Both the position numbers and the translations under genes were made by a program. 51,075 nt of DNA. It comes from a virus. Position 1 is the first letter of the stretch. Every line of letters starts with the position of its first letter. Below are positions 1 to 51,075 of this stretch, one piece after another. The DNA lies in IMG/VR virus record IMGVR_UViG_3300037089_000751, positions 1 through 51,075 of that record. One strand, given 5' to 3'. The notes under the pieces were generated by a model that did not search any database, was not told the DNA's origin, and worked only from the letters and a program-made list of their open reading frames with translations.

Positions 1-1443
1 AATAATTTTGTAGGTCATTTGATATTAGAAGGTGATGGAGGGTCAACTAGTATCTCTCTTGATGATGCTACGGTATCTGTTTCTGCTAGTGACCTTGAGA
101 TGTTTACTAGTGTGGCGACATTGTACGGCACTTTATATGTTGGTTTGGATACGACTGTTTTTAATAGCATGTATGTCAATAATTTTCTGGCAATTGGTAC
201 TCCGGATCCGACTGAATACTTGCATGTTGCTGCTACTTCTAGCGTAGATGGGGTAGGCATTGCTTTAGAGAATACTTACGGTGGATCTCCAGCAAAATAC
301 TCTATAACGGCAGGTCCAGGAAATTATTTACATTTTATTGATGAATTAAACTCTTTAGAGAGAATGACCATTGATGGTTATTTTAATACAGTAAATGTGA
401 TAGACAGTTTGACACTTCCTTCAAGTGATTTCGCTTCAAATTTTTCTATTATATCAGGCCCTGTTTTTTCTGCCTTACATATTTATGATAATTACGCTTT
501 TGCCGAACGTCTTACTATTAGTGATATTGGGTATGTTGGAGTAGGAGTATTTCCGAATTATAATTTTGATGTAAATGGAGATATTCATGCTTCAGGATAT
601 TTGATTGTAGATAATTTTGCAAGCTTGAATAATGGCCTTGGTGTTACGGGTAACGCCTCTGTTGATTCTCTCAGCATAAACTTTGGTGGTATGGGCTGTA
701 GTGGTGATGCTTACTTTTTTAATGATGCGTCGATTTATTATGGTAATCTTTATGTTAATACAGATGCTTCAGTTGCAGGATCTTTGACTGTAGGTAATAG
801 AGTGTCTGAGTCCTTAAGTGAAGGTGACGTGATTTTTGGAACTCATGGTGGTACAGGATTGAGATTTTCTGGTGATAATGGCACTTTAAACCGTGTTACT
901 GCAATGCATGATTATGATAATAATCTGGTAGGACGATTGATTTTAGAAGGTGATGGTGGTAATACCAGCATTACGCTTGATGATTCGACTGTCAATATAA
1001 ATGGAGCTCTCAGCATTTTCGGGAATCTTTTTTATGAGCAAGGAATTTTTGTAGGTTCTCTTTTCAGTACGTATATAAATAATGACGCCACGTTTACTTA
1101 TCAAAGATTAGGAAATCAAGTTACCATAGCATGGCCAACTATCACAATTCCTGGAGGAACAAGAGGTAGTGGTTATTTATTTTATACGGATAGAGTTGAT
1201 AATCAGTTTATGATGCCTGATAGTATAAGACCTCTCGTTGAAACTTATGTTGGTGGTTTTGATACTGTTAATACTACGTATGGTGAAGCTGTTTCTGTTG
1301 CAAACATTCATATTGCTGGAGTTGGTGGACCTCCAAATTTTCAAATGGAGTTTTATTGGGGATATCACAATTCATTTTTTGACCCTGGTCAGAATAATAC
1401 GATTTTAGCTGGATCTTTAACTTATCTGATATCTACTTACTAA
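1..1443 (+). CDS. Phage tail fibre protein, 5'-truncated by the window edge
   Basis: The reading frame is open from the first base, and the first codons (NNFVGHLILEGDGG) match internal repeats of this protein and the next one. The gene therefore begins upstream, and the TTG at 19 is not a real start. The protein is built of beta-rich modules with motifs such as FGTHGGTGLRF, DASVAGSLTVGN and LILEGDGG, ending in a distinct C-terminal domain (about nt 1020-1443, motif FTYQRLGNQVTIAW) that could be a receptor-binding head. Trimeric beta-fibres of tailed phages have this layout. The next gene is a close paralogue over most of its length but differs at the C-terminus. No S74-type self-cleaving chaperone motif was seen. 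The fibre role is inferred from repeats and context; the receptor is unknown. Confidence 0.8.
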   Translation, partial: NNFVGHLILEGDGGSTSISLDDATVSVSASDLEMFTSVATLYGTLYVGLDTTVFNSMYVNNFLAIGTPDPTEYLHVAATSSVDGVGIALENTYGGSPAKYSITAGPGNYLHFIDELNSLERMTIDGYFNTVNVIDSLTLPSSDFASNFSIISGPVFSALHIYDNYAFAERLTISDIGYVGVGVFPNYNFDVNGDIHASGYLIVDNFASLNNGLGVTGNASVDSLSINFGGMGCSGDAYFFNDASIYYGNLYVNTDASVAGSLTVGNRVSESLSEGDVIFGTHGGTGLRFSGDNGTLNRVTAMHDYDNNLVGRLILEGDGGNTSITLDDSTVNINGALSIFGNLFYEQGIFVGSLFSTYINNDATFTYQRLGNQVTIAWPTITIPGGTRGSGYLFYTDRVDNQFMMPDSIRPLVETYVGGFDTVNTTYGEAVSVANIHIAGVGGPPNFQMEFYWGYHNSFFDPGQNNTILAGSLTYLISTY

Positions 1444-2990
1444 TAATAAAGGGTATTTAATGGCACAGTTAATAAGAAGGTGGATAGGGGATAATCAAGT
1501 AGATCATACTAAGATTGATCCTACTGATGTCTATACCATTAGAGGTCTGAATGTCACTTCAGATGCCACTGTCATAGGCCACACAAAACTTAATGGCAAT
1601 GTAACTGTGCTTGGAGATATGACTGTAGCTGGTACTACTACTGTTACTCACACAGAAGTGACCATAAGCGAAGAACTTCGAATAAATCAAATGTCCGCTC
1701 ATCCTGGTATTCTTATAGATCAGACTGGTAATGCTCCTGCATTACAGATTAAGAATATTGGGGGAAACGATGCAATCATTATTGATCATGGAAATATTGT
1801 TCTTGGTACGGGCGGCTTGATTAGTTATGATACGTCTGTAGTTAATAATTTGTATGTTGGTCATGATACTTCTATTGCAAACGCTTTATATGTTGGTAAT
1901 AGGTATCAAGAAATATTAAATGAAGGTGATGCCCTATTTGGTACTCATGGTGGTACGGGAATAAGAATCGTTGGAGATAATGGTTCTTTAAATAGAATTA
2001 CCGCTAGATACGATAGTGAAAATGACATTGTGGGGCATTTAATATTGGGTGGAAATGAAGGATCAACTTCGATAGATCTTGCAGATGCTACTATAACATT
2101 ATCAGCACCGGATTTTCAGTTATATAGTCGCATTGTGGTTAATAATGATGCTTCGATTCAAAACAATTTGTTTGTTTTTAATCAGGCAAGTATAAATATT
2201 GATAAGCCTACAGAAGCTTTACATGTTGCAGGTACTTCGAGTATAGATGGAGTAGGGATTGCCCTAGAAAATATTTATGGGGGGAATCCTGGGAAATTTT
2301 CCATCACAACGGGTCCTGGTCCTTATTTGCATTTTATTGATGAATTTACTTCTTTAGAACGGATGTACATTGATGGCAATTTAAATGCCGTGAATGTAGT
2401 TGATAGTTTAACTATTCCTTCAAGTGACTTTGCTGCGAGCTGGACAATTGCTTCTGGTCCAACGTTTAATAATTTGCATTTTTACGATAATGTGTCATTA
2501 ATTGAGAGACTAACTATATCAGATTTTGGGTACGTCGGAATAGGCACGTTTCCTTACTATACCCTGGATGTGGCTGGAGATGGCCATTTTACATATAATC
2601 TTTATGTGGATCAGTATGCAAGTATAGGTAACGGCCTCGGAGTCTCTGGTGGTGCTTATATAGATATTCTTAATGTTTTTAGTGGAATGGGTTGTAGCGG
2701 GGATGCCTATTTTTATAATGATGCTTCTATTTATTCTGGTAATCTTTATGTAAATACAGATGCTTCTGTAGCAAATTCTTTAACAGTAGGCAATAGATTT
2801 TCAGAGTATTTAAATAATGGAGATGTCCTTTTTGGTACTCATGGTGGTACGGGGCTCCGTTTTGTCGGGGATAACGGTAGTTTAAATAGGATTCAAGCTC
2901 GGTACGATGCTGATTTAGATATACAGGGGTGGCTGATATTAGAGAGTGGTGGAAGCACTTCAATAAGTCTTGCTCCTGATAATATTCAGA
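1..2990 (+). repeat. Repeated fibre module across two adjacent genes
   Basis: The marker LxLEGDGG/LxLxxxxGSTSI occurs near nt 13-60, 925-975, 2035-2085 and 2930-2980, so the unit is about 890-910 nt where copies are adjacent. The preceding marker GTHGGTG occurs near 840, 1940 and 2836 with almost the same DNA each time. The copies are diverged, not identical, so the duplication is old or under diversifying selection. They offer substrate for recombination between the two fibre genes. Confidence 0.8.
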
Positions 2991-3508
2991 TAAGTCCAGC
3001 TGTTGGATTAAATATTTATGGAGATGCTACAGTAAGTGGGAATTTACAGGTACTTGGAAATCTTGTTTATCCTAATAATTTATTTCAAGTTGGATCAGAT
3101 ACAGGATTAAATATTTCGACATTAAATGCGTCTTTATATGACGTTTTTGGAGATACTCTGGAATGGAGTGTTTTAGGGAACATACTTAATATCCGTATGG
3201 TAATAGAACATATTAAATTGCATGATTCTTATGCGTGGTTTGTGTCTGCAGATTTTTCTGCCTCAACATTGAGAACAGCTTTGGAAGGATTATTTGGGAC
3301 CTACCCTAATTTGTCGACAGATAAAATGAATTTTAACGTTGTTGGGTCGTTTAAAAGAATATCGGATAATAATGTTATAACGGTTACAGGTACAATGATT
3401 TTGGATATTAGTGCTTGGACATTATTTTTTGCATCTACTGATCCTTCAATTACAACTAGTGTGGATTATAAATACGATTTTAATGCAATATCTCTATTAA
3501 TGTATTAA
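1460..3508 (+). CDS. Modular tail fibre protein, paralogue of the upstream gene
   Basis: This 682-residue protein starts at ATG 1460 behind AAAGGG, 16 nt after the preceding stop. The N-terminus (WIGDNQVDHTKIDP, then strand repeats of the type VTSDATVIGHTKLNGNVTV) resembles virion-anchoring ends of phage fibres. Two copies of a roughly 300-residue module follow, marked by FGTHGGTGIRIVGDNG and FGTHGGTGLRFVGDNG, with intervening segments (HFIDE.TSLERM, LTISDFGYVGIG) closely matching the upstream gene. The last 145 residues or so are unrelated to the neighbour's C-terminus, suggesting a swapped receptor-binding head on a conserved shaft. Tail fibre function is inferred; attachment site on the virion cannot be told. 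Confidence 0.82.
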   Translation: MAQLIRRWIGDNQVDHTKIDPTDVYTIRGLNVTSDATVIGHTKLNGNVTVLGDMTVAGTTTVTHTEVTISEELRINQMSAHPGILIDQTGNAPALQIKNIGGNDAIIIDHGNIVLGTGGLISYDTSVVNNLYVGHDTSIANALYVGNRYQEILNEGDALFGTHGGTGIRIVGDNGSLNRITARYDSENDIVGHLILGGNEGSTSIDLADATITLSAPDFQLYSRIVVNNDASIQNNLFVFNQASINIDKPTEALHVAGTSSIDGVGIALENIYGGNPGKFSITTGPGPYLHFIDEFTSLERMYIDGNLNAVNVVDSLTIPSSDFAASWTIASGPTFNNLHFYDNVSLIERLTISDFGYVGIGTFPYYTLDVAGDGHFTYNLYVDQYASIGNGLGVSGGAYIDILNVFSGMGCSGDAYFYNDASIYSGNLYVNTDASVANSLTVGNRFSEYLNNGDVLFGTHGGTGLRFVGDNGSLNRIQARYDADLDIQGWLILESGGSTSISLAPDNIQISPAVGLNIYGDATVSGNLQVLGNLVYPNNLFQVGSDTGLNISTLNASLYDVFGDTLEWSVLGNILNIRMVIEHIKLHDSYAWFVSADFSASTLRTALEGLFGTYPNLSTDKMNFNVVGSFKRISDNNVITVTGTMILDISAWTLFFASTDPSITTSVDYKYDFNAISLLMY

Positions 3509-3564
3509 ACAATGGGTTAGATGATAACCTACAGATTAAATTCAAATAAGAAAGGTTGGTAATT

Positions 3565-3819
3565 ATGGAAAATGTAAATGGTCAGATTGAAGATGGCGTT
3601 GTAGAACCAGTAAAAGATGAACCTGTAAAGATTGAGATTGATCCTGCTTCAGCAATGGCTTTGAGACTTCAAGAGTTTGACAAGAAAATTGCAGAGGCGG
3701 AAGCGACCGTTGCAAATTTAAAATTGCAGAGAGCAACTTTTTTGTACGATACAAACGTACAATTAATAGTCAATAGACATAATGCCCAAAATCAAGCCCC
3801 AGTAACACCGGCTCAATAA
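3565..3819 (+). CDS. Small acidic coiled-coil protein in the fibre operon
   Basis: ATG 3565 is chosen over an in-frame TTG at 3556 because AAAGG at 3551-3555 then has normal spacing. The 84-residue product has a Glu/Asp/Val/Pro-rich first third, then a helix with heptad character (residues about 33-60, LQEFDKKIAEAEATVANLKL) and a polar tail. There is no signal peptide, membrane segment or known motif. Its position just before a strong terminator, downstream of two fibre genes, fits a fibre chaperone or small virion component, but that is only inference from place and size. Confidence 0.7.
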   Translation: MENVNGQIEDGVVEPVKDEPVKIEIDPASAMALRLQEFDKKIAEAEATVANLKLQRATFLYDTNVQLIVNRHNAQNQAPVTPAQ

Positions 3820-3852
3820 TGTTTTGGGTCTTAAAAAGACATGAGTGATGTT

Positions 3853-3891
3853 AAAGGGAGACTGCTGTAGTTTCCCTTTACTTTATTTTTT
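3853..3891 (+). terminator. Rho-independent terminator after the first fibre group
   Basis: An 11-bp stem with one G-U pair (left arm 3853-3863, right arm 3869-3879) closes a 5-nt loop and is followed by a T-rich run at 3882-3891. It lies between the small coiled-coil gene and the next fibre gene, and should end or weaken transcription of the first fibre group. Confidence 0.85.
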
Positions 3892-3929
3892 GTGGCTTGT
3901 GTTAGGATAATGCAGACAAGGAGATTTTA

Positions 3930-4832
3930 ATGACAATTCTAAATGGTTTTGATTATAATGATCCTAGTGATACTAGGCCTTGGGGTCCAAGGGAATCCCA
4001 GTGTTGGCAAGATATGATCAGAACAGTTTCCAACGATATTGTTGGAGGCACAAAAGACACAAGTGGGCACAAACACAATAAATTGTATGATGGATCTGCT
4101 AATTTAAGACTCCAGATTAGTGGAGCCCCTTCAACTGGGCATGTCCTTGTGGGTAATGGTAGTCAGTATGCCGATTCAACTTTGGCTTCAAATTATGTAG
4201 GCTATTATCGAAATGCTTTTACTAATGTTAAAGATGCTTTGGATTCACTGCTTAGACAGCCTCCTACAATAACAGGTTTTTCAGGTGGGTCTACAAATGA
4301 AAAAGGCCAGACTATTACAACGGTTAATACTTCTTGGACAATATCTGGAGATACCCCTACACACAGTACTTTAACGGATGTCCTAGGATTTGATATAAAT
4401 ACTGCAGGAGGATCGCACAGTTTTACAAGTCTTTCTTTAACTACAGATTATTCGTATACATTGACTGTAGGTGATAATGTAGCTAATCCAACTTCTTCCG
4501 CTACTACAACCGTTCATTTTACTCAAAAACTTTACTATGGAAATAATGCCAATACGTCACTTAATTCTGCTCAAGTTATAGCCTTGGGTAATATCGGATT
4601 AACTGATACACGATTGCATACGTTATCAATGAACGGTGGCGGAAATTATCTCTATATTTCATATCCAGTAGCTTATGGTGTGGCTGCAATTTGGGTTAGC
4701 GGATTATTAGATAACTCATGGATTCAATCAACCGTTAGTGTGACTAATGCTTCTGGAGCCACTGAAAATTTTTATGTCTATAGATCTTTAAATGTACAGG
4801 TTGGTTCCGGTATCCCTGTTCAAATACAATAG
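3930..4832 (+). CDS. Tail fibre / receptor-binding protein with HxHNKL motif
   Basis: This 300-residue protein starts at ATG 3930 behind AAGGAG (3918-3923). The N-terminal part contains GHKHNKLYDG (residues about 46-55), a motif repeatedly seen near the N-terminus of phage fibre and baseplate-attached proteins. A middle segment of about 100 residues is Ser/Thr-rich and beta-like. The C-terminal 100 residues (NYLYISYPVAYG, then NASGATENFYVYRS) resemble a conserved C-terminal domain found in many phage fibres. It is the first gene after a terminator, so it needs read-through or its own promoter. Fibre assignment is fairly secure; ligand is unknown. Confidence 0.78.
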   Translation: MTILNGFDYNDPSDTRPWGPRESQCWQDMIRTVSNDIVGGTKDTSGHKHNKLYDGSANLRLQISGAPSTGHVLVGNGSQYADSTLASNYVGYYRNAFTNVKDALDSLLRQPPTITGFSGGSTNEKGQTITTVNTSWTISGDTPTHSTLTDVLGFDINTAGGSHSFTSLSLTTDYSYTLTVGDNVANPTSSATTTVHFTQKLYYGNNANTSLNSAQVIALGNIGLTDTRLHTLSMNGGGNYLYISYPVAYGVAAIWVSGLLDNSWIQSTVSVTNASGATENFYVYRSLNVQVGSGIPVQIQ

Positions 4833-4841
4833 GAGTAGAAA

Positions 4842-6287
4842 ATGTCAACAAATCCAGGTGTTCTAGTTATAGCTCCTGTCCGTCCGTATGATTCAGCAGA
4901 TACCTATCCTACGACTTATGCTGATGAGGCTTTAGGAGGGTACCATATTGCTTTAGATAATACCGCTCGAGATGCTATTCCAGCTTCGCGTAGAGAAGAA
5001 GGATTATTGTGCTATGTGACTACTACAGGAAACATGTATCGACTTGTAGGTGGAATTGCAAATGGAAATTGGGCTGCTACGTCCTTTGCTGGGGCTACAG
5101 GACCAACTGGAGCGGTTGGAAGTACTGGAGCAACGGGAACTGCGGGGACTGCTGGAGCAACGGGAGCGACCGGAACTGATGGAGCTACAGGATCTACTGG
5201 AGCCACGGGAGCTACTGGAGCAGGAACGGTTAGTTCTAATCATTATGTTCCTGTTAGTAATGGTTCAACTTATGTTGATTCTCCTGTTAGCGTAAATGAT
5301 ACCTACTTTGTAGGTGTAAACATGTCTGGTACTTATCCATTAGGTATATCTGATGCATCAATGGAATTGCAAGTTGCTAGTCGGTACGGTACTGGATCAA
5401 TTGGTATTAATGGTTATGATATACGTGCAAATGGGAATGAACCTGGGTATAGTATTGATTCTGGAGTTTTAGGCCTTATGGGTGGATGGAGCGATAACAC
5501 GGGGTCTTGCATTTTATTGGCAGGACCTATTTGGGGATCTAATGCTTTACCTACTCTAAGTTTAGCTAATAGAATTGAATTTTATTGCAATAACTGGAAT
5601 AAAGGCGGTTCTGCGGGTAAAATGTTTCTGGCTGAGAATCCATCTCTTAACGGTTTATATGTTAATTGCACTCAATACTTGGCAGGAAATTTAGGGACCT
5701 TTACTTTTACTGGTGGTACAGGTGGTGACACAACAATAAATATTGCTAACTCTTATCAGCCAGATACAAAAGTAGTTACTATTTCTGGGTATGGGACCCC
5801 TGAGTCACATCCAGCGGATTTCCAGTATTGGATGGGAGGAGGCAACATTGAACTTAATAATGGTGGCCAGACTGGTGACGGAGCCCCTTGTGGTGCTTTA
5901 ATATTTTCCAATACAACTCAAACTACTAATGGCCCAGTCATGGGTTACATCAACGTGGCTAATCAGGGTGGTACGGGAACTGATGCCAGCGCTATTATGC
6001 ATATAGCTATTAAATCAAGTGGAGGTTTAAAAGAAGCTATACGTGTACGTGAGAATACGGATGTTCTTTTGTATGGTCAACTAGGTATTGGTGCAGAAGC
6101 TGGGATAGGAGAACCTTTAACTATACAGTACCCATCAACAGTTTTAAGAACCTTAGATGTACAAGGAACAGGTTCTGCTTATTCTTTTGTTGTTGCTCCT
6201 GGGTATTTACAGGTTATTGCAGATATTGGTGATGGGTGTGGAGCAAAAGTTTTATATATACCCTTATATGATTCGGTGCATAGTTAA
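4842..6287 (+). CDS. Collagen-repeat tail fibre protein
   Basis: A 481-residue protein starting at ATG 4842 with AGGAG nine bases upstream. Residues 1-83 form a compact N-terminal domain, probably the virion anchor. Residues 84-128 are fifteen uninterrupted Gly-X-Y triplets, predicting a trimeric collagen-like stalk. The rest (about 129-481) is Gly/Asn/Thr-rich and beta-strand-like, with features of a fibre shaft and head. Collagen stalks are common in phage fibres and imply a homotrimer. The stop overlaps the start of the glycosyltransferase-like gene by one base (TAATG), so the two are probably translationally coupled. Confidence 0.85.
5091..5225 (+). repeat. Collagen-like Gly-X-Y repeat tract
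   Basis: Fifteen consecutive Gly-X-Y triplets, mostly Gly-Ala-Thr, are encoded by imperfect 9-nt repeats of the type GGAGCTACN. Repeats of this kind readily change length by slippage, so stalk length may vary between relatives. Confidence 0.9.
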
Positions 6288-6736
6288 TGATAGTGACTCA
6301 GTACCATATTGGGGAAATACCTTTTAAGCGACAGGTATGTCTTGACCAGTTGAGAGAATCAATTCCAAAAGGAATAGAATATGAATTTATTACTCAGCCA
6401 ATACAGGTACCAGAGTATAAAGGTGAGAAGAGTTTACGTAGAGATTCTGGCTTTGCGAGGCTTATGCTCCTAAAGGAGAATCCTAATCGTATGTGGATTG
6501 ATACAGATGTGAAATGTGTTCAATGGCCTGAAATTGAGGAAGGTAAACCTCATATATATGCGGGTCGATGCTCGGCTTCTGTGATGTACTTAAAGGGGTG
6601 TAATACTATTGATATTATGATTAGCGAGTTTTTGAAAACTACATTTTTATGTATGCACTGGTTACTTTATAAATACGTAAAGTTTAATTTAATTCCAGCA
6701 GGTTGCTTTGATCACTTGCAATTGGCAACAAGATAA
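6287..6736 (+). CDS. Small DXD-motif glycosyltransferase-like protein
   Basis: The 149-residue product has the signature of the DXD sugar-binding region of GT-A glycosyltransferases (as in GT32 and capsular-polysaccharide-type enzymes): SGFARLMLLKENP followed by WIDTDV, with D72-T-D74 as the predicted metal and nucleotide-sugar ligands. The N-terminal strand-helix segment (residues 1-45) fits the start of a Rossmann-like GT-A fold. It is shorter than typical members (often 200-300 residues), so it may be a minimal or decaying enzyme. The start overlaps the preceding fibre stop by one base, placing it in the fibre operon. Sugar donor and acceptor are unknown; modification of a fibre or host glycan is a guess. 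Confidence 0.65.
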   Translation: MIVTQYHIGEIPFKRQVCLDQLRESIPKGIEYEFITQPIQVPEYKGEKSLRRDSGFARLMLLKENPNRMWIDTDVKCVQWPEIEEGKPHIYAGRCSASVMYLKGCNTIDIMISEFLKTTFLCMHWLLYKYVKFNLIPAGCFDHLQLATR

Positions 6737-6744
6737 GGGCTAAT

Positions 6745-7407
6745 ATGGCAGTTTACGGTGATAATTATGATTTTGGAGATAGCCCTCTTTATAAAGATGA
6801 TGGGACACATGCAAGTTTTTGGGTTTCTAATGTTCCTTCAAATTGGAATAACGCTTTAAATTGGTCTAATACTTCTGGAGGTCCTGGTGGAGATGGAGTT
6901 CCTGATTACGCCTCTGTTGTGACTTACGATCAAAGCGGTATCGGTAATTGTTTAATCGATATTCCTATTTTTCCTTACAGCTTTTATGTAACTCATGGAT
7001 ATGATTCCACCATAACTCAAAATAATAATACAGTACAGGCAGGTTACGGCCTTTTTGATGGAGGAAATTTTGTAGGTAGTCCGACATCCACTGTTAGATT
7101 AACTACCCTTTATCTGGGAGATTGCTTTCTTCAAGATTCCTCGGTTCACATAACACAGGATATGTCCTGTGTCTCTTCTCATAATCAATGGTCCCCTCTG
7201 AATAATTCTAACATAATCATGGATGGAACAGGTAAACAGAATGTTTACGTGGAAATAGGTGGAGTTGTTCCATATCTTACCATAAAAAAAGCTGATACCG
7301 CACAGGTACGTTGTTATGGGGGTCATCTCATTCTTATTAAAGATAATCTTTTAATACAAGATGGTACCTTTAATATGAACGGGCATGATATTCAAGTTGG
7401 AATGTAA
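6745..7407 (+). CDS. Short beta-rich fibre-like protein
   Basis: A 220-residue protein starting at ATG 6745 with AAGGG upstream. The N-terminus has the pattern FWVSNVPSNWNNALNWS, then SGGPGGDGVPDYASVV, which recalls the Asn/Trp/Gly-rich entry segments of phage and adhesin beta-helix proteins. The remainder has short alternating hydrophobic stretches (LTTLYLGDCFL, NVYVEIGG, LTIKKADTA, LILIKDNLLI) expected of a stacked beta-solenoid. There is no enzyme motif. It probably forms a virion adhesin or decoration; specific function unknown. Confidence 0.68.
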   Translation: MAVYGDNYDFGDSPLYKDDGTHASFWVSNVPSNWNNALNWSNTSGGPGGDGVPDYASVVTYDQSGIGNCLIDIPIFPYSFYVTHGYDSTITQNNNTVQAGYGLFDGGNFVGSPTSTVRLTTLYLGDCFLQDSSVHITQDMSCVSSHNQWSPLNNSNIIMDGTGKQNVYVEIGGVVPYLTIKKADTAQVRCYGGHLILIKDNLLIQDGTFNMNGHDIQVGM

Positions 7408-7454
7408 TTTAATCTTTGATTTTTCATTAAAAAATTCATACGGAGTTGTGTCCT

Positions 7455-8807
7455 TTGGCTGTTTTTAGAGAAAAAACATTTGAAGTTCTCACGAAGGATA
7501 TTGATAATGGAAGGATAAATTCTAATCCTTCTTTTATTATTATTCCTTCTGGACAAATTATTGTTTTTTATAGTAAATACATGACTTCTGGTCGTACAAG
7601 TGACAGCCGTGTGACTTTTGTTTCAGGGTTTACTATTCAAGTGGATGCTGGAGCAGGAACCTTAAATAGTAATGCGGTTACTTGGAATGCTGCAACAATA
7701 GCCCTACCTCCTAGTTCATACGTCCTTGTTTATGTGGATGTTTCTGGTAATGTTGTTACTACCACTAGTTGGTCTATGGATGTTGTTAAAACATCTATTG
7801 TTTTGGCTTATGTGAATGTGGGTGATAGTGTTGTCGTTTATATAGAAGAAGTTGAAAAAGCTGGTAATTATATTTTTGTAAGGAAACAGGTTCCTGTTGT
7901 TGGTGGTTGGGTCTGGGATGATAATGAGTATATTCTTAATACAGGAGAACAGCCTCGAGCAGCTTATGATGTTTCTATGGGAAAAGTGTATGTTTCTTAT
8001 AGAAAAGACAGTACTGCTTTTATGCGGCTGTTTGATGTAAGTGACGATACTACTTGGCATTATATTCGTAATTATTCAGTCACAGCTTCAACAATAAATA
8101 TCAATGCTAATCCTCAAGTGATTTTTAACTTTAGGGGAGGTGCTGGAAATAAAGCTGTAGGTACAATGGCTAATCCAGATCTCTTTCCAATATCCGTTGT
8201 AGGTTTTGGATTTATACTTGAAAGTGGAAGTCCTGTTCCTTACATTTTTATAGGTCCTTTAACAGCAAATTCTTATACGCCTTATATTATAACTGATGTG
8301 ACATTTAATATTTATACAACATATGGTAATAGTGGGTATGTTCTTGAAGACTCTTTTTCAACACCTTATCCTTTCAGGAATGATTTTACTCTATGGCATA
8401 GATGGACTGGTACGTCAGGAATTAAATACATAGGGATTTCTGTAGGGACCCATTTATTTGTTCAACCTTTTGTGACTGATCCAGCTTATTATAGTTCTGT
8501 GACGGTTGTGTCGGATTATGAAGTTAGGTCGTTAGTTTCTGATACCGTAAATTCTTTATTAGCTGATCGTGTGTATGCTCTGACTCCAGGAGCAGGTCAT
8601 TTAGGCACGGTGGTAAAAACATACGAATATGACGCTGAGTTTAATTTTCAAATTGATAATATGTCTTTAATAACTGGAGCAGGAAATATAGGTACTGTTG
8701 TTAAAACATCTGAATATGAGGCTGTGTTTAATTTTCAAACTGATAGTATGTCTTTGATAACTGGAGCTGGAAATCAGGCATTGATAACTAATATTGTATA
8801 TCATTAA
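7455..8807 (+). CDS. Beta-rich virion adhesin-like protein, TTG start
   Basis: The TTG at 7455 is chosen because GGAG (7442-7445) lies nine bases upstream; a TTG at 7446 in the same frame abuts the ribosome-binding site and is unlikely. The resulting 450-residue protein is almost all beta-strand in character, with an N-terminal domain (residues 1-170, GQIIVFYSKYM, SYVLVYVDVSG), a middle part resembling propeller or glycan-binding folds (YDVSMGKVYVSYRKD) and a C-terminal tandem repeat of 29 residues. No catalytic motif was recognised. Its place among fibre genes suggests a fibre or baseplate adhesin. Confidence 0.68.
   Translation: MAVFREKTFEVLTKDIDNGRINSNPSFIIIPSGQIIVFYSKYMTSGRTSDSRVTFVSGFTIQVDAGAGTLNSNAVTWNAATIALPPSSYVLVYVDVSGNVVTTTSWSMDVVKTSIVLAYVNVGDSVVVYIEEVEKAGNYIFVRKQVPVVGGWVWDDNEYILNTGEQPRAAYDVSMGKVYVSYRKDSTAFMRLFDVSDDTTWHYIRNYSVTASTININANPQVIFNFRGGAGNKAVGTMANPDLFPISVVGFGFILESGSPVPYIFIGPLTANSYTPYIITDVTFNIYTTYGNSGYVLEDSFSTPYPFRNDFTLWHRWTGTSGIKYIGISVGTHLFVQPFVTDPAYYSSVTVVSDYEVRSLVSDTVNSLLADRVYALTPGAGHLGTVVKTYEYDAEFNFQIDNMSLITGAGNIGTVVKTSEYEAVFNFQTDSMSLITGAGNQALITNIVYH
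8601..8774 (+). repeat. Two tandem 29-residue repeats
   Basis: Two 87-nt units (8601-8687 and 8688-8774) encode near-identical peptides beginning LGTVVKTYEY and IGTVVKTSEY and ending SLITGAGN. The preceding ALTPGAG may be a remnant of a third unit. They sit at the C-terminus of the TTG-start protein. Confidence 0.88.
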
Positions 8808-8827
8808 ATGTCTAATGCGAGGAAAAT

Positions 8828-11800
8828 ATGGTTAATTTAAAAGGGTTGTATGAATGGAAATTAATTGACAAGGGTACAAGAGTTGTGCTTGATAGCGGTT
8901 CTCAATGGAATACTATTAGCGACCAGTTCTTACAGTATATTTGCAATAACGGTTCTGGAGATATGAACCTTGTAAGTAATATGTATTTTAGAGTTCAATT
9001 ATCTAGTACCGTACCAACACCAGGTGCTAATTATAGAGTTGCAGGAGCTTCAAATGGTTTTGTTGTTTTGGCACAATCAAATCAAACACTAACTACGGTA
9101 GATAGAAATGTAAATTCTTTTTATAAAGATTACACTTTTAATCCTCCAGGTAGTCCTTTAACAATTAATACCATTGGAGTTCAAGTAAACTCAGGAACTT
9201 ATCCTAATTTTGTTTCTTTTATTGCTTTATCGACTCCTATAACGCAGCAAACAAATCAATATCTTTATGTTAAATACACTATGTTTATTGCTTATACTGG
9301 TGGGGGGCTTAATCAACCTTCTAACAGATTTATAAGTAGAAGTGTAACTACATACCTTAATCAAAATGGCCCTTCATTATTTGGTTACACGAATAATAAC
9401 GATCGTGATTATAGTTTACATCTTATGGTTACGACTTATATGCAGCCGACTACTCTCAATAATGTGCAGAGAGTTGTTCCTTATGCCTATATAACTGTAG
9501 CTACTTCAGATAAAGAAACAAATACGGGATCAACTTATGCTAATAAAATAAAAAAATCATTTGCGACTACTGATATTCCAGGTCCTATTGGAGCAGTTGT
9601 TTTTGGTAACAAAGCTGCATATGATACGAATGGTGGTGCTTGGGCTTGGATAACTCATGGTTATTCTCCAGTTGCTACTCAGGCACCTTCGATTTCTCGT
9701 GTTTTCGTACATCCCTCAAATCGATTATCTCAGATTTTTAGTGACCCCTCATACCCTCCTTCATCTCAAGGATCTGTAGTTTTAACCGGTACGCCAACAA
9801 ATAAATTTCCTGTTATTGGTAGAGTGCGTATAACAAGAACGGGTGATGCTTCCGATATTGTAGATGAAACTGTTTCTTCATCAGATGTCGATGCTTCAGC
9901 TAATACTTTTCTAGTTGCTCAAGTATGGGCTGTGGGAGATAAGGTTCGTCTGACAACGGATAATACTTTACCTTCTCCTTTGCTTACAGCAACAGATTAT
10001 TATGTGATTTACATTAACACTACCCATATAAAATTTGCTCTGACTTATTCAGATGCCATAGCTGGTACTTTTATTGATCTTCTTGATCAAGGCATTGGTA
10101 ATCATACTTTATACCGTCAAAATACTGCACAATATTTATTAGAGCTGGAGCCATGGATTGAAGATAGCCATTATCTTCAAGATAGTGGCTATCCTTCTAA
10201 TACCAGTGACATTTACCATATTGTCATGGCTCAGGATGCCGCTGGCACTTGTATGCCTACTAACTATACCAGTTATTATGATTATGGTGAAGGTGGTACT
10301 ACAAGATGGTTAGGAAATATTCCTTTTATTTCTGGTCAAATTAAAGTAGGTAATTATCTTTACACTATACAAAAAAGTTTAGGGTTCACTAATTTATATA
10401 ATGTTTGTAGATGGACTTTTAATACAGTTGAAACGTCTCAAGCTTTATGTTCGTTTGGAAATTCTTCTACTGTTTTTAGGCATTGGCTTAATGTTGGAGG
10501 ACTGTTTTATTTAGCTACAAGTGATGGAATCTATCAGTATGATCCATCTACTCCAACAGTGGCTCCATCCTTATTAACCATTACAGGAATTATAGATAAT
10601 AACGTTACGGATATAGCTTACGATTCAATTACAGGTTATTTGTGGTCAGGCCATCTTACTGGGGTATCGAAAATTAACTTAGGAACTCTTATAGCCACAC
10701 AATACATAAGAGGAACTGGAAACGCTCTTGAAGGTATGGCCGCAGCTGATGCTTATATAATTCCTGGGTGTTTGAGTGCTTGTAATGGTATAGTCGCATG
10801 GAGTAGTTATATAAATCAATATTATTATGGACACGATGATATCCTTTATACTAATAATTATAATGCTCTTGTTTTACAAGATGGTGTAGGATGGCTTAAG
10901 ATACCTACTTATAGATTTTCTGGGCTTTGTGTAAGGCAAAGTAATCAGCAGATAGTCACCTATGATTTGGATAATAATACTTTTCGACTTTATACTATGA
11001 CTATTACCGGGAAAGGAACAGGGACCGCAACTTTAGTCGAATCTTTTGCTTCAGGTTATTCAATGAATCCGTATAGAAGTCAGATAGTCCAGATTAATGA
11101 TACTGATTTCTTTTATAGAATTGGTACTTATGGAGGTAATGACTTTAATTTTATTTATCGAATAGGTACTGGAATATATACAACATGGCAGAATTCAGGA
11201 AGTGGTTCTTTAGGTGCTGGATATACTTTTGTTTGCGAAAATGGTCAAATGAGGAACCTTGTTGATGTGAATGGTAGTGGTTTGAATGTCTTATTTTATC
11301 ATCATGTAATGTTTTGCCAACCACGCGGTACTTGGTTAAATTATTATGGTTGGACAGGTGGAGTATGGACTGCATGGGATACAACACCTCGATATGTTCC
11401 TAAGACTGCAACACATGCACTTCTTGATGGTGTCACAGCAGATTTTAATAATGCTGTAGGGCAGCAATGGGACCAGCAATTTATTTTAGGTGAACGGTTT
11501 ACTTTTTTGTATGCCCCCACTCTTGTAAAGGATAATCTTCAAACATTTGATATAAAGGCTCGTTATTATTATAGTGAAGCTCATTTAGCTTCGAATGTAT
11601 CTGTATCGGTTCCTTTATCTGCTTCTTATGAGTTTGTTATTTCACAGCAATCCAATCCTAATTTTAGAGATATGGATAATGTGGATTATGTGACTGAAGT
11701 TTATGAAGGTGTGACCAGGTACACAGTTTACACACTTCCAGCGGGCAATACTTTTACAGTTAATACTTCAACAGATCAATTAACTGTTGCCGCAAACATA

Positions 11801-12103
11801 GCGACAGGTACACCATTAATTATTACTGCTCCTTCTGGATTTCCTGCTTCTTTAGTTGATGATACCATTTATTACGCTATAAATGTGGACACTACACATA
11901 TACGGCTTGCAACTACGTATGCTAATTCCTTATCAAATACTTATATTGATTTAACTACAGCAGGCTCTGGAACTTTGACAGTTAAGCAGGTAGTACCTAC
12001 GACGACAACATATTACGCTGGTGTTAACGGTATATTTATTTTCTCGTCGATTGATGCAGGAAAGTCATTAACAGTAACTTACACATATACTTACTATAGT
12101 TAA
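8828..12103 (+). CDS. Large multidomain virion adhesin with two copies of a beta domain
   Basis: A 1091-residue protein, ATG 8828 behind GAGGAAAA. Residues about 1-150 form an N-terminal domain opening with GLYEWKLIDKGTRVV. A beta domain at about 336-430 (DYYVIYINTTHIKFA, then GIGNHTLYRQ) recurs at about 967-1056 (IYYAINVDTTHIRLA); this type is widespread in phage fibre proteins. Between them, residues about 480-860 have propeller-like blades (GLFYLATSDGIYQYDP, TGYLWSGHLTGVSKINLG). The very C-terminus ends in a Tyr/Thr-rich strand. No hydrolase motif was evident. Likely a long fibre or baseplate-tethered adhesin. Confidence 0.75.
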   Translation: MVNLKGLYEWKLIDKGTRVVLDSGSQWNTISDQFLQYICNNGSGDMNLVSNMYFRVQLSSTVPTPGANYRVAGASNGFVVLAQSNQTLTTVDRNVNSFYKDYTFNPPGSPLTINTIGVQVNSGTYPNFVSFIALSTPITQQTNQYLYVKYTMFIAYTGGGLNQPSNRFISRSVTTYLNQNGPSLFGYTNNNDRDYSLHLMVTTYMQPTTLNNVQRVVPYAYITVATSDKETNTGSTYANKIKKSFATTDIPGPIGAVVFGNKAAYDTNGGAWAWITHGYSPVATQAPSISRVFVHPSNRLSQIFSDPSYPPSSQGSVVLTGTPTNKFPVIGRVRITRTGDASDIVDETVSSSDVDASANTFLVAQVWAVGDKVRLTTDNTLPSPLLTATDYYVIYINTTHIKFALTYSDAIAGTFIDLLDQGIGNHTLYRQNTAQYLLELEPWIEDSHYLQDSGYPSNTSDIYHIVMAQDAAGTCMPTNYTSYYDYGEGGTTRWLGNIPFISGQIKVGNYLYTIQKSLGFTNLYNVCRWTFNTVETSQALCSFGNSSTVFRHWLNVGGLFYLATSDGIYQYDPSTPTVAPSLLTITGIIDNNVTDIAYDSITGYLWSGHLTGVSKINLGTLIATQYIRGTGNALEGMAAADAYIIPGCLSACNGIVAWSSYINQYYYGHDDILYTNNYNALVLQDGVGWLKIPTYRFSGLCVRQSNQQIVTYDLDNNTFRLYTMTITGKGTGTATLVESFASGYSMNPYRSQIVQINDTDFFYRIGTYGGNDFNFIYRIGTGIYTTWQNSGSGSLGAGYTFVCENGQMRNLVDVNGSGLNVLFYHHVMFCQPRGTWLNYYGWTGGVWTAWDTTPRYVPKTATHALLDGVTADFNNAVGQQWDQQFILGERFTFLYAPTLVKDNLQTFDIKARYYYSEAHLASNVSVSVPLSASYEFVISQQSNPNFRDMDNVDYVTEVYEGVTRYTVYTLPAGNTFTVNTSTDQLTVAANIATGTPLIITAPSGFPASLVDDTIYYAINVDTTHIRLATTYANSLSNTYIDLTTAGSGTLTVKQVVPTTTTYYAGVNGIFIFSSIDAGKSLTVTYTYTYYS

Positions 12104-12108
12104 AAATT

Positions 12109-15100
12109 ATGCCTATTCCTTCAAATTTTAATACTGAGATCGCGTTAAATGGCGTCGGGAATGAAGCCCATCCACAGAGTATTATAGTAAAGGATACGAT
12201 GTGGACTATTTATATGGCTGATTATCGGCTCTTAATAAAGGAGTATACTGGACTCCTTTTTAGATTTGATACTATTTTTCCCCAGCAGTATTCTTTAACG
12301 GCTGCTAAACTTGATGATGGTACTATCAATACTAACTATTTTTGGCTTTGGGTTGTTGAAATCGATTATACTGTTAAGGTCTATGAAATAGAACCCTTTA
12401 CTGATAGCGTTCCAGTTATTATTCGTACGGCTACAGTTTTTTCTGGCTTTTCAAGTATTGATTTTTTTGTTGAGCCTTTACAAGCTGTAAGAGGTATAGC
12501 CCTTACAAAAGACTTAACAACTTTTTATGCTAAGTTTATTGATAATCCTTTTAATGCTACACCGAATACTCTTAGTACGGAATTAGACTGGGCCCCAAAT
12601 AGAATAGGTCAGCTTTCTCTATATTCGACAGAAGGTGGAAAATATATCGATCCTGTTTTTTTACAAACAGCATCTCCACCTAATGTTAGTCATCAACAAC
12701 TTGAGTATTTTCCACCAGAGAATTTGACAGTCCAACTTAGCCTAGCTCCAGGATTCATAGACGCTTATTGGGATCCAAAAGATGGAGCTACAAGTTATAA
12801 TCTACAATATTCCTTGAATGATCCTACTTTTTCTTCTCCTGTGACGATCACGGGCTTAGTTTTAACTTCTCAAGATGTGCCTATCACTACAACTGACATT
12901 AACTACTATTTTAGAGTTCAAGCTGTTAATGCTCTTAATTTTATGTCAGATTGGTCTGATACGGCTTTTATCTTTATTTCTGCTCCTAATGCTGTTGCAC
13001 CTATAACGGTCAACTCCACTCTTATTCTTGATGGTAATCTTACTTGCAATAATGGGGATATCTTAATAAATAATACAGGGTTAGTTATTCCTGTTTCTGA
13101 TGAAGATACCATGAAAAGATATTTTAATGCAGAGACAAACACCTATACTTTTGCAAATGGTGTAAGTCGCTTCATGAAATCTACAATTGGAGATATCATT
13201 CATCAAGGCCTTATCGATGGAAGAGGTCAAGGATTTGAATCAAATGAAGGCCCAGGTGCCAATAGTCTCCTAACAGATAGTTCAGGTAATACTCTTGAAG
13301 GGTATGGCGCCACACATGCTGGTGTAGGTGCTTTATTCAACCCTACTTTTATTGTTCCTCCTCCTGAAGAGCCTTATGGCTTTCGTGAGTCGCCCATGTC
13401 CTTGGGTAGTGGTGGTGGCTATTACCATAATCCTTCTGATATTTTTGGAGAAGATGTGATTGGTGGAGGGGCTATAAAACTTATGGCTCCTTCGGGAACT
13501 GTTTATGTCGATGGTGATATCCTTATGGATGGCCAAGATGGCCCTCATTGTGGTGGAGCTGCAGGAGGGAGTATTTGGCTTGTTGGTTGGAACATAAATG
13601 GGTCTGGAACAATGTCTGCTCAGGGAGGGGCTACTTATCTACCCTCGAATGCAGGAGGCGGTGGTGGGGGCTATATCTCGGTTTGGTATGAACAGTCAAA
13701 TATATTTGCTGGAGATATGCTCGTTAATGGGCAGGATGATGGTAAAATTTATGTGAAAAAGATTGAGCCCTTTTTTGAAGAGCCCTTTTCTGGTGATATT
13801 CTTAATACGAAATGGTGGGATACCACAGGTAATGTATCTCTTTTTAATGGGGTCACATTAACTTCCCCACAAGATAATTATTCTTTTCCCTCGATCTTAT
13901 CAAATTTCAGAATTTCCGGTAAAGATATTGTTGTTGATATGGAGTATTCTCCTGTCGGTCCTGAAACTAATCAATACAATATCGAATTTTTGTTATGGGC
14001 TGATCCTTTTAATTGGGTAGGACTCGCAAGAAGAAGATTGGGCATTTTTGGAATATCCTCAGTAGATGGTCTTGTAGCTGCTTCTGGTGTTAACTTTCCT
14101 TATGTGGATTTGACTTTTCGTCTTATGAAAAATGACAGTACGTTCTTTTTCCAATATTATGATGCATCATCAACTCCTCAAACAATTTATTCGGATATTC
14201 TTCCAAGCCTTGCCAATAGAGACTTTAAAGTGATGGCAGAGGTAGATAAGATTTATGCTGTTGATTTTAATACGGAAACTTTGAGATTAACTCCCTTAGA
14301 TATTGCACGTAAATATGTGGAGATATTTGAATCTCCAGCAGATCAAACATCAGTAGCCTTAAATGTGCTCCATGGTAGTCCTCAATATTACGGCTACGAT
14401 TTTGTAACCATAGGAAATAAAATACATTGGGATACTTCTACAGCATCGACTTTAAAAACCCTTCTTGCTACTGGAGATGCCTTACGTATCTCTTATGAGT
14501 GGGCACCTGTGTTGGTTAATGGTATACAGGGAGAATTTAAAGGGTTAAAAGTATTTCAGGGAGTAATTGATAATTATGCCTCTCAAGATGCTGTGGTTTA
14601 TGTAGATCCCGACTTTGGATCCGATTCAAGTGCAGGCGGGCAACTTAGTCCTTTACAGAATCTTTTTGTAGCTACGGCCTGGTCCAAGCCTGGTGGTGTT
14701 GTGGTTTTATATGATGGAACATACAATCCTACCCGGGTAAAGATGAAAGACATTACCATACGTGGCGCCGAAGGGGCTCATCCATATATTACATCGCAAT
14801 TCGTTCAAGACACGACTGGCTCGGATTGGGAATATAATGCTTTGAGCTTTTATAAATCTGAAGGTCTTGTTTATAATGTTCAGGTGGGGGATTCTACGAC
14901 GGGGATAAGGGTTGAGAATTCTCCTGATTTTGAAATTGCAAAAAGTTCGGCTTTTAATACTGTGATAGGGTTTGATTTTATAAATAGTGATCCTACAGTT
15001 CGTAGATGCCTACTCCATAATAATGAAATCTCTCTCGATTTTACCAGTTGTAATGGTATTTTTATTAATAGTAATGTTATTTATGATACTTCGGCAGGAA

Positions 15101-15489
15101 TAAATATAGTCCAATGTAAAGATACCACCATTACAGGGAATACTATTGATAATGATTTGAATCATTATGGAAACACAACGGCTATAGTGTTTAATAATTT
15201 CTCATCTGGAGTTGTTTCATCGAATTGTATTAGTTCTGGAGCTGTAGGCCTTCAGGCTTCTTTAGACTCTTATGTTAGTTCGTTCAATAATAATTATGTT
15301 TATTTAGGCATTAATTTCACAAGGCCTCCCGATGCTTCAGCAAATGACATCAGTGTTGACCCGATTTATGTGGATAGCATTAATCGTAATTACCATATTG
15401 CCTTAGGGTCACCGAATATAGCAGCAGGACTCGGAACTTACGATAATTATTTTACGGATTTTGATGGCGTTCCCAGAAATGAAGGTTAG
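12109..15489 (+). CDS. Large adhesin: FN3, Gly-rich, lectin-like and parallel beta-helix domains
   Basis: A 1126-residue protein beginning five bases after the previous stop with no clear Shine-Dalgarno, so it probably depends on coupling. Order of segments: N-terminal beta domain (1-200); FN3-like domain (about 203-290, ending YFRVQAVNALNFMSDWSD); glycine-rich plate (about 435-540); concanavalin-like domain (about 557-700, starting FSGDILNTKWWDTTGNVSL); the recurrent SVALNVLHGS...YGYDF domain (about 747-802); and a right-handed parallel beta-helix (about 830-1126) opening VVYVDPDFGSDSSAGG. The last residues (SPNIAAGLG...DFDGVPRNEG) match the usual end of such helices. The helix could bind or cleave polysaccharide, but no catalytic residues can be assigned. 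Confidence 0.78.
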   Translation: MPIPSNFNTEIALNGVGNEAHPQSIIVKDTMWTIYMADYRLLIKEYTGLLFRFDTIFPQQYSLTAAKLDDGTINTNYFWLWVVEIDYTVKVYEIEPFTDSVPVIIRTATVFSGFSSIDFFVEPLQAVRGIALTKDLTTFYAKFIDNPFNATPNTLSTELDWAPNRIGQLSLYSTEGGKYIDPVFLQTASPPNVSHQQLEYFPPENLTVQLSLAPGFIDAYWDPKDGATSYNLQYSLNDPTFSSPVTITGLVLTSQDVPITTTDINYYFRVQAVNALNFMSDWSDTAFIFISAPNAVAPITVNSTLILDGNLTCNNGDILINNTGLVIPVSDEDTMKRYFNAETNTYTFANGVSRFMKSTIGDIIHQGLIDGRGQGFESNEGPGANSLLTDSSGNTLEGYGATHAGVGALFNPTFIVPPPEEPYGFRESPMSLGSGGGYYHNPSDIFGEDVIGGGAIKLMAPSGTVYVDGDILMDGQDGPHCGGAAGGSIWLVGWNINGSGTMSAQGGATYLPSNAGGGGGGYISVWYEQSNIFAGDMLVNGQDDGKIYVKKIEPFFEEPFSGDILNTKWWDTTGNVSLFNGVTLTSPQDNYSFPSILSNFRISGKDIVVDMEYSPVGPETNQYNIEFLLWADPFNWVGLARRRLGIFGISSVDGLVAASGVNFPYVDLTFRLMKNDSTFFFQYYDASSTPQTIYSDILPSLANRDFKVMAEVDKIYAVDFNTETLRLTPLDIARKYVEIFESPADQTSVALNVLHGSPQYYGYDFVTIGNKIHWDTSTASTLKTLLATGDALRISYEWAPVLVNGIQGEFKGLKVFQGVIDNYASQDAVVYVDPDFGSDSSAGGQLSPLQNLFVATAWSKPGGVVVLYDGTYNPTRVKMKDITIRGAEGAHPYITSQFVQDTTGSDWEYNALSFYKSEGLVYNVQVGDSTTGIRVENSPDFEIAKSSAFNTVIGFDFINSDPTVRRCLLHNNEISLDFTSCNGIFINSNVIYDTSAGINIVQCKDTTITGNTIDNDLNHYGNTTAIVFNNFSSGVVSSNCISSGAVGLQASLDSYVSSFNNNYVYLGINFTRPPDASANDISVDPIYVDSINRNYHIALGSPNIAAGLGTYDNYFTDFDGVPRNEG

Positions 15490-15494
15490 AAAAT

Positions 15495-18400
15495 ATGTCG
15501 ACCTTTTATGCTGATTTTAGTACTCTGACAGATGGTCATACTGGACTTATAAGTGACCCTTTTTCATTTAATGATACAGTTGTTCAATTAGAGAATGGTT
15601 TTGACGATGTTATCTTAAGTAGAGGAGAGGTTACAACTGATATAACAGTAATTTTTGTATTTTACAATTCTATTCAAGCTTGGGATTTGGCCACATACGG
15701 TCCTTGGAGAATTAACTTTACCAGTTTATTTGATTTTGAGGTATTTGGTGACGGGATTGGTGGAATTTTAGAAGGTGGCATTATAAATTGCCATAATATA
15801 GGATTCCGTATTGCGGGTGGTGATTCGATAGTAAGGAATTGTTGGCTACGTTGCGATTATTCATTTCAAGCAGATGATACTATTTTTGAAAAATGTACGA
15901 TAATTGGTGATTTTGTTGTTTTAGAAGGAATGACAACTTCTTTTGTTGATTGTTTCCTTTCAGGTGTTAATGATTATCCTAATGGATTAGCATCATCGTA
16001 CTCGTTCGATCATTGTGCTACGTCATATCCAATTAATGCATTAGCAACAAAATCTAATTGTCAGGAAGATTGGGTTGGCCCAAAAAGCCCTTTTATGCAA
16101 ATAGCGGAGCTTCACGATCCTTCCGGAAACTGTAATTTAGTTGTTAATGATGGATCTGTCGTGTGGCGTGTTAACGGGTCTAATATTGAAATAAGGTCAT
16201 TAACGGATTTATCGTTAATTCATACTCACTCAGGATTGACTGTCGGATCCATGGTTGAAAGTTCTGGGTATGTTTTTGTAATTTGCAATGATGGCACAAT
16301 AAAAGCTTTAAATTATTCGGGAGGAATAGTAAATATTCTTGATAGTATAAGTATCGGAAGTGACTATTCCCCCGGTTCTTTTCATTCGGCTATGGTTGAG
16401 TTTGGAAATGTAGATATTATGGTAGTTGATAAAGTTACTTTGTCAACGCATAATTATAGAATATCAGATATACTTTTTGATCCTTATGCAAATACTCTTA
16501 CAGTTAGTTCCTCACATGTAGTAACTTTTGCTAATGCTACAGCGGATCCTTTAATTGTAAATTGTCAACAAACCGGTTATTTGTCTATTGTGGATACTGC
16601 TGGGAGATTATCCATAGTATACTCAAATTCAGTTTTTAAGACAGATACCAATTTAATTTCAGCAAACTCTGCTGTGGCTTTTCTTAATAGCGCTGCGACT
16701 GGTAAAGTTGCTGTCGGAAGGTCTGATACAACTTTAACTCTTTATGATCTAACCACAGGGACTACATTATCAAATCCAGTTTCTTATTCTCCAGAAGCAT
16801 TGACATTATGTGGCCCTATAACCCATGATGTTGTTAGTAAATTGTTTTATTTAGTTGGTAAAATTGGTTCAAATTTTTATCTGTATCGAATGTATTGGGA
16901 TAGAACAACTTTTCAGATTTATGATAAAGTGCCCTTATTGACTCCAATTAGTGGAGAAGTTCCTTTCGCAGTCAATGTTAGTCATAATTTTATTACAGTT
17001 GCTAATACAAAAGGAATTTATCTTTTAAGTAAAAATGACTCTTTATCAAATATACCTGTATGGAACGCTTTAAAGGCGGCATTTGATTATACGACTCTCT
17101 CCAGTGGTACAACTAATCCTCCACAACCTGGAACACTTGATGCAACCCCTTTTCTATTTGGAGAAGTAAGGACTGGTATTGGAACTGGATCAATTAATGC
17201 CGTTCCACCTCCTGTTGCGGACTTTACCTCGGATGTAACTTCAGGTTTTGCAGATTTAACTGTTCATTTTACTGATGAATCTACTGGAACTCCGACCTCT
17301 TGGGATTGGGATTTTGGAGATGGAAGTTTGCATTCACCATTTCAAAATCCGACACATGTTTATACTGTTCAGGGAGTTTATTCGGTTACGTTAACTGCAA
17401 CAAATAGTGGCGGAAGTGATCCCATAACTAAAACTAATTACATCACTGTAACTGCTCATGCTGATTTTATAGCTGATGAAAATGAAGGATATGTAACATT
17501 ACCTGTAGTTTTTACAGATACTTCGATTGGAGCCCCGACTTCTTGGGATTGGGATTTTGGAGACGGCAGTTTACATTCTAATCTTCAGAATCCGTCTCAC
17601 TCATATACTGTTCCAGGTATTTTTACTGTGACCTTGTTAATATCGGGTACAGGAGGAAGTGATACTAAAATAAGGTCTAATTATATTTCTGTCTTTCCTG
17701 CAATAGTGACCCAACAGCCTGCTATTGGAGCTTATGAGTTTATTTTTGGGTCCCCTGAGGATCCTTATGTTACAGGTACTGGGGATGATTATTTAAATTT
17801 TGGTGGAAAAAGCGATCCTTTTAGAACTCTTGATAGAGCTATGCTTGTAACTGATGATGCTACAACTCATATAAATGGGGGTCATTACGACACTTATTAT
17901 TTGCAGTTGAGCCATCAATATCTCGATCTTGACCAGCTTTTTATATACACGCCAGTTATCAATCATCTGGTTAGTTATAAAACTTTAGATACAGGTAATA
18001 TTAAGGATGGTTATTACAATCTTCCAGGATTCTTAGCTAATCCAGCAGATTCAAGTAATATTGCCATGAATGCTGTTGGAGGTTCTACCCAGGTATATGG
18101 TGTGGATTATACTGTGGAGACTGGGGCTATTCTTTGGAAAGGCCTTGCTCTTGATGGCTTCCTATCTGTGGGAGATACTCTTCGTATTATATATAAAGGG
18201 GTATTACAGTATAGGGCATTGAACGCTCTTACTTTTCATAGCCATTACAGTAACATTGAAAAAGAACGATCGATTTTTGTTTCTCCTGGAGGTAGTGATA
18301 GTACAGTTCTCGGAGGAGATGGAACAAACACAGGTGGTAACGGCACATTAGATCTGCCTTATAGGACCATAGATAAAGCTTTGAGTGTTTCCGATTCCAG

Positions 18401-19703
18401 TCATGACTATATCGTAGCTATTGCTGGAGAATACCCTATTTTTCAACCTTTAGATAATCGATTTCTTGCAGTAGCAACTGATCGAACAGTTTCGGCTACT
18501 GGGCAGGTTTTTATAGAAGACGATTTTTATCCTAATGATTTTAGGGCTTTTGGTACAACCCTAACAGGGCCCATACCTTGGGATTTCACTTATTCAGGTG
18601 ATTCCTATGTAACATCTGGAGGTGGGTTCTTAAGTCTGACTTATGATGGCAGCAATACTGCGAGAGCTGACTCAACTTTTCAGATCGTAAATAATTTTGA
18701 AGTTCAGGCCGATCTCAGGTCTTTTGTGGATCCACTTAAGATGTTGATTACAAGTCCAGATAATACATTGTACATAAATTATTTGGATCAGACTTTTACA
18801 TCTGGAGCAATAACAGGAGGCTTAGCCTATTCTTGTTATGGTGCCGTTGATGTGACAACTGCTCTGGGAGGAACAACCTTCATTACAGATTATGTCTCAG
18901 TCACTTACGAGAACATTAATAATCAATCAATTCCGTTAGCCTTTCTTCCTGGGGATTGTTCAAGTGTTGCGCTAAATATTGTTGGTGGAACTTCTCAAAA
19001 TTTTGGAGAGGATTTCACTCTTTCAAACGATAGTATTGTGTGGGATAGTTCAAGCTCTATGACTGAACTTGATCCTGGGGAAGTTGTTAGAGTAATTTAT
19101 GAAGTTGGAGATACTGCAGTAGCTCCTATAAGAGTGTCCATGGCACTTGAGGGGAATAGACTTACTGCACAGGTTTTTAATCAAGACGCATGGAAAACTG
19201 TTTTTCGTAGGGATATACCTGGAAATTATGTAGGTCCTTGGACAGTTTCTTTTGTTATGGATTCCACAGGGCCTGAACATTTTAGTTGTTTAAACGGTCG
19301 AGGGTTTGTTTCAGGATTCCTGGCGGTTGCAGATGAGATTGAGAGTGTAGATTCTCGGCCATTCGGAGCTATTACTGAGCGTAAGAATTTAGTTGTTTTT
19401 CCAGATCAGGCAATAGGGATAATTACAGATTCTTCTTTTCGTAATGGTTATGATGGAACACGTTATAGGAATCGAATAGATGCTACAGGAGGGACCTCAA
19501 GTTGGTCATGGCCTTATAGCTGGTCATGGCAGGTAACGGATGGTACAGTTCCTCCAGGAGTGCTTTTTTACGACAAACAGTCTTATGCTTGGTTTGATGG
19601 AACTCCGACTACGCCTGGAAATTATGCTTTTACAGTGCAACTAAGTGATCCAGGTAGTCGAGATCAAAGTACTACGAAAGATTTCTTTATAAAGGTGCTT
19701 TAA
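15495..19703 (+). CDS. Giant adhesin with two PKD domains and beta-helix segments
   Basis: A 1402-residue protein, ATG 15495 behind AAGG. Residues about 40-170 look like beta-helix rungs (EGGIINCHNIGFRIAGG); about 190-540 resemble propeller blades; two PKD domains follow at about 574-734, each with SWDWDFGDGSLHS. Later segments hold pectate-lyase-like openings (YLNFGGKSDPFRTLDRAM and GNGTLDLPYRTIDKAL), two copies of the recurrent beta domain (nt 18051-18208 and 18958-19110), a lectin-like segment and a C-terminal Ig-like domain (about 1320-1402, WQVTDGTVPPG). PKD domains are common in surface glycan-binding proteins. Probably a virion adhesin; nothing indicates a signal peptide. Confidence 0.77.
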   Translation: MSTFYADFSTLTDGHTGLISDPFSFNDTVVQLENGFDDVILSRGEVTTDITVIFVFYNSIQAWDLATYGPWRINFTSLFDFEVFGDGIGGILEGGIINCHNIGFRIAGGDSIVRNCWLRCDYSFQADDTIFEKCTIIGDFVVLEGMTTSFVDCFLSGVNDYPNGLASSYSFDHCATSYPINALATKSNCQEDWVGPKSPFMQIAELHDPSGNCNLVVNDGSVVWRVNGSNIEIRSLTDLSLIHTHSGLTVGSMVESSGYVFVICNDGTIKALNYSGGIVNILDSISIGSDYSPGSFHSAMVEFGNVDIMVVDKVTLSTHNYRISDILFDPYANTLTVSSSHVVTFANATADPLIVNCQQTGYLSIVDTAGRLSIVYSNSVFKTDTNLISANSAVAFLNSAATGKVAVGRSDTTLTLYDLTTGTTLSNPVSYSPEALTLCGPITHDVVSKLFYLVGKIGSNFYLYRMYWDRTTFQIYDKVPLLTPISGEVPFAVNVSHNFITVANTKGIYLLSKNDSLSNIPVWNALKAAFDYTTLSSGTTNPPQPGTLDATPFLFGEVRTGIGTGSINAVPPPVADFTSDVTSGFADLTVHFTDESTGTPTSWDWDFGDGSLHSPFQNPTHVYTVQGVYSVTLTATNSGGSDPITKTNYITVTAHADFIADENEGYVTLPVVFTDTSIGAPTSWDWDFGDGSLHSNLQNPSHSYTVPGIFTVTLLISGTGGSDTKIRSNYISVFPAIVTQQPAIGAYEFIFGSPEDPYVTGTGDDYLNFGGKSDPFRTLDRAMLVTDDATTHINGGHYDTYYLQLSHQYLDLDQLFIYTPVINHLVSYKTLDTGNIKDGYYNLPGFLANPADSSNIAMNAVGGSTQVYGVDYTVETGAILWKGLALDGFLSVGDTLRIIYKGVLQYRALNALTFHSHYSNIEKERSIFVSPGGSDSTVLGGDGTNTGGNGTLDLPYRTIDKALSVSDSSHDYIVAIAGEYPIFQPLDNRFLAVATDRTVSATGQVFIEDDFYPNDFRAFGTTLTGPIPWDFTYSGDSYVTSGGGFLSLTYDGSNTARADSTFQIVNNFEVQADLRSFVDPLKMLITSPDNTLYINYLDQTFTSGAITGGLAYSCYGAVDVTTALGGTTFITDYVSVTYENINNQSIPLAFLPGDCSSVALNIVGGTSQNFGEDFTLSNDSIVWDSSSSMTELDPGEVVRVIYEVGDTAVAPIRVSMALEGNRLTAQVFNQDAWKTVFRRDIPGNYVGPWTVSFVMDSTGPEHFSCLNGRGFVSGFLAVADEIESVDSRPFGAITERKNLVVFPDQAIGIITDSSFRNGYDGTRYRNRIDATGGTSSWSWPYSWSWQVTDGTVPPGVLFYDKQSYAWFDGTPTTPGNYAFTVQLSDPGSRDQSTTKDFFIKVL
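17214..17697 (+). repeat. Tandem PKD domain pair
   Basis: Two adjacent PKD domains (17214-17450 and 17454-17697) share SWDWDFGDGSLHS, a downstream H.YTV.G...VTL and GGSD. DNA identity is especially high around the WDWDFGDG codons, consistent with a fairly recent duplication. Confidence 0.88.
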
Positions 19704-19704
19704 A

Positions 19705-21090
19705 ATGCCTGTCTATCATTCTGGTAATTTAAGTCAAACAGATCGTCCTCAATATAATTATCCTTTGAGACCGCAGACGAAAGATTTGACCGTGCCTTTG
19801 GCGCCAAGGAATCTTATTATCACTACTCCCTATAATGTGGGGGCAATAGATATACGTTGGGACAGTCCTCTTTTAATTCCACAGAACAGTGGCCTGAAAC
19901 TTTTAGGAGTAAATTTATATCGATCTACGGATTCTCCTTATGGGCCCTATGTAAAAGTGAATGATGTTCCTATAACTGTAATGTTTTATAGGGATCAAAC
20001 AATAGAGGCTCAAATAGTTGATGAGGATGCGACTCCAACATTACATTATAAACTAGAACCGACTAATACGGGTATAGGTAGATGGTTGATAAATTCGGTG
20101 CATAAGCCTATTGTTATTCCAGGAAGTAATGGAGAATACACTACTCGAATTAAGGATGTTCAACTTAAAATTGATAATGGGGATGGAATTTTTTTAAGCA
20201 TGCCCGCATTTTCGGTCGATGGTATAACAGGTGAGATCGAACTTATAAGTGATCCGATTTTTAACAATGACTTGAATCAGATTGTTCCTCCACGTTTGCC
20301 TACTCCTCCTAATGGTCATGTTAAGCTCAGTTATAGTTACATTAAAAATCAAGTTTTGACAGTACTGAATCAAAGAATTTATTATAAGGCAACGACTGTT
20401 GCAGCTGATCCTTCCGATTATTCTAAACAAATAGAGACGCCTTTAGATGAAATTTCTGATCGAAGTCCATTTGATATGGAAGCTATCGATTATATCTGGA
20501 GAGAGGCTATTCTTCGTAACAGGTGGATACTGGAACAAGGTGGAGAACGGGTAAAATTATTTATAAGAAAATGGATGGGGCAAACGTGCCCAAGTCATCA
20601 ATCCAATTATGGCCAGAGTTATAATGATTGTCCTGATTGCCTTGGAACAAATATTGTTGGAGGGTATCTGGGCCCTTATGATTTAATGATAGCTCCTCCC
20701 GAGACCGAGAAAATGGTTGAACTTGCTGACATGGGATTGCATATTCGTTACGACTGGACTACGTGGACGACTAATTGGCCTCTTCTTAATCCTCGTGATG
20801 TGATTGTACGTCAAAATAATGAGCGGTATGCTGTGGGACCTGTGAATCCTCAGGGTTCTCGTGGTGCTATTTATCAGCAACATTTTACAATGTCTTACAT
20901 TGATCAAGGCGATATACGTTATAGAATTAATATCTCAGGTGCTGAGACTGCTCCTCCACAAGAGTGGGATCGGTATCGAACAGAGAATCCTCCTACGCCT
21001 GCTTCTCCGGAAATGCCTCTAAAGCCTACGGTTGATCCTGCTAGAATTATTAGGGGTCGAACGGTAACTTTTGAAAATATTACATTTTGA
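19705..21090 (+). CDS. Conserved-type virion protein with FN3-like and zinc-knuckle motifs
   Basis: A 461-residue protein, ATG 19705 behind AAAGG. Residues about 30-115 form an FN3-like domain (PLAPRNLIITTPYN, IDIRWDSP, LLGVNLYRSTDSPYGPY). Residues 295-312 carry C295-x2-H298 and C309-x2-C312 followed by LGTNIVGGY, a likely zinc-binding knuckle resembling a CPxC...GTGxxGGY pattern seen in large-phage virion proteins. The C-terminal part (NPRDVIVRQNNERYAVGPV) looks like a compact structural domain. It closes the adhesin block before the neck/tail genes, so it might link fibres to the neck or baseplate; this is inference. Confidence 0.7.
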   Translation: MPVYHSGNLSQTDRPQYNYPLRPQTKDLTVPLAPRNLIITTPYNVGAIDIRWDSPLLIPQNSGLKLLGVNLYRSTDSPYGPYVKVNDVPITVMFYRDQTIEAQIVDEDATPTLHYKLEPTNTGIGRWLINSVHKPIVIPGSNGEYTTRIKDVQLKIDNGDGIFLSMPAFSVDGITGEIELISDPIFNNDLNQIVPPRLPTPPNGHVKLSYSYIKNQVLTVLNQRIYYKATTVAADPSDYSKQIETPLDEISDRSPFDMEAIDYIWREAILRNRWILEQGGERVKLFIRKWMGQTCPSHQSNYGQSYNDCPDCLGTNIVGGYLGPYDLMIAPPETEKMVELADMGLHIRYDWTTWTTNWPLLNPRDVIVRQNNERYAVGPVNPQGSRGAIYQQHFTMSYIDQGDIRYRINISGAETAPPQEWDRYRTENPPTPASPEMPLKPTVDPARIIRGRTVTFENITF

Positions 21091-21119
21091 TATTTAATGA
21101 CTTACGAAAGAAGGTAAGT

Positions 21120-21851
21120 ATGGAAAGTATTTTTTCGACACTACGTTTAATTGCAGATGAGATAAAATTTGATCCTAAGAAGCTTACACCTGAGGATATT
21201 GAAAAAATGAAGGTTAAAGTAAATATTCAGGCCTCAGATCTTCTTCATGATCGATATGTAATGGCTTTTATTGTTGAAGCAGGACTCAGAGATGATTTCA
21301 TGAAAATATTTGAAAAAGGTAAGGTAACTTGGAATAAGTTATGGCTTGATGTAAAAGATAAATCTGTGCAATTAGCTATTAAAGGACTCAGAACAGTTGA
21401 ACAAGTTAAAGAGTTTTTGGCTAAGAATCCTAATCTGAAATGGGTTATTTTAGCTGCAATTATTTTAGGCTATCTTGCTCTGCCTCATGAAGCCATGGCT
21501 CAGATCATTGATGCCCCTACTGCAAAGACGTTGGCAAATAATTTATCTGTACATATTAGTCCGAATGCTTTACAAATTACTGCTTCACCAGGATGGATTC
21601 AGGATGTTGTGATGAGAACCGTTCAGGTTCAGGAGGGATCTACTCCAGATAAAATCAATCACGATTTAATACATAATCTCGCAAATATTATATGGGAAAA
21701 AACAAAGATGATGGACCTTAGTGATGATTCTCGAAAAGAGTTTGCAAAGACAGTGTTTCAAGCTGTTTTTAAAGGTGGGTCTCAACTTTTAAAGCAATAT
21801 GGAATTCAATACGTTGATGACCTTGATCCTTTTTCTTCTCTACATTGTTAA
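21120..21851 (+). CDS. Single-pass membrane protein of unknown function
   Basis: ATG 21120 is preferred over an in-frame TTG at 21087 because AAGG (21111-21114) is properly spaced. The 243-residue product is charged and helical in residues 1-106, then has a hydrophobic segment at about 108-124 (WVILAAIILGYLALP) preceded by Lys and followed by HEAMAQ, which looks like a signal-anchor with a possible signal-peptidase-like site in mid-protein. Residues 130-243 would then be extracytoplasmic or lumenal. No family was recognised. A membrane protein between adhesin and tail genes is unusual; a role in lysis, DNA entry or superinfection exclusion is possible but not shown. Confidence 0.72.
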   Translation: MESIFSTLRLIADEIKFDPKKLTPEDIEKMKVKVNIQASDLLHDRYVMAFIVEAGLRDDFMKIFEKGKVTWNKLWLDVKDKSVQLAIKGLRTVEQVKEFLAKNPNLKWVILAAIILGYLALPHEAMAQIIDAPTAKTLANNLSVHISPNALQITASPGWIQDVVMRTVQVQEGSTPDKINHDLIHNLANIIWEKTKMMDLSDDSRKEFAKTVFQAVFKGGSQLLKQYGIQYVDDLDPFSSLHC

Positions 21852-21940
21852 AAATAAATACAATTAATTTTTTAAATAGGGTATGTAATATAGTATTATT
21901 GTATAAATAATTTTCTTTAATGGGGAAGATACAGGCAAAT

Positions 21941-22279
21941 ATGGTTGACATAGAGCGTATAGGTTATCTTGTTAATCTAATCAAGGAGAAGCTTTCAGAT
22001 TCTTACTTGTTAGGGCTTAATAGTAAAACTTATGTGATCGTATTCAAGCCTGAAAAATTGGAAGAAGTAAAAAAAATATTAGAGGTTAATAGTGCAAGTT
22101 ACGGAGGAGTTTGTTTTTATTTTTTTGGTTATTCCGTTGCCTTATGGGATGATCTTTATGATGTGATAGGTTTTAAAGGTGAAGGCGTTTGTTGTGTTGA
22201 GATTTTTGATGGGAGTGAAATTAATAAGGAATTTTATTGGAGGCATAAAGATAATCAATTGGCAAAAATAAAAAGATAA
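21941..22279 (+). CDS. Small protein of unknown function
   Basis: The 112-residue product starts at ATG 21941 with AGG at 21933-21935; an alternative ATG at 21920 would add seven residues but has no ribosome-binding site. The first half is alpha/beta (IERIGYLVNLIKEKL, KTYVIVFKPEKLEEVKKIL) and the second has aromatic strands (VCFYFFGYSVALWDDLYDVI) and two adjacent Cys (VCCVEIF). No membrane segment or known motif. Codon use is AT-rich like its neighbours. Function unknown; flanking AT-rich gaps suggest it is transcribed on its own or with the DIP1984-like gene. Confidence 0.6.
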   Translation: MVDIERIGYLVNLIKEKLSDSYLLGLNSKTYVIVFKPEKLEEVKKILEVNSASYGGVCFYFFGYSVALWDDLYDVIGFKGEGVCCVEIFDGSEINKEFYWRHKDNQLAKIKR

Positions 22280-22282
22280 TTG

Positions 22283-22311
22283 TTTATGCCCATCTTTCAA
22301 ATATGTATAAT
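22283..22311 (+). promoter_or_regulatory. Possible sigma-70-type promoter
   Basis: A perfect TATAAT lies at 22306-22311, 46 bases before the DIP1984-like start. The best -35 at 17-bp spacing (TTTATG, 22283-22288) is weak. AT-rich DNA yields such hexamers by chance, so this is only a candidate. Confidence 0.28.
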
Positions 22312-22357
22312 AGTGTGTAATCAATATTAAATAAAAAATAACAAATGAGGTTTTATT

Positions 22358-22798
22358 ATGAAAATTGTTCGTGCAATGAAAGAATCTTCTCGTATTAAAG
22401 GTGAGATCAAGGAGATTAAAAAGCGGATCACCAAATGCCTGAATACAATAGAAGGTAATGAAGTCGGTGAGAAATTTTCCGATTTGATGACCTTGCTTGA
22501 TGAACGTGTGAATAAACTTATCTCCATAAAGGCTGGCATTATGAAAGCCAATACTGATGGTGATATGTTTAAGGTTATTGCTCGGTTAGGTGAACTTAAA
22601 GGTCATATGGATTTTCTTCGGGAATTGGAACCTAAAAAAGGTGTTCAGATTAGCGGATACAACGATACCCAGGTTCGTTATATTTCTCAGTGGTCCGATG
22701 CTGATAAGAATAAAAGCATCCAGACGACTCAGAATGAAATTAATAAGCTGACCGATCAGCTTGATGATTATAATGCCTCGACTAGCATAGCTCTTTGA
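22358..22798 (+). CDS. DIP1984-like coiled-coil protein
   Basis: A 146-residue helical protein, ATG 22358 behind TGAGG. Length, N-terminal MKIVRAMKESSRIKGEIKEI, the central ISIKAGIMKANTDGDMFKV.ARLGELKG segment and the later YNDTQVRYISQ fit the layout of the DIP1984 family (sometimes labelled septicolysin), found in bacteria and phages, whose function is not established. Heptad patterns at both ends predict an antiparallel coiled coil. It is followed by a 317-bp gene-free region and preceded by a candidate promoter, so it may be expressed separately from the virion genes. Family assignment is from memory of the pattern, not a search. Confidence 0.62.
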   Translation: MKIVRAMKESSRIKGEIKEIKKRITKCLNTIEGNEVGEKFSDLMTLLDERVNKLISIKAGIMKANTDGDMFKVIARLGELKGHMDFLRELEPKKGVQISGYNDTQVRYISQWSDADKNKSIQTTQNEINKLTDQLDDYNASTSIAL

Positions 22799-23115
22799 GT
22801 TTAAACAATATTGCCGTGGTTGCCCGAACCGATCTTTTTCCGAATTACTTGAGGTTTAGCAATAAATTGAGAGTGATGGAGAAAAATATCATACTATGTA
22901 AAAAAGATACAGATATGTTTCTTTTTGGTCTTTAGTTTTATAGTTTTAGGTTTTCGGTCAACATGTGCCAGGAATGGTACTGTTTTTAAGTTTTAGTGGC
23001 TGACCACGGTTTTATTTTCCTCACCAGATCGTAATAAACTATTAATACACCTGTTTCTAATATCCTTTTATACTCGACATTATAAGCATTTTATACTTTT
23101 TAGGGAGGCTATTTT
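22799..23115. other. 317-bp gene-free region with foldable elements
   Basis: No convincing reading frame lies here. CCGTGGT at 22814-22820 is the reverse complement of ACCACGG at 23003-23009 and could extend by two G-U pairs to a 9-bp helix enclosing about 180 nt, followed by TTTTATTTT. Inside are GGTCA/TGACC (22956-22960, 23001-23005; mutually exclusive with that G-U extension), an A/T-rich hairpin near 22903-22927 and the GGAA-loop hairpin listed separately. This could be a structured leader, small RNA or simply a terminator region; the fold is a hand reading. The 3' end carries the AGGGAGG ribosome-binding site of the next gene. Confidence 0.35.
22961..22987 (+). terminator. Candidate intrinsic terminator with GGAA tetraloop
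   Basis: ACA-T-GTGCCA (22961-22970), loop GGAA, then TGGTACTGT (22975-22983) form nine pairs with one bulge and one G-U; T residues run to 22987. It would end transcription from the DIP1984-like gene. The stem is modest in strength. Confidence 0.5.
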
Positions 23116-23508
23116 ATGGATGTTAAGAAAGCTGCGGAAGAACTTCTTAAGATCGCCAATGACATTGAAAAAGATGCAGCAGAAGTTACAAAGTTTGTTT
23201 GTTCATCTTGTAACCATACTGCAACGTTGTCTTCAATCAATGTAAAGCGTCAAGAAGCTGCAAAAACTGCTGGTGATTCAATTCAAGTTGCTGACATTTC
23301 TGTTAATGATAAAGTCCATTGCCCAGCATGTGAAGGCGTGATGGCTTATGCAGAGACTGAAGCCAGCCAACCTTATTATTATGACCCAGATAAAGCTGCT
23401 GTGTCAAAAAAAGAAATTGAAGAAGAAAAAGGCGAAACTCCTAAAGAACAGGCTGAAGAAGAAGAGTCTGGCAAAGAAGATAAAAAAGCCGACTACGATA
23501 GTATCTAA
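23116..23508 (+). CDS. Zinc-ribbon protein with acidic tail
   Basis: A 130-residue protein with a strong AGGGAGG ribosome-binding site. Residues 1-25 are an amphipathic helix (KKAAEELLKIANDIEKDAAEV). C29-x2-C32 and C69-x2-C72 make a likely zinc ribbon with a 36-residue spacer. Residues about 95-130 are Glu/Lys-rich and presumably disordered. The overall plan (helix, two CxxC pairs, charged tail) parallels the larger protein encoded between sheath and tube. Partner and function are unknown; a structural or assembly role is inferred from location. Confidence 0.72.
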   Translation: MDVKKAAEELLKIANDIEKDAAEVTKFVCSSCNHTATLSSINVKRQEAAKTAGDSIQVADISVNDKVHCPACEGVMAYAETEASQPYYYDPDKAAVSKKEIEEEKGETPKEQAEEEESGKEDKKADYDSI

Positions 23509-23541
23509 TAATGTGTTGAAACGTTCTGCGTTGCTCTCCTG

Positions 23542-23577
23542 AAAGGAAGAGGCCTCAAAACCTCTTCCTTTTTATTT
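23542..23577 (+). terminator. Rho-independent terminator
   Basis: An 11-bp perfect stem (23542-23552 with 23561-23571), 8-nt loop and T-rich tail to 23577. It separates the zinc-ribbon gene from the following helical protein and ATPase. Confidence 0.92.
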
Positions 23578-23627
23578 GCCCTCCTCGATAATAATCTACT
23601 AATGGTCATTACTTATCGGTGACTCTT

Positions 23628-24191
23628 ATGGTTAAATTTATGGGAAACTCTACTGAAAGAGTGCCTATTAAGGACCTTAATGACGTCATTTATTATCGCC
23701 AGATAAAACAATACTCAGATGCAGAATATGAAGCATCAAAAGATTTAAAGAAAGAAAAAGCAAAAGGACGTATTGTGGTTCTGGAACAGGCTGAAGGACT
23801 TAGAGGTTCAGATATGGATCAAGTTCAATATCTTAGAGAAAGAGTCTCCAGTCCGATAATAAATGCGGAAGATTTAAAATTGGTTCTTAGAGGAATTCTT
23901 CCAGAAATAACAAACAAGACCGCTCCTGATATCAAGAGTGCCGTCCGAGAAATTGCCCCTTTGATAGTGGAAATGGTTCGACAAGAGTTATCAAGGTTCA
24001 ATTTTAGCTCTTATAATGCTCCAATTAAAGATGATTCACCAGCCCAGTTTCAGGGGCCAGAGTATATACCTACAGTTTCGACTGAAGGTTTAATAAGTAA
24101 TGTTGAAGCTAAAAAGACAGAAGTGTCGTCTGATGCTGCTCAGGATGCCCTTGCAGCTTTGAGACGATTGAATAGTATAAAAAATCCATAA
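23628..24191 (+). CDS. Helical protein of unknown function upstream of the ATPase
   Basis: ATG 23628 is preferred to GTG 23619, which has no ribosome-binding site; GGTGA at 23618-23622 precedes the ATG. The 187-residue protein starts with a short beta segment (MVKFMGNSTERVPIKDLNDVIYY), then a Lys/Glu helix, a central helical part (AEDLKLVLRGILPEITNKTAPD...EIAPLIVEMVRQEL, about 85-120), a Pro/Ser-rich linker and a C-terminal helix (AAQDALAALRRLNSI). It sits 25 nt before the actin-like gene, so it may be an adaptor or regulator of that ATPase, in the way small partner genes accompany ParM-type actins. That is inference only. Confidence 0.68.
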   Translation: MVKFMGNSTERVPIKDLNDVIYYRQIKQYSDAEYEASKDLKKEKAKGRIVVLEQAEGLRGSDMDQVQYLRERVSSPIINAEDLKLVLRGILPEITNKTAPDIKSAVREIAPLIVEMVRQELSRFNFSSYNAPIKDDSPAQFQGPEYIPTVSTEGLISNVEAKKTEVSSDAAQDALAALRRLNSIKNP

Positions 24192-24216
24192 TAAAATCTA
24201 TTACAGAGGAGGGTTT

Positions 24217-25236
24217 ATGTCAGTAGGTTGTGATATCGGGACATGTTTTTTGGTTTCAGCAAGACAAGACAGTAATAACCAGATTCAATACAAGACTATT
24301 CGTGATGCCTTTATTGATATGGATAATGAGCCTCAGACTAAGCAAATGCTTAAACTGTCTCAGACAAATTTCATAGAGACTCCTGATAAGATTTTTGTTA
24401 TTGGCGATGCCGCAACCACCATGGCAAATATTTTCAAGAGAGAAGCTCGTCGCCCGCTTGCAAAAGGAGTTATTTCTCCTGGAGAACTCGAAGCTGAAAA
24501 AATATTACTGGTCCTTCTCGAAAATATTATGGGAAAAGCGATCGCTCCTAATGAAACATGTTTTTATTCCATTCCTGGGATCCCGGTGGATCGGGCGATG
24601 GATATTGTTTACCACTCAGCAATGTTTTCGAAGCTTATTGGAACCCTTGGATATAAACCTGTAGCTTTAAATGAAGCTGCAGCAATAAGTTATAGTAATG
24701 CAGCGAAGGAAAACTTTTCTTCCTTATCGATTTCGATGGGTGCTGGTATGGTTAACGTATGCCTTATGTTTCAAACAATGATTGGAATGTCTTTTTCAAT
24801 TATTAATTCAGGTGACTGGCTCGATGAGTCTGCTGCCAAGGCCACGGGAACAACAGCAAGTCGAATTCAAGCCATTAAAGAACGTGGTTTGAATCTTCTT
24901 GACCCTAATGATGGGGATCCAAAGACTTTTAGGGAACGTGAGGCCCTTGTTATCTATTACAAGAGCTTGGTTCTTCGAGTCCTTGATACTGTGAAAAACG
25001 AGTTTATAAAGCATCAGGGAGCAATTGATCTTCCAAATGCAATACCGATCATTCTTTCGGGAGGAACAGCACTTGCAAAAGGATTTAAAGATCTTTTTGA
25101 AGCGGGCTTTAGTTCCGTTAAAGATAAATTTCCGATTCCAGTTTCTGAAATTCGCATGGCCACAGATCCTCTTAATGCTGTAGCTCAAGGGCTTCTGGTT
25201 GCCAGCATGAACTATGATGAAGGACAAAAGAGCTAA
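24217..25236 (+). CDS. Actin/Hsp70-fold ATPase (ParM/MreB-like)
   Basis: A 339-residue protein, close to typical bacterial actins, with a strong GAGGAGGG site. Phosphate-1 motif: CDIGTCFLVSA, with D6, G8 and T9. Phosphate-2 region: SISMGAGMVNV (about 171-181). Adenosine motif: IILSGGTALAKGF (S281-G282-G283-T284). Between them are the expected connecting segments (CFYSIPGIPVDRAM, LGYKPVALNEAAAI, INSGDWLDESAA). The acidic residue usual at the start of phosphate-2 is Ser173 here, so hydrolysis may be altered. Family members polymerise with ATP and move or position plasmids, organelles or cell-wall machinery. Its stop overlaps the next gene's start (TAATG), tying it to tail neck synthesis. Filament formation is not shown. 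Confidence 0.82.
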   Translation: MSVGCDIGTCFLVSARQDSNNQIQYKTIRDAFIDMDNEPQTKQMLKLSQTNFIETPDKIFVIGDAATTMANIFKREARRPLAKGVISPGELEAEKILLVLLENIMGKAIAPNETCFYSIPGIPVDRAMDIVYHSAMFSKLIGTLGYKPVALNEAAAISYSNAAKENFSSLSISMGAGMVNVCLMFQTMIGMSFSIINSGDWLDESAAKATGTTASRIQAIKERGLNLLDPNDGDPKTFREREALVIYYKSLVLRVLDTVKNEFIKHQGAIDLPNAIPIILSGGTALAKGFKDLFEAGFSSVKDKFPIPVSEIRMATDPLNAVAQGLLVASMNYDEGQKS

Positions 25237-26582
25237 TGTATCAAAACCTTTTATATGCTGTTAAGAACAGGTTCATGGATGAAATTGAACTTGCTTTTGA
25301 CCAGCATCCAGCATTTGATGCTAAGGTAAAAGTTCATAATAAATACCCTTATCTTGAACGTGTGCAGTATGGGTTTGTTTTTAGGAATGCTTCAGCGTCT
25401 CAGATAAGGCTTTCGCCTGATAATTTTATGTCTGATCTCTTTTCTCATGTGCAGTTAGGCCGTCAGGGAAATTATCCTGGTGTATCTATCGAATGGGCAA
25501 GAGAGAATGAAGGTTATGTTACTGAATATGCAACAGAAGACGTATCTTCTCAATTGGATCCAACTCAAAGGCAGTTTAAAACTTCAGGGCCCATAACTGC
25601 AGGGCCTGGAGAAACTCATTATGCCGATGACCCAGGACAGGTCTGTGTGACTGTTAATGGGGTTCCTCAGGTAGCTGATTCGGTTGATGGAAAAAATGGT
25701 ATTGTTTTAATCCAATCGAGTCCAGGACTCGGGGATGTGGTATTGGTATCCTACCATAAAAGAAGGATTTCAATTCCTGCTATATACGTGATTGATTTTA
25801 TTGAGGATAATCAGTTGGTTATCGCTCCTATTTACGTTGTCGAAAAAGAACTTCTTTTTGCGAGCACTACAGGAACCGAGACCACAGTCAATTTAGCTAA
25901 CGATCATGTTGATGCAAATACTGAGGACATTTATTTAACGTATAAGAATGGGATAATCATTGATACTCTGGTTAAGGGTGTGGATTATTCTATCAACAAT
26001 ACGACAGGTCTTATTACTTTTCTTTTGCCTCTACCTAAAAATTACCAAATAGTTGCTGATTATCATTGGCAACCTGTAAACTATTATAATGGTCCGTATG
26101 AGTTTAAGGAGTTTCAAGAATTTCATACTTTGATTCCTGGGGTAATTATTTCGATTGGTCGGCGGGCGAAGAAGGGGGACCAGCAATTTATTTATGTTTC
26201 TCAATTTCGAGAACAGCAGGCCAAGATCTATGGGGGTCATTGGACAATGGTCTTTGATGTTGCAGCTATTGCCAAGGATCCAATGCAGATGGCACAGATG
26301 TCGGACCATGTGGTTTCCGAATTATGGGGTGTTCGTAAAAATATCCTTGAGTATGAAGGTATTACTTTAAATTCGGTAGAGCCTTCTGGTGAGACTGAAG
26401 AGACCCATATAGAGACCACAGGAGATCTTTATTACGAGTCTTCTATTTCTATTAATGTCCAGACGGAGTGGCAGAGTATTGTTCCTTACGTTGGAAATTT
26501 GAGACTAAAGAATATTATTCTAATCCCATCTCTGGCACCTGTTTTAAAAGCTCCTGTTCTTGGTTATGAGAGGCTGACATAA
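25236..26582 (+). CDS. Tail-terminator / neck-like virion protein with beta insertion
   Basis: A 448-residue protein. The C-terminal third (about 330-440: GGHWTMVFDVAAIA, ELWGVRKNILEYEGITL, then VNVQTEW-like ISINVQTEW) resembles tail-terminator or completion proteins that cap the tube and sheath. Residues about 101-178 are a beta domain (EDVSSQ, VTVNGVPQVADSVDGKNG, GDVVLVSYHKRR) almost repeated in the sheath gene. A second beta unit follows (about 208-290, KGVDYSINNTTGLITF). Position directly upstream of the sheath supports the neck assignment. Family size is normally about 150-250 residues, so this protein carries a large insertion. Start overlaps the ATPase stop. Confidence 0.65.
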   Translation: MYQNLLYAVKNRFMDEIELAFDQHPAFDAKVKVHNKYPYLERVQYGFVFRNASASQIRLSPDNFMSDLFSHVQLGRQGNYPGVSIEWARENEGYVTEYATEDVSSQLDPTQRQFKTSGPITAGPGETHYADDPGQVCVTVNGVPQVADSVDGKNGIVLIQSSPGLGDVVLVSYHKRRISIPAIYVIDFIEDNQLVIAPIYVVEKELLFASTTGTETTVNLANDHVDANTEDIYLTYKNGIIIDTLVKGVDYSINNTTGLITFLLPLPKNYQIVADYHWQPVNYYNGPYEFKEFQEFHTLIPGVIISIGRRAKKGDQQFIYVSQFREQQAKIYGGHWTMVFDVAAIAKDPMQMAQMSDHVVSELWGVRKNILEYEGITLNSVEPSGETEETHIETTGDLYYESSISINVQTEWQSIVPYVGNLRLKNIILIPSLAPVLKAPVLGYERLT

Positions 26583-26637
26583 ACTAATAATCTTTTAATT
26601 TGTTATTGTTCATATCCTTATTGAAAGGAAAATCCAG

Positions 26638-27066
26638 ATGCCATTATACGAATATGTATGTAAAGTTTGCGGTTGTGAGTTTGAAGAACTTGTTAGTGCC
26701 AAGGAAGAAAGCACTACTCGGCCTTGTAAAAATTGTGATAATGGTGCCGAACGAAAGATGAGCAGATTTGCTTCAGTCATGGCGGGTGGAAGTTCTACTG
26801 AACCAGTAGACATGACCATTGGTCGGGAAGCAGATAAACGTTGGCAGATGCATTATGAAAAGCAATCTCAGAGGCGAGGGGCAGAACAGTTAAAAACATT
26901 TGAACTGCCTAAGACTGAAGATGGAAAGTTTATGCCCGTTATGGGGCTTGGAGATAAAGTCCAGAAAGAGAAGAGACAAGAGTATACTACGGCTTTACAG
27001 GAGCACAGACAGGAAAGGGTTAAGAAGGGTCAGGATCAGTTTAGTGGTGAAGCGGGTGCTTTTTAG
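26638..27066 (+). CDS. FmdB-type zinc-ribbon protein
   Basis: A 142-residue protein, ATG 26638 with GAAAGGAAAA upstream. The opening MPLYEYVCKVCGCEFEEL is characteristic of FmdB-type zinc ribbons; ligands are C8, C11, C30 and C33. Residues about 40-142 are charged, helical and low in hydrophobics, ending with GEAGAF. In bacteria FmdB-type ribbons are of unclear function and often called putative regulators; phages also carry them. Located between neck and sheath genes, it may regulate late transcription or act as a small virion part; neither can be decided here. Confidence 0.82.
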   Translation: MPLYEYVCKVCGCEFEELVSAKEESTTRPCKNCDNGAERKMSRFASVMAGGSSTEPVDMTIGREADKRWQMHYEKQSQRRGAEQLKTFELPKTEDGKFMPVMGLGDKVQKEKRQEYTTALQEHRQERVKKGQDQFSGEAGAF

Positions 27067-27077
27067 CCGAGATTTAG

Positions 27078-27170
27078 TTGTTTCTCAAAAATATATATAA
27101 AATACTAAATAAAATTTACTGTTAAATCCAAATAATATTTAGATCACAAAAAGAAAAAATTGAGAAACAA
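27078..27170. repeat. 11-bp inverted repeat framing the sheath leader
   Basis: TTGTTTCTCAA (27078-27088) is the exact reverse complement of TTGAGAAACAA (27160-27170), with 71 nt of very AT-rich DNA between. The right arm ends seven bases before the CGGAGG ribosome-binding site of the sheath gene. It could be an operator, an RNA stem that presents or protects the leader, or a processing site. Confidence 0.6.
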
Positions 27171-27190
27171 ACCTTATCGGAGGTACAATT

Positions 27191-29992
27191 ATGGCTATAG
27201 GCCCTTTTCCAAGTTTCGCGTTTCCTGGCGTTTATACACAAACGCTTGATCAGGCGCCGACTGCAACAGCCGCTGGTGAGCTTAGAATTCCAGCCTTTAT
27301 TGGTGTTGCCGCCGATACGATCACGACTACGAATTATGAGATGATTCGTGGTTCGAGTTCCATGGCGGATAATCCTATCGTAGATGAAGACGTATCAAGC
27401 CAGTTTACTGGTTCTGAGCGAGTTGTTCAGGTTACTTATTACCCTATTGTCTCGGGTAATGGTACAGGTTCAACGACAAACGATATCAATAATGTTAGAG
27501 TTACAGTTAATGGCGATCCAGTTCCCGTAGCTTCCGTAAATGGAACCACTGGACAGATTTATCTCGTCCAGATTCCTTCTGCTGGAGATACTGTACTTGC
27601 ATCTTATTTCTTCAAACGTCTTGATGATCATCATATCAATGAAGATTTGAGCGATCAGGTCGATGGTCTTACAAAGACTATTCAGACTCATTATTATCCA
27701 ATTGTTCGTGGTGATAATGGTGGATTAACAACAACTGATCCCACAAACGTCAGTGTGACAGTTAATGCCATTGCTGTTGCGGCAACAGCAGTTGATGGAG
27801 ACATAGGTTTAATCACTCTGCCTTCAGCTCCAGCTCTTGGTTCGGTTGTTCTGGTTACTTATTATTCAAATGAATTACAACATACTTCTGATATTCTTCC
27901 TTCACCCTATGTTGCCAGTATCGACAAAGTTGGGTTTGCTCCTGGTACATCAGATTTTGTTGAAGGTACAGATTTTATTCTTGATACAACAGGTAATTTC
28001 AGTACGCTAAACTGGGGACAATCTTTTAAGATTGCTTCTGGTCAGCATACTATTGGATTTACATATTTTGATGATAGTGTGATAGTTGGAACTCTTTATG
28101 ATTCTCATAACTATCGTAGACTATCTTCAACGGTACCTGATAGCACAAAAACGACTTTTGCTATCGAAGCAATTCCTATGACTGGTGAAGGCTTAGCTGT
28201 TCCGACAGAAAATCCCCTTTTGCTTACAGGTTATTTTGGAACTTCTCCAACAGATGCAACAGTCATAGACATTATTAAAGTTGAAGATGTCACTAAGACT
28301 ATTCAGGTTACCGATCAGACTACTCCTCTTGCTGGAACAAATGTGTACGTAACAGAGTATTCAAACAGTCTTCCTGATGATGTCTGGACGTTAACAGATG
28401 TTTCCTCGGGTGGTCTCGGTGTTGGTTTGTATACAATCACTGGAGTCAATTCGGGTGTAGCGATGGATGTACAATGGTCGGGTGGTACGGATACTTCCGT
28501 TTCAGATCCTGACTTTGGAACAGAAAATGTTACATATCCTGCTGGAAACGGTCCTACAAATAGTGATGCACAAGTAGTTCCTGGATATGCCGTTGCAGAA
28601 ACAGTTCAATTAACGTTCCAAGATGCAAATACTTATGTAGTAACTTCAAATGTTGCTAATGGGTCAGGTAGTAATGGCGATAATACAGGGTATCTAAATC
28701 AGACTTATATCGATAAGAAGACTGGTTTTAGAGTTACTGTAAATCAAGGAAATCTAGTAACTTATCAGGCTGCTGATCATATAGGCTATGTAGTATCTCC
28801 TTTGATCGCTGTTTCAAATACTCCAACTCGAGCAATTCCAGGCCTTAAAGTAAGAGTACAGACTACTTTAGGAATCAATCCTGGAGATACAGGTATTATT
28901 AATACGTATGCTCGAAGTGGTCAAGAACCAAACATAGGAGATTTTTACTACGTAACATTTGAGGCTACGAAACAGTTTGATTCCAATGGATTAACCAAGG
29001 CTGCTGTGTATACCAATGAGGCAAACGTTTTTGCCAGCACAGGATCTTTGACCATTAATAATAAACTGGGACTTGCTGCTCATTTGGCCTTCCTTAATGG
29101 CGCCACTGCAATAATTCTTCTTCAGATTCAGAAGACTGTGGGTGGAACTGATGCCCCTGATTCGAGATACATTGCAGGTATAGATTATTTCAATGAGCCT
29201 CTTGCTGGAGATGTTCGTCCAGTTCTTATTGAGCCTGTTACGACATCTACGAATGTTATTACTTACTTGAAGAGTTCGAATATCATTCAATCAGGTATTC
29301 GTTACGGTAATGAGCATATGTCTTATTTCGGATTTGCTCTTAATACAAGCCCTACGACAGCTCAGACCTATGCCAAAGCAATAAATAGTGAGCGTATGAT
29401 TGCTATTTATCCTGATGGTGGAATAATCACTCTGACGGATGCTCTTGGTAATAACGTTGAGTATCTGGTTGATGGATCCCTGCTCGCGGCCGCAGTTGCT
29501 GGTCGTGATGTATCGCCTGCTTTTGATGTTGCAGAGCCTATCACGAAGAAACCAATTACAGGTATCACACGGTTATATCGTCGGTTGGATTCGGTAACAG
29601 CTGCACAGACAGCGAATTCAGGTATTACTCTTCTTGAAGAATTGGCTGCGGGAATTCAGATTAAGTTTGGATTGACCACAGATACGTCTTCAGTGTTGAC
29701 TCGGACACCTTCGGTTATTCGTACAAAGGATTTTGTACAAAGAGGTGCTCGGTCGATATTGAGTCCATATATTGGAACGAAGTTGCTGACACAGAGAACC
29801 TCAGAGATTGTATCGACTTTGAGTTCTTATCTGTCTGCTCTGCAACAGGCACAGATTATTCAGGCTTACTCCAATGTAACGGCAGTACAAGACCCGAGTG
29901 ATCCTACGATTATCAATGTGCAGGCGTTTTACGCTCCAATATTCCCGTTGCTGTGGATTGTGATTACTTTCAATCTTCGGACGAGTGTTTAA
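27191..29992 (+). CDS. Contractile tail sheath protein, enlarged
   Basis: A 933-residue protein with CGGAGG at 27178-27183. The N-terminus (FPSFAFPGVYTQTLDQ) and the C-terminal 230 residues (YPDGGIITLTDALG..., QRGARSILSPYIGTKL, ending FYAPIFPLLWIVITFNL) match contractile sheath proteins. Typical sheaths are about 400-700 residues; here residues about 64-228 contain two copies of a beta domain (VDEDVSSQ...YFFKR; INEDLSDQ...TYYSNE), with further beta inserts to about 470. These probably decorate the outer face. Sheath subunits assemble around the tube and contract on host contact. The gene is followed at once by its own terminator. Confidence 0.9.
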   Translation: MAIGPFPSFAFPGVYTQTLDQAPTATAAGELRIPAFIGVAADTITTTNYEMIRGSSSMADNPIVDEDVSSQFTGSERVVQVTYYPIVSGNGTGSTTNDINNVRVTVNGDPVPVASVNGTTGQIYLVQIPSAGDTVLASYFFKRLDDHHINEDLSDQVDGLTKTIQTHYYPIVRGDNGGLTTTDPTNVSVTVNAIAVAATAVDGDIGLITLPSAPALGSVVLVTYYSNELQHTSDILPSPYVASIDKVGFAPGTSDFVEGTDFILDTTGNFSTLNWGQSFKIASGQHTIGFTYFDDSVIVGTLYDSHNYRRLSSTVPDSTKTTFAIEAIPMTGEGLAVPTENPLLLTGYFGTSPTDATVIDIIKVEDVTKTIQVTDQTTPLAGTNVYVTEYSNSLPDDVWTLTDVSSGGLGVGLYTITGVNSGVAMDVQWSGGTDTSVSDPDFGTENVTYPAGNGPTNSDAQVVPGYAVAETVQLTFQDANTYVVTSNVANGSGSNGDNTGYLNQTYIDKKTGFRVTVNQGNLVTYQAADHIGYVVSPLIAVSNTPTRAIPGLKVRVQTTLGINPGDTGIINTYARSGQEPNIGDFYYVTFEATKQFDSNGLTKAAVYTNEANVFASTGSLTINNKLGLAAHLAFLNGATAIILLQIQKTVGGTDAPDSRYIAGIDYFNEPLAGDVRPVLIEPVTTSTNVITYLKSSNIIQSGIRYGNEHMSYFGFALNTSPTTAQTYAKAINSERMIAIYPDGGIITLTDALGNNVEYLVDGSLLAAAVAGRDVSPAFDVAEPITKKPITGITRLYRRLDSVTAAQTANSGITLLEELAAGIQIKFGLTTDTSSVLTRTPSVIRTKDFVQRGARSILSPYIGTKLLTQRTSEIVSTLSSYLSALQQAQIIQAYSNVTAVQDPSDPTIINVQAFYAPIFPLLWIVITFNLRTSV

Positions 29993-30000
29993 ATTAAATA

Positions 30001-30031
30001 GGGCCTGACCTGAAAGGGTCGGGCCCCTTTT
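30001..30031 (+). terminator. GC-rich terminator after the sheath gene
   Basis: GGGCCTGACC (30001-30010) pairs fully, with one G-U, with GGTCGGGCCC (30017-30026) around a 6-nt loop, followed by TTTT at 30028-30031. The T-run is short, so read-through into the next gene only 14 nt away is likely. Confidence 0.82.
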
Positions 30032-30044
30032 AGAAAGACAAATT

Positions 30045-31097
30045 ATGAATCCCCAGAAAATTGCAAATAACATATTAGAATTTCTTTTTGATCCTACTGT
30101 TATCCCGGTTGAGAAGCGTTTATACTTTCGGCCGGAAGAACGACTTATGAATGAAAGTTATGAGAAGGCGAAAGCTGACTCGCTTCAATCTTATGGGAAA
30201 GAAAAGAATAATTCTGATTTTTATCCGACAAGAAATCGACAACAAACTCAAAGGGAGGCAAGTATAATGGATCGCAAGAATATTATAGCAAGTTTGGACG
30301 TCCTCTCTCAGAACTTTGAGGAGAACGATCCTATTAATGAAAGTCTGAGAGCTATGGCCTATACAGTATCTAAAATGGCCGACGAAGAATTTGAATCACG
30401 TACAGCGAAGAAAAAAGTTAAAATGGTTAAATGCCCAAAATGTGGGAATCCTAAAGTTATGGCCCAGACCGGTTACTGCTTAAAATGCGGTACGAAGGGT
30501 ATTGGCAAGGATAAGAAGAAAGACGAAAAAGATGAGAAGAAGAAAGCAAAAAAGGCCAGTGAGTATTTCTGGTCAAAGGCTGCTTCTGATGCAATAGCTC
30601 TTGCTCTTGTTCAGGATGTTTGTGGCACAAGTGATGATGATGCCAAGGAAGAAATTCCTGAAGAAAAAGAAGCAATGAAAAAAGAGGACGATAAAGAATG
30701 TCCTCCTGAAAAAGAATCTATGAAAAAAGAAGATGATAAAGAATGTCCTCCTGAAAAAGAAGCAAAAAAAGATGAGGACGAGGATGATGACGCTACAGCA
30801 TCGAAAAAAGAAGACGATGAAGATGACGATGCTACAGCAGCAAAAAAAGTTGAAGACGAAGAAGAAAAAGATGCTGCTAAGAAAGACGAAAAAGAAGAAG
30901 AGGATAAGGAAGCTGGTAAGGCCCCAGAAGAGATGAAGAAAGACGACGAAGAAGTCGAGGCCAAGAAAAAAGTTGTTAATACGGACATGCTCGCCAATAT
31001 TGAAGGTGTTGAGATGAATATCGGAATGCTTTCTTTGGATGATGTTGGCGAATTAACAGCTACTGAAAAAGAAGAGCTGGATAAACTGTTTCAATAA
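30045..31097 (+). CDS. Acidic/lysine-rich zinc-ribbon protein between sheath and tube
   Basis: A 350-residue protein. ATG 30045 has only a weak AGAAAG upstream, whereas an in-frame ATG at 30267 (Met75) has a strong AGGGAGG eight bases before it; both a 350- and a 276-residue product are possible. C130-x2-C133 and C145-x2-C148 form a zinc ribbon. Residues about 199-320 are an extreme Glu/Asp/Lys low-complexity region with short repeats (KKEDDKECPPEKE, EDDDATA). The last 40 residues return to normal composition (GVEMNIGMLSLDDVGELTATEKEEL). No known family. Being between sheath and tube genes suggests a tail-assembly factor or minor virion protein. Confidence 0.72.
   Translation: MNPQKIANNILEFLFDPTVIPVEKRLYFRPEERLMNESYEKAKADSLQSYGKEKNNSDFYPTRNRQQTQREASIMDRKNIIASLDVLSQNFEENDPINESLRAMAYTVSKMADEEFESRTAKKKVKMVKCPKCGNPKVMAQTGYCLKCGTKGIGKDKKKDEKDEKKKAKKASEYFWSKAASDAIALALVQDVCGTSDDDAKEEIPEEKEAMKKEDDKECPPEKESMKKEDDKECPPEKEAKKDEDEDDDATASKKEDDEDDDATAAKKVEDEEEKDAAKKDEKEEEDKEAGKAPEEMKKDDEEVEAKKKVVNTDMLANIEGVEMNIGMLSLDDVGELTATEKEELDKLFQ
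30252..30269 (+). promoter_or_regulatory. Strong internal ribosome-binding site and start
   Basis: AGGGAGG (30252-30258) precedes an in-frame ATG at 30267-30269 by eight bases, a far better initiation signal than that at 30045. It either marks the true start or gives a second, shorter product lacking the first 74 residues. Confidence 0.65.
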
Positions 31098-31128
31098 ATA
31101 ATCGAAGTAAATTTTAAGGGAGGATTTC

Positions 31129-31800
31129 ATGGCCCGTGATACTGATAGTTACATTTTTAGAAAAGGTGTAACTCCGAATACCCTCTCGGTAATTAGTTCT
31201 AAGAACCGAATATTTGCCTATAATTCTACTGGTAAACAAGTGCAGATAGGTGTGATCTCAACATTTGATCCATCTGAGGCACGTACGATAGAACCTATAC
31301 GTGGTATTGGTTTTGGGGACCAAATTGCTGAGTTGGTGCCTGGGGTTACGGATCCAATGACAATATCGGTTACTCGGACAGCCCTATACTTGGCGAATAT
31401 CTTTCAAGTTTTTGGATATAAGGCAGGTATGGACGGCATTGCCCGGTCTCTGAAGCATCATCGTTGGCCGTTTGATATTCGCCAGGAGCTTGTTTTTAGT
31501 GCTCTGGCAGCAGGAATGACAGATGGTAGTGTTGTTCCGAATATTAATCAGGTAACGAAGGACTCATTGGACGAAAAAGGTATTAATAACCAGTACGCAA
31601 TCGTGACTTTTTACGAAGCTTGCTGGATTTCGGATTACTCTGTTTCTTATGCTTCTGATACCGCGATGGTACAGGAGACAGTAACGATTAACGTGTCTGA
31701 TATACTTGCTGGACCTGGAAAATATCCATACACATCAAGTGAAGTAGAGCCGTTCTCGGTACTGGATCAACAGCCGTCGATGTCGAAGCGTTTCGTATAA
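31129..31800 (+). CDS. Tail tube protein
   Basis: A 223-residue protein, ATG 31129 behind GGGAGG. The sequence EPIRGIGFGDQIAELVPGVTDPM, here cited as RGIGFGDQIAELVPG, then SVTRTALYLANIFQVFGY and HHRWPFDIRQELVFS, and late ACWISDYSVSYASDT, resembles tube subunits of large myoviruses. Size and the late-gene position between sheath and tape-measure modules agree. The protein would stack as hexameric rings to form the inner tube through which DNA passes. A GC-rich terminator follows, as expected for a very abundant protein. Confidence 0.78.
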   Translation: MARDTDSYIFRKGVTPNTLSVISSKNRIFAYNSTGKQVQIGVISTFDPSEARTIEPIRGIGFGDQIAELVPGVTDPMTISVTRTALYLANIFQVFGYKAGMDGIARSLKHHRWPFDIRQELVFSALAAGMTDGSVVPNINQVTKDSLDEKGINNQYAIVTFYEACWISDYSVSYASDTAMVQETVTINVSDILAGPGKYPYTSSEVEPFSVLDQQPSMSKRFV

Positions 31801-31822
31801 GTAAGAGTTTCCTAAGGATAAG

Positions 31823-31850
31823 TCGGGCCCTTTAAAGAGGGCCCGATTTT
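31823..31850 (+). terminator. GC-rich terminator after the tube gene
   Basis: TCGGGCCC (31823-31830) pairs perfectly with GGGCCCGA (31839-31846), extendable inward by a T-A pair, followed by TTTT. The core is nearly the same as that of the sheath terminator. Confidence 0.87.
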
Positions 31851-32005
31851 AAATAAAAATAAAATTTAAATAACAAATAAAATTTCTTAAAATACAAATA
31901 AGATCTCAGAACTCTAAAAATCTCCGTTGATATCCTCAGGAAAAGCTTGTCTTTTAATTATTTTGTTTTTCGTCATATCTGGATAAAATTTTCGAAAGGA
32001 AAGTT

Positions 32006-32614
32006 ATGGGAATTGATAGCATCCTCAATGCGGTTAGAAAGTCATTTTCTCCTCGTAAAAATGTTGATTTTGAAGAACAAGGGTTACATTTTGAACTCGA
32101 ACCTCTTATCTCTACAGAAGAAGTGAAAATATTAGAGGCTTGTAAGGACATTGATCAAACTCAGTATGTAGAAGCTCTGAAAAGAAATACGCTGGCTTGC
32201 AGTATAAAAAGGATGATTTTAAAAGAACTTGATGCAAGCGGTAAAGAGGTAATTACTGATATAGATCTTTCTAAGGAATTGATTTCTTATGAGGATGAAG
32301 GTAAAACTAAAACTAAGTCTAAATTTCTTTTCATGGTTGATTATCTGGGGCAGTGGCCATCTTCTATGGTAGATTTATTATTTGATGTTTTTTCGAATAT
32401 GGTACAAGAGACTGAAAACAAAATAAGAAATAATGCAAAGTATGAAGTATTCACAGTTTCTGAGAAACCTTTAGAAGAAAAAGATACGAAGATAAAGCCG
32501 GTCATAGAGGAAGAAGAGGATAATGAGAATTTAACCGAGACAGAAATATTGCAGAAAAAAGTAAACCAGGAGATTGCTGAAGAAGACGAAAAATTAGCAA
32601 AAACTGATATTTAA
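32006..32614 (+). CDS. Putative tail assembly chaperone (first of pair)
   Basis: A 202-residue protein, ATG 32006 behind AAAGGAAAG. Residues 1-140 are mostly helical (STEEVKILEACKDID, KRNTLACSIKRMIL, FMVDYLGQWPSSMVDLLFDVF); residues 150-202 are Glu/Lys-rich and likely disordered. Placement between tube and tape measure is where tail chaperones of myo- and siphophages lie, which coat the tape measure during assembly. The stop overlaps the next start (TAATG). Assignment rests on position and general features, not a recognised motif. Confidence 0.6.
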   Translation: MGIDSILNAVRKSFSPRKNVDFEEQGLHFELEPLISTEEVKILEACKDIDQTQYVEALKRNTLACSIKRMILKELDASGKEVITDIDLSKELISYEDEGKTKTKSKFLFMVDYLGQWPSSMVDLLFDVFSNMVQETENKIRNNAKYEVFTVSEKPLEEKDTKIKPVIEEEEDNENLTETEILQKKVNQEIAEEDEKLAKTDI

Positions 32615-33651
32615 TGGAACGAATAGAAGCTTATCAAATTATATCTGATATGGTATTTAAGGGCTTTCTTAGCATGCATGCTAATTTTGCGGGTAAGCTT
32701 TTTGTATTTAAGACTGTTAATAATAAGGAATACGATTTAATAAAGTATTATTCTGGATCTTTGGACAGGCCTAATTATGAAAGCATATTTAATTCCTATT
32801 ATATGGCTTTTAGTGTTTTTATGGTAGGTCAGGAAAATGTCATTATAAATCGTGATGAGTATATTAAAAAGCTATATCAATTTTTTATTTCTATGCCTGC
32901 TGTTTTTTGTAAGGAGATTCTTAAAGAACTCGAATTATTGAAAGTTAAAATGTACTTAGCTTTAGAGTTTGTTGAAGGATTTTCTTATGCTTTTCAATAT
33001 CGAAGATTGTGGAAGATTTTAGGCTTAAATTTTTTAAGTGGTATTGCTGGATCTGAGAATCTTGGTTTAAATGTTTTTCAGGAAAATTGGATTTATTTAA
33101 ATAAAACTCTTGATGAGGAAGAAGCTTATAACCAGCAGTTTTCTTTTGCTGTTTTAATAGCATCGGCCTCCAATGCAAAGGGAGCCAAGCAATTGAGAGC
33201 GAAGCATGATGCTAGCTTACAAACCATGGAAGATAAGAGGAAGAAATTATCGAGAGAAGGTCCAATTAAAAGTACTAATTGGACTGCTATGGGATGGGCA
33301 GCTCCTGTGGATACTGCTGAGGAACTTGTGGCTGAACTTGAACGCCAAATGCACGGTTTGAAAGATCGGCACGATAAATTTATTGATGATTATTTACATC
33401 AATTAGAGAAAAATGCTGAAGAGCATAATCGAAAGGCTCAGGAAAAAATTGAGGAATCTAATAAGAAACATGAAGGCGAAAAACCTTTAAGTGGTGAACA
33501 AAGAGTACTTACTCCAAAAGAGATGTCAGAATTAATGTCTCAAAAGAGTAATAATCTTATTATTCTTCCTCCTGAAGATGTAGCAACGCCTGAAGATAAA
33601 GAGCGTTATTTATCAAAAGTTGGTGGAAAAGTTTTAACCGGTAGGAAATAA
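32614..33651 (+). CDS. Putative tail assembly chaperone (second of pair)
   Basis: A 345-residue protein translated in the -1 frame relative to the previous gene and coupled by a 1-nt overlap. Residues 1-165 are compact and rich in aromatic helices (AYQIISDMVFKGFLSM, SYYMAFSVFMVGQENV, LVKMYLALEFVEGFSYA-type LALEFVEGFSYAFQYRRL). Residues about 195-345 are charged coiled coil (LVAELERQMHGLKDRHDKF, NRKAQEKIEESNKKHE) ending in a Pro/Lys-rich tail. The layout suits a tape-measure chaperone or a baseplate assembly factor. No family recognised. Confidence 0.58.
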   Translation: MERIEAYQIISDMVFKGFLSMHANFAGKLFVFKTVNNKEYDLIKYYSGSLDRPNYESIFNSYYMAFSVFMVGQENVIINRDEYIKKLYQFFISMPAVFCKEILKELELLKVKMYLALEFVEGFSYAFQYRRLWKILGLNFLSGIAGSENLGLNVFQENWIYLNKTLDEEEAYNQQFSFAVLIASASNAKGAKQLRAKHDASLQTMEDKRKKLSREGPIKSTNWTAMGWAAPVDTAEELVAELERQMHGLKDRHDKFIDDYLHQLEKNAEEHNRKAQEKIEESNKKHEGEKPLSGEQRVLTPKEMSELMSQKSNNLIILPPEDVATPEDKERYLSKVGGKVLTGRK

Positions 33652-33653
33652 AT

Positions 33654-36600
33654 ATGGCTGATCCGACCCCTGCAAATATGAAAGCAATGGAAGAAGCGCT
33701 AAAAAAAGTACAGCGCCAACTGGAAAATGTTGAGAAAGCCACTAAAAAGACAACGCAAAATATTAATAAGAATTTCCAAAATGCTGCAGGTGGTACTGAA
33801 TATTTTGGAAAAAGATTAGAATATGCTGAAGAGACTATAGACGATATAGCCAAGAATATGAAGAAAATCCATCTGGAAAAAGGATTGCCAGTAGGGAAAG
33901 TTATTATAGTAAACAAGCAGATGGCTGTTCTTCAAAAAAGAATTGAACATATTAAAAATTTGAAGGGGCCTTTTAATGCTGCTTCTTTAGATAAACAGAA
34001 AAAAAGAATTGCTACGATAACGAAAGAAGCTGTTTCTCTAAATAAAAATGTTTCTGGTGGTGTAAAAGTATCAACTCAGCGATTTGCTGATATGGCCGAG
34101 GGTGCTGGATCTTTTAAAGATTTATTTCATTCTTTAAAAGGTTCTCCTAAGGATATGCTAAAAACAGCAGAAGGGGCTGGAGAAGTTGCAGATAAATTAA
34201 AAAGTATGGGAGGAATGGCTAAAGGTTTAGGTAGTGCTCTTGGAGGAGTTTCTAAAATCTTTGGAGGTCCAGCGGGTATAGCTATGGCTGCGGGGAAAGC
34301 CTTATTTGATATAACTGTACAAGCAGATACCTTTGTTAAAAATGCTAATAAAGGGTTTGCTAGTATTCGTGGACCTGATATTATGACGAGTGATGTTGAA
34401 GGGCAATTTAAGGAATTTAATGACCAGATTTATAACGCTTCTGCTAATATTAGGGATGGCTTAAATGCAGATGCCATAAGAGGTTTTATGGAAGCCTTGA
34501 GTCAATCTGGTTATAATATAACTAGGTTACAAGGGGGCCTTACCACTTATAGAACCGCTGTGGATGTAGCAGCAAAAGCCAGTAAAAGTTTAGGGGTTGA
34601 TATAGTTCAGGTTGGTGCTTATATGGGCACTTTACTGAATGATTTTAGAGAGGATTTAGCAGAAGTCGATAAATCTTTTGTTCAAGTTGCTTTTGACGCT
34701 AAAAAATCAGGTATGTCAACTAATAATTTTTGGAATACCGTTCAGAATGCTACAGCATCTTTAACTCTTTATGGTGTTAAAATTGATTCGGCAGGAAAGT
34801 TACTTAAAACTTTCAGTCAAAATCAAATAGGGGGTGTAAAAGATGCCGAGGCTGCTGCCCAGGATATGTTATCTGTATTTAAATCTACCGATCGTGCTCA
34901 AAGTGCTTTAATCATGCAGATGTCTAAGTCTGGAGGGTTCGATCTTGCAGGGGCCTTTCAAAAAAAGGCTGGAGAACAAGGGACTAAAGCAACTAAAATA
35001 AAAGAAGAAATTAAACTTGTTGAAGCTAAGCCCAGAACTGAAGAAAATTTATCTGCTTTGGATAAATTGCATACTGATCTTGTAAATGCTGAAAAAGATC
35101 AAGCTAATTATACAAAAGCAACGATTTTGGCCCAAAAAGGAGATTATGTTGGATTAGGTACTTATTTTGGGGATTTGGCCAATAATGTATCCGATATAGT
35201 TCCAGCCTTGCTTAAAGGTATGATTCCTGGGTTAACTAATATAGGTAAGATAGATGAGCATAATTTGGCTGTTTTAGAAAAGACGAGTCAATTAACAGGG
35301 TTATCTGTTCCGGCTTTACGAACAATTGTTAAGAATGCTCAATTTGTAAATAAGGAATTAAGTGATCTTTCGGATTACATGGGTGATTTTGGTGGTAAAT
35401 TAATTGATGCCACGGATGAGACAAAAAAAGGTATTGGGGATGCTATAACTGAAATGGATAGTGGTAATGAAAAAGGTTTTGAAGATCTTAATAACGCTTT
35501 ATTACAAGCTGGAATGGATCCAGTCCAGGCTAAGGAAATGGCAAATTTAGCTAAAAGTAATGAAGTTATTAGGGCTATTCTTAAGAAGACTTTAGTGCAG
35601 GATAAAGTTGTTGCTAAAAAAGAATTGGTTAATTTACAAAAGACACTTAAATCGGATGATGTTAGTAATAAGGCTGCTTTTAATAGCATTGATGACCAAA
35701 AGGCCTCTGCTGCAGAAATGTCTAAGAAAAGTGATGATACCTTTAAAAAGATAACTTCTTTGACTCTTTCAAGCCAAGAGACCATGGATATCATGGGAGA
35801 TGAGGCTAAATACCGTTTATATAGTACTACTTTATTTAAAGGTATGAATAAAGGTATAGGCTTTATAGCTAAATTTTTGACTAAGGCTTTTGGAAGTAAA
35901 GTTAAAGGTGTTGATGAGTATATAAGTCCTGAAGAAGAAGAAAAAATGCAACAGGACGCTTCAGATAAAATTACAAATGAAATAAAAAATGTAAAACCTG
36001 ATGATGTTACAAAAGCTGTTGATGATCTTAATAAAAAGTTTCCCAAGGATGCTAAATTAAGTCCTTCTCTAATGCAGGCTATAGTTGGTCATGAATCTGG
36101 TGGAAATGCTATGGCCGTTCCTAAAGATAAAGCAGGGAATGTCTTATCTACTGCTCGTGGTCCAATGCAAGTTATTAAAGATACTGCACAAAGGGTTGTT
36201 AAAGAATCAGGAGACGTTCTGGGAGTTAAGGGAGGTAAAAGTGGAACTTTACCTACTTATGGATCAGATTATAAAATGACTGCTCCAGGAACAGTCGACC
36301 TTACAGATACTAAAACAGGATTAGCTGTTGGAGGTCGAGTACTTCAAAAAGAGTTAACTAAATATGGTGGAGATCCAAAGAAAGCTATTGCCGCTTATTT
36401 TCAAGGTGACACAGTTGTAGATAATGCAATAAAGGCAGATAGTAAAGATTGGATGAGTCATTTAGTTAATGATAAGGGTGAAAATGTATCTTCTCAAGTT
36501 GCTGCTTACATAAATGATGTTAATAAGCGTATTATGGATTCAGCCATAGGATCTACTCCTACGGCTACTCCTACAAAAGCTACCATGGGAATGCCTGAAA

Positions 36601-36851
36601 GGGTGACCTCTCCTGGTATTGTTCAGCTACATTCTGGAGAATCTATTTTTCCTAGTGCTGGTAATTCTAGAATGCGGACAACACCTCTTTTAAATGGAGG
36701 TGCTATGAATAGTGCTTTAGGCGGAGCTGTAGGTGGTGGAGGGAAAACCATTAATATAAACGTTTCGGCTACAGAAAAAGATCTGGCCCAAAGAATAGCT
36801 AATGAAGTTAGAGGAGTACTATATAAAGAACAATTGACAGGAATGGCATAA
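33654..36851 (+). CDS. Tape measure protein with lytic transglycosylase domain
   Basis: A 1065-residue protein with AGGA spaced eight bases before ATG 33654. Residues 1-130 are coiled coil; about 180-220 are Gly/Ala-rich and hydrophobic (GLGSALGGVSKIFGG, GIAMAAGKALF), as expected for a segment entering the host membrane. Residues about 800-960 form an SLT-like peptidoglycan-cleaving domain: catalytic-type Glu at E814 in GHESGGNAM, then RGPMQV at about 835 and AIAAYFQG. The C-terminus (VQLHSGESIF, INVSATEKDLAQRIANEV) is typical of tape measures. It sets tail length and probably digests cell wall after contraction. Confidence 0.88.
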   Translation: MADPTPANMKAMEEALKKVQRQLENVEKATKKTTQNINKNFQNAAGGTEYFGKRLEYAEETIDDIAKNMKKIHLEKGLPVGKVIIVNKQMAVLQKRIEHIKNLKGPFNAASLDKQKKRIATITKEAVSLNKNVSGGVKVSTQRFADMAEGAGSFKDLFHSLKGSPKDMLKTAEGAGEVADKLKSMGGMAKGLGSALGGVSKIFGGPAGIAMAAGKALFDITVQADTFVKNANKGFASIRGPDIMTSDVEGQFKEFNDQIYNASANIRDGLNADAIRGFMEALSQSGYNITRLQGGLTTYRTAVDVAAKASKSLGVDIVQVGAYMGTLLNDFREDLAEVDKSFVQVAFDAKKSGMSTNNFWNTVQNATASLTLYGVKIDSAGKLLKTFSQNQIGGVKDAEAAAQDMLSVFKSTDRAQSALIMQMSKSGGFDLAGAFQKKAGEQGTKATKIKEEIKLVEAKPRTEENLSALDKLHTDLVNAEKDQANYTKATILAQKGDYVGLGTYFGDLANNVSDIVPALLKGMIPGLTNIGKIDEHNLAVLEKTSQLTGLSVPALRTIVKNAQFVNKELSDLSDYMGDFGGKLIDATDETKKGIGDAITEMDSGNEKGFEDLNNALLQAGMDPVQAKEMANLAKSNEVIRAILKKTLVQDKVVAKKELVNLQKTLKSDDVSNKAAFNSIDDQKASAAEMSKKSDDTFKKITSLTLSSQETMDIMGDEAKYRLYSTTLFKGMNKGIGFIAKFLTKAFGSKVKGVDEYISPEEEEKMQQDASDKITNEIKNVKPDDVTKAVDDLNKKFPKDAKLSPSLMQAIVGHESGGNAMAVPKDKAGNVLSTARGPMQVIKDTAQRVVKESGDVLGVKGGKSGTLPTYGSDYKMTAPGTVDLTDTKTGLAVGGRVLQKELTKYGGDPKKAIAAYFQGDTVVDNAIKADSKDWMSHLVNDKGENVSSQVAAYINDVNKRIMDSAIGSTPTATPTKATMGMPERVTSPGIVQLHSGESIFPSAGNSRMRTTPLLNGGAMNSALGGAVGGGGKTININVSATEKDLAQRIANEVRGVLYKEQLTGMA

Positions 36852-36855
36852 TAAC

Positions 36856-37611
36856 ATGGGTAATCAAATACAGTCAGTAGGACTCGAAAATTATCTAAAT
36901 TCTGCAGCATCTGATCAAAATTATATACAGAATATTCAGAGTTATTTATATAATTCCCAGGCCGTGACCTCGGCCCCTGATAAAGTTAAATTTATTATTC
37001 AGACAGTAGATGGAAATGGCCGTCCTTTTAAATATGTGGTTAATGGCTATAATATTGTTGGAATTAAACTGACTATTAACCCTTCATCGGTAAGTGTTAA
37101 TTTGGCAAAAATGATAAATAGAACCCAGACCATGTCGAGTTGGGTAGAGGATCATTGGGGAGAAGAGCTTGATACAATTACTTTTCAAGGAAGCAGTGCA
37201 GGATTTATTTGGGAAGGTCCGACGCCTTACATTAAAACTCCTCAGGGAGTGACTCAAACTGCCCAAGAAGTCCGTACAATATTTAACCAATATAACGATA
37301 TTGCAGATCTTGGAAGTACTGAACCTCATGGAGTTGGTGATAATAGTGGATTGACCGTAAAGAGACGTCGAGATACAGTATCTTATAATGAGTTTAGGCA
37401 ATTGATGCAGTTGATGAATGCTAATGGGGCTTCTTTCGATACTCGAGGCTTAGTTTCGGATAGGTTATTTATTCAATTAAGTTATGATTATGCTAGTTAT
37501 CTGGGGTATTTTGAAAGCTTTGACTTAACAGAGAGTGCTGATACTCCTTTTAGATTTATTTACACGATCACTTTTAAGGCTGAAAAAACAGTTTATTCTT
37601 TTTTGAGTTAA
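36856..37611 (+). CDS. Baseplate / tail-end protein, paralogue of the next gene
   Basis: A 251-residue protein with no strong ribosome-binding site. Key segments are VGIKLTINPSSVSVNLAKMI, SSWVEDHWGEELDTITFQG, YNEFRQLMQLMNANGASF and YDYASYLGYFESFDLTE. These correspond in order to segments of the downstream protein, so the two arose by duplication. Similar proteins directly after the tape measure in other phages build the baseplate hub region. Exact role is not determinable; a hub-adaptor ring is plausible. Confidence 0.7.
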   Translation: MGNQIQSVGLENYLNSAASDQNYIQNIQSYLYNSQAVTSAPDKVKFIIQTVDGNGRPFKYVVNGYNIVGIKLTINPSSVSVNLAKMINRTQTMSSWVEDHWGEELDTITFQGSSAGFIWEGPTPYIKTPQGVTQTAQEVRTIFNQYNDIADLGSTEPHGVGDNSGLTVKRRRDTVSYNEFRQLMQLMNANGASFDTRGLVSDRLFIQLSYDYASYLGYFESFDLTESADTPFRFIYTITFKAEKTVYSFLS

Positions 37612-37615
37612 AATT

Positions 37616-38425
37616 ATGAGCCAAATAAGACCCGATCCGGCTAATGCTCGTGACCAAATCAGACGTGATATGGATATCTTTTTAGCAGGTATCCAGACTT
37701 CAGATTATTCTCAATTGTATGGTCTTTCAGGATCAGATTTGCTTGTGGAGGCGGGAGCTCCGATTACGGAATCTCTGCCTGCTCCAGATCCTAATCTTAC
37801 AGGGGCTCTTTCTGCTGCGTTACCTATGACTTTATCAACCTGTGATAGTAATGGTAATCGAATACAGATAACTTTATTAATTAATCCTTCGAGTATGAAC
37901 CATAATAAAACATCATCGGTATATGCTAATTATACGAGAAGTGGTTTTGTGACACAGTTATGGGGCCCTAATCAAGATTTAATAACATCTAATGGTACTA
38001 CTGCAGCATTTATGGTAGAAGGAACTGGATTAACAACTATAAGTCGACGTCGATCCTTTGCCTATAAGAATTTTCTGGCTTTTTTGTACGCTTATAGAAA
38101 CAATGGTTATAATCTCGTTGATCCTACAGCACTTAAAGCGTCTTTAACTCGAGTGATAGGTGTTATTCATGGCGTTGAGTTAAGTTACGACAATCAAATT
38201 TTTTTGGGTCATTTCAATAACTTTACGATCGATGAAGTCGCAGAAAAACCTTTTCTTTTTGATTATAATTTTGAATTTGTTGTAAGTTCATTGTCTAATG
38301 ATTATAATGAAATTAGAGGGCATTTTTCTAAGATCCCGACTTATGGTGAGGAGACTAATCCAGTCAGATTAATATCTGATTTAAATGTTCTATTAAATAC
38401 GTCTACAACTAAGAATATAGGTTAA
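37616..38425 (+). CDS. Baseplate / tail-end protein, paralogue of the previous gene
   Basis: A 269-residue protein. The N-terminal 70 residues are distinct and Pro/Ala-rich; then ITLLINPSSMNHNKTS, GFVTQLWGPNQDL, YKNFLAFLYAYRNNG, VELSYDNQIFLGHFNNF and EKPFLFDYNFEFV align with the upstream paralogue. The characteristic WGEELD of the paralogue is WGPNQD here. Likely a second, non-identical ring or adaptor in the baseplate centre. Start is five bases after the previous stop with a weak ribosome-binding site, suggesting coupling. Confidence 0.7.
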   Translation: MSQIRPDPANARDQIRRDMDIFLAGIQTSDYSQLYGLSGSDLLVEAGAPITESLPAPDPNLTGALSAALPMTLSTCDSNGNRIQITLLINPSSMNHNKTSSVYANYTRSGFVTQLWGPNQDLITSNGTTAAFMVEGTGLTTISRRRSFAYKNFLAFLYAYRNNGYNLVDPTALKASLTRVIGVIHGVELSYDNQIFLGHFNNFTIDEVAEKPFLFDYNFEFVVSSLSNDYNEIRGHFSKIPTYGEETNPVRLISDLNVLLNTSTTKNIG

Positions 38426-38427
38426 GT

Positions 38428-40686
38428 ATGGCAAATGATCTTAATGGGATATTTACTTTAAAAGAATTTTATAATCGTGGTGTAACAAAACTTGCTCCCG
38501 ATGTCTTGGTTTATATAGGAGGAAGTCTTACAACAACAGTTATAGCTCCAGTTTCAAGTAATAATGGGAATCTTTCTTTTAATGACGGTATAACAACAGT
38601 ATCCGTTCAAAATAATGTTGATCCTCCAGGAAGCTCTTCTGCAAATATAGAAATTGTTACTCCAATATATGGGCCAAATTCTAAATATTGGGCTTTGTTT
38701 CCAGGGCCTGATCCAAATGATCCTAATAGTAATCCTGTGCGAGCTCCTTTATTTTCTCCTATGATGGAAGTGAAAATTTATTTCAAAGGGAGATATTTAG
38801 TTAACGGTCAGCCTAAATATTATCCAAGTTTCTGGGGATTTATTGTTAATGTAGATGAAAGTTATAGTGGAGGAGTTTATAAAATTGGATTAGTTTGTGC
38901 TGATATGCTTCATTGGTTACATTACAGTACTTTGAACGTACATCCTGATGTGGCAACCAATCAGGTTGCTGGAGGAAATCTTGACTTGAGTGTATGGGGT
39001 ACTACTTTCAATACAAGTAACCCTTATCAGATTATTTATTCTCTGATAGTGTTAATGGGGTGGGATAGTTTTGTAGTTCCTTCATGGGTTGCTCAGAAAA
39101 CCGCTCCAGATAGTATATGGCCAGTAAATCCTTTTGATCAAGCTCCTGGAATAATGAATTATTGGAAACAGCGTTTTGCAACAATGGGCAATTTATTGAA
39201 ATTGTATGGAATTAACGGTAAACAAGTTGATAAAAATGGGATACAGACAAGGCAACCAGAAGTTAACGTGATGAATACAGGTGGCGATTCTTATGTTGGC
39301 CAAGGAGTCGCTCCTAAAGACTCTAATCAGTATACTATTGATGGAGGTTTTTTGAGGGAGTTTAGCGTTTTTGGTGACCTTGGGCAAATGGGTCAGTTTG
39401 AAAATTCTGAGTATATGACTAAACTCGATATTGCTACTAACGTGAAGACCCGAAGTGACTTTGAGTTTTTTCAGGATGTGAATGGTAATTTTGTTTTTAA
39501 ACCTCCTTTTTATAATATGAATGTTAAGGGCTTATTACCCTATACCCTGTTGCCTAGTGACATTATTAGTTATTCCGTTAATCAGGATACCGAGGGAATT
39601 GTAACATCAATGACAGTGCTAACACCCATGGATCCTTTATTTAAGTATTTGACTTTTGGTCAGGGTGTGGGGTTTTTCATGGATGTAAACCTTACTAAAA
39701 GATTTGGTGTCCGTCATGTAGAACATAGGATGGAATATATAAAAGACGGTAATATGGCCAAGGCATTTGCTGTCGGTCAAATGACCTTAATCAATGCAAA
39801 GACCCTTACAGGAACCGTAACTATTCCAGGACGACCTGAAATGAGACTTGGGTATCCAGTTTATATCGAGCATCGAGATAGTTTCCATTATGTGAAAGCC
39901 ATTAATCACAGTTTTGATTATGGGGGTTCTTTTGTTACAACCTTATCTTTAGAGACTGAACGTAAAAAAGTTTACAATCTGGATAATTTGTTTAATAGTC
40001 CTGCACAAAAAGGATCTCCCTATATTGATACTGTTTTTAGACTAGATAAATCAGCTCCGACTCCAACTGATTCAAATTCTATTGTTCAGTCAAATCCTAA
40101 AGATGTTTTAAGAGAATCCTTATTACGGTCTGAAAATAGAATTGTTTCTTCAGATCCAGGTGGGTATGTTATAAGCTCAAGAGCCACGGATCAGGAATTA
40201 TCAACGACTACAACAACAATACCTTATACAGATGGCGATGGCTATCAATTAATAGGTGGTTTTCCATACGGAAGAAATCTTGATCCTGTTCTTATTTCAA
40301 GTGAGACTGTCGGGCCTCCCATTTTTAAAGATGTTTATCTTACAACCATGGCAAGGCCTTTGTATCAAAGTGAGTCAGATGCTATGGGAACTCTTTTCTT
40401 TGATAATCAAGAAGGGGCTGTCCCTGCTTATTTAAATACGGGATCAGAAACTCCGAGAATTTTAGGAACAATTGATGTTATAGATCCTACTGCAGTATCT
40501 AATTTGGAGACAATATTTACGCCAGCACAAGCTGCTATAAGTAATAATGATCGATTAGCGGATACTGTTTCTACAGGAGTTAATAATACTATGGTTAATA
40601 TGAAAGATGGAGTACAAAATGTTCCATTTAGTGGTGAAAATAGAATTACATCTGATTTAGGGTACTCGTTTAATTTTGGTAAATAA
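38428..40686 (+). CDS. Baseplate hub protein (gp27/gpD-like)
   Basis: A 752-residue protein. The part from about residue 375 to 515 (LPSDIISYSVNQDTEGI, then TIPGRPEMRLGYPVYIE, DSFHYVKAINHSFDYGG) has the pattern of late-control D / hub proteins that hold the spike trimer. The N-terminal region (FSPMMEVKIYFKGRY, YPSFWGFIVNVDESY, YKIGLVCADMLHWL) agrees with the first beta domain of hubs. The C-terminal 240 residues are an added, Ser/Thr-rich tail without known motif. The next gene encodes the spike, the expected hub partner. Confidence 0.8.
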   Translation: MANDLNGIFTLKEFYNRGVTKLAPDVLVYIGGSLTTTVIAPVSSNNGNLSFNDGITTVSVQNNVDPPGSSSANIEIVTPIYGPNSKYWALFPGPDPNDPNSNPVRAPLFSPMMEVKIYFKGRYLVNGQPKYYPSFWGFIVNVDESYSGGVYKIGLVCADMLHWLHYSTLNVHPDVATNQVAGGNLDLSVWGTTFNTSNPYQIIYSLIVLMGWDSFVVPSWVAQKTAPDSIWPVNPFDQAPGIMNYWKQRFATMGNLLKLYGINGKQVDKNGIQTRQPEVNVMNTGGDSYVGQGVAPKDSNQYTIDGGFLREFSVFGDLGQMGQFENSEYMTKLDIATNVKTRSDFEFFQDVNGNFVFKPPFYNMNVKGLLPYTLLPSDIISYSVNQDTEGIVTSMTVLTPMDPLFKYLTFGQGVGFFMDVNLTKRFGVRHVEHRMEYIKDGNMAKAFAVGQMTLINAKTLTGTVTIPGRPEMRLGYPVYIEHRDSFHYVKAINHSFDYGGSFVTTLSLETERKKVYNLDNLFNSPAQKGSPYIDTVFRLDKSAPTPTDSNSIVQSNPKDVLRESLLRSENRIVSSDPGGYVISSRATDQELSTTTTTIPYTDGDGYQLIGGFPYGRNLDPVLISSETVGPPIFKDVYLTTMARPLYQSESDAMGTLFFDNQEGAVPAYLNTGSETPRILGTIDVIDPTAVSNLETIFTPAQAAISNNDRLADTVSTGVNNTMVNMKDGVQNVPFSGENRITSDLGYSFNFGK

Positions 40687-40700
40687 GATAAGGTAAATAA

Positions 40701-42647
40701 ATGGGAACTCCAACAAGACAATACAGACAGGGTGAAAAACCCCATTCCGTATTTAGTAATTTTAATGGGCCTAATAAGTTCAACCAATACTTTTATATAC
40801 GTGCTGGTGTCATAGAAGAAGTCGATATAGATAAATATCAAATGACCATACGCTGGTATGGTAGTGATGGGGCTAGAAGTAGAGTTCCGATAAGTTTCCC
40901 TTACATGGGCCCTGCTGGATGTATTGCAACACTCCCCGAAAAAGGGGCCATGGGTATTTTTGGTTTTTATGACGAGGGTGATGGAAAAGGATCACCTTTA
41001 TGCCTTTCTTATCTTGCTGCAGGTCTTGCTTCGGCCTTAAATTTTAACACAGTAAAAATCTTACCAGATTCTTTATCTACAAGTGATATAAATGAAGTCG
41101 ATTTTAAGTTTAGAAAATTAACTCCAGGTGATATCTCCATTACATCTCCTGCGGGTGGAATGGTTTTTTTAAACAATACTGTGGAGATTCACGATAATAG
41201 TCAGGACTCCATAATAATTCGAGATGATGACCAGGCTATTATTTCTACCTCTGTGACAAATTTTACTTTTGCTGATGGTGTTTCTATAAGTTCGGGACCT
41301 GCTTTAAGAAACAGTTTAGTTCTATATGATAGCCAGGGAAACAAACTTCCAAACAATGGAAGTGCCGTCCCTCAACCAAGTGGGAAAGACAATATCTATA
41401 TCGTCCCTCAAGGACAGGATATTACTTACGACACTCAATTTTATACTGAGTATCGGGTTGATGTCTCGGACATGGCTAATGGGATTCTGGACAATAATGA
41501 TGTAAATGGCTCAGCAAATCTTTCGGATCATGATCCTGTCGTTCGAATGGCCCTTGGTAATTACATTGGTCCTGATATTCGTGACCCCCAATTATATGGA
41601 AATGTCCTTAAAGCAAAAGTATTTCTTTCTGATAAAGATCAAAAAGGGAATTTTACTTTAGGTAAAGCCCTTGATGATAATAACATGGATGAGCCTGGAA
41701 AGATAGGACTTGCTTATTCATTGCACTTCCCGAAGTCCGGGGCCTTTGTAGGGGTTGATAAAGAAGGGCATTACATTTTAAATCTTCCTGCTTCTGCAGC
41801 TAATCAGTTAGGTGCAGGGCGATCGATGTCTATTCTTGCTCAAGGTAATTTAAAGGAGATATGGGGATCTACGGCCCTTGATAACAATTCTTGGGATCTA
41901 ACTACTCGAGGTGGAGTTCGATGGAATTTAGGGGCTCATAATCTTAACGAGGCTGGACAGAGTTATAGCATTCAAGCAACTAACGGGATAAGCATTACAG
42001 TAAACAGTGCTGATAATAACGGTTTTGCTAAGACAGAGCTTTATAAGGCTAATATTTCTCAGGTAGTTTCTGGTGATAAGCAGCAGACCTGTGTTAATTA
42101 CACATCGACGATTAATGGGTTGAAAGTTGAAAATATTACTGGCTCTTCTACTGAATCTGTTCAAAGCGATAAAAGTATAAATGTTTTGGGAGTGATGTCA
42201 GAAACTGTGGTTAAAGAGATGCAAGGTAAGTTTGGTGTCAGAAAGACTACGATTACAACAGGTAATGATGAGCTAACGGTTATTAGAGGCGATATTACCG
42301 AGACAATAACTACTTTTGGAAAAAGATCGACTCTTGTTACTGCAGGAAGTATCGAAGAAAATCTTTTGACTGGTACATATAAGACCTTTGTTGGAGGCGG
42401 AAGTTACGAAATTAGTGTTGGTACTGGAACAATAAAAATATCTACGGCTGTTGGAGCAATCACAATGTCCGGGACCAATGTTGCGATTACAGGTAATGTC
42501 GCTGTTCAGATTAATGCGCCTATTGTCCAGGTTGGAAATGGCGCCGCAATAGGAGGTGTTGTATCGGGATTCCCGGGAATCTTCTCGCATTTTGATTATA
42601 CAACAGGAGTTCCATTAAAAGGTTCGATGAAGGTGAGTGTTGGCTAA
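40701..42647 (+). CDS. Baseplate central spike protein (gp5/gpV-like)
   Basis: A 648-residue protein, ATG 40701 with AAGG upstream. Residues about 28-110 form an OB-fold-like domain (YFYIRAGVIEEVDIDKYQMT, VPISFPYMGPAGCIATLPEK). The C-terminal 170 residues are a run of short polar/hydrophobic repeats (TVIRGDITETITTFGKRST, YEISVGTGTIKISTAVGAI, VAVQINAPIVQVG) as in the triple beta-helix needle of gp5 and gpV. No lysozyme domain like that of T4 gp5 is visible; wall digestion here may instead fall to the tape measure. It would trimerise on the hub. The stop overlaps the next start by one base. Confidence 0.85.
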   Translation: MGTPTRQYRQGEKPHSVFSNFNGPNKFNQYFYIRAGVIEEVDIDKYQMTIRWYGSDGARSRVPISFPYMGPAGCIATLPEKGAMGIFGFYDEGDGKGSPLCLSYLAAGLASALNFNTVKILPDSLSTSDINEVDFKFRKLTPGDISITSPAGGMVFLNNTVEIHDNSQDSIIIRDDDQAIISTSVTNFTFADGVSISSGPALRNSLVLYDSQGNKLPNNGSAVPQPSGKDNIYIVPQGQDITYDTQFYTEYRVDVSDMANGILDNNDVNGSANLSDHDPVVRMALGNYIGPDIRDPQLYGNVLKAKVFLSDKDQKGNFTLGKALDDNNMDEPGKIGLAYSLHFPKSGAFVGVDKEGHYILNLPASAANQLGAGRSMSILAQGNLKEIWGSTALDNNSWDLTTRGGVRWNLGAHNLNEAGQSYSIQATNGISITVNSADNNGFAKTELYKANISQVVSGDKQQTCVNYTSTINGLKVENITGSSTESVQSDKSINVLGVMSETVVKEMQGKFGVRKTTITTGNDELTVIRGDITETITTFGKRSTLVTAGSIEENLLTGTYKTFVGGGSYEISVGTGTIKISTAVGAITMSGTNVAITGNVAVQINAPIVQVGNGAAIGGVVSGFPGIFSHFDYTTGVPLKGSMKVSVG

Positions 42648-43258
42648 TGCCTTTAATACCTGCACAGATGCAATCTTTGATACAGCTTAAGGCTGCATCT
42701 CAGTTAATGGCTGGGAGTAAGTTACCTGATATAATCTCGGCTGTGTCCATGGCAACGTGTCAGTATTTAATGGCTGTTTCTGTTGTGAATAGCACAAATA
42801 TAGTTGTGGGTCCAGGAGCTGGAACTCAGACTGGGACGGTAACAGGATTATTTCCACAAGCAATGTCGGCTCTTATGTTTTTCAGAGCGTCGTCTCAAGG
42901 GCTTGTGGGAAGAGATTTGCCTAAATTATTTGATGCTGTTTCTTTTGGAGTCACGACATCTGTTATGACCTCCGTATTGGTTCAAGGAACCGTGATTGGA
43001 GGAGGGCCAGGCACTGGAACAGGTAAGATCTTAGGGTTGGTTCCAACGGGCTTGGAAGCGTTTATTTTGGCTCAGGAAATCTTTAGATTAATTTCGGGAT
43101 CTAAAATAAGAGAGATTGTATCTTCAATGGCTTTTGGGATATGTAACCATATTACGACTACGGGTATAGTCATATTGACTGATATAGGGGCTTTTACACC
43201 GCCCCCTGTTGGTCCTGTGCCAATACCCGCAGCACCAGGAATAGGAAGATTAGTTTAA
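42647..43258 (+). CDS. Three-repeat protein next to the spike
   Basis: A 203-residue protein made of three tandem units of about 62-65 residues (5-69, 70-132, 133-194), each starting with Pro and carrying a core such as GSKLPDIISAVSMA, GRDLPKLFDAVSFG and GSKIREIVSSMAFG. The first two units end with Gly-rich loops (GPGAGTQTGTVTGL, GPGTGTGKILGLV), the third with a Pro-rich tail. Translational coupling to the spike gene (TAATG) suggests a tip, cap or hub adaptor. It does not match PAAR proteins. Function is inferred only. Confidence 0.72.
   Translation: MPLIPAQMQSLIQLKAASQLMAGSKLPDIISAVSMATCQYLMAVSVVNSTNIVVGPGAGTQTGTVTGLFPQAMSALMFFRASSQGLVGRDLPKLFDAVSFGVTTSVMTSVLVQGTVIGGGPGTGTGKILGLVPTGLEAFILAQEIFRLISGSKIREIVSSMAFGICNHITTTGIVILTDIGAFTPPPVGPVPIPAAPGIGRLV
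42659..43228 (+). repeat. Triple internal repeat coding region
   Basis: Three diverged units (42659-42853, 42854-43042, 43043-43228) cover nearly all of the post-spike gene. Similarity is clear in protein but weak in DNA, so the triplication is old. Confidence 0.75.
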
Positions 43259-43260
43259 TC

Positions 43261-46200
43261 ATGACGACTCCTTTAAACACCATACTATCGTATCAGTCAT
43301 TGGATCTAACTCCTTTTGAGATTCGGGGAGTTAAATCTGGGATGAATAACGCTTATTCCACAGGCCCTGTTTATGATGGAGGTGTCTATAATCCTCCTAA
43401 CAGTACCGTACTTGGAAGTGATGGCTCTTTTAGTCCTCTGGATAGTACTGTTAGGAATTTTACAGGATTTAGTGCGTCATCTCTTCAAGTTGCAGATAAA
43501 GTCATTGCAAATGACACTACTTTTACGGTAACTGGAATATTGAGTTCGAATAGTTTTGGTTTGAATGCAATACCTACTTTTGAAGGTATTTATCAAATCA
43601 TCCTTAATTTAGGTTCGAGGGATTACATTGTTGAACCAGATTCTTTAAAGAATACTTTAACTGGCCTTGCATCTTTTACAAGTGGCAGTAAGGTAGTAGA
43701 TGGTACATCAACATTATGGTCATCTCAACTTGCTCCTGGAGACTTTATAAAGGCTGATTATTATCAACAATATTATAAGATTGACCATACAGTAAGTAAT
43801 ACGTCTTTAGTTCTTACCTCTCCCTTTGCAGGAGATACTTCGAGTACCTCTTATACTGCAAAAAGGTGGGCTATTGGTCGAACTGATATTCAGTATTCGA
43901 ATAATGATGTTACGCTCGACACTAAATCAGGACGTTGGAAATATGATGCTACAACGGGAAGTGAAATCTCAACCTCTTTAAGTTTGAGCCCTCTGGCTGA
44001 TGGCATTGATTTAGCCTTTACTAAGACTATCGTTCAAAATGCTCCTGATCTTATGGACATTGCAGTTGTAACCAATAAGGTTTTTTCACAAAAGACCCAA
44101 TACGATACTTTTCAATACTCACTTCCTGTCGTACCTTATCCTGAAGAATCTTTTTCGTTGAAGATCAATGATATTCCTCAAGTTAGGAATCAGGATTATG
44201 CCTTAAATTATACTCAGAATCCTATTTACTCTCCACCGCCTCCACCTAGTCAGCGTTTTGTTGCCAATTTAATGTTTTTAAAAGAATTAGATGCAACACC
44301 TAGCACGTCCGTGACCGAGACGGGAAATTTTTATATCATTGATGCTCAAGGAAAACCAGTTAATGAGATATTGCCAGGTTCGGAGCATATAAATATTGGT
44401 GGTTTCGATCAGGTTGTCTACAGGGATTATATTCTTGAACCAAATGCAGGTGCTATTGATGCCATAGAATCTGTTATAGGGGAACCCATTGTTAAGTATG
44501 TAGCGACAGATTACAGTGATAAAATCAATCATGGTTTTAGCGTAACCCTTAATGGGAATCCTCAAAAGGTATCTTATCCAGCAGAATCTACAGATGATAT
44601 TTTATTTCAATTTGATTTTGGTAGATTAAAGCCAGCTGCTCAAGATCATCCCGGGATCGGAGATGTCTACGAAGTTAATTACATGGTTGAGGCGACTACT
44701 CAAACTCAAGTTATAAAAGTCACTACTGGGACTAGTTCATTACAGACTGCTCTATTTCCTATAGAACAAGGTTCAATATTTCTACAAAAAAATCAAATAT
44801 ATCTCAATGAGGATGTTGATTTTGCAGTCAGTTATCTTACTGGATGGGTTTATTTTGTTAATCCCTTAGTTCCTGGGGACTTAATCGATATTACCTATAC
44901 TCCTTTATCTAAGCAAGTTAACGACTTAACATACTCAGATGGGACATCTTACTGTACTGTTTTAGATTCTCGATTACAAGTAAACGGTACGAGTTTTCAG
45001 TTTGGTATGTTAAATACTCGCATAGATGCTTCTTCTATTAATGTTTTACGTGTTTTTAATGAGAGTCGAGAAGCTGAATATTCTTTGGCTGGTATAAAGG
45101 TTGCTTCTGGAGGAATTATTCAGCTAAGCCCTGATACTTTGAATGTTTCTATTGGAATAAGTCCAACTGATGTGGTCCTAGCTGATTATATTTTTCCAAA
45201 TGAAACTACTGAATATGCTCCTATTTTTCAGAATTTATTACAGATTAAACAAGGAACATCCTTTTTTTACTTTGAGGGTATCGATTTAACTTCAGAAATA
45301 ATACCGGGTACCGTGGTCAGTGCAAAGATGCCTGATGGGGCCACTCAATTTTTCTTTTTGGTAAATAATGTTTCTTATGATCTTGTGGGAACAAAAGTTT
45401 CTCTCGCGTCTCCTATTCCAGCAGATTTAACTAACCCAAAAGTTTTTGTTGCTGATGACTCGGTTAATTTTTATAGTGTGGGATATGCAGCAAATCCTAT
45501 AATTTCTGGTTCAACAAATATCTCCTTTGTAAACGCGAATATAGTTAATTTATTTAGAAGTAAGACACTTATAGAAATTGGAGGGGCCCTTTATCAGGCT
45601 TTATCTGCCTCTTATGATCCTGTCTCAAAAACTACAATTGTTTCATTAACTTCTGAAGTAACAACTGATTATACTAATGTTGGAATTCTTTCAAGTATCC
45701 AATACAGTGATAGCCCTGTTTATCTTGCTGGGGATACAGAAATAATTCCTTCGATGCCTATAATAACATTAGTTAAACAACCTGTGTTTACAATGACTAT
45801 GACTAATGCCAGTGATCGCATTTTACAGGTAACCTCTGATTCCTCAGGACTCACTGTAGATGGTACAGCATATCCTTATAGTTCAAACACATACATTTCT
45901 GATATGTCCGCATCAATATCCTCAGCAAACATTGCCGGTTTGGTTTTAAATACTTATGTACCTGGATGGCAGTCTAATAAAATTATTTCTGGACAAAATC
46001 TTTCAGTTTATACCGATTCAAATACTTTGTTAAATGCTTCTGATGCTTTACGTTATCGTTATGATGGTATTGGGAGTTTTATTGACACGACTTCTTTTAC
46101 GATTAGTAATGCAGGTACAATTTTATTAACTAACCCTTTAAGTATGCTCGATCGATATGAACTTGATTATATGGGAAGAAAATATCTTTATGATAATCAG

Positions 46201-49161
46201 GTGAAATATTCTTTGAGGTATTTTGTAACCTTACCTGCTAAGTCAAAGGTAACAGCTTCTTTTCAATATAATAATTTGGATCAATTCTATATTCAGGTTC
46301 TTGATCAAAGGCAGTTTTTTGAGCAAGTCACTATCCCGAGAATGACTAATGAGGCTATTCAACTAAATGGGAATGTAGGTCAAGGTGGGCAGGTCTCGGG
46401 TGATTCGGGAGGTCAGCCTTCTGATGGAGGCATTGCGGGGGATGAGTATAGAAGAAAAGATGCTGAAATAGAATGTCGAGTATTCAAGAACATTTACGAC
46501 TTTTTTGAACATCGTCTTGAAGCTTTTGGTAATGAGATGGATGCTGCAACGGGACTTAGGATCTTTAATAATGATGGTTATTTCTCAGATTCTGAACAAC
46601 TTGCAGCTTTTAAATCAGTTAACAGGATATTTCCTTTTCCTGATTATACGAATATGGAACCAGTAAAGGTTAATCCTTTAACTGGGTATTTTTTTGATAC
46701 CAAAGCCTTTTTCACATACAATAGTACGGGTGTTCATAGTGTTGGTGGAAAGACTCGTTGGAAAAGTCAGTTAAATTCAGGCGATTTTATCGGACGTTAC
46801 GATTCTACTCAAGTTTACTCTATTGCTACAGTTGTCTCGGATTCTTCATTAGTTTTATCAACTCCTTTTCAACAGCCTACCACAACTCGGCGCCGTGGGG
46901 ATAAGTACACTGCTTCAGCTGCATTTCCCCTTTACGATGATGATGGATATCTTGGACCTAAGCTTATAGGATCTGAGAGTGAAGATTTTAGCTTATCTGA
47001 TGGGGATGTTTTTGATATTTATATGAGCCTTAATCATCCTGATTTTGCTCATCATCAATATGTTTTTAACGATCCTCCTTATCCGTCTTCTTTATTTTTA
47101 CCAGGAGTGGATGAACTTAGTGCAAATTCGGTTGCACAGATTTTATCAAATAATATTCCAGGTCTTATTGTTACTGCTGAAACAGTCTTGGATGATACTC
47201 AGACATTTGGTTATCGTACAGGATTAGTTTTAAGAACAAAAGACAGGACAAATAATATTTATACTGGGAACGGCCAAGCGGTCGAAAAGCTTGGTTTTGG
47301 GTTTAATACGTATGCTTATGGAAACTGGGATAGGACAGATCATTTTCCTGAGACTGTTGCTGATTCTTCCGAAATTAGAGGCTTAAGAAGTGAAATTGCT
47401 AATGATATAGGTCCTTTACTTTCAGTCCCTAATAAAATTCATCGAGTAGATTCTACAAATATAGTCTTTGTAAATGACTTACTAGGAAATCTGATTCCAT
47501 CAAATTCTCGAATTATTTCACAAGTTGAGATTCCTCGGTTATTTGTTGAAATAGCATCTGAGCAACAAATTTTACAAGAGCATTTAGCCTCTTATGTTAA
47601 TACACAGCAAGCGCTAATAAAAGCTATTGACGCAGATACAAGTGCTTATGCTTATTTTGCTTATGATACGAATATAATTTCGACTTATGAAGGTAAAGAG
47701 GCTCCATGGGCTTGGGCTCTTGATTTTTCTGAACAAAGTCAGATAATCCATGGGGTTGATAGTACAGGGATAGGTGTCCCAATAGTTGGTCCTGGAGACA
47801 CGACTATTGCTAGTCAAAATTCTTTCATTCTTTACCATCCAGGTTTAAATGATCTTCGAATTTTAAATTCTGGTAATCTTGCCAATCCTTATTATCCTGT
47901 TGTGGTTTATGAAAATAATGGACAAGTTGTTGATGGTACCTGGACAAATATGGATCCAACAGTATCCTCTGAGTATAGTTTGCCTAATGCAGCTATTTTT
48001 ACTGTGAGCTCTGCTGCTTTAATGACTATTGCTCCTGATCCCCTTTTCACGACTCCTAATGTGAATGCAACTGCTACCTCGTTAGGTTTTAATTGGACAT
48101 CTTCGGTTTTTAGTGATTGGTCATTTATGTATGTTAATTATCCAAATCTATCGGATATGGTTAATGTTGTTAATAATAGTCCTGGATTTTTTGTAACGCC
48201 TGGAATTTATAGTTTGAATTACGATTATACAGACTTAAGTAATTCAGGAACTGTTCCACAGATTATATATACTGGCCCTAATTCTCCAGCTTTTAGTTTT
48301 TATTATAACAGAGCTGATACAACCGCTTATTATGATATTGATACGACTGCAATTGTGATAACTAAGTATCAGGATGTTAATTTTGTTTCTAGAGATGAGT
48401 TTCTTTATACCTCTTATCCAACTCTAGGCCAGTTAGAAACAGGCCTAAGAGGAGTCTCGGACACTTCTGTGGAGACCATGTTCGATCCATCTTATTCTTA
48501 TGGGAGTCTAGCTTCGGATAGCGGTACAGTTAGCAGAACCTCTCCTGGAACTTATACTTTATTCCCAGCAGCAGTGCCATTATTTACTGTTGATTTTGAT
48601 ATGCAAAATGCTAGTTATGCGACAAATCCTACTTCTTTAATTTTAAGCTGGTTTACTAATAGTGTTTTTCAGTCTAATGCCTTTGATTATGGCACTGAAA
48701 CCATATATGATCTTAAAGCAAGTATAAATAATAGTATGGCTTCATTAATGGCTTATGGCCCTTCTTTATATGATGCTGATTTTGCCGCTTCTTTTAATAA
48801 TGCAACAGGGTTTATTTTTCCATCTGCAAATTTTTCTCGAGGTCTTAGAGATTGTACCGTTGCTTATCAAACTATCTCGGATAGAATTTTAAATAATCGA
48901 GACTCCTCTGATACTGTACGAATAGGTTATCTTACAGATAGAACTGATTATTTAGGCTTAAGTAGAGAAAATCAAATAAAAAATGATGTTGTTACTGAGC
49001 AAATCTTAAGGAATTCAGATGGCGGGCCAAGCGATTTATACGTATGGGCTAATAATAGATTTAATAGGAGGCAAGGGTGTTACTCGAGACTCAATCAGAT
49101 TCAACAACAAATAGCATCAAATCAGTCGGCTCTGAATATAAACAAGAGCCTGACACAGTAG
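43261..49161 (+). CDS. Giant baseplate-associated virion protein (1966 residues)
   Basis: The largest gene in the window. It is a string of beta domains: several match the recurrent fold seen in sheath and adhesins (INDIPQVRNQDYALNY; LNEDVDFAVSYLTGWVYF, PGDLIDITYTPL). A separate domain occurs twice, at about residues 134-203 (WSSQLAPGDFIKADYY) and 1146-1220 (WKSQLNSGDFIGRYDS). A short helical part lies near 1063-1135 (ECRVFKNIYDFFEHRLEAFG). A PPPPP linker is near residue 325. The C-terminal 80 residues are charged and helical. Position after hub and spike suggests a baseplate wedge-like or fibre-tethering protein; no T4 equivalent can be named. Confidence 0.7.
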   Translation: MTTPLNTILSYQSLDLTPFEIRGVKSGMNNAYSTGPVYDGGVYNPPNSTVLGSDGSFSPLDSTVRNFTGFSASSLQVADKVIANDTTFTVTGILSSNSFGLNAIPTFEGIYQIILNLGSRDYIVEPDSLKNTLTGLASFTSGSKVVDGTSTLWSSQLAPGDFIKADYYQQYYKIDHTVSNTSLVLTSPFAGDTSSTSYTAKRWAIGRTDIQYSNNDVTLDTKSGRWKYDATTGSEISTSLSLSPLADGIDLAFTKTIVQNAPDLMDIAVVTNKVFSQKTQYDTFQYSLPVVPYPEESFSLKINDIPQVRNQDYALNYTQNPIYSPPPPPSQRFVANLMFLKELDATPSTSVTETGNFYIIDAQGKPVNEILPGSEHINIGGFDQVVYRDYILEPNAGAIDAIESVIGEPIVKYVATDYSDKINHGFSVTLNGNPQKVSYPAESTDDILFQFDFGRLKPAAQDHPGIGDVYEVNYMVEATTQTQVIKVTTGTSSLQTALFPIEQGSIFLQKNQIYLNEDVDFAVSYLTGWVYFVNPLVPGDLIDITYTPLSKQVNDLTYSDGTSYCTVLDSRLQVNGTSFQFGMLNTRIDASSINVLRVFNESREAEYSLAGIKVASGGIIQLSPDTLNVSIGISPTDVVLADYIFPNETTEYAPIFQNLLQIKQGTSFFYFEGIDLTSEIIPGTVVSAKMPDGATQFFFLVNNVSYDLVGTKVSLASPIPADLTNPKVFVADDSVNFYSVGYAANPIISGSTNISFVNANIVNLFRSKTLIEIGGALYQALSASYDPVSKTTIVSLTSEVTTDYTNVGILSSIQYSDSPVYLAGDTEIIPSMPIITLVKQPVFTMTMTNASDRILQVTSDSSGLTVDGTAYPYSSNTYISDMSASISSANIAGLVLNTYVPGWQSNKIISGQNLSVYTDSNTLLNASDALRYRYDGIGSFIDTTSFTISNAGTILLTNPLSMLDRYELDYMGRKYLYDNQVKYSLRYFVTLPAKSKVTASFQYNNLDQFYIQVLDQRQFFEQVTIPRMTNEAIQLNGNVGQGGQVSGDSGGQPSDGGIAGDEYRRKDAEIECRVFKNIYDFFEHRLEAFGNEMDAATGLRIFNNDGYFSDSEQLAAFKSVNRIFPFPDYTNMEPVKVNPLTGYFFDTKAFFTYNSTGVHSVGGKTRWKSQLNSGDFIGRYDSTQVYSIATVVSDSSLVLSTPFQQPTTTRRRGDKYTASAAFPLYDDDGYLGPKLIGSESEDFSLSDGDVFDIYMSLNHPDFAHHQYVFNDPPYPSSLFLPGVDELSANSVAQILSNNIPGLIVTAETVLDDTQTFGYRTGLVLRTKDRTNNIYTGNGQAVEKLGFGFNTYAYGNWDRTDHFPETVADSSEIRGLRSEIANDIGPLLSVPNKIHRVDSTNIVFVNDLLGNLIPSNSRIISQVEIPRLFVEIASEQQILQEHLASYVNTQQALIKAIDADTSAYAYFAYDTNIISTYEGKEAPWAWALDFSEQSQIIHGVDSTGIGVPIVGPGDTTIASQNSFILYHPGLNDLRILNSGNLANPYYPVVVYENNGQVVDGTWTNMDPTVSSEYSLPNAAIFTVSSAALMTIAPDPLFTTPNVNATATSLGFNWTSSVFSDWSFMYVNYPNLSDMVNVVNNSPGFFVTPGIYSLNYDYTDLSNSGTVPQIIYTGPNSPAFSFYYNRADTTAYYDIDTTAIVITKYQDVNFVSRDEFLYTSYPTLGQLETGLRGVSDTSVETMFDPSYSYGSLASDSGTVSRTSPGTYTLFPAAVPLFTVDFDMQNASYATNPTSLILSWFTNSVFQSNAFDYGTETIYDLKASINNSMASLMAYGPSLYDADFAASFNNATGFIFPSANFSRGLRDCTVAYQTISDRILNNRDSSDTVRIGYLTDRTDYLGLSRENQIKNDVVTEQILRNSDGGPSDLYVWANNRFNRRQGCYSRLNQIQQQIASNQSALNINKSLTQ

Positions 49162-49304
49162 AGGAAGTCCTTTATTGGAAAAAAGCCAGTAAAGAAAGCC
49201 CTATTGCCCAGACCTTGGAAGAAATGACGGGATTACTTGGGCATGTTATTACTGTGTATAGTAAAGATATGGAAAAACAATTAAATAAATTAAAGAGATT
49301 TTAA
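49077..49304 (+). CDS. Small protein overlapping the end of the giant gene
   Basis: A 75-residue frame starting at GTG 49077 with a full AGGAGG (49066-49071) five bases upstream; that site lies inside the giant gene, giving an 85-nt overlap in another frame. The product is polar and helical (VEEVLYWKKASKESP, TLEEMTGLLGHVITVYSKD, EKQLNKLKRF). Its stop is directly followed by the next gene's ATG (49306). The strong initiation signal and tight spacing make it likely real. It may be a small assembly factor; no family recognised. Confidence 0.65.
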   Translation: MLLETQSDSTTNSIKSVGSEYKQEPDTVEEVLYWKKASKESPIAQTLEEMTGLLGHVITVYSKDMEKQLNKLKRF

Positions 49305-49305
49305 T

Positions 49306-51075
49306 ATGCCTACATCAAGTATGGATTTTCAAGGTAAGATAACGACGTATCCTTATGTAGCTCCTTCATCAACTGTGACACAAGGAACTTCATCAGGTTC
49401 ATCGGGTTCTTCCTCCTCGTCCTCTGTAAGTAGTAATACCATATCTGGACTAGAATCTTTTATTGCTCAAGCAGAAAAAGCTATTACTTTAATTCCAACC
49501 AGTGTGGGGTCAACGGGAACTCCTGGGGCTTTTTCTGTAGGTAATGATAGTTGGGCTACCGCCTCGATTGCAGATTTGACTTTTATAAAGACCATGACAA
49601 ATAATTTGAATCAAGCTTTAAAAGGTTTGAATGCCTTAGTTTCTGTATTGACTAAAGTTCTTAGAATTGTTCAACTGTTTATCAGTGGGTTTAATTCTTT
49701 TTCTAAATTAATATTGGCCGCAATAAACTACACTCAGACTCAATTAAATAAATACGCTAATGATGCCTTAAAATTTGGGCTTTATGTAAATATTGTAGCT
49801 CCACCTGCTTTTTATTCAAAGAATCCTAATGATACCAATACAGTCATGAAGTCTCGGGGAGGGTTTGATGGATTTATTTCGAGATTACAGGGATCTTTAA
49901 ATGACACTTCAGATAAGAATCGGCCAACATTTAACGATACTTCTTTAGTAGGGGGCTGGGTTATACTTCTTGATGCAGAATCGACAGATAAAATATTTAC
50001 TGGATTACAGCAGTTAACCTCGATGTTTGATTTCATGCATTTGTTTGGACTGAATTTAGCTCCTCCTGCTCCAAAAAATCTTCAAGGGAAATGTGGCCTT
50101 TTCCAAAAGCCTGGTGATACTACTAAGAATTTTGGAATTCAAGTTCAATGGGATCAAAATTATATGTCTTCTGCTTTCCTGCTTTCTAGGAGTCAGAGTC
50201 CTGGAGGAGTTCTAAAAACAGTTCCTTATGTTCCTACTTGTTTAATGGATAATAAAGAAACAGGCGAGCAAGGCTTAATTACCGTAGCAAAGGATTTAAT
50301 TGCTGATCTTTTTGCAGGGGTTCCTTATACGCCTCCTACAAAAGATGAAATCGTTTATGAAGACCCATCCTTTCCTGCCGTTTTGATTTCGAATCCAGGA
50401 TTCTCTACAACGGTGAGTTATATAGACACAAACATTCCAGATGGTGTTCCTTGCCTTTATTACGTGGCCCAGGCTTGTGGTGAGGGTGGCCTTATTAAAG
50501 GCCCGTACTCAACTGAATTATGCGTCCCTATAAAGAAATGTAATGATGCTTTCAATGTGGCGGATATAATAGCTCAGCCCAATGCTCGATTCGAATTTAT
50601 CTCTGTTGGAGGAATGGGGCAATTAGGGAAATGGTCTTCAATTCAAATGACCGCAATGATTCCATGGTTTGTTGAAATAATAGGTGAATTGAATAAGCTT
50701 ATCAATGCTGTAAAAGGAATGATTAAGAGTGCTTCCGATTCTTTTCTGGATTTTCTTAATCAGATTGCAGCAAAAGTGCAATTATTTATAAATATTATAA
50801 ATACTATTGCATACATTATAGATGCTTTTAAGACTTTTATTTTGGGTGAGTCCATAAGTTTTCTGGAACTTCCTCCCGTTATTGGAGGGATGTCTAATTT
50901 TGTTCAAAGAATAAAAAATGCTAAACCTCCAGTAGTTAATGGGCAACAACAAAATTTTAGTGGCCCAGACGGTATTTCTATTGGAGTTGTTTTTACTTAT
51001 GGTGCTGGAGGAGCAGATGTGGCTCTAGCACAAACAATATCAAAGAGTTTGAGTTTCATTACATCTCTTTTTGTG
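49306..51075 (+). CDS. Virion protein with FN3-like region, 3'-truncated
   Basis: An open frame of 590 codons from ATG 49306 runs off the window. Residues about 21-44 are a Ser/Gly linker. Residues about 100-150 (LNALVSVLTKVLRIVQLF) and 455-525 (INAVKGMIKSASDSFLDFL, NIINTIAYIIDAFKTF) are hydrophobic amphipathic helices. In between, APPAPKNLQGKCGLF with FGIQVQWDQNY and later CLYYVAQACGEGGLIKGPYS resemble an FN3-type domain interrupted by an insertion. Lack of a signal peptide and tail-gene context point to a baseplate-associated structural protein, but its exact function is unknown. Confidence 0.75.
   Translation, partial: MPTSSMDFQGKITTYPYVAPSSTVTQGTSSGSSGSSSSSSVSSNTISGLESFIAQAEKAITLIPTSVGSTGTPGAFSVGNDSWATASIADLTFIKTMTNNLNQALKGLNALVSVLTKVLRIVQLFISGFNSFSKLILAAINYTQTQLNKYANDALKFGLYVNIVAPPAFYSKNPNDTNTVMKSRGGFDGFISRLQGSLNDTSDKNRPTFNDTSLVGGWVILLDAESTDKIFTGLQQLTSMFDFMHLFGLNLAPPAPKNLQGKCGLFQKPGDTTKNFGIQVQWDQNYMSSAFLLSRSQSPGGVLKTVPYVPTCLMDNKETGEQGLITVAKDLIADLFAGVPYTPPTKDEIVYEDPSFPAVLISNPGFSTTVSYIDTNIPDGVPCLYYVAQACGEGGLIKGPYSTELCVPIKKCNDAFNVADIIAQPNARFEFISVGGMGQLGKWSSIQMTAMIPWFVEIIGELNKLINAVKGMIKSASDSFLDFLNQIAAKVQLFINIINTIAYIIDAFKTFILGESISFLELPPVIGGMSNFVQRIKNAKPPVVNGQQQNFSGPDGISIGVVFTYGAGGADVALAQTISKSLSFITSLFV

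Follow-up and report, generated by a model that had tools for sequence, protein, structure and literature searches.

What is an actin-like gene doing among the tail genes of a virus? The window analyzed here, the full 51,075 nucleotides of IMG/VR record IMGVR_UViG_3300037089_000751, carries such a gene on its plus strand. An earlier note, written from the letters alone, had described it as an actin/Hsp70-fold ATPase with an altered phosphate-2 motif and suggested that it could position virions, assemble tails or serve as a nucleotide-gated scaffold.

Fold and family of the actin-like protein

The open reading frame is real and correctly placed. It starts with ATG, and its stop codon overlaps the start of the next gene (TAA/ATG, read as TAATG, 25234-25238). 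The gene, its ribosome-binding site and its nucleotide-site motifs are as follows:

24207..24213, + strand: Shine-Dalgarno AGGAGGG of the actin gene, a strong ribosome-binding site (read from the sequence)
24217..25236, + strand: predicted volactin-family actin-like ATPase, 339 aa (PF25216 E 1.8e-63; AF2 pLDDT 94.7; Foldseek MreB/MamK)
24229..24243, + strand: phosphate-1 motif CDIGT, residues 5-9 (D6, G8 and T9 invariant in 118/118 relatives)
24673..24675, + strand: Glu153, equivalent of the MamK catalytic Glu143 by alignment to MamK (invariant in 118/118)
24727..24747, + strand: phosphate-2 motif SISMGAG, residues 171-177, with Ser173 (24733-24735) where Asp is usual
25057..25068, + strand: adenosine motif SGGT, residues 281-284 (G282 and G283 invariant; T284 in 116/118)

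We found that the Pfam Volactin profile (PF25216) matched the protein at full length (residues 1-329) with an E value of 1.8e-63 and 215 bits against a curated cut-off of 35, so the actin assignment is not a chance result; the match to MreB_Mbl was weak (29.7 bits), leaving Volactin clearly the better one. An AlphaFold2 model built on an 81-sequence alignment was confident (pLDDT 94.7, pTM 0.91), and its best PDB matches in Foldseek were Mbl, MreB, MamK, BeeR and actin, with E values down to 3.7e-15 and TM scores of 0.66-0.70. Structure prediction and alignment with MamK thus agree with the fold proposed earlier, and the CDIGT and SGGT motifs are intact as the note had read them. Judged by sequence and predicted structure, the gene product is an actin-like ATPase and belongs with the volactins known from archaea.

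The same profile scored 216-259 bits in 17/17 large phage records, while among 14 control genomes it passed its cut-off in Haloferax volcanii only. PHROGs gave no actin match. To our knowledge, volactin has been described from archaea only. Cellular relatives were found on Haloarcula and Natrinema plasmids, in Thermoplasmatota, and in metagenome-assembled genomes (MAGs) of Acidobacteriota and Pseudomonadota; the Pseudomonadota gene (locus L010, 5059-6030) is next to a chromosomal gene for a DEAH helicase and a gene for a pentapeptide-repeat protein, and its presence there means that volactin is not confined to archaea. In Haloferax volcanii, volactin HVO_2015 forms dynamic filaments in vivo, the sole member known to do so, and affects cell shape (PMC10869688).

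The serine of phosphate-2

The acidic residue that opens phosphate-2 in the actin superfamily is absent from the protein, and profile alignment places Ser173 opposite MamK Asp161 and Glu153 opposite MamK Glu143. The altered motif pointed out in the note is therefore present, but it does not belong to this gene in particular: Ser173 is invariant in 118/118 distinct relatives (viral, archaeal and bacterial), and L015 and L016, the nearest haloarchaeal relatives of Haloferax volactin in our set, have this Ser. We thus rejected the view of Ser173 as an oddity of the window gene. D6, G8, T9, E153, G175, G177, N180, D200, D203, K221, G282 and G283 are likewise invariant in all 118, whereas residues 10-11 of phosphate-1 are CF in the window's clade and MN in most relatives (M 95/118, N 99/118). 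On this alignment, the change from Asp to Ser is an old trait of the volactin family. Since every volactin relative examined lacks the acidic residue, Ser173 is no ground for excluding the gene from the superfamily, and its invariance across the family gives no phage-specific argument.

Changes at D161 or E143 abolish ATPase activity in actins, and the D161A change in MamK stabilises the filaments, which lose their dynamics (PMC5059902). Haloferax volactin is nevertheless dynamic (PMC10869688). The family-wide Ser may slow ATP hydrolysis or change its trigger while polymerisation is not lost. How an actin family can function when Ser replaces the Asp that the MamK ATPase requires is a question for biochemistry.

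A partner gene and a tail cassette

The genes around the actin in the window are these:

19705..21090, + strand: A461, virion/minor tail protein, upstream (33.7% to LR745208.1; Tunturi_5 gp322 'minor tail protein'; phrog_1004 weak)
23116..23508, + strand: Zn1, small Cys-rich protein (17/116 loci, nearer relatives only)
23619..24191, + strand: B190, orphan partner gene just upstream of the actin (102/103 viral loci with room)
25236..26582, + strand: C448, tail-terminator family, overlapping the actin stop (tblastn to Tunturi_5 gp324 'tail terminator', E 4e-7)
26638..27066, + strand: Zn2, FmdB-like zinc ribbon protein (PF09723 E 3.1e-10; 85/99 loci with room)
27191..29992, + strand: tail sheath (34% to Tunturi_5 'tail sheath' over 98% of the query; PF17482 22.7 bits, below the cut-off of 26.9)
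31129..31800, + strand: E223, virion structural protein at the tail-tube position (52% to Tunturi_5 gp329 'virion structural protein'; phrog_985 weak)
32006..33651, + strand: F202 and G345, tail-chaperone-position genes (profiles match phage G gp181, noted 'tail assembly chaperone')
33654..36851, + strand: large tail protein with a transglycosylase SLT domain (PF01464 E 4.2e-11)

The C448 profile matched Tunturi_5 gp324 (1.1e-27) and phage G gp177 (1.9e-16). The TAATG overlap had been read as coupling to a neck-like protein; the overlap is there, and with a family annotated as tail terminator in Tunturi_5 the description of the neighbour was close rather than exact. Iterated-profile cross-hits hinted that A461, C448 and the sheath might be paralogues, a relation that we rejected (hhalign A4 against A6, probability 0.5%); the piece common to their profiles probably corresponds to a small DUF2460-like beta module. 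The AlphaFold2 model of A461 was weak (pLDDT 64), and PDB profile searches with A461, C448, the sheath, E223, G345 and B190 returned nothing useful.

Several other features of the window were recorded. Upstream of the neck and tail genes (4842-19703) are large fibre-like genes whose products contain collagen, NosD/beta-helix and PKD domains, and the neck region encodes a DUF6847 protein (22358-22798; PF20935, above cut-off) that was not found in the other loci. Between the sheath and the tube-position gene, a 350-aa protein contains Lys/Glu/Asp-rich tandem repeats with periods of 45 and 39 bp (30663-30875). A strong GC-rich stem-loop with a 9-bp stem (TCGGGCCC...GGGCCCGA, 31823-31846) separates the tube-position and chaperone-position genes and may act as a terminator or attenuator.

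Scanning IMG/VR with a profile revealed relatives of the actin on at least 569 viral contigs; those listed include contigs of 200-529 kb, and a 619-kb contig was reached through A461. Among 108 distinct viral loci, the arrangement seen most often is A461, B190, actin, C448, Zn2 and sheath. In loci whose flanks are long enough, B190 lies directly upstream of the actin on the same strand in 102 of 103 (median gap 4 bp), and A461 (77/84), C448 (86/103), Zn2 (85/99) and the sheath (76/93) are frequent neighbours that share the strand of the actin with one exception. When A461 was used as the seed instead, 74 of 77 loci had both the actin and B190 and three had neither (Fisher 1.4e-5, for loci that are not independent of one another). 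About 100 other viral loci thus share this neighbourhood, and both fold and setting bear out the description of an actin/Hsp70-fold ATPase embedded in tail genes.

The arrangement varies at its edges. The C448-Zn2-sheath block has relocated in some lineages, where B190 and the actin remain beside A461 or the tube-position genes. Linkage to the sheath thus has exceptions: the block is found elsewhere in L143 and L078, and the divergent actin of G171 is distant from the A461 gene and has no detectable B190. These exceptions count against the cytoskeleton reading given below. Locus L183 was considered as a loss of the actin and rejected, as B190-actin-C448-Zn2-sheath is present on that contig at a distance of about 37 kb. 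The divergent actin of the 595-kb LR756511.1 still has a P2 gpI-like baseplate gene on one side and the terminase on the other, and one 297-kb huge-phage contig encodes two actins of the volactin family, L141 and L152, separated by about 160 kb.

In the phylogeny, a branch with 100/99 support separates cellular volactins from 63 of 64 viral sequences, the exception being the long-branch LR756511.1 protein. Distances among actins track those among A461 (Mantel r 0.86), C448 (0.87), Zn2 (0.79) and B190 (0.75); co-divergence with the sheath was weaker (r 0.30), as calculated on a crude C-terminal alignment. Together, the viral clade and the matched distances show long vertical co-inheritance of the actin rather than recent insertion. 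Estimates of dN/dS were saturated, and the single pair above 70% DNA identity gave dN 0.19 and dS 2.2.

Two cultured phages, both complete, have the tail module in the absence of the actin. The complete genome of Tunturiibacter phage Tunturi_5 encodes A461 (gp322), the C448-family tail terminator (gp324), Zn2 (gp325), sheath (gp326) and E223 (gp329), and Bacillus phage G encodes A461 (gp175), C448 (gp177), sheath (gp178), an E223 homologue among its tube-position proteins, and chaperones. Profile searches found neither an actin in Tunturi_5 nor a volactin actin in phage G, and neither phage has B190. Tunturi_5 has a contractile tail of 167 nm (PMC11924767). A contractile tail can therefore be built when both genes are missing, and the actin is not an obligatory tail component. 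This disfavours the earlier proposal of a scaffold needed for tail building, and the joint absence of the two genes means that actin and B190 behave as a cassette. Phage G gp506 (BFVD G3MAP7) has an actin/Hsp70 fold (Foldseek E 6.3e-11, 11% identity) and is not a volactin by profile.

Candidate roles and known systems

B190 consists of a conserved N-terminal domain, a variable linker and a conserved C-terminal segment with a FIP-like motif followed by a basic end; domain and profile searches found no recognised domain and no DNA-binding domain. We infer from this layout the shape of a tether, and contact with the actin is a guess from synteny. Our preferred reading, a tentative one, is that the actin forms a viral cytoskeleton which is accessory and made late and which works on virions or tails by way of B190, rather than being a brick of the tail; virion positioning is thus the one of the earlier suggestions that we favour. 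The volactin-type actin would bind ATP and polymerise, and it would be produced late along with the tail proteins. B190 would serve as its adaptor, with one end on the neck or tail and the other on the actin, and the filament may serve to place, group or move the tails or maturing virions of these large phages, in a role comparable to that of PhuZ tubulin or of AlpC with AlpA. This suggests that hundreds of viral contigs, many of them from huge phages, may have their own actin cytoskeleton acting on particles. A bolder form, which we regard as doubtful, is that a widespread huge-phage lineage has a virion-dedicated actin cytoskeleton in which B190 tethers the neck or tail to filaments and the Ser site sets an unusual hydrolysis cycle.

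The clustering with tail genes could equally reflect a virion component or a lineage-specific assembly factor. The actin might be ATP-gated and act as a chaperone or a length or joining factor at the neck or tail terminator, much as closterovirus Hsp70h is an integral virion protein required for tail assembly (PMC3622897). The actin lies between A461 and the tail terminator with a stop/start overlap in the window, it is the most conserved protein of the module, and Hsp70h was among the viral Foldseek matches. However, that likeness is of superfamily fold only (12-17% identity), and Tunturi_5 and phage G form contractile tails from the same module with no actin, so we consider this role somewhat unlikely. 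We give appreciably less weight to a ParM- or AlpC-like segregation or positioning of phage DNA by a gene merely parked in the late operon. Such a role is the best known for a phage actin (AlpC, PMC4446434) and B190 occupies the position of an adaptor, but B190 has no detected DNA-binding domain, the actin is linked to and co-diverges with tail genes, and no iteron array or centromere-like repeat was found in the window (21000-26700), in L013 or in L023.

Remodelling of the host, with the viral actin disturbing MreB or altering cell shape, seems similarly improbable, even though archaeal volactin affects cell shape (PMC10869688) and the nearest fold is MreB. The late-module position and the dedicated phage partner point to virions instead. 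Host effectors are usually early genes, which also counts against this role. Least credible of all is an ATPase-dead actin relic with a purely structural function: MamK and other actins depend for ATPase activity and dynamics on the Asp that Ser173 replaces (PMC5059902), and the window's clade has CF where most relatives have MN, but the remaining core nucleotide-site residues are invariant and a family member, Haloferax volactin, polymerises and depolymerises dynamically in vivo (PMC10869688).

The phage actins that we know of serve DNA positioning or segregation. We found no report linking volactin-type actins with phages in a literature of which our coverage is incomplete, so novelty is provisional; work on huge and jumbo phages mentioned tubulins, and we found no such actin there. 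The tubulin/FtsZ model PF00091 had no match in the 17 large actin-bearing records, and PhuZ may be too divergent for this model. What appears new here is a volactin-type actin kept through deep divergence in a huge-phage tail cassette, nearly always beside one partner gene. Since the pair is kept in huge phages and absent from cultured relatives of the tail module, whether virions are organised with actin becomes a testable question.

Compared with known systems, the window protein resembles volactin (HVO_2015, PF25216) in its full-length family match, its fold class and the phosphate-2 Ser that it shares with the haloarchaeal relatives. On the other hand, it has only about 30-37% identity to cellular relatives, belongs to a separate viral clade and sits in a tail cassette with B190, with no link to archaeal cell shape. 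MamK and MreB are the closest solved structures and align across most of the protein, but at 16-19% identity, with MamK D161 replaced by Ser, and they are cellular proteins rather than products of phage tail genes. The tail modules of Tunturi_5 and phage G match that of the window in the order of their A461, C448 and sheath homologues and also include E223 homologues; they differ in lacking the actin and B190. Closterovirus Hsp70h is likewise an actin/Hsp70-fold ATPase tied to a virion tail, but it is an Hsp70 of an unrelated RNA virus and an integral part of the virion. AlpC of prophage CGP3 is a precedent for a phage-encoded actin beside a partner gene, although AlpA binds DNA and its genes are early (PMC4446434), whereas here the pair is part of a tail cluster and searches with B190 gave no DNA-binding domain. 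PhuZ of nucleus-forming jumbo phages is also a virus-encoded cytoskeleton in large phages, an analogy of function only, as PhuZ is a tubulin and the window protein an actin; if a virion-dedicated actin cytoskeleton exists, it would be the actin counterpart of the PhuZ spindle.
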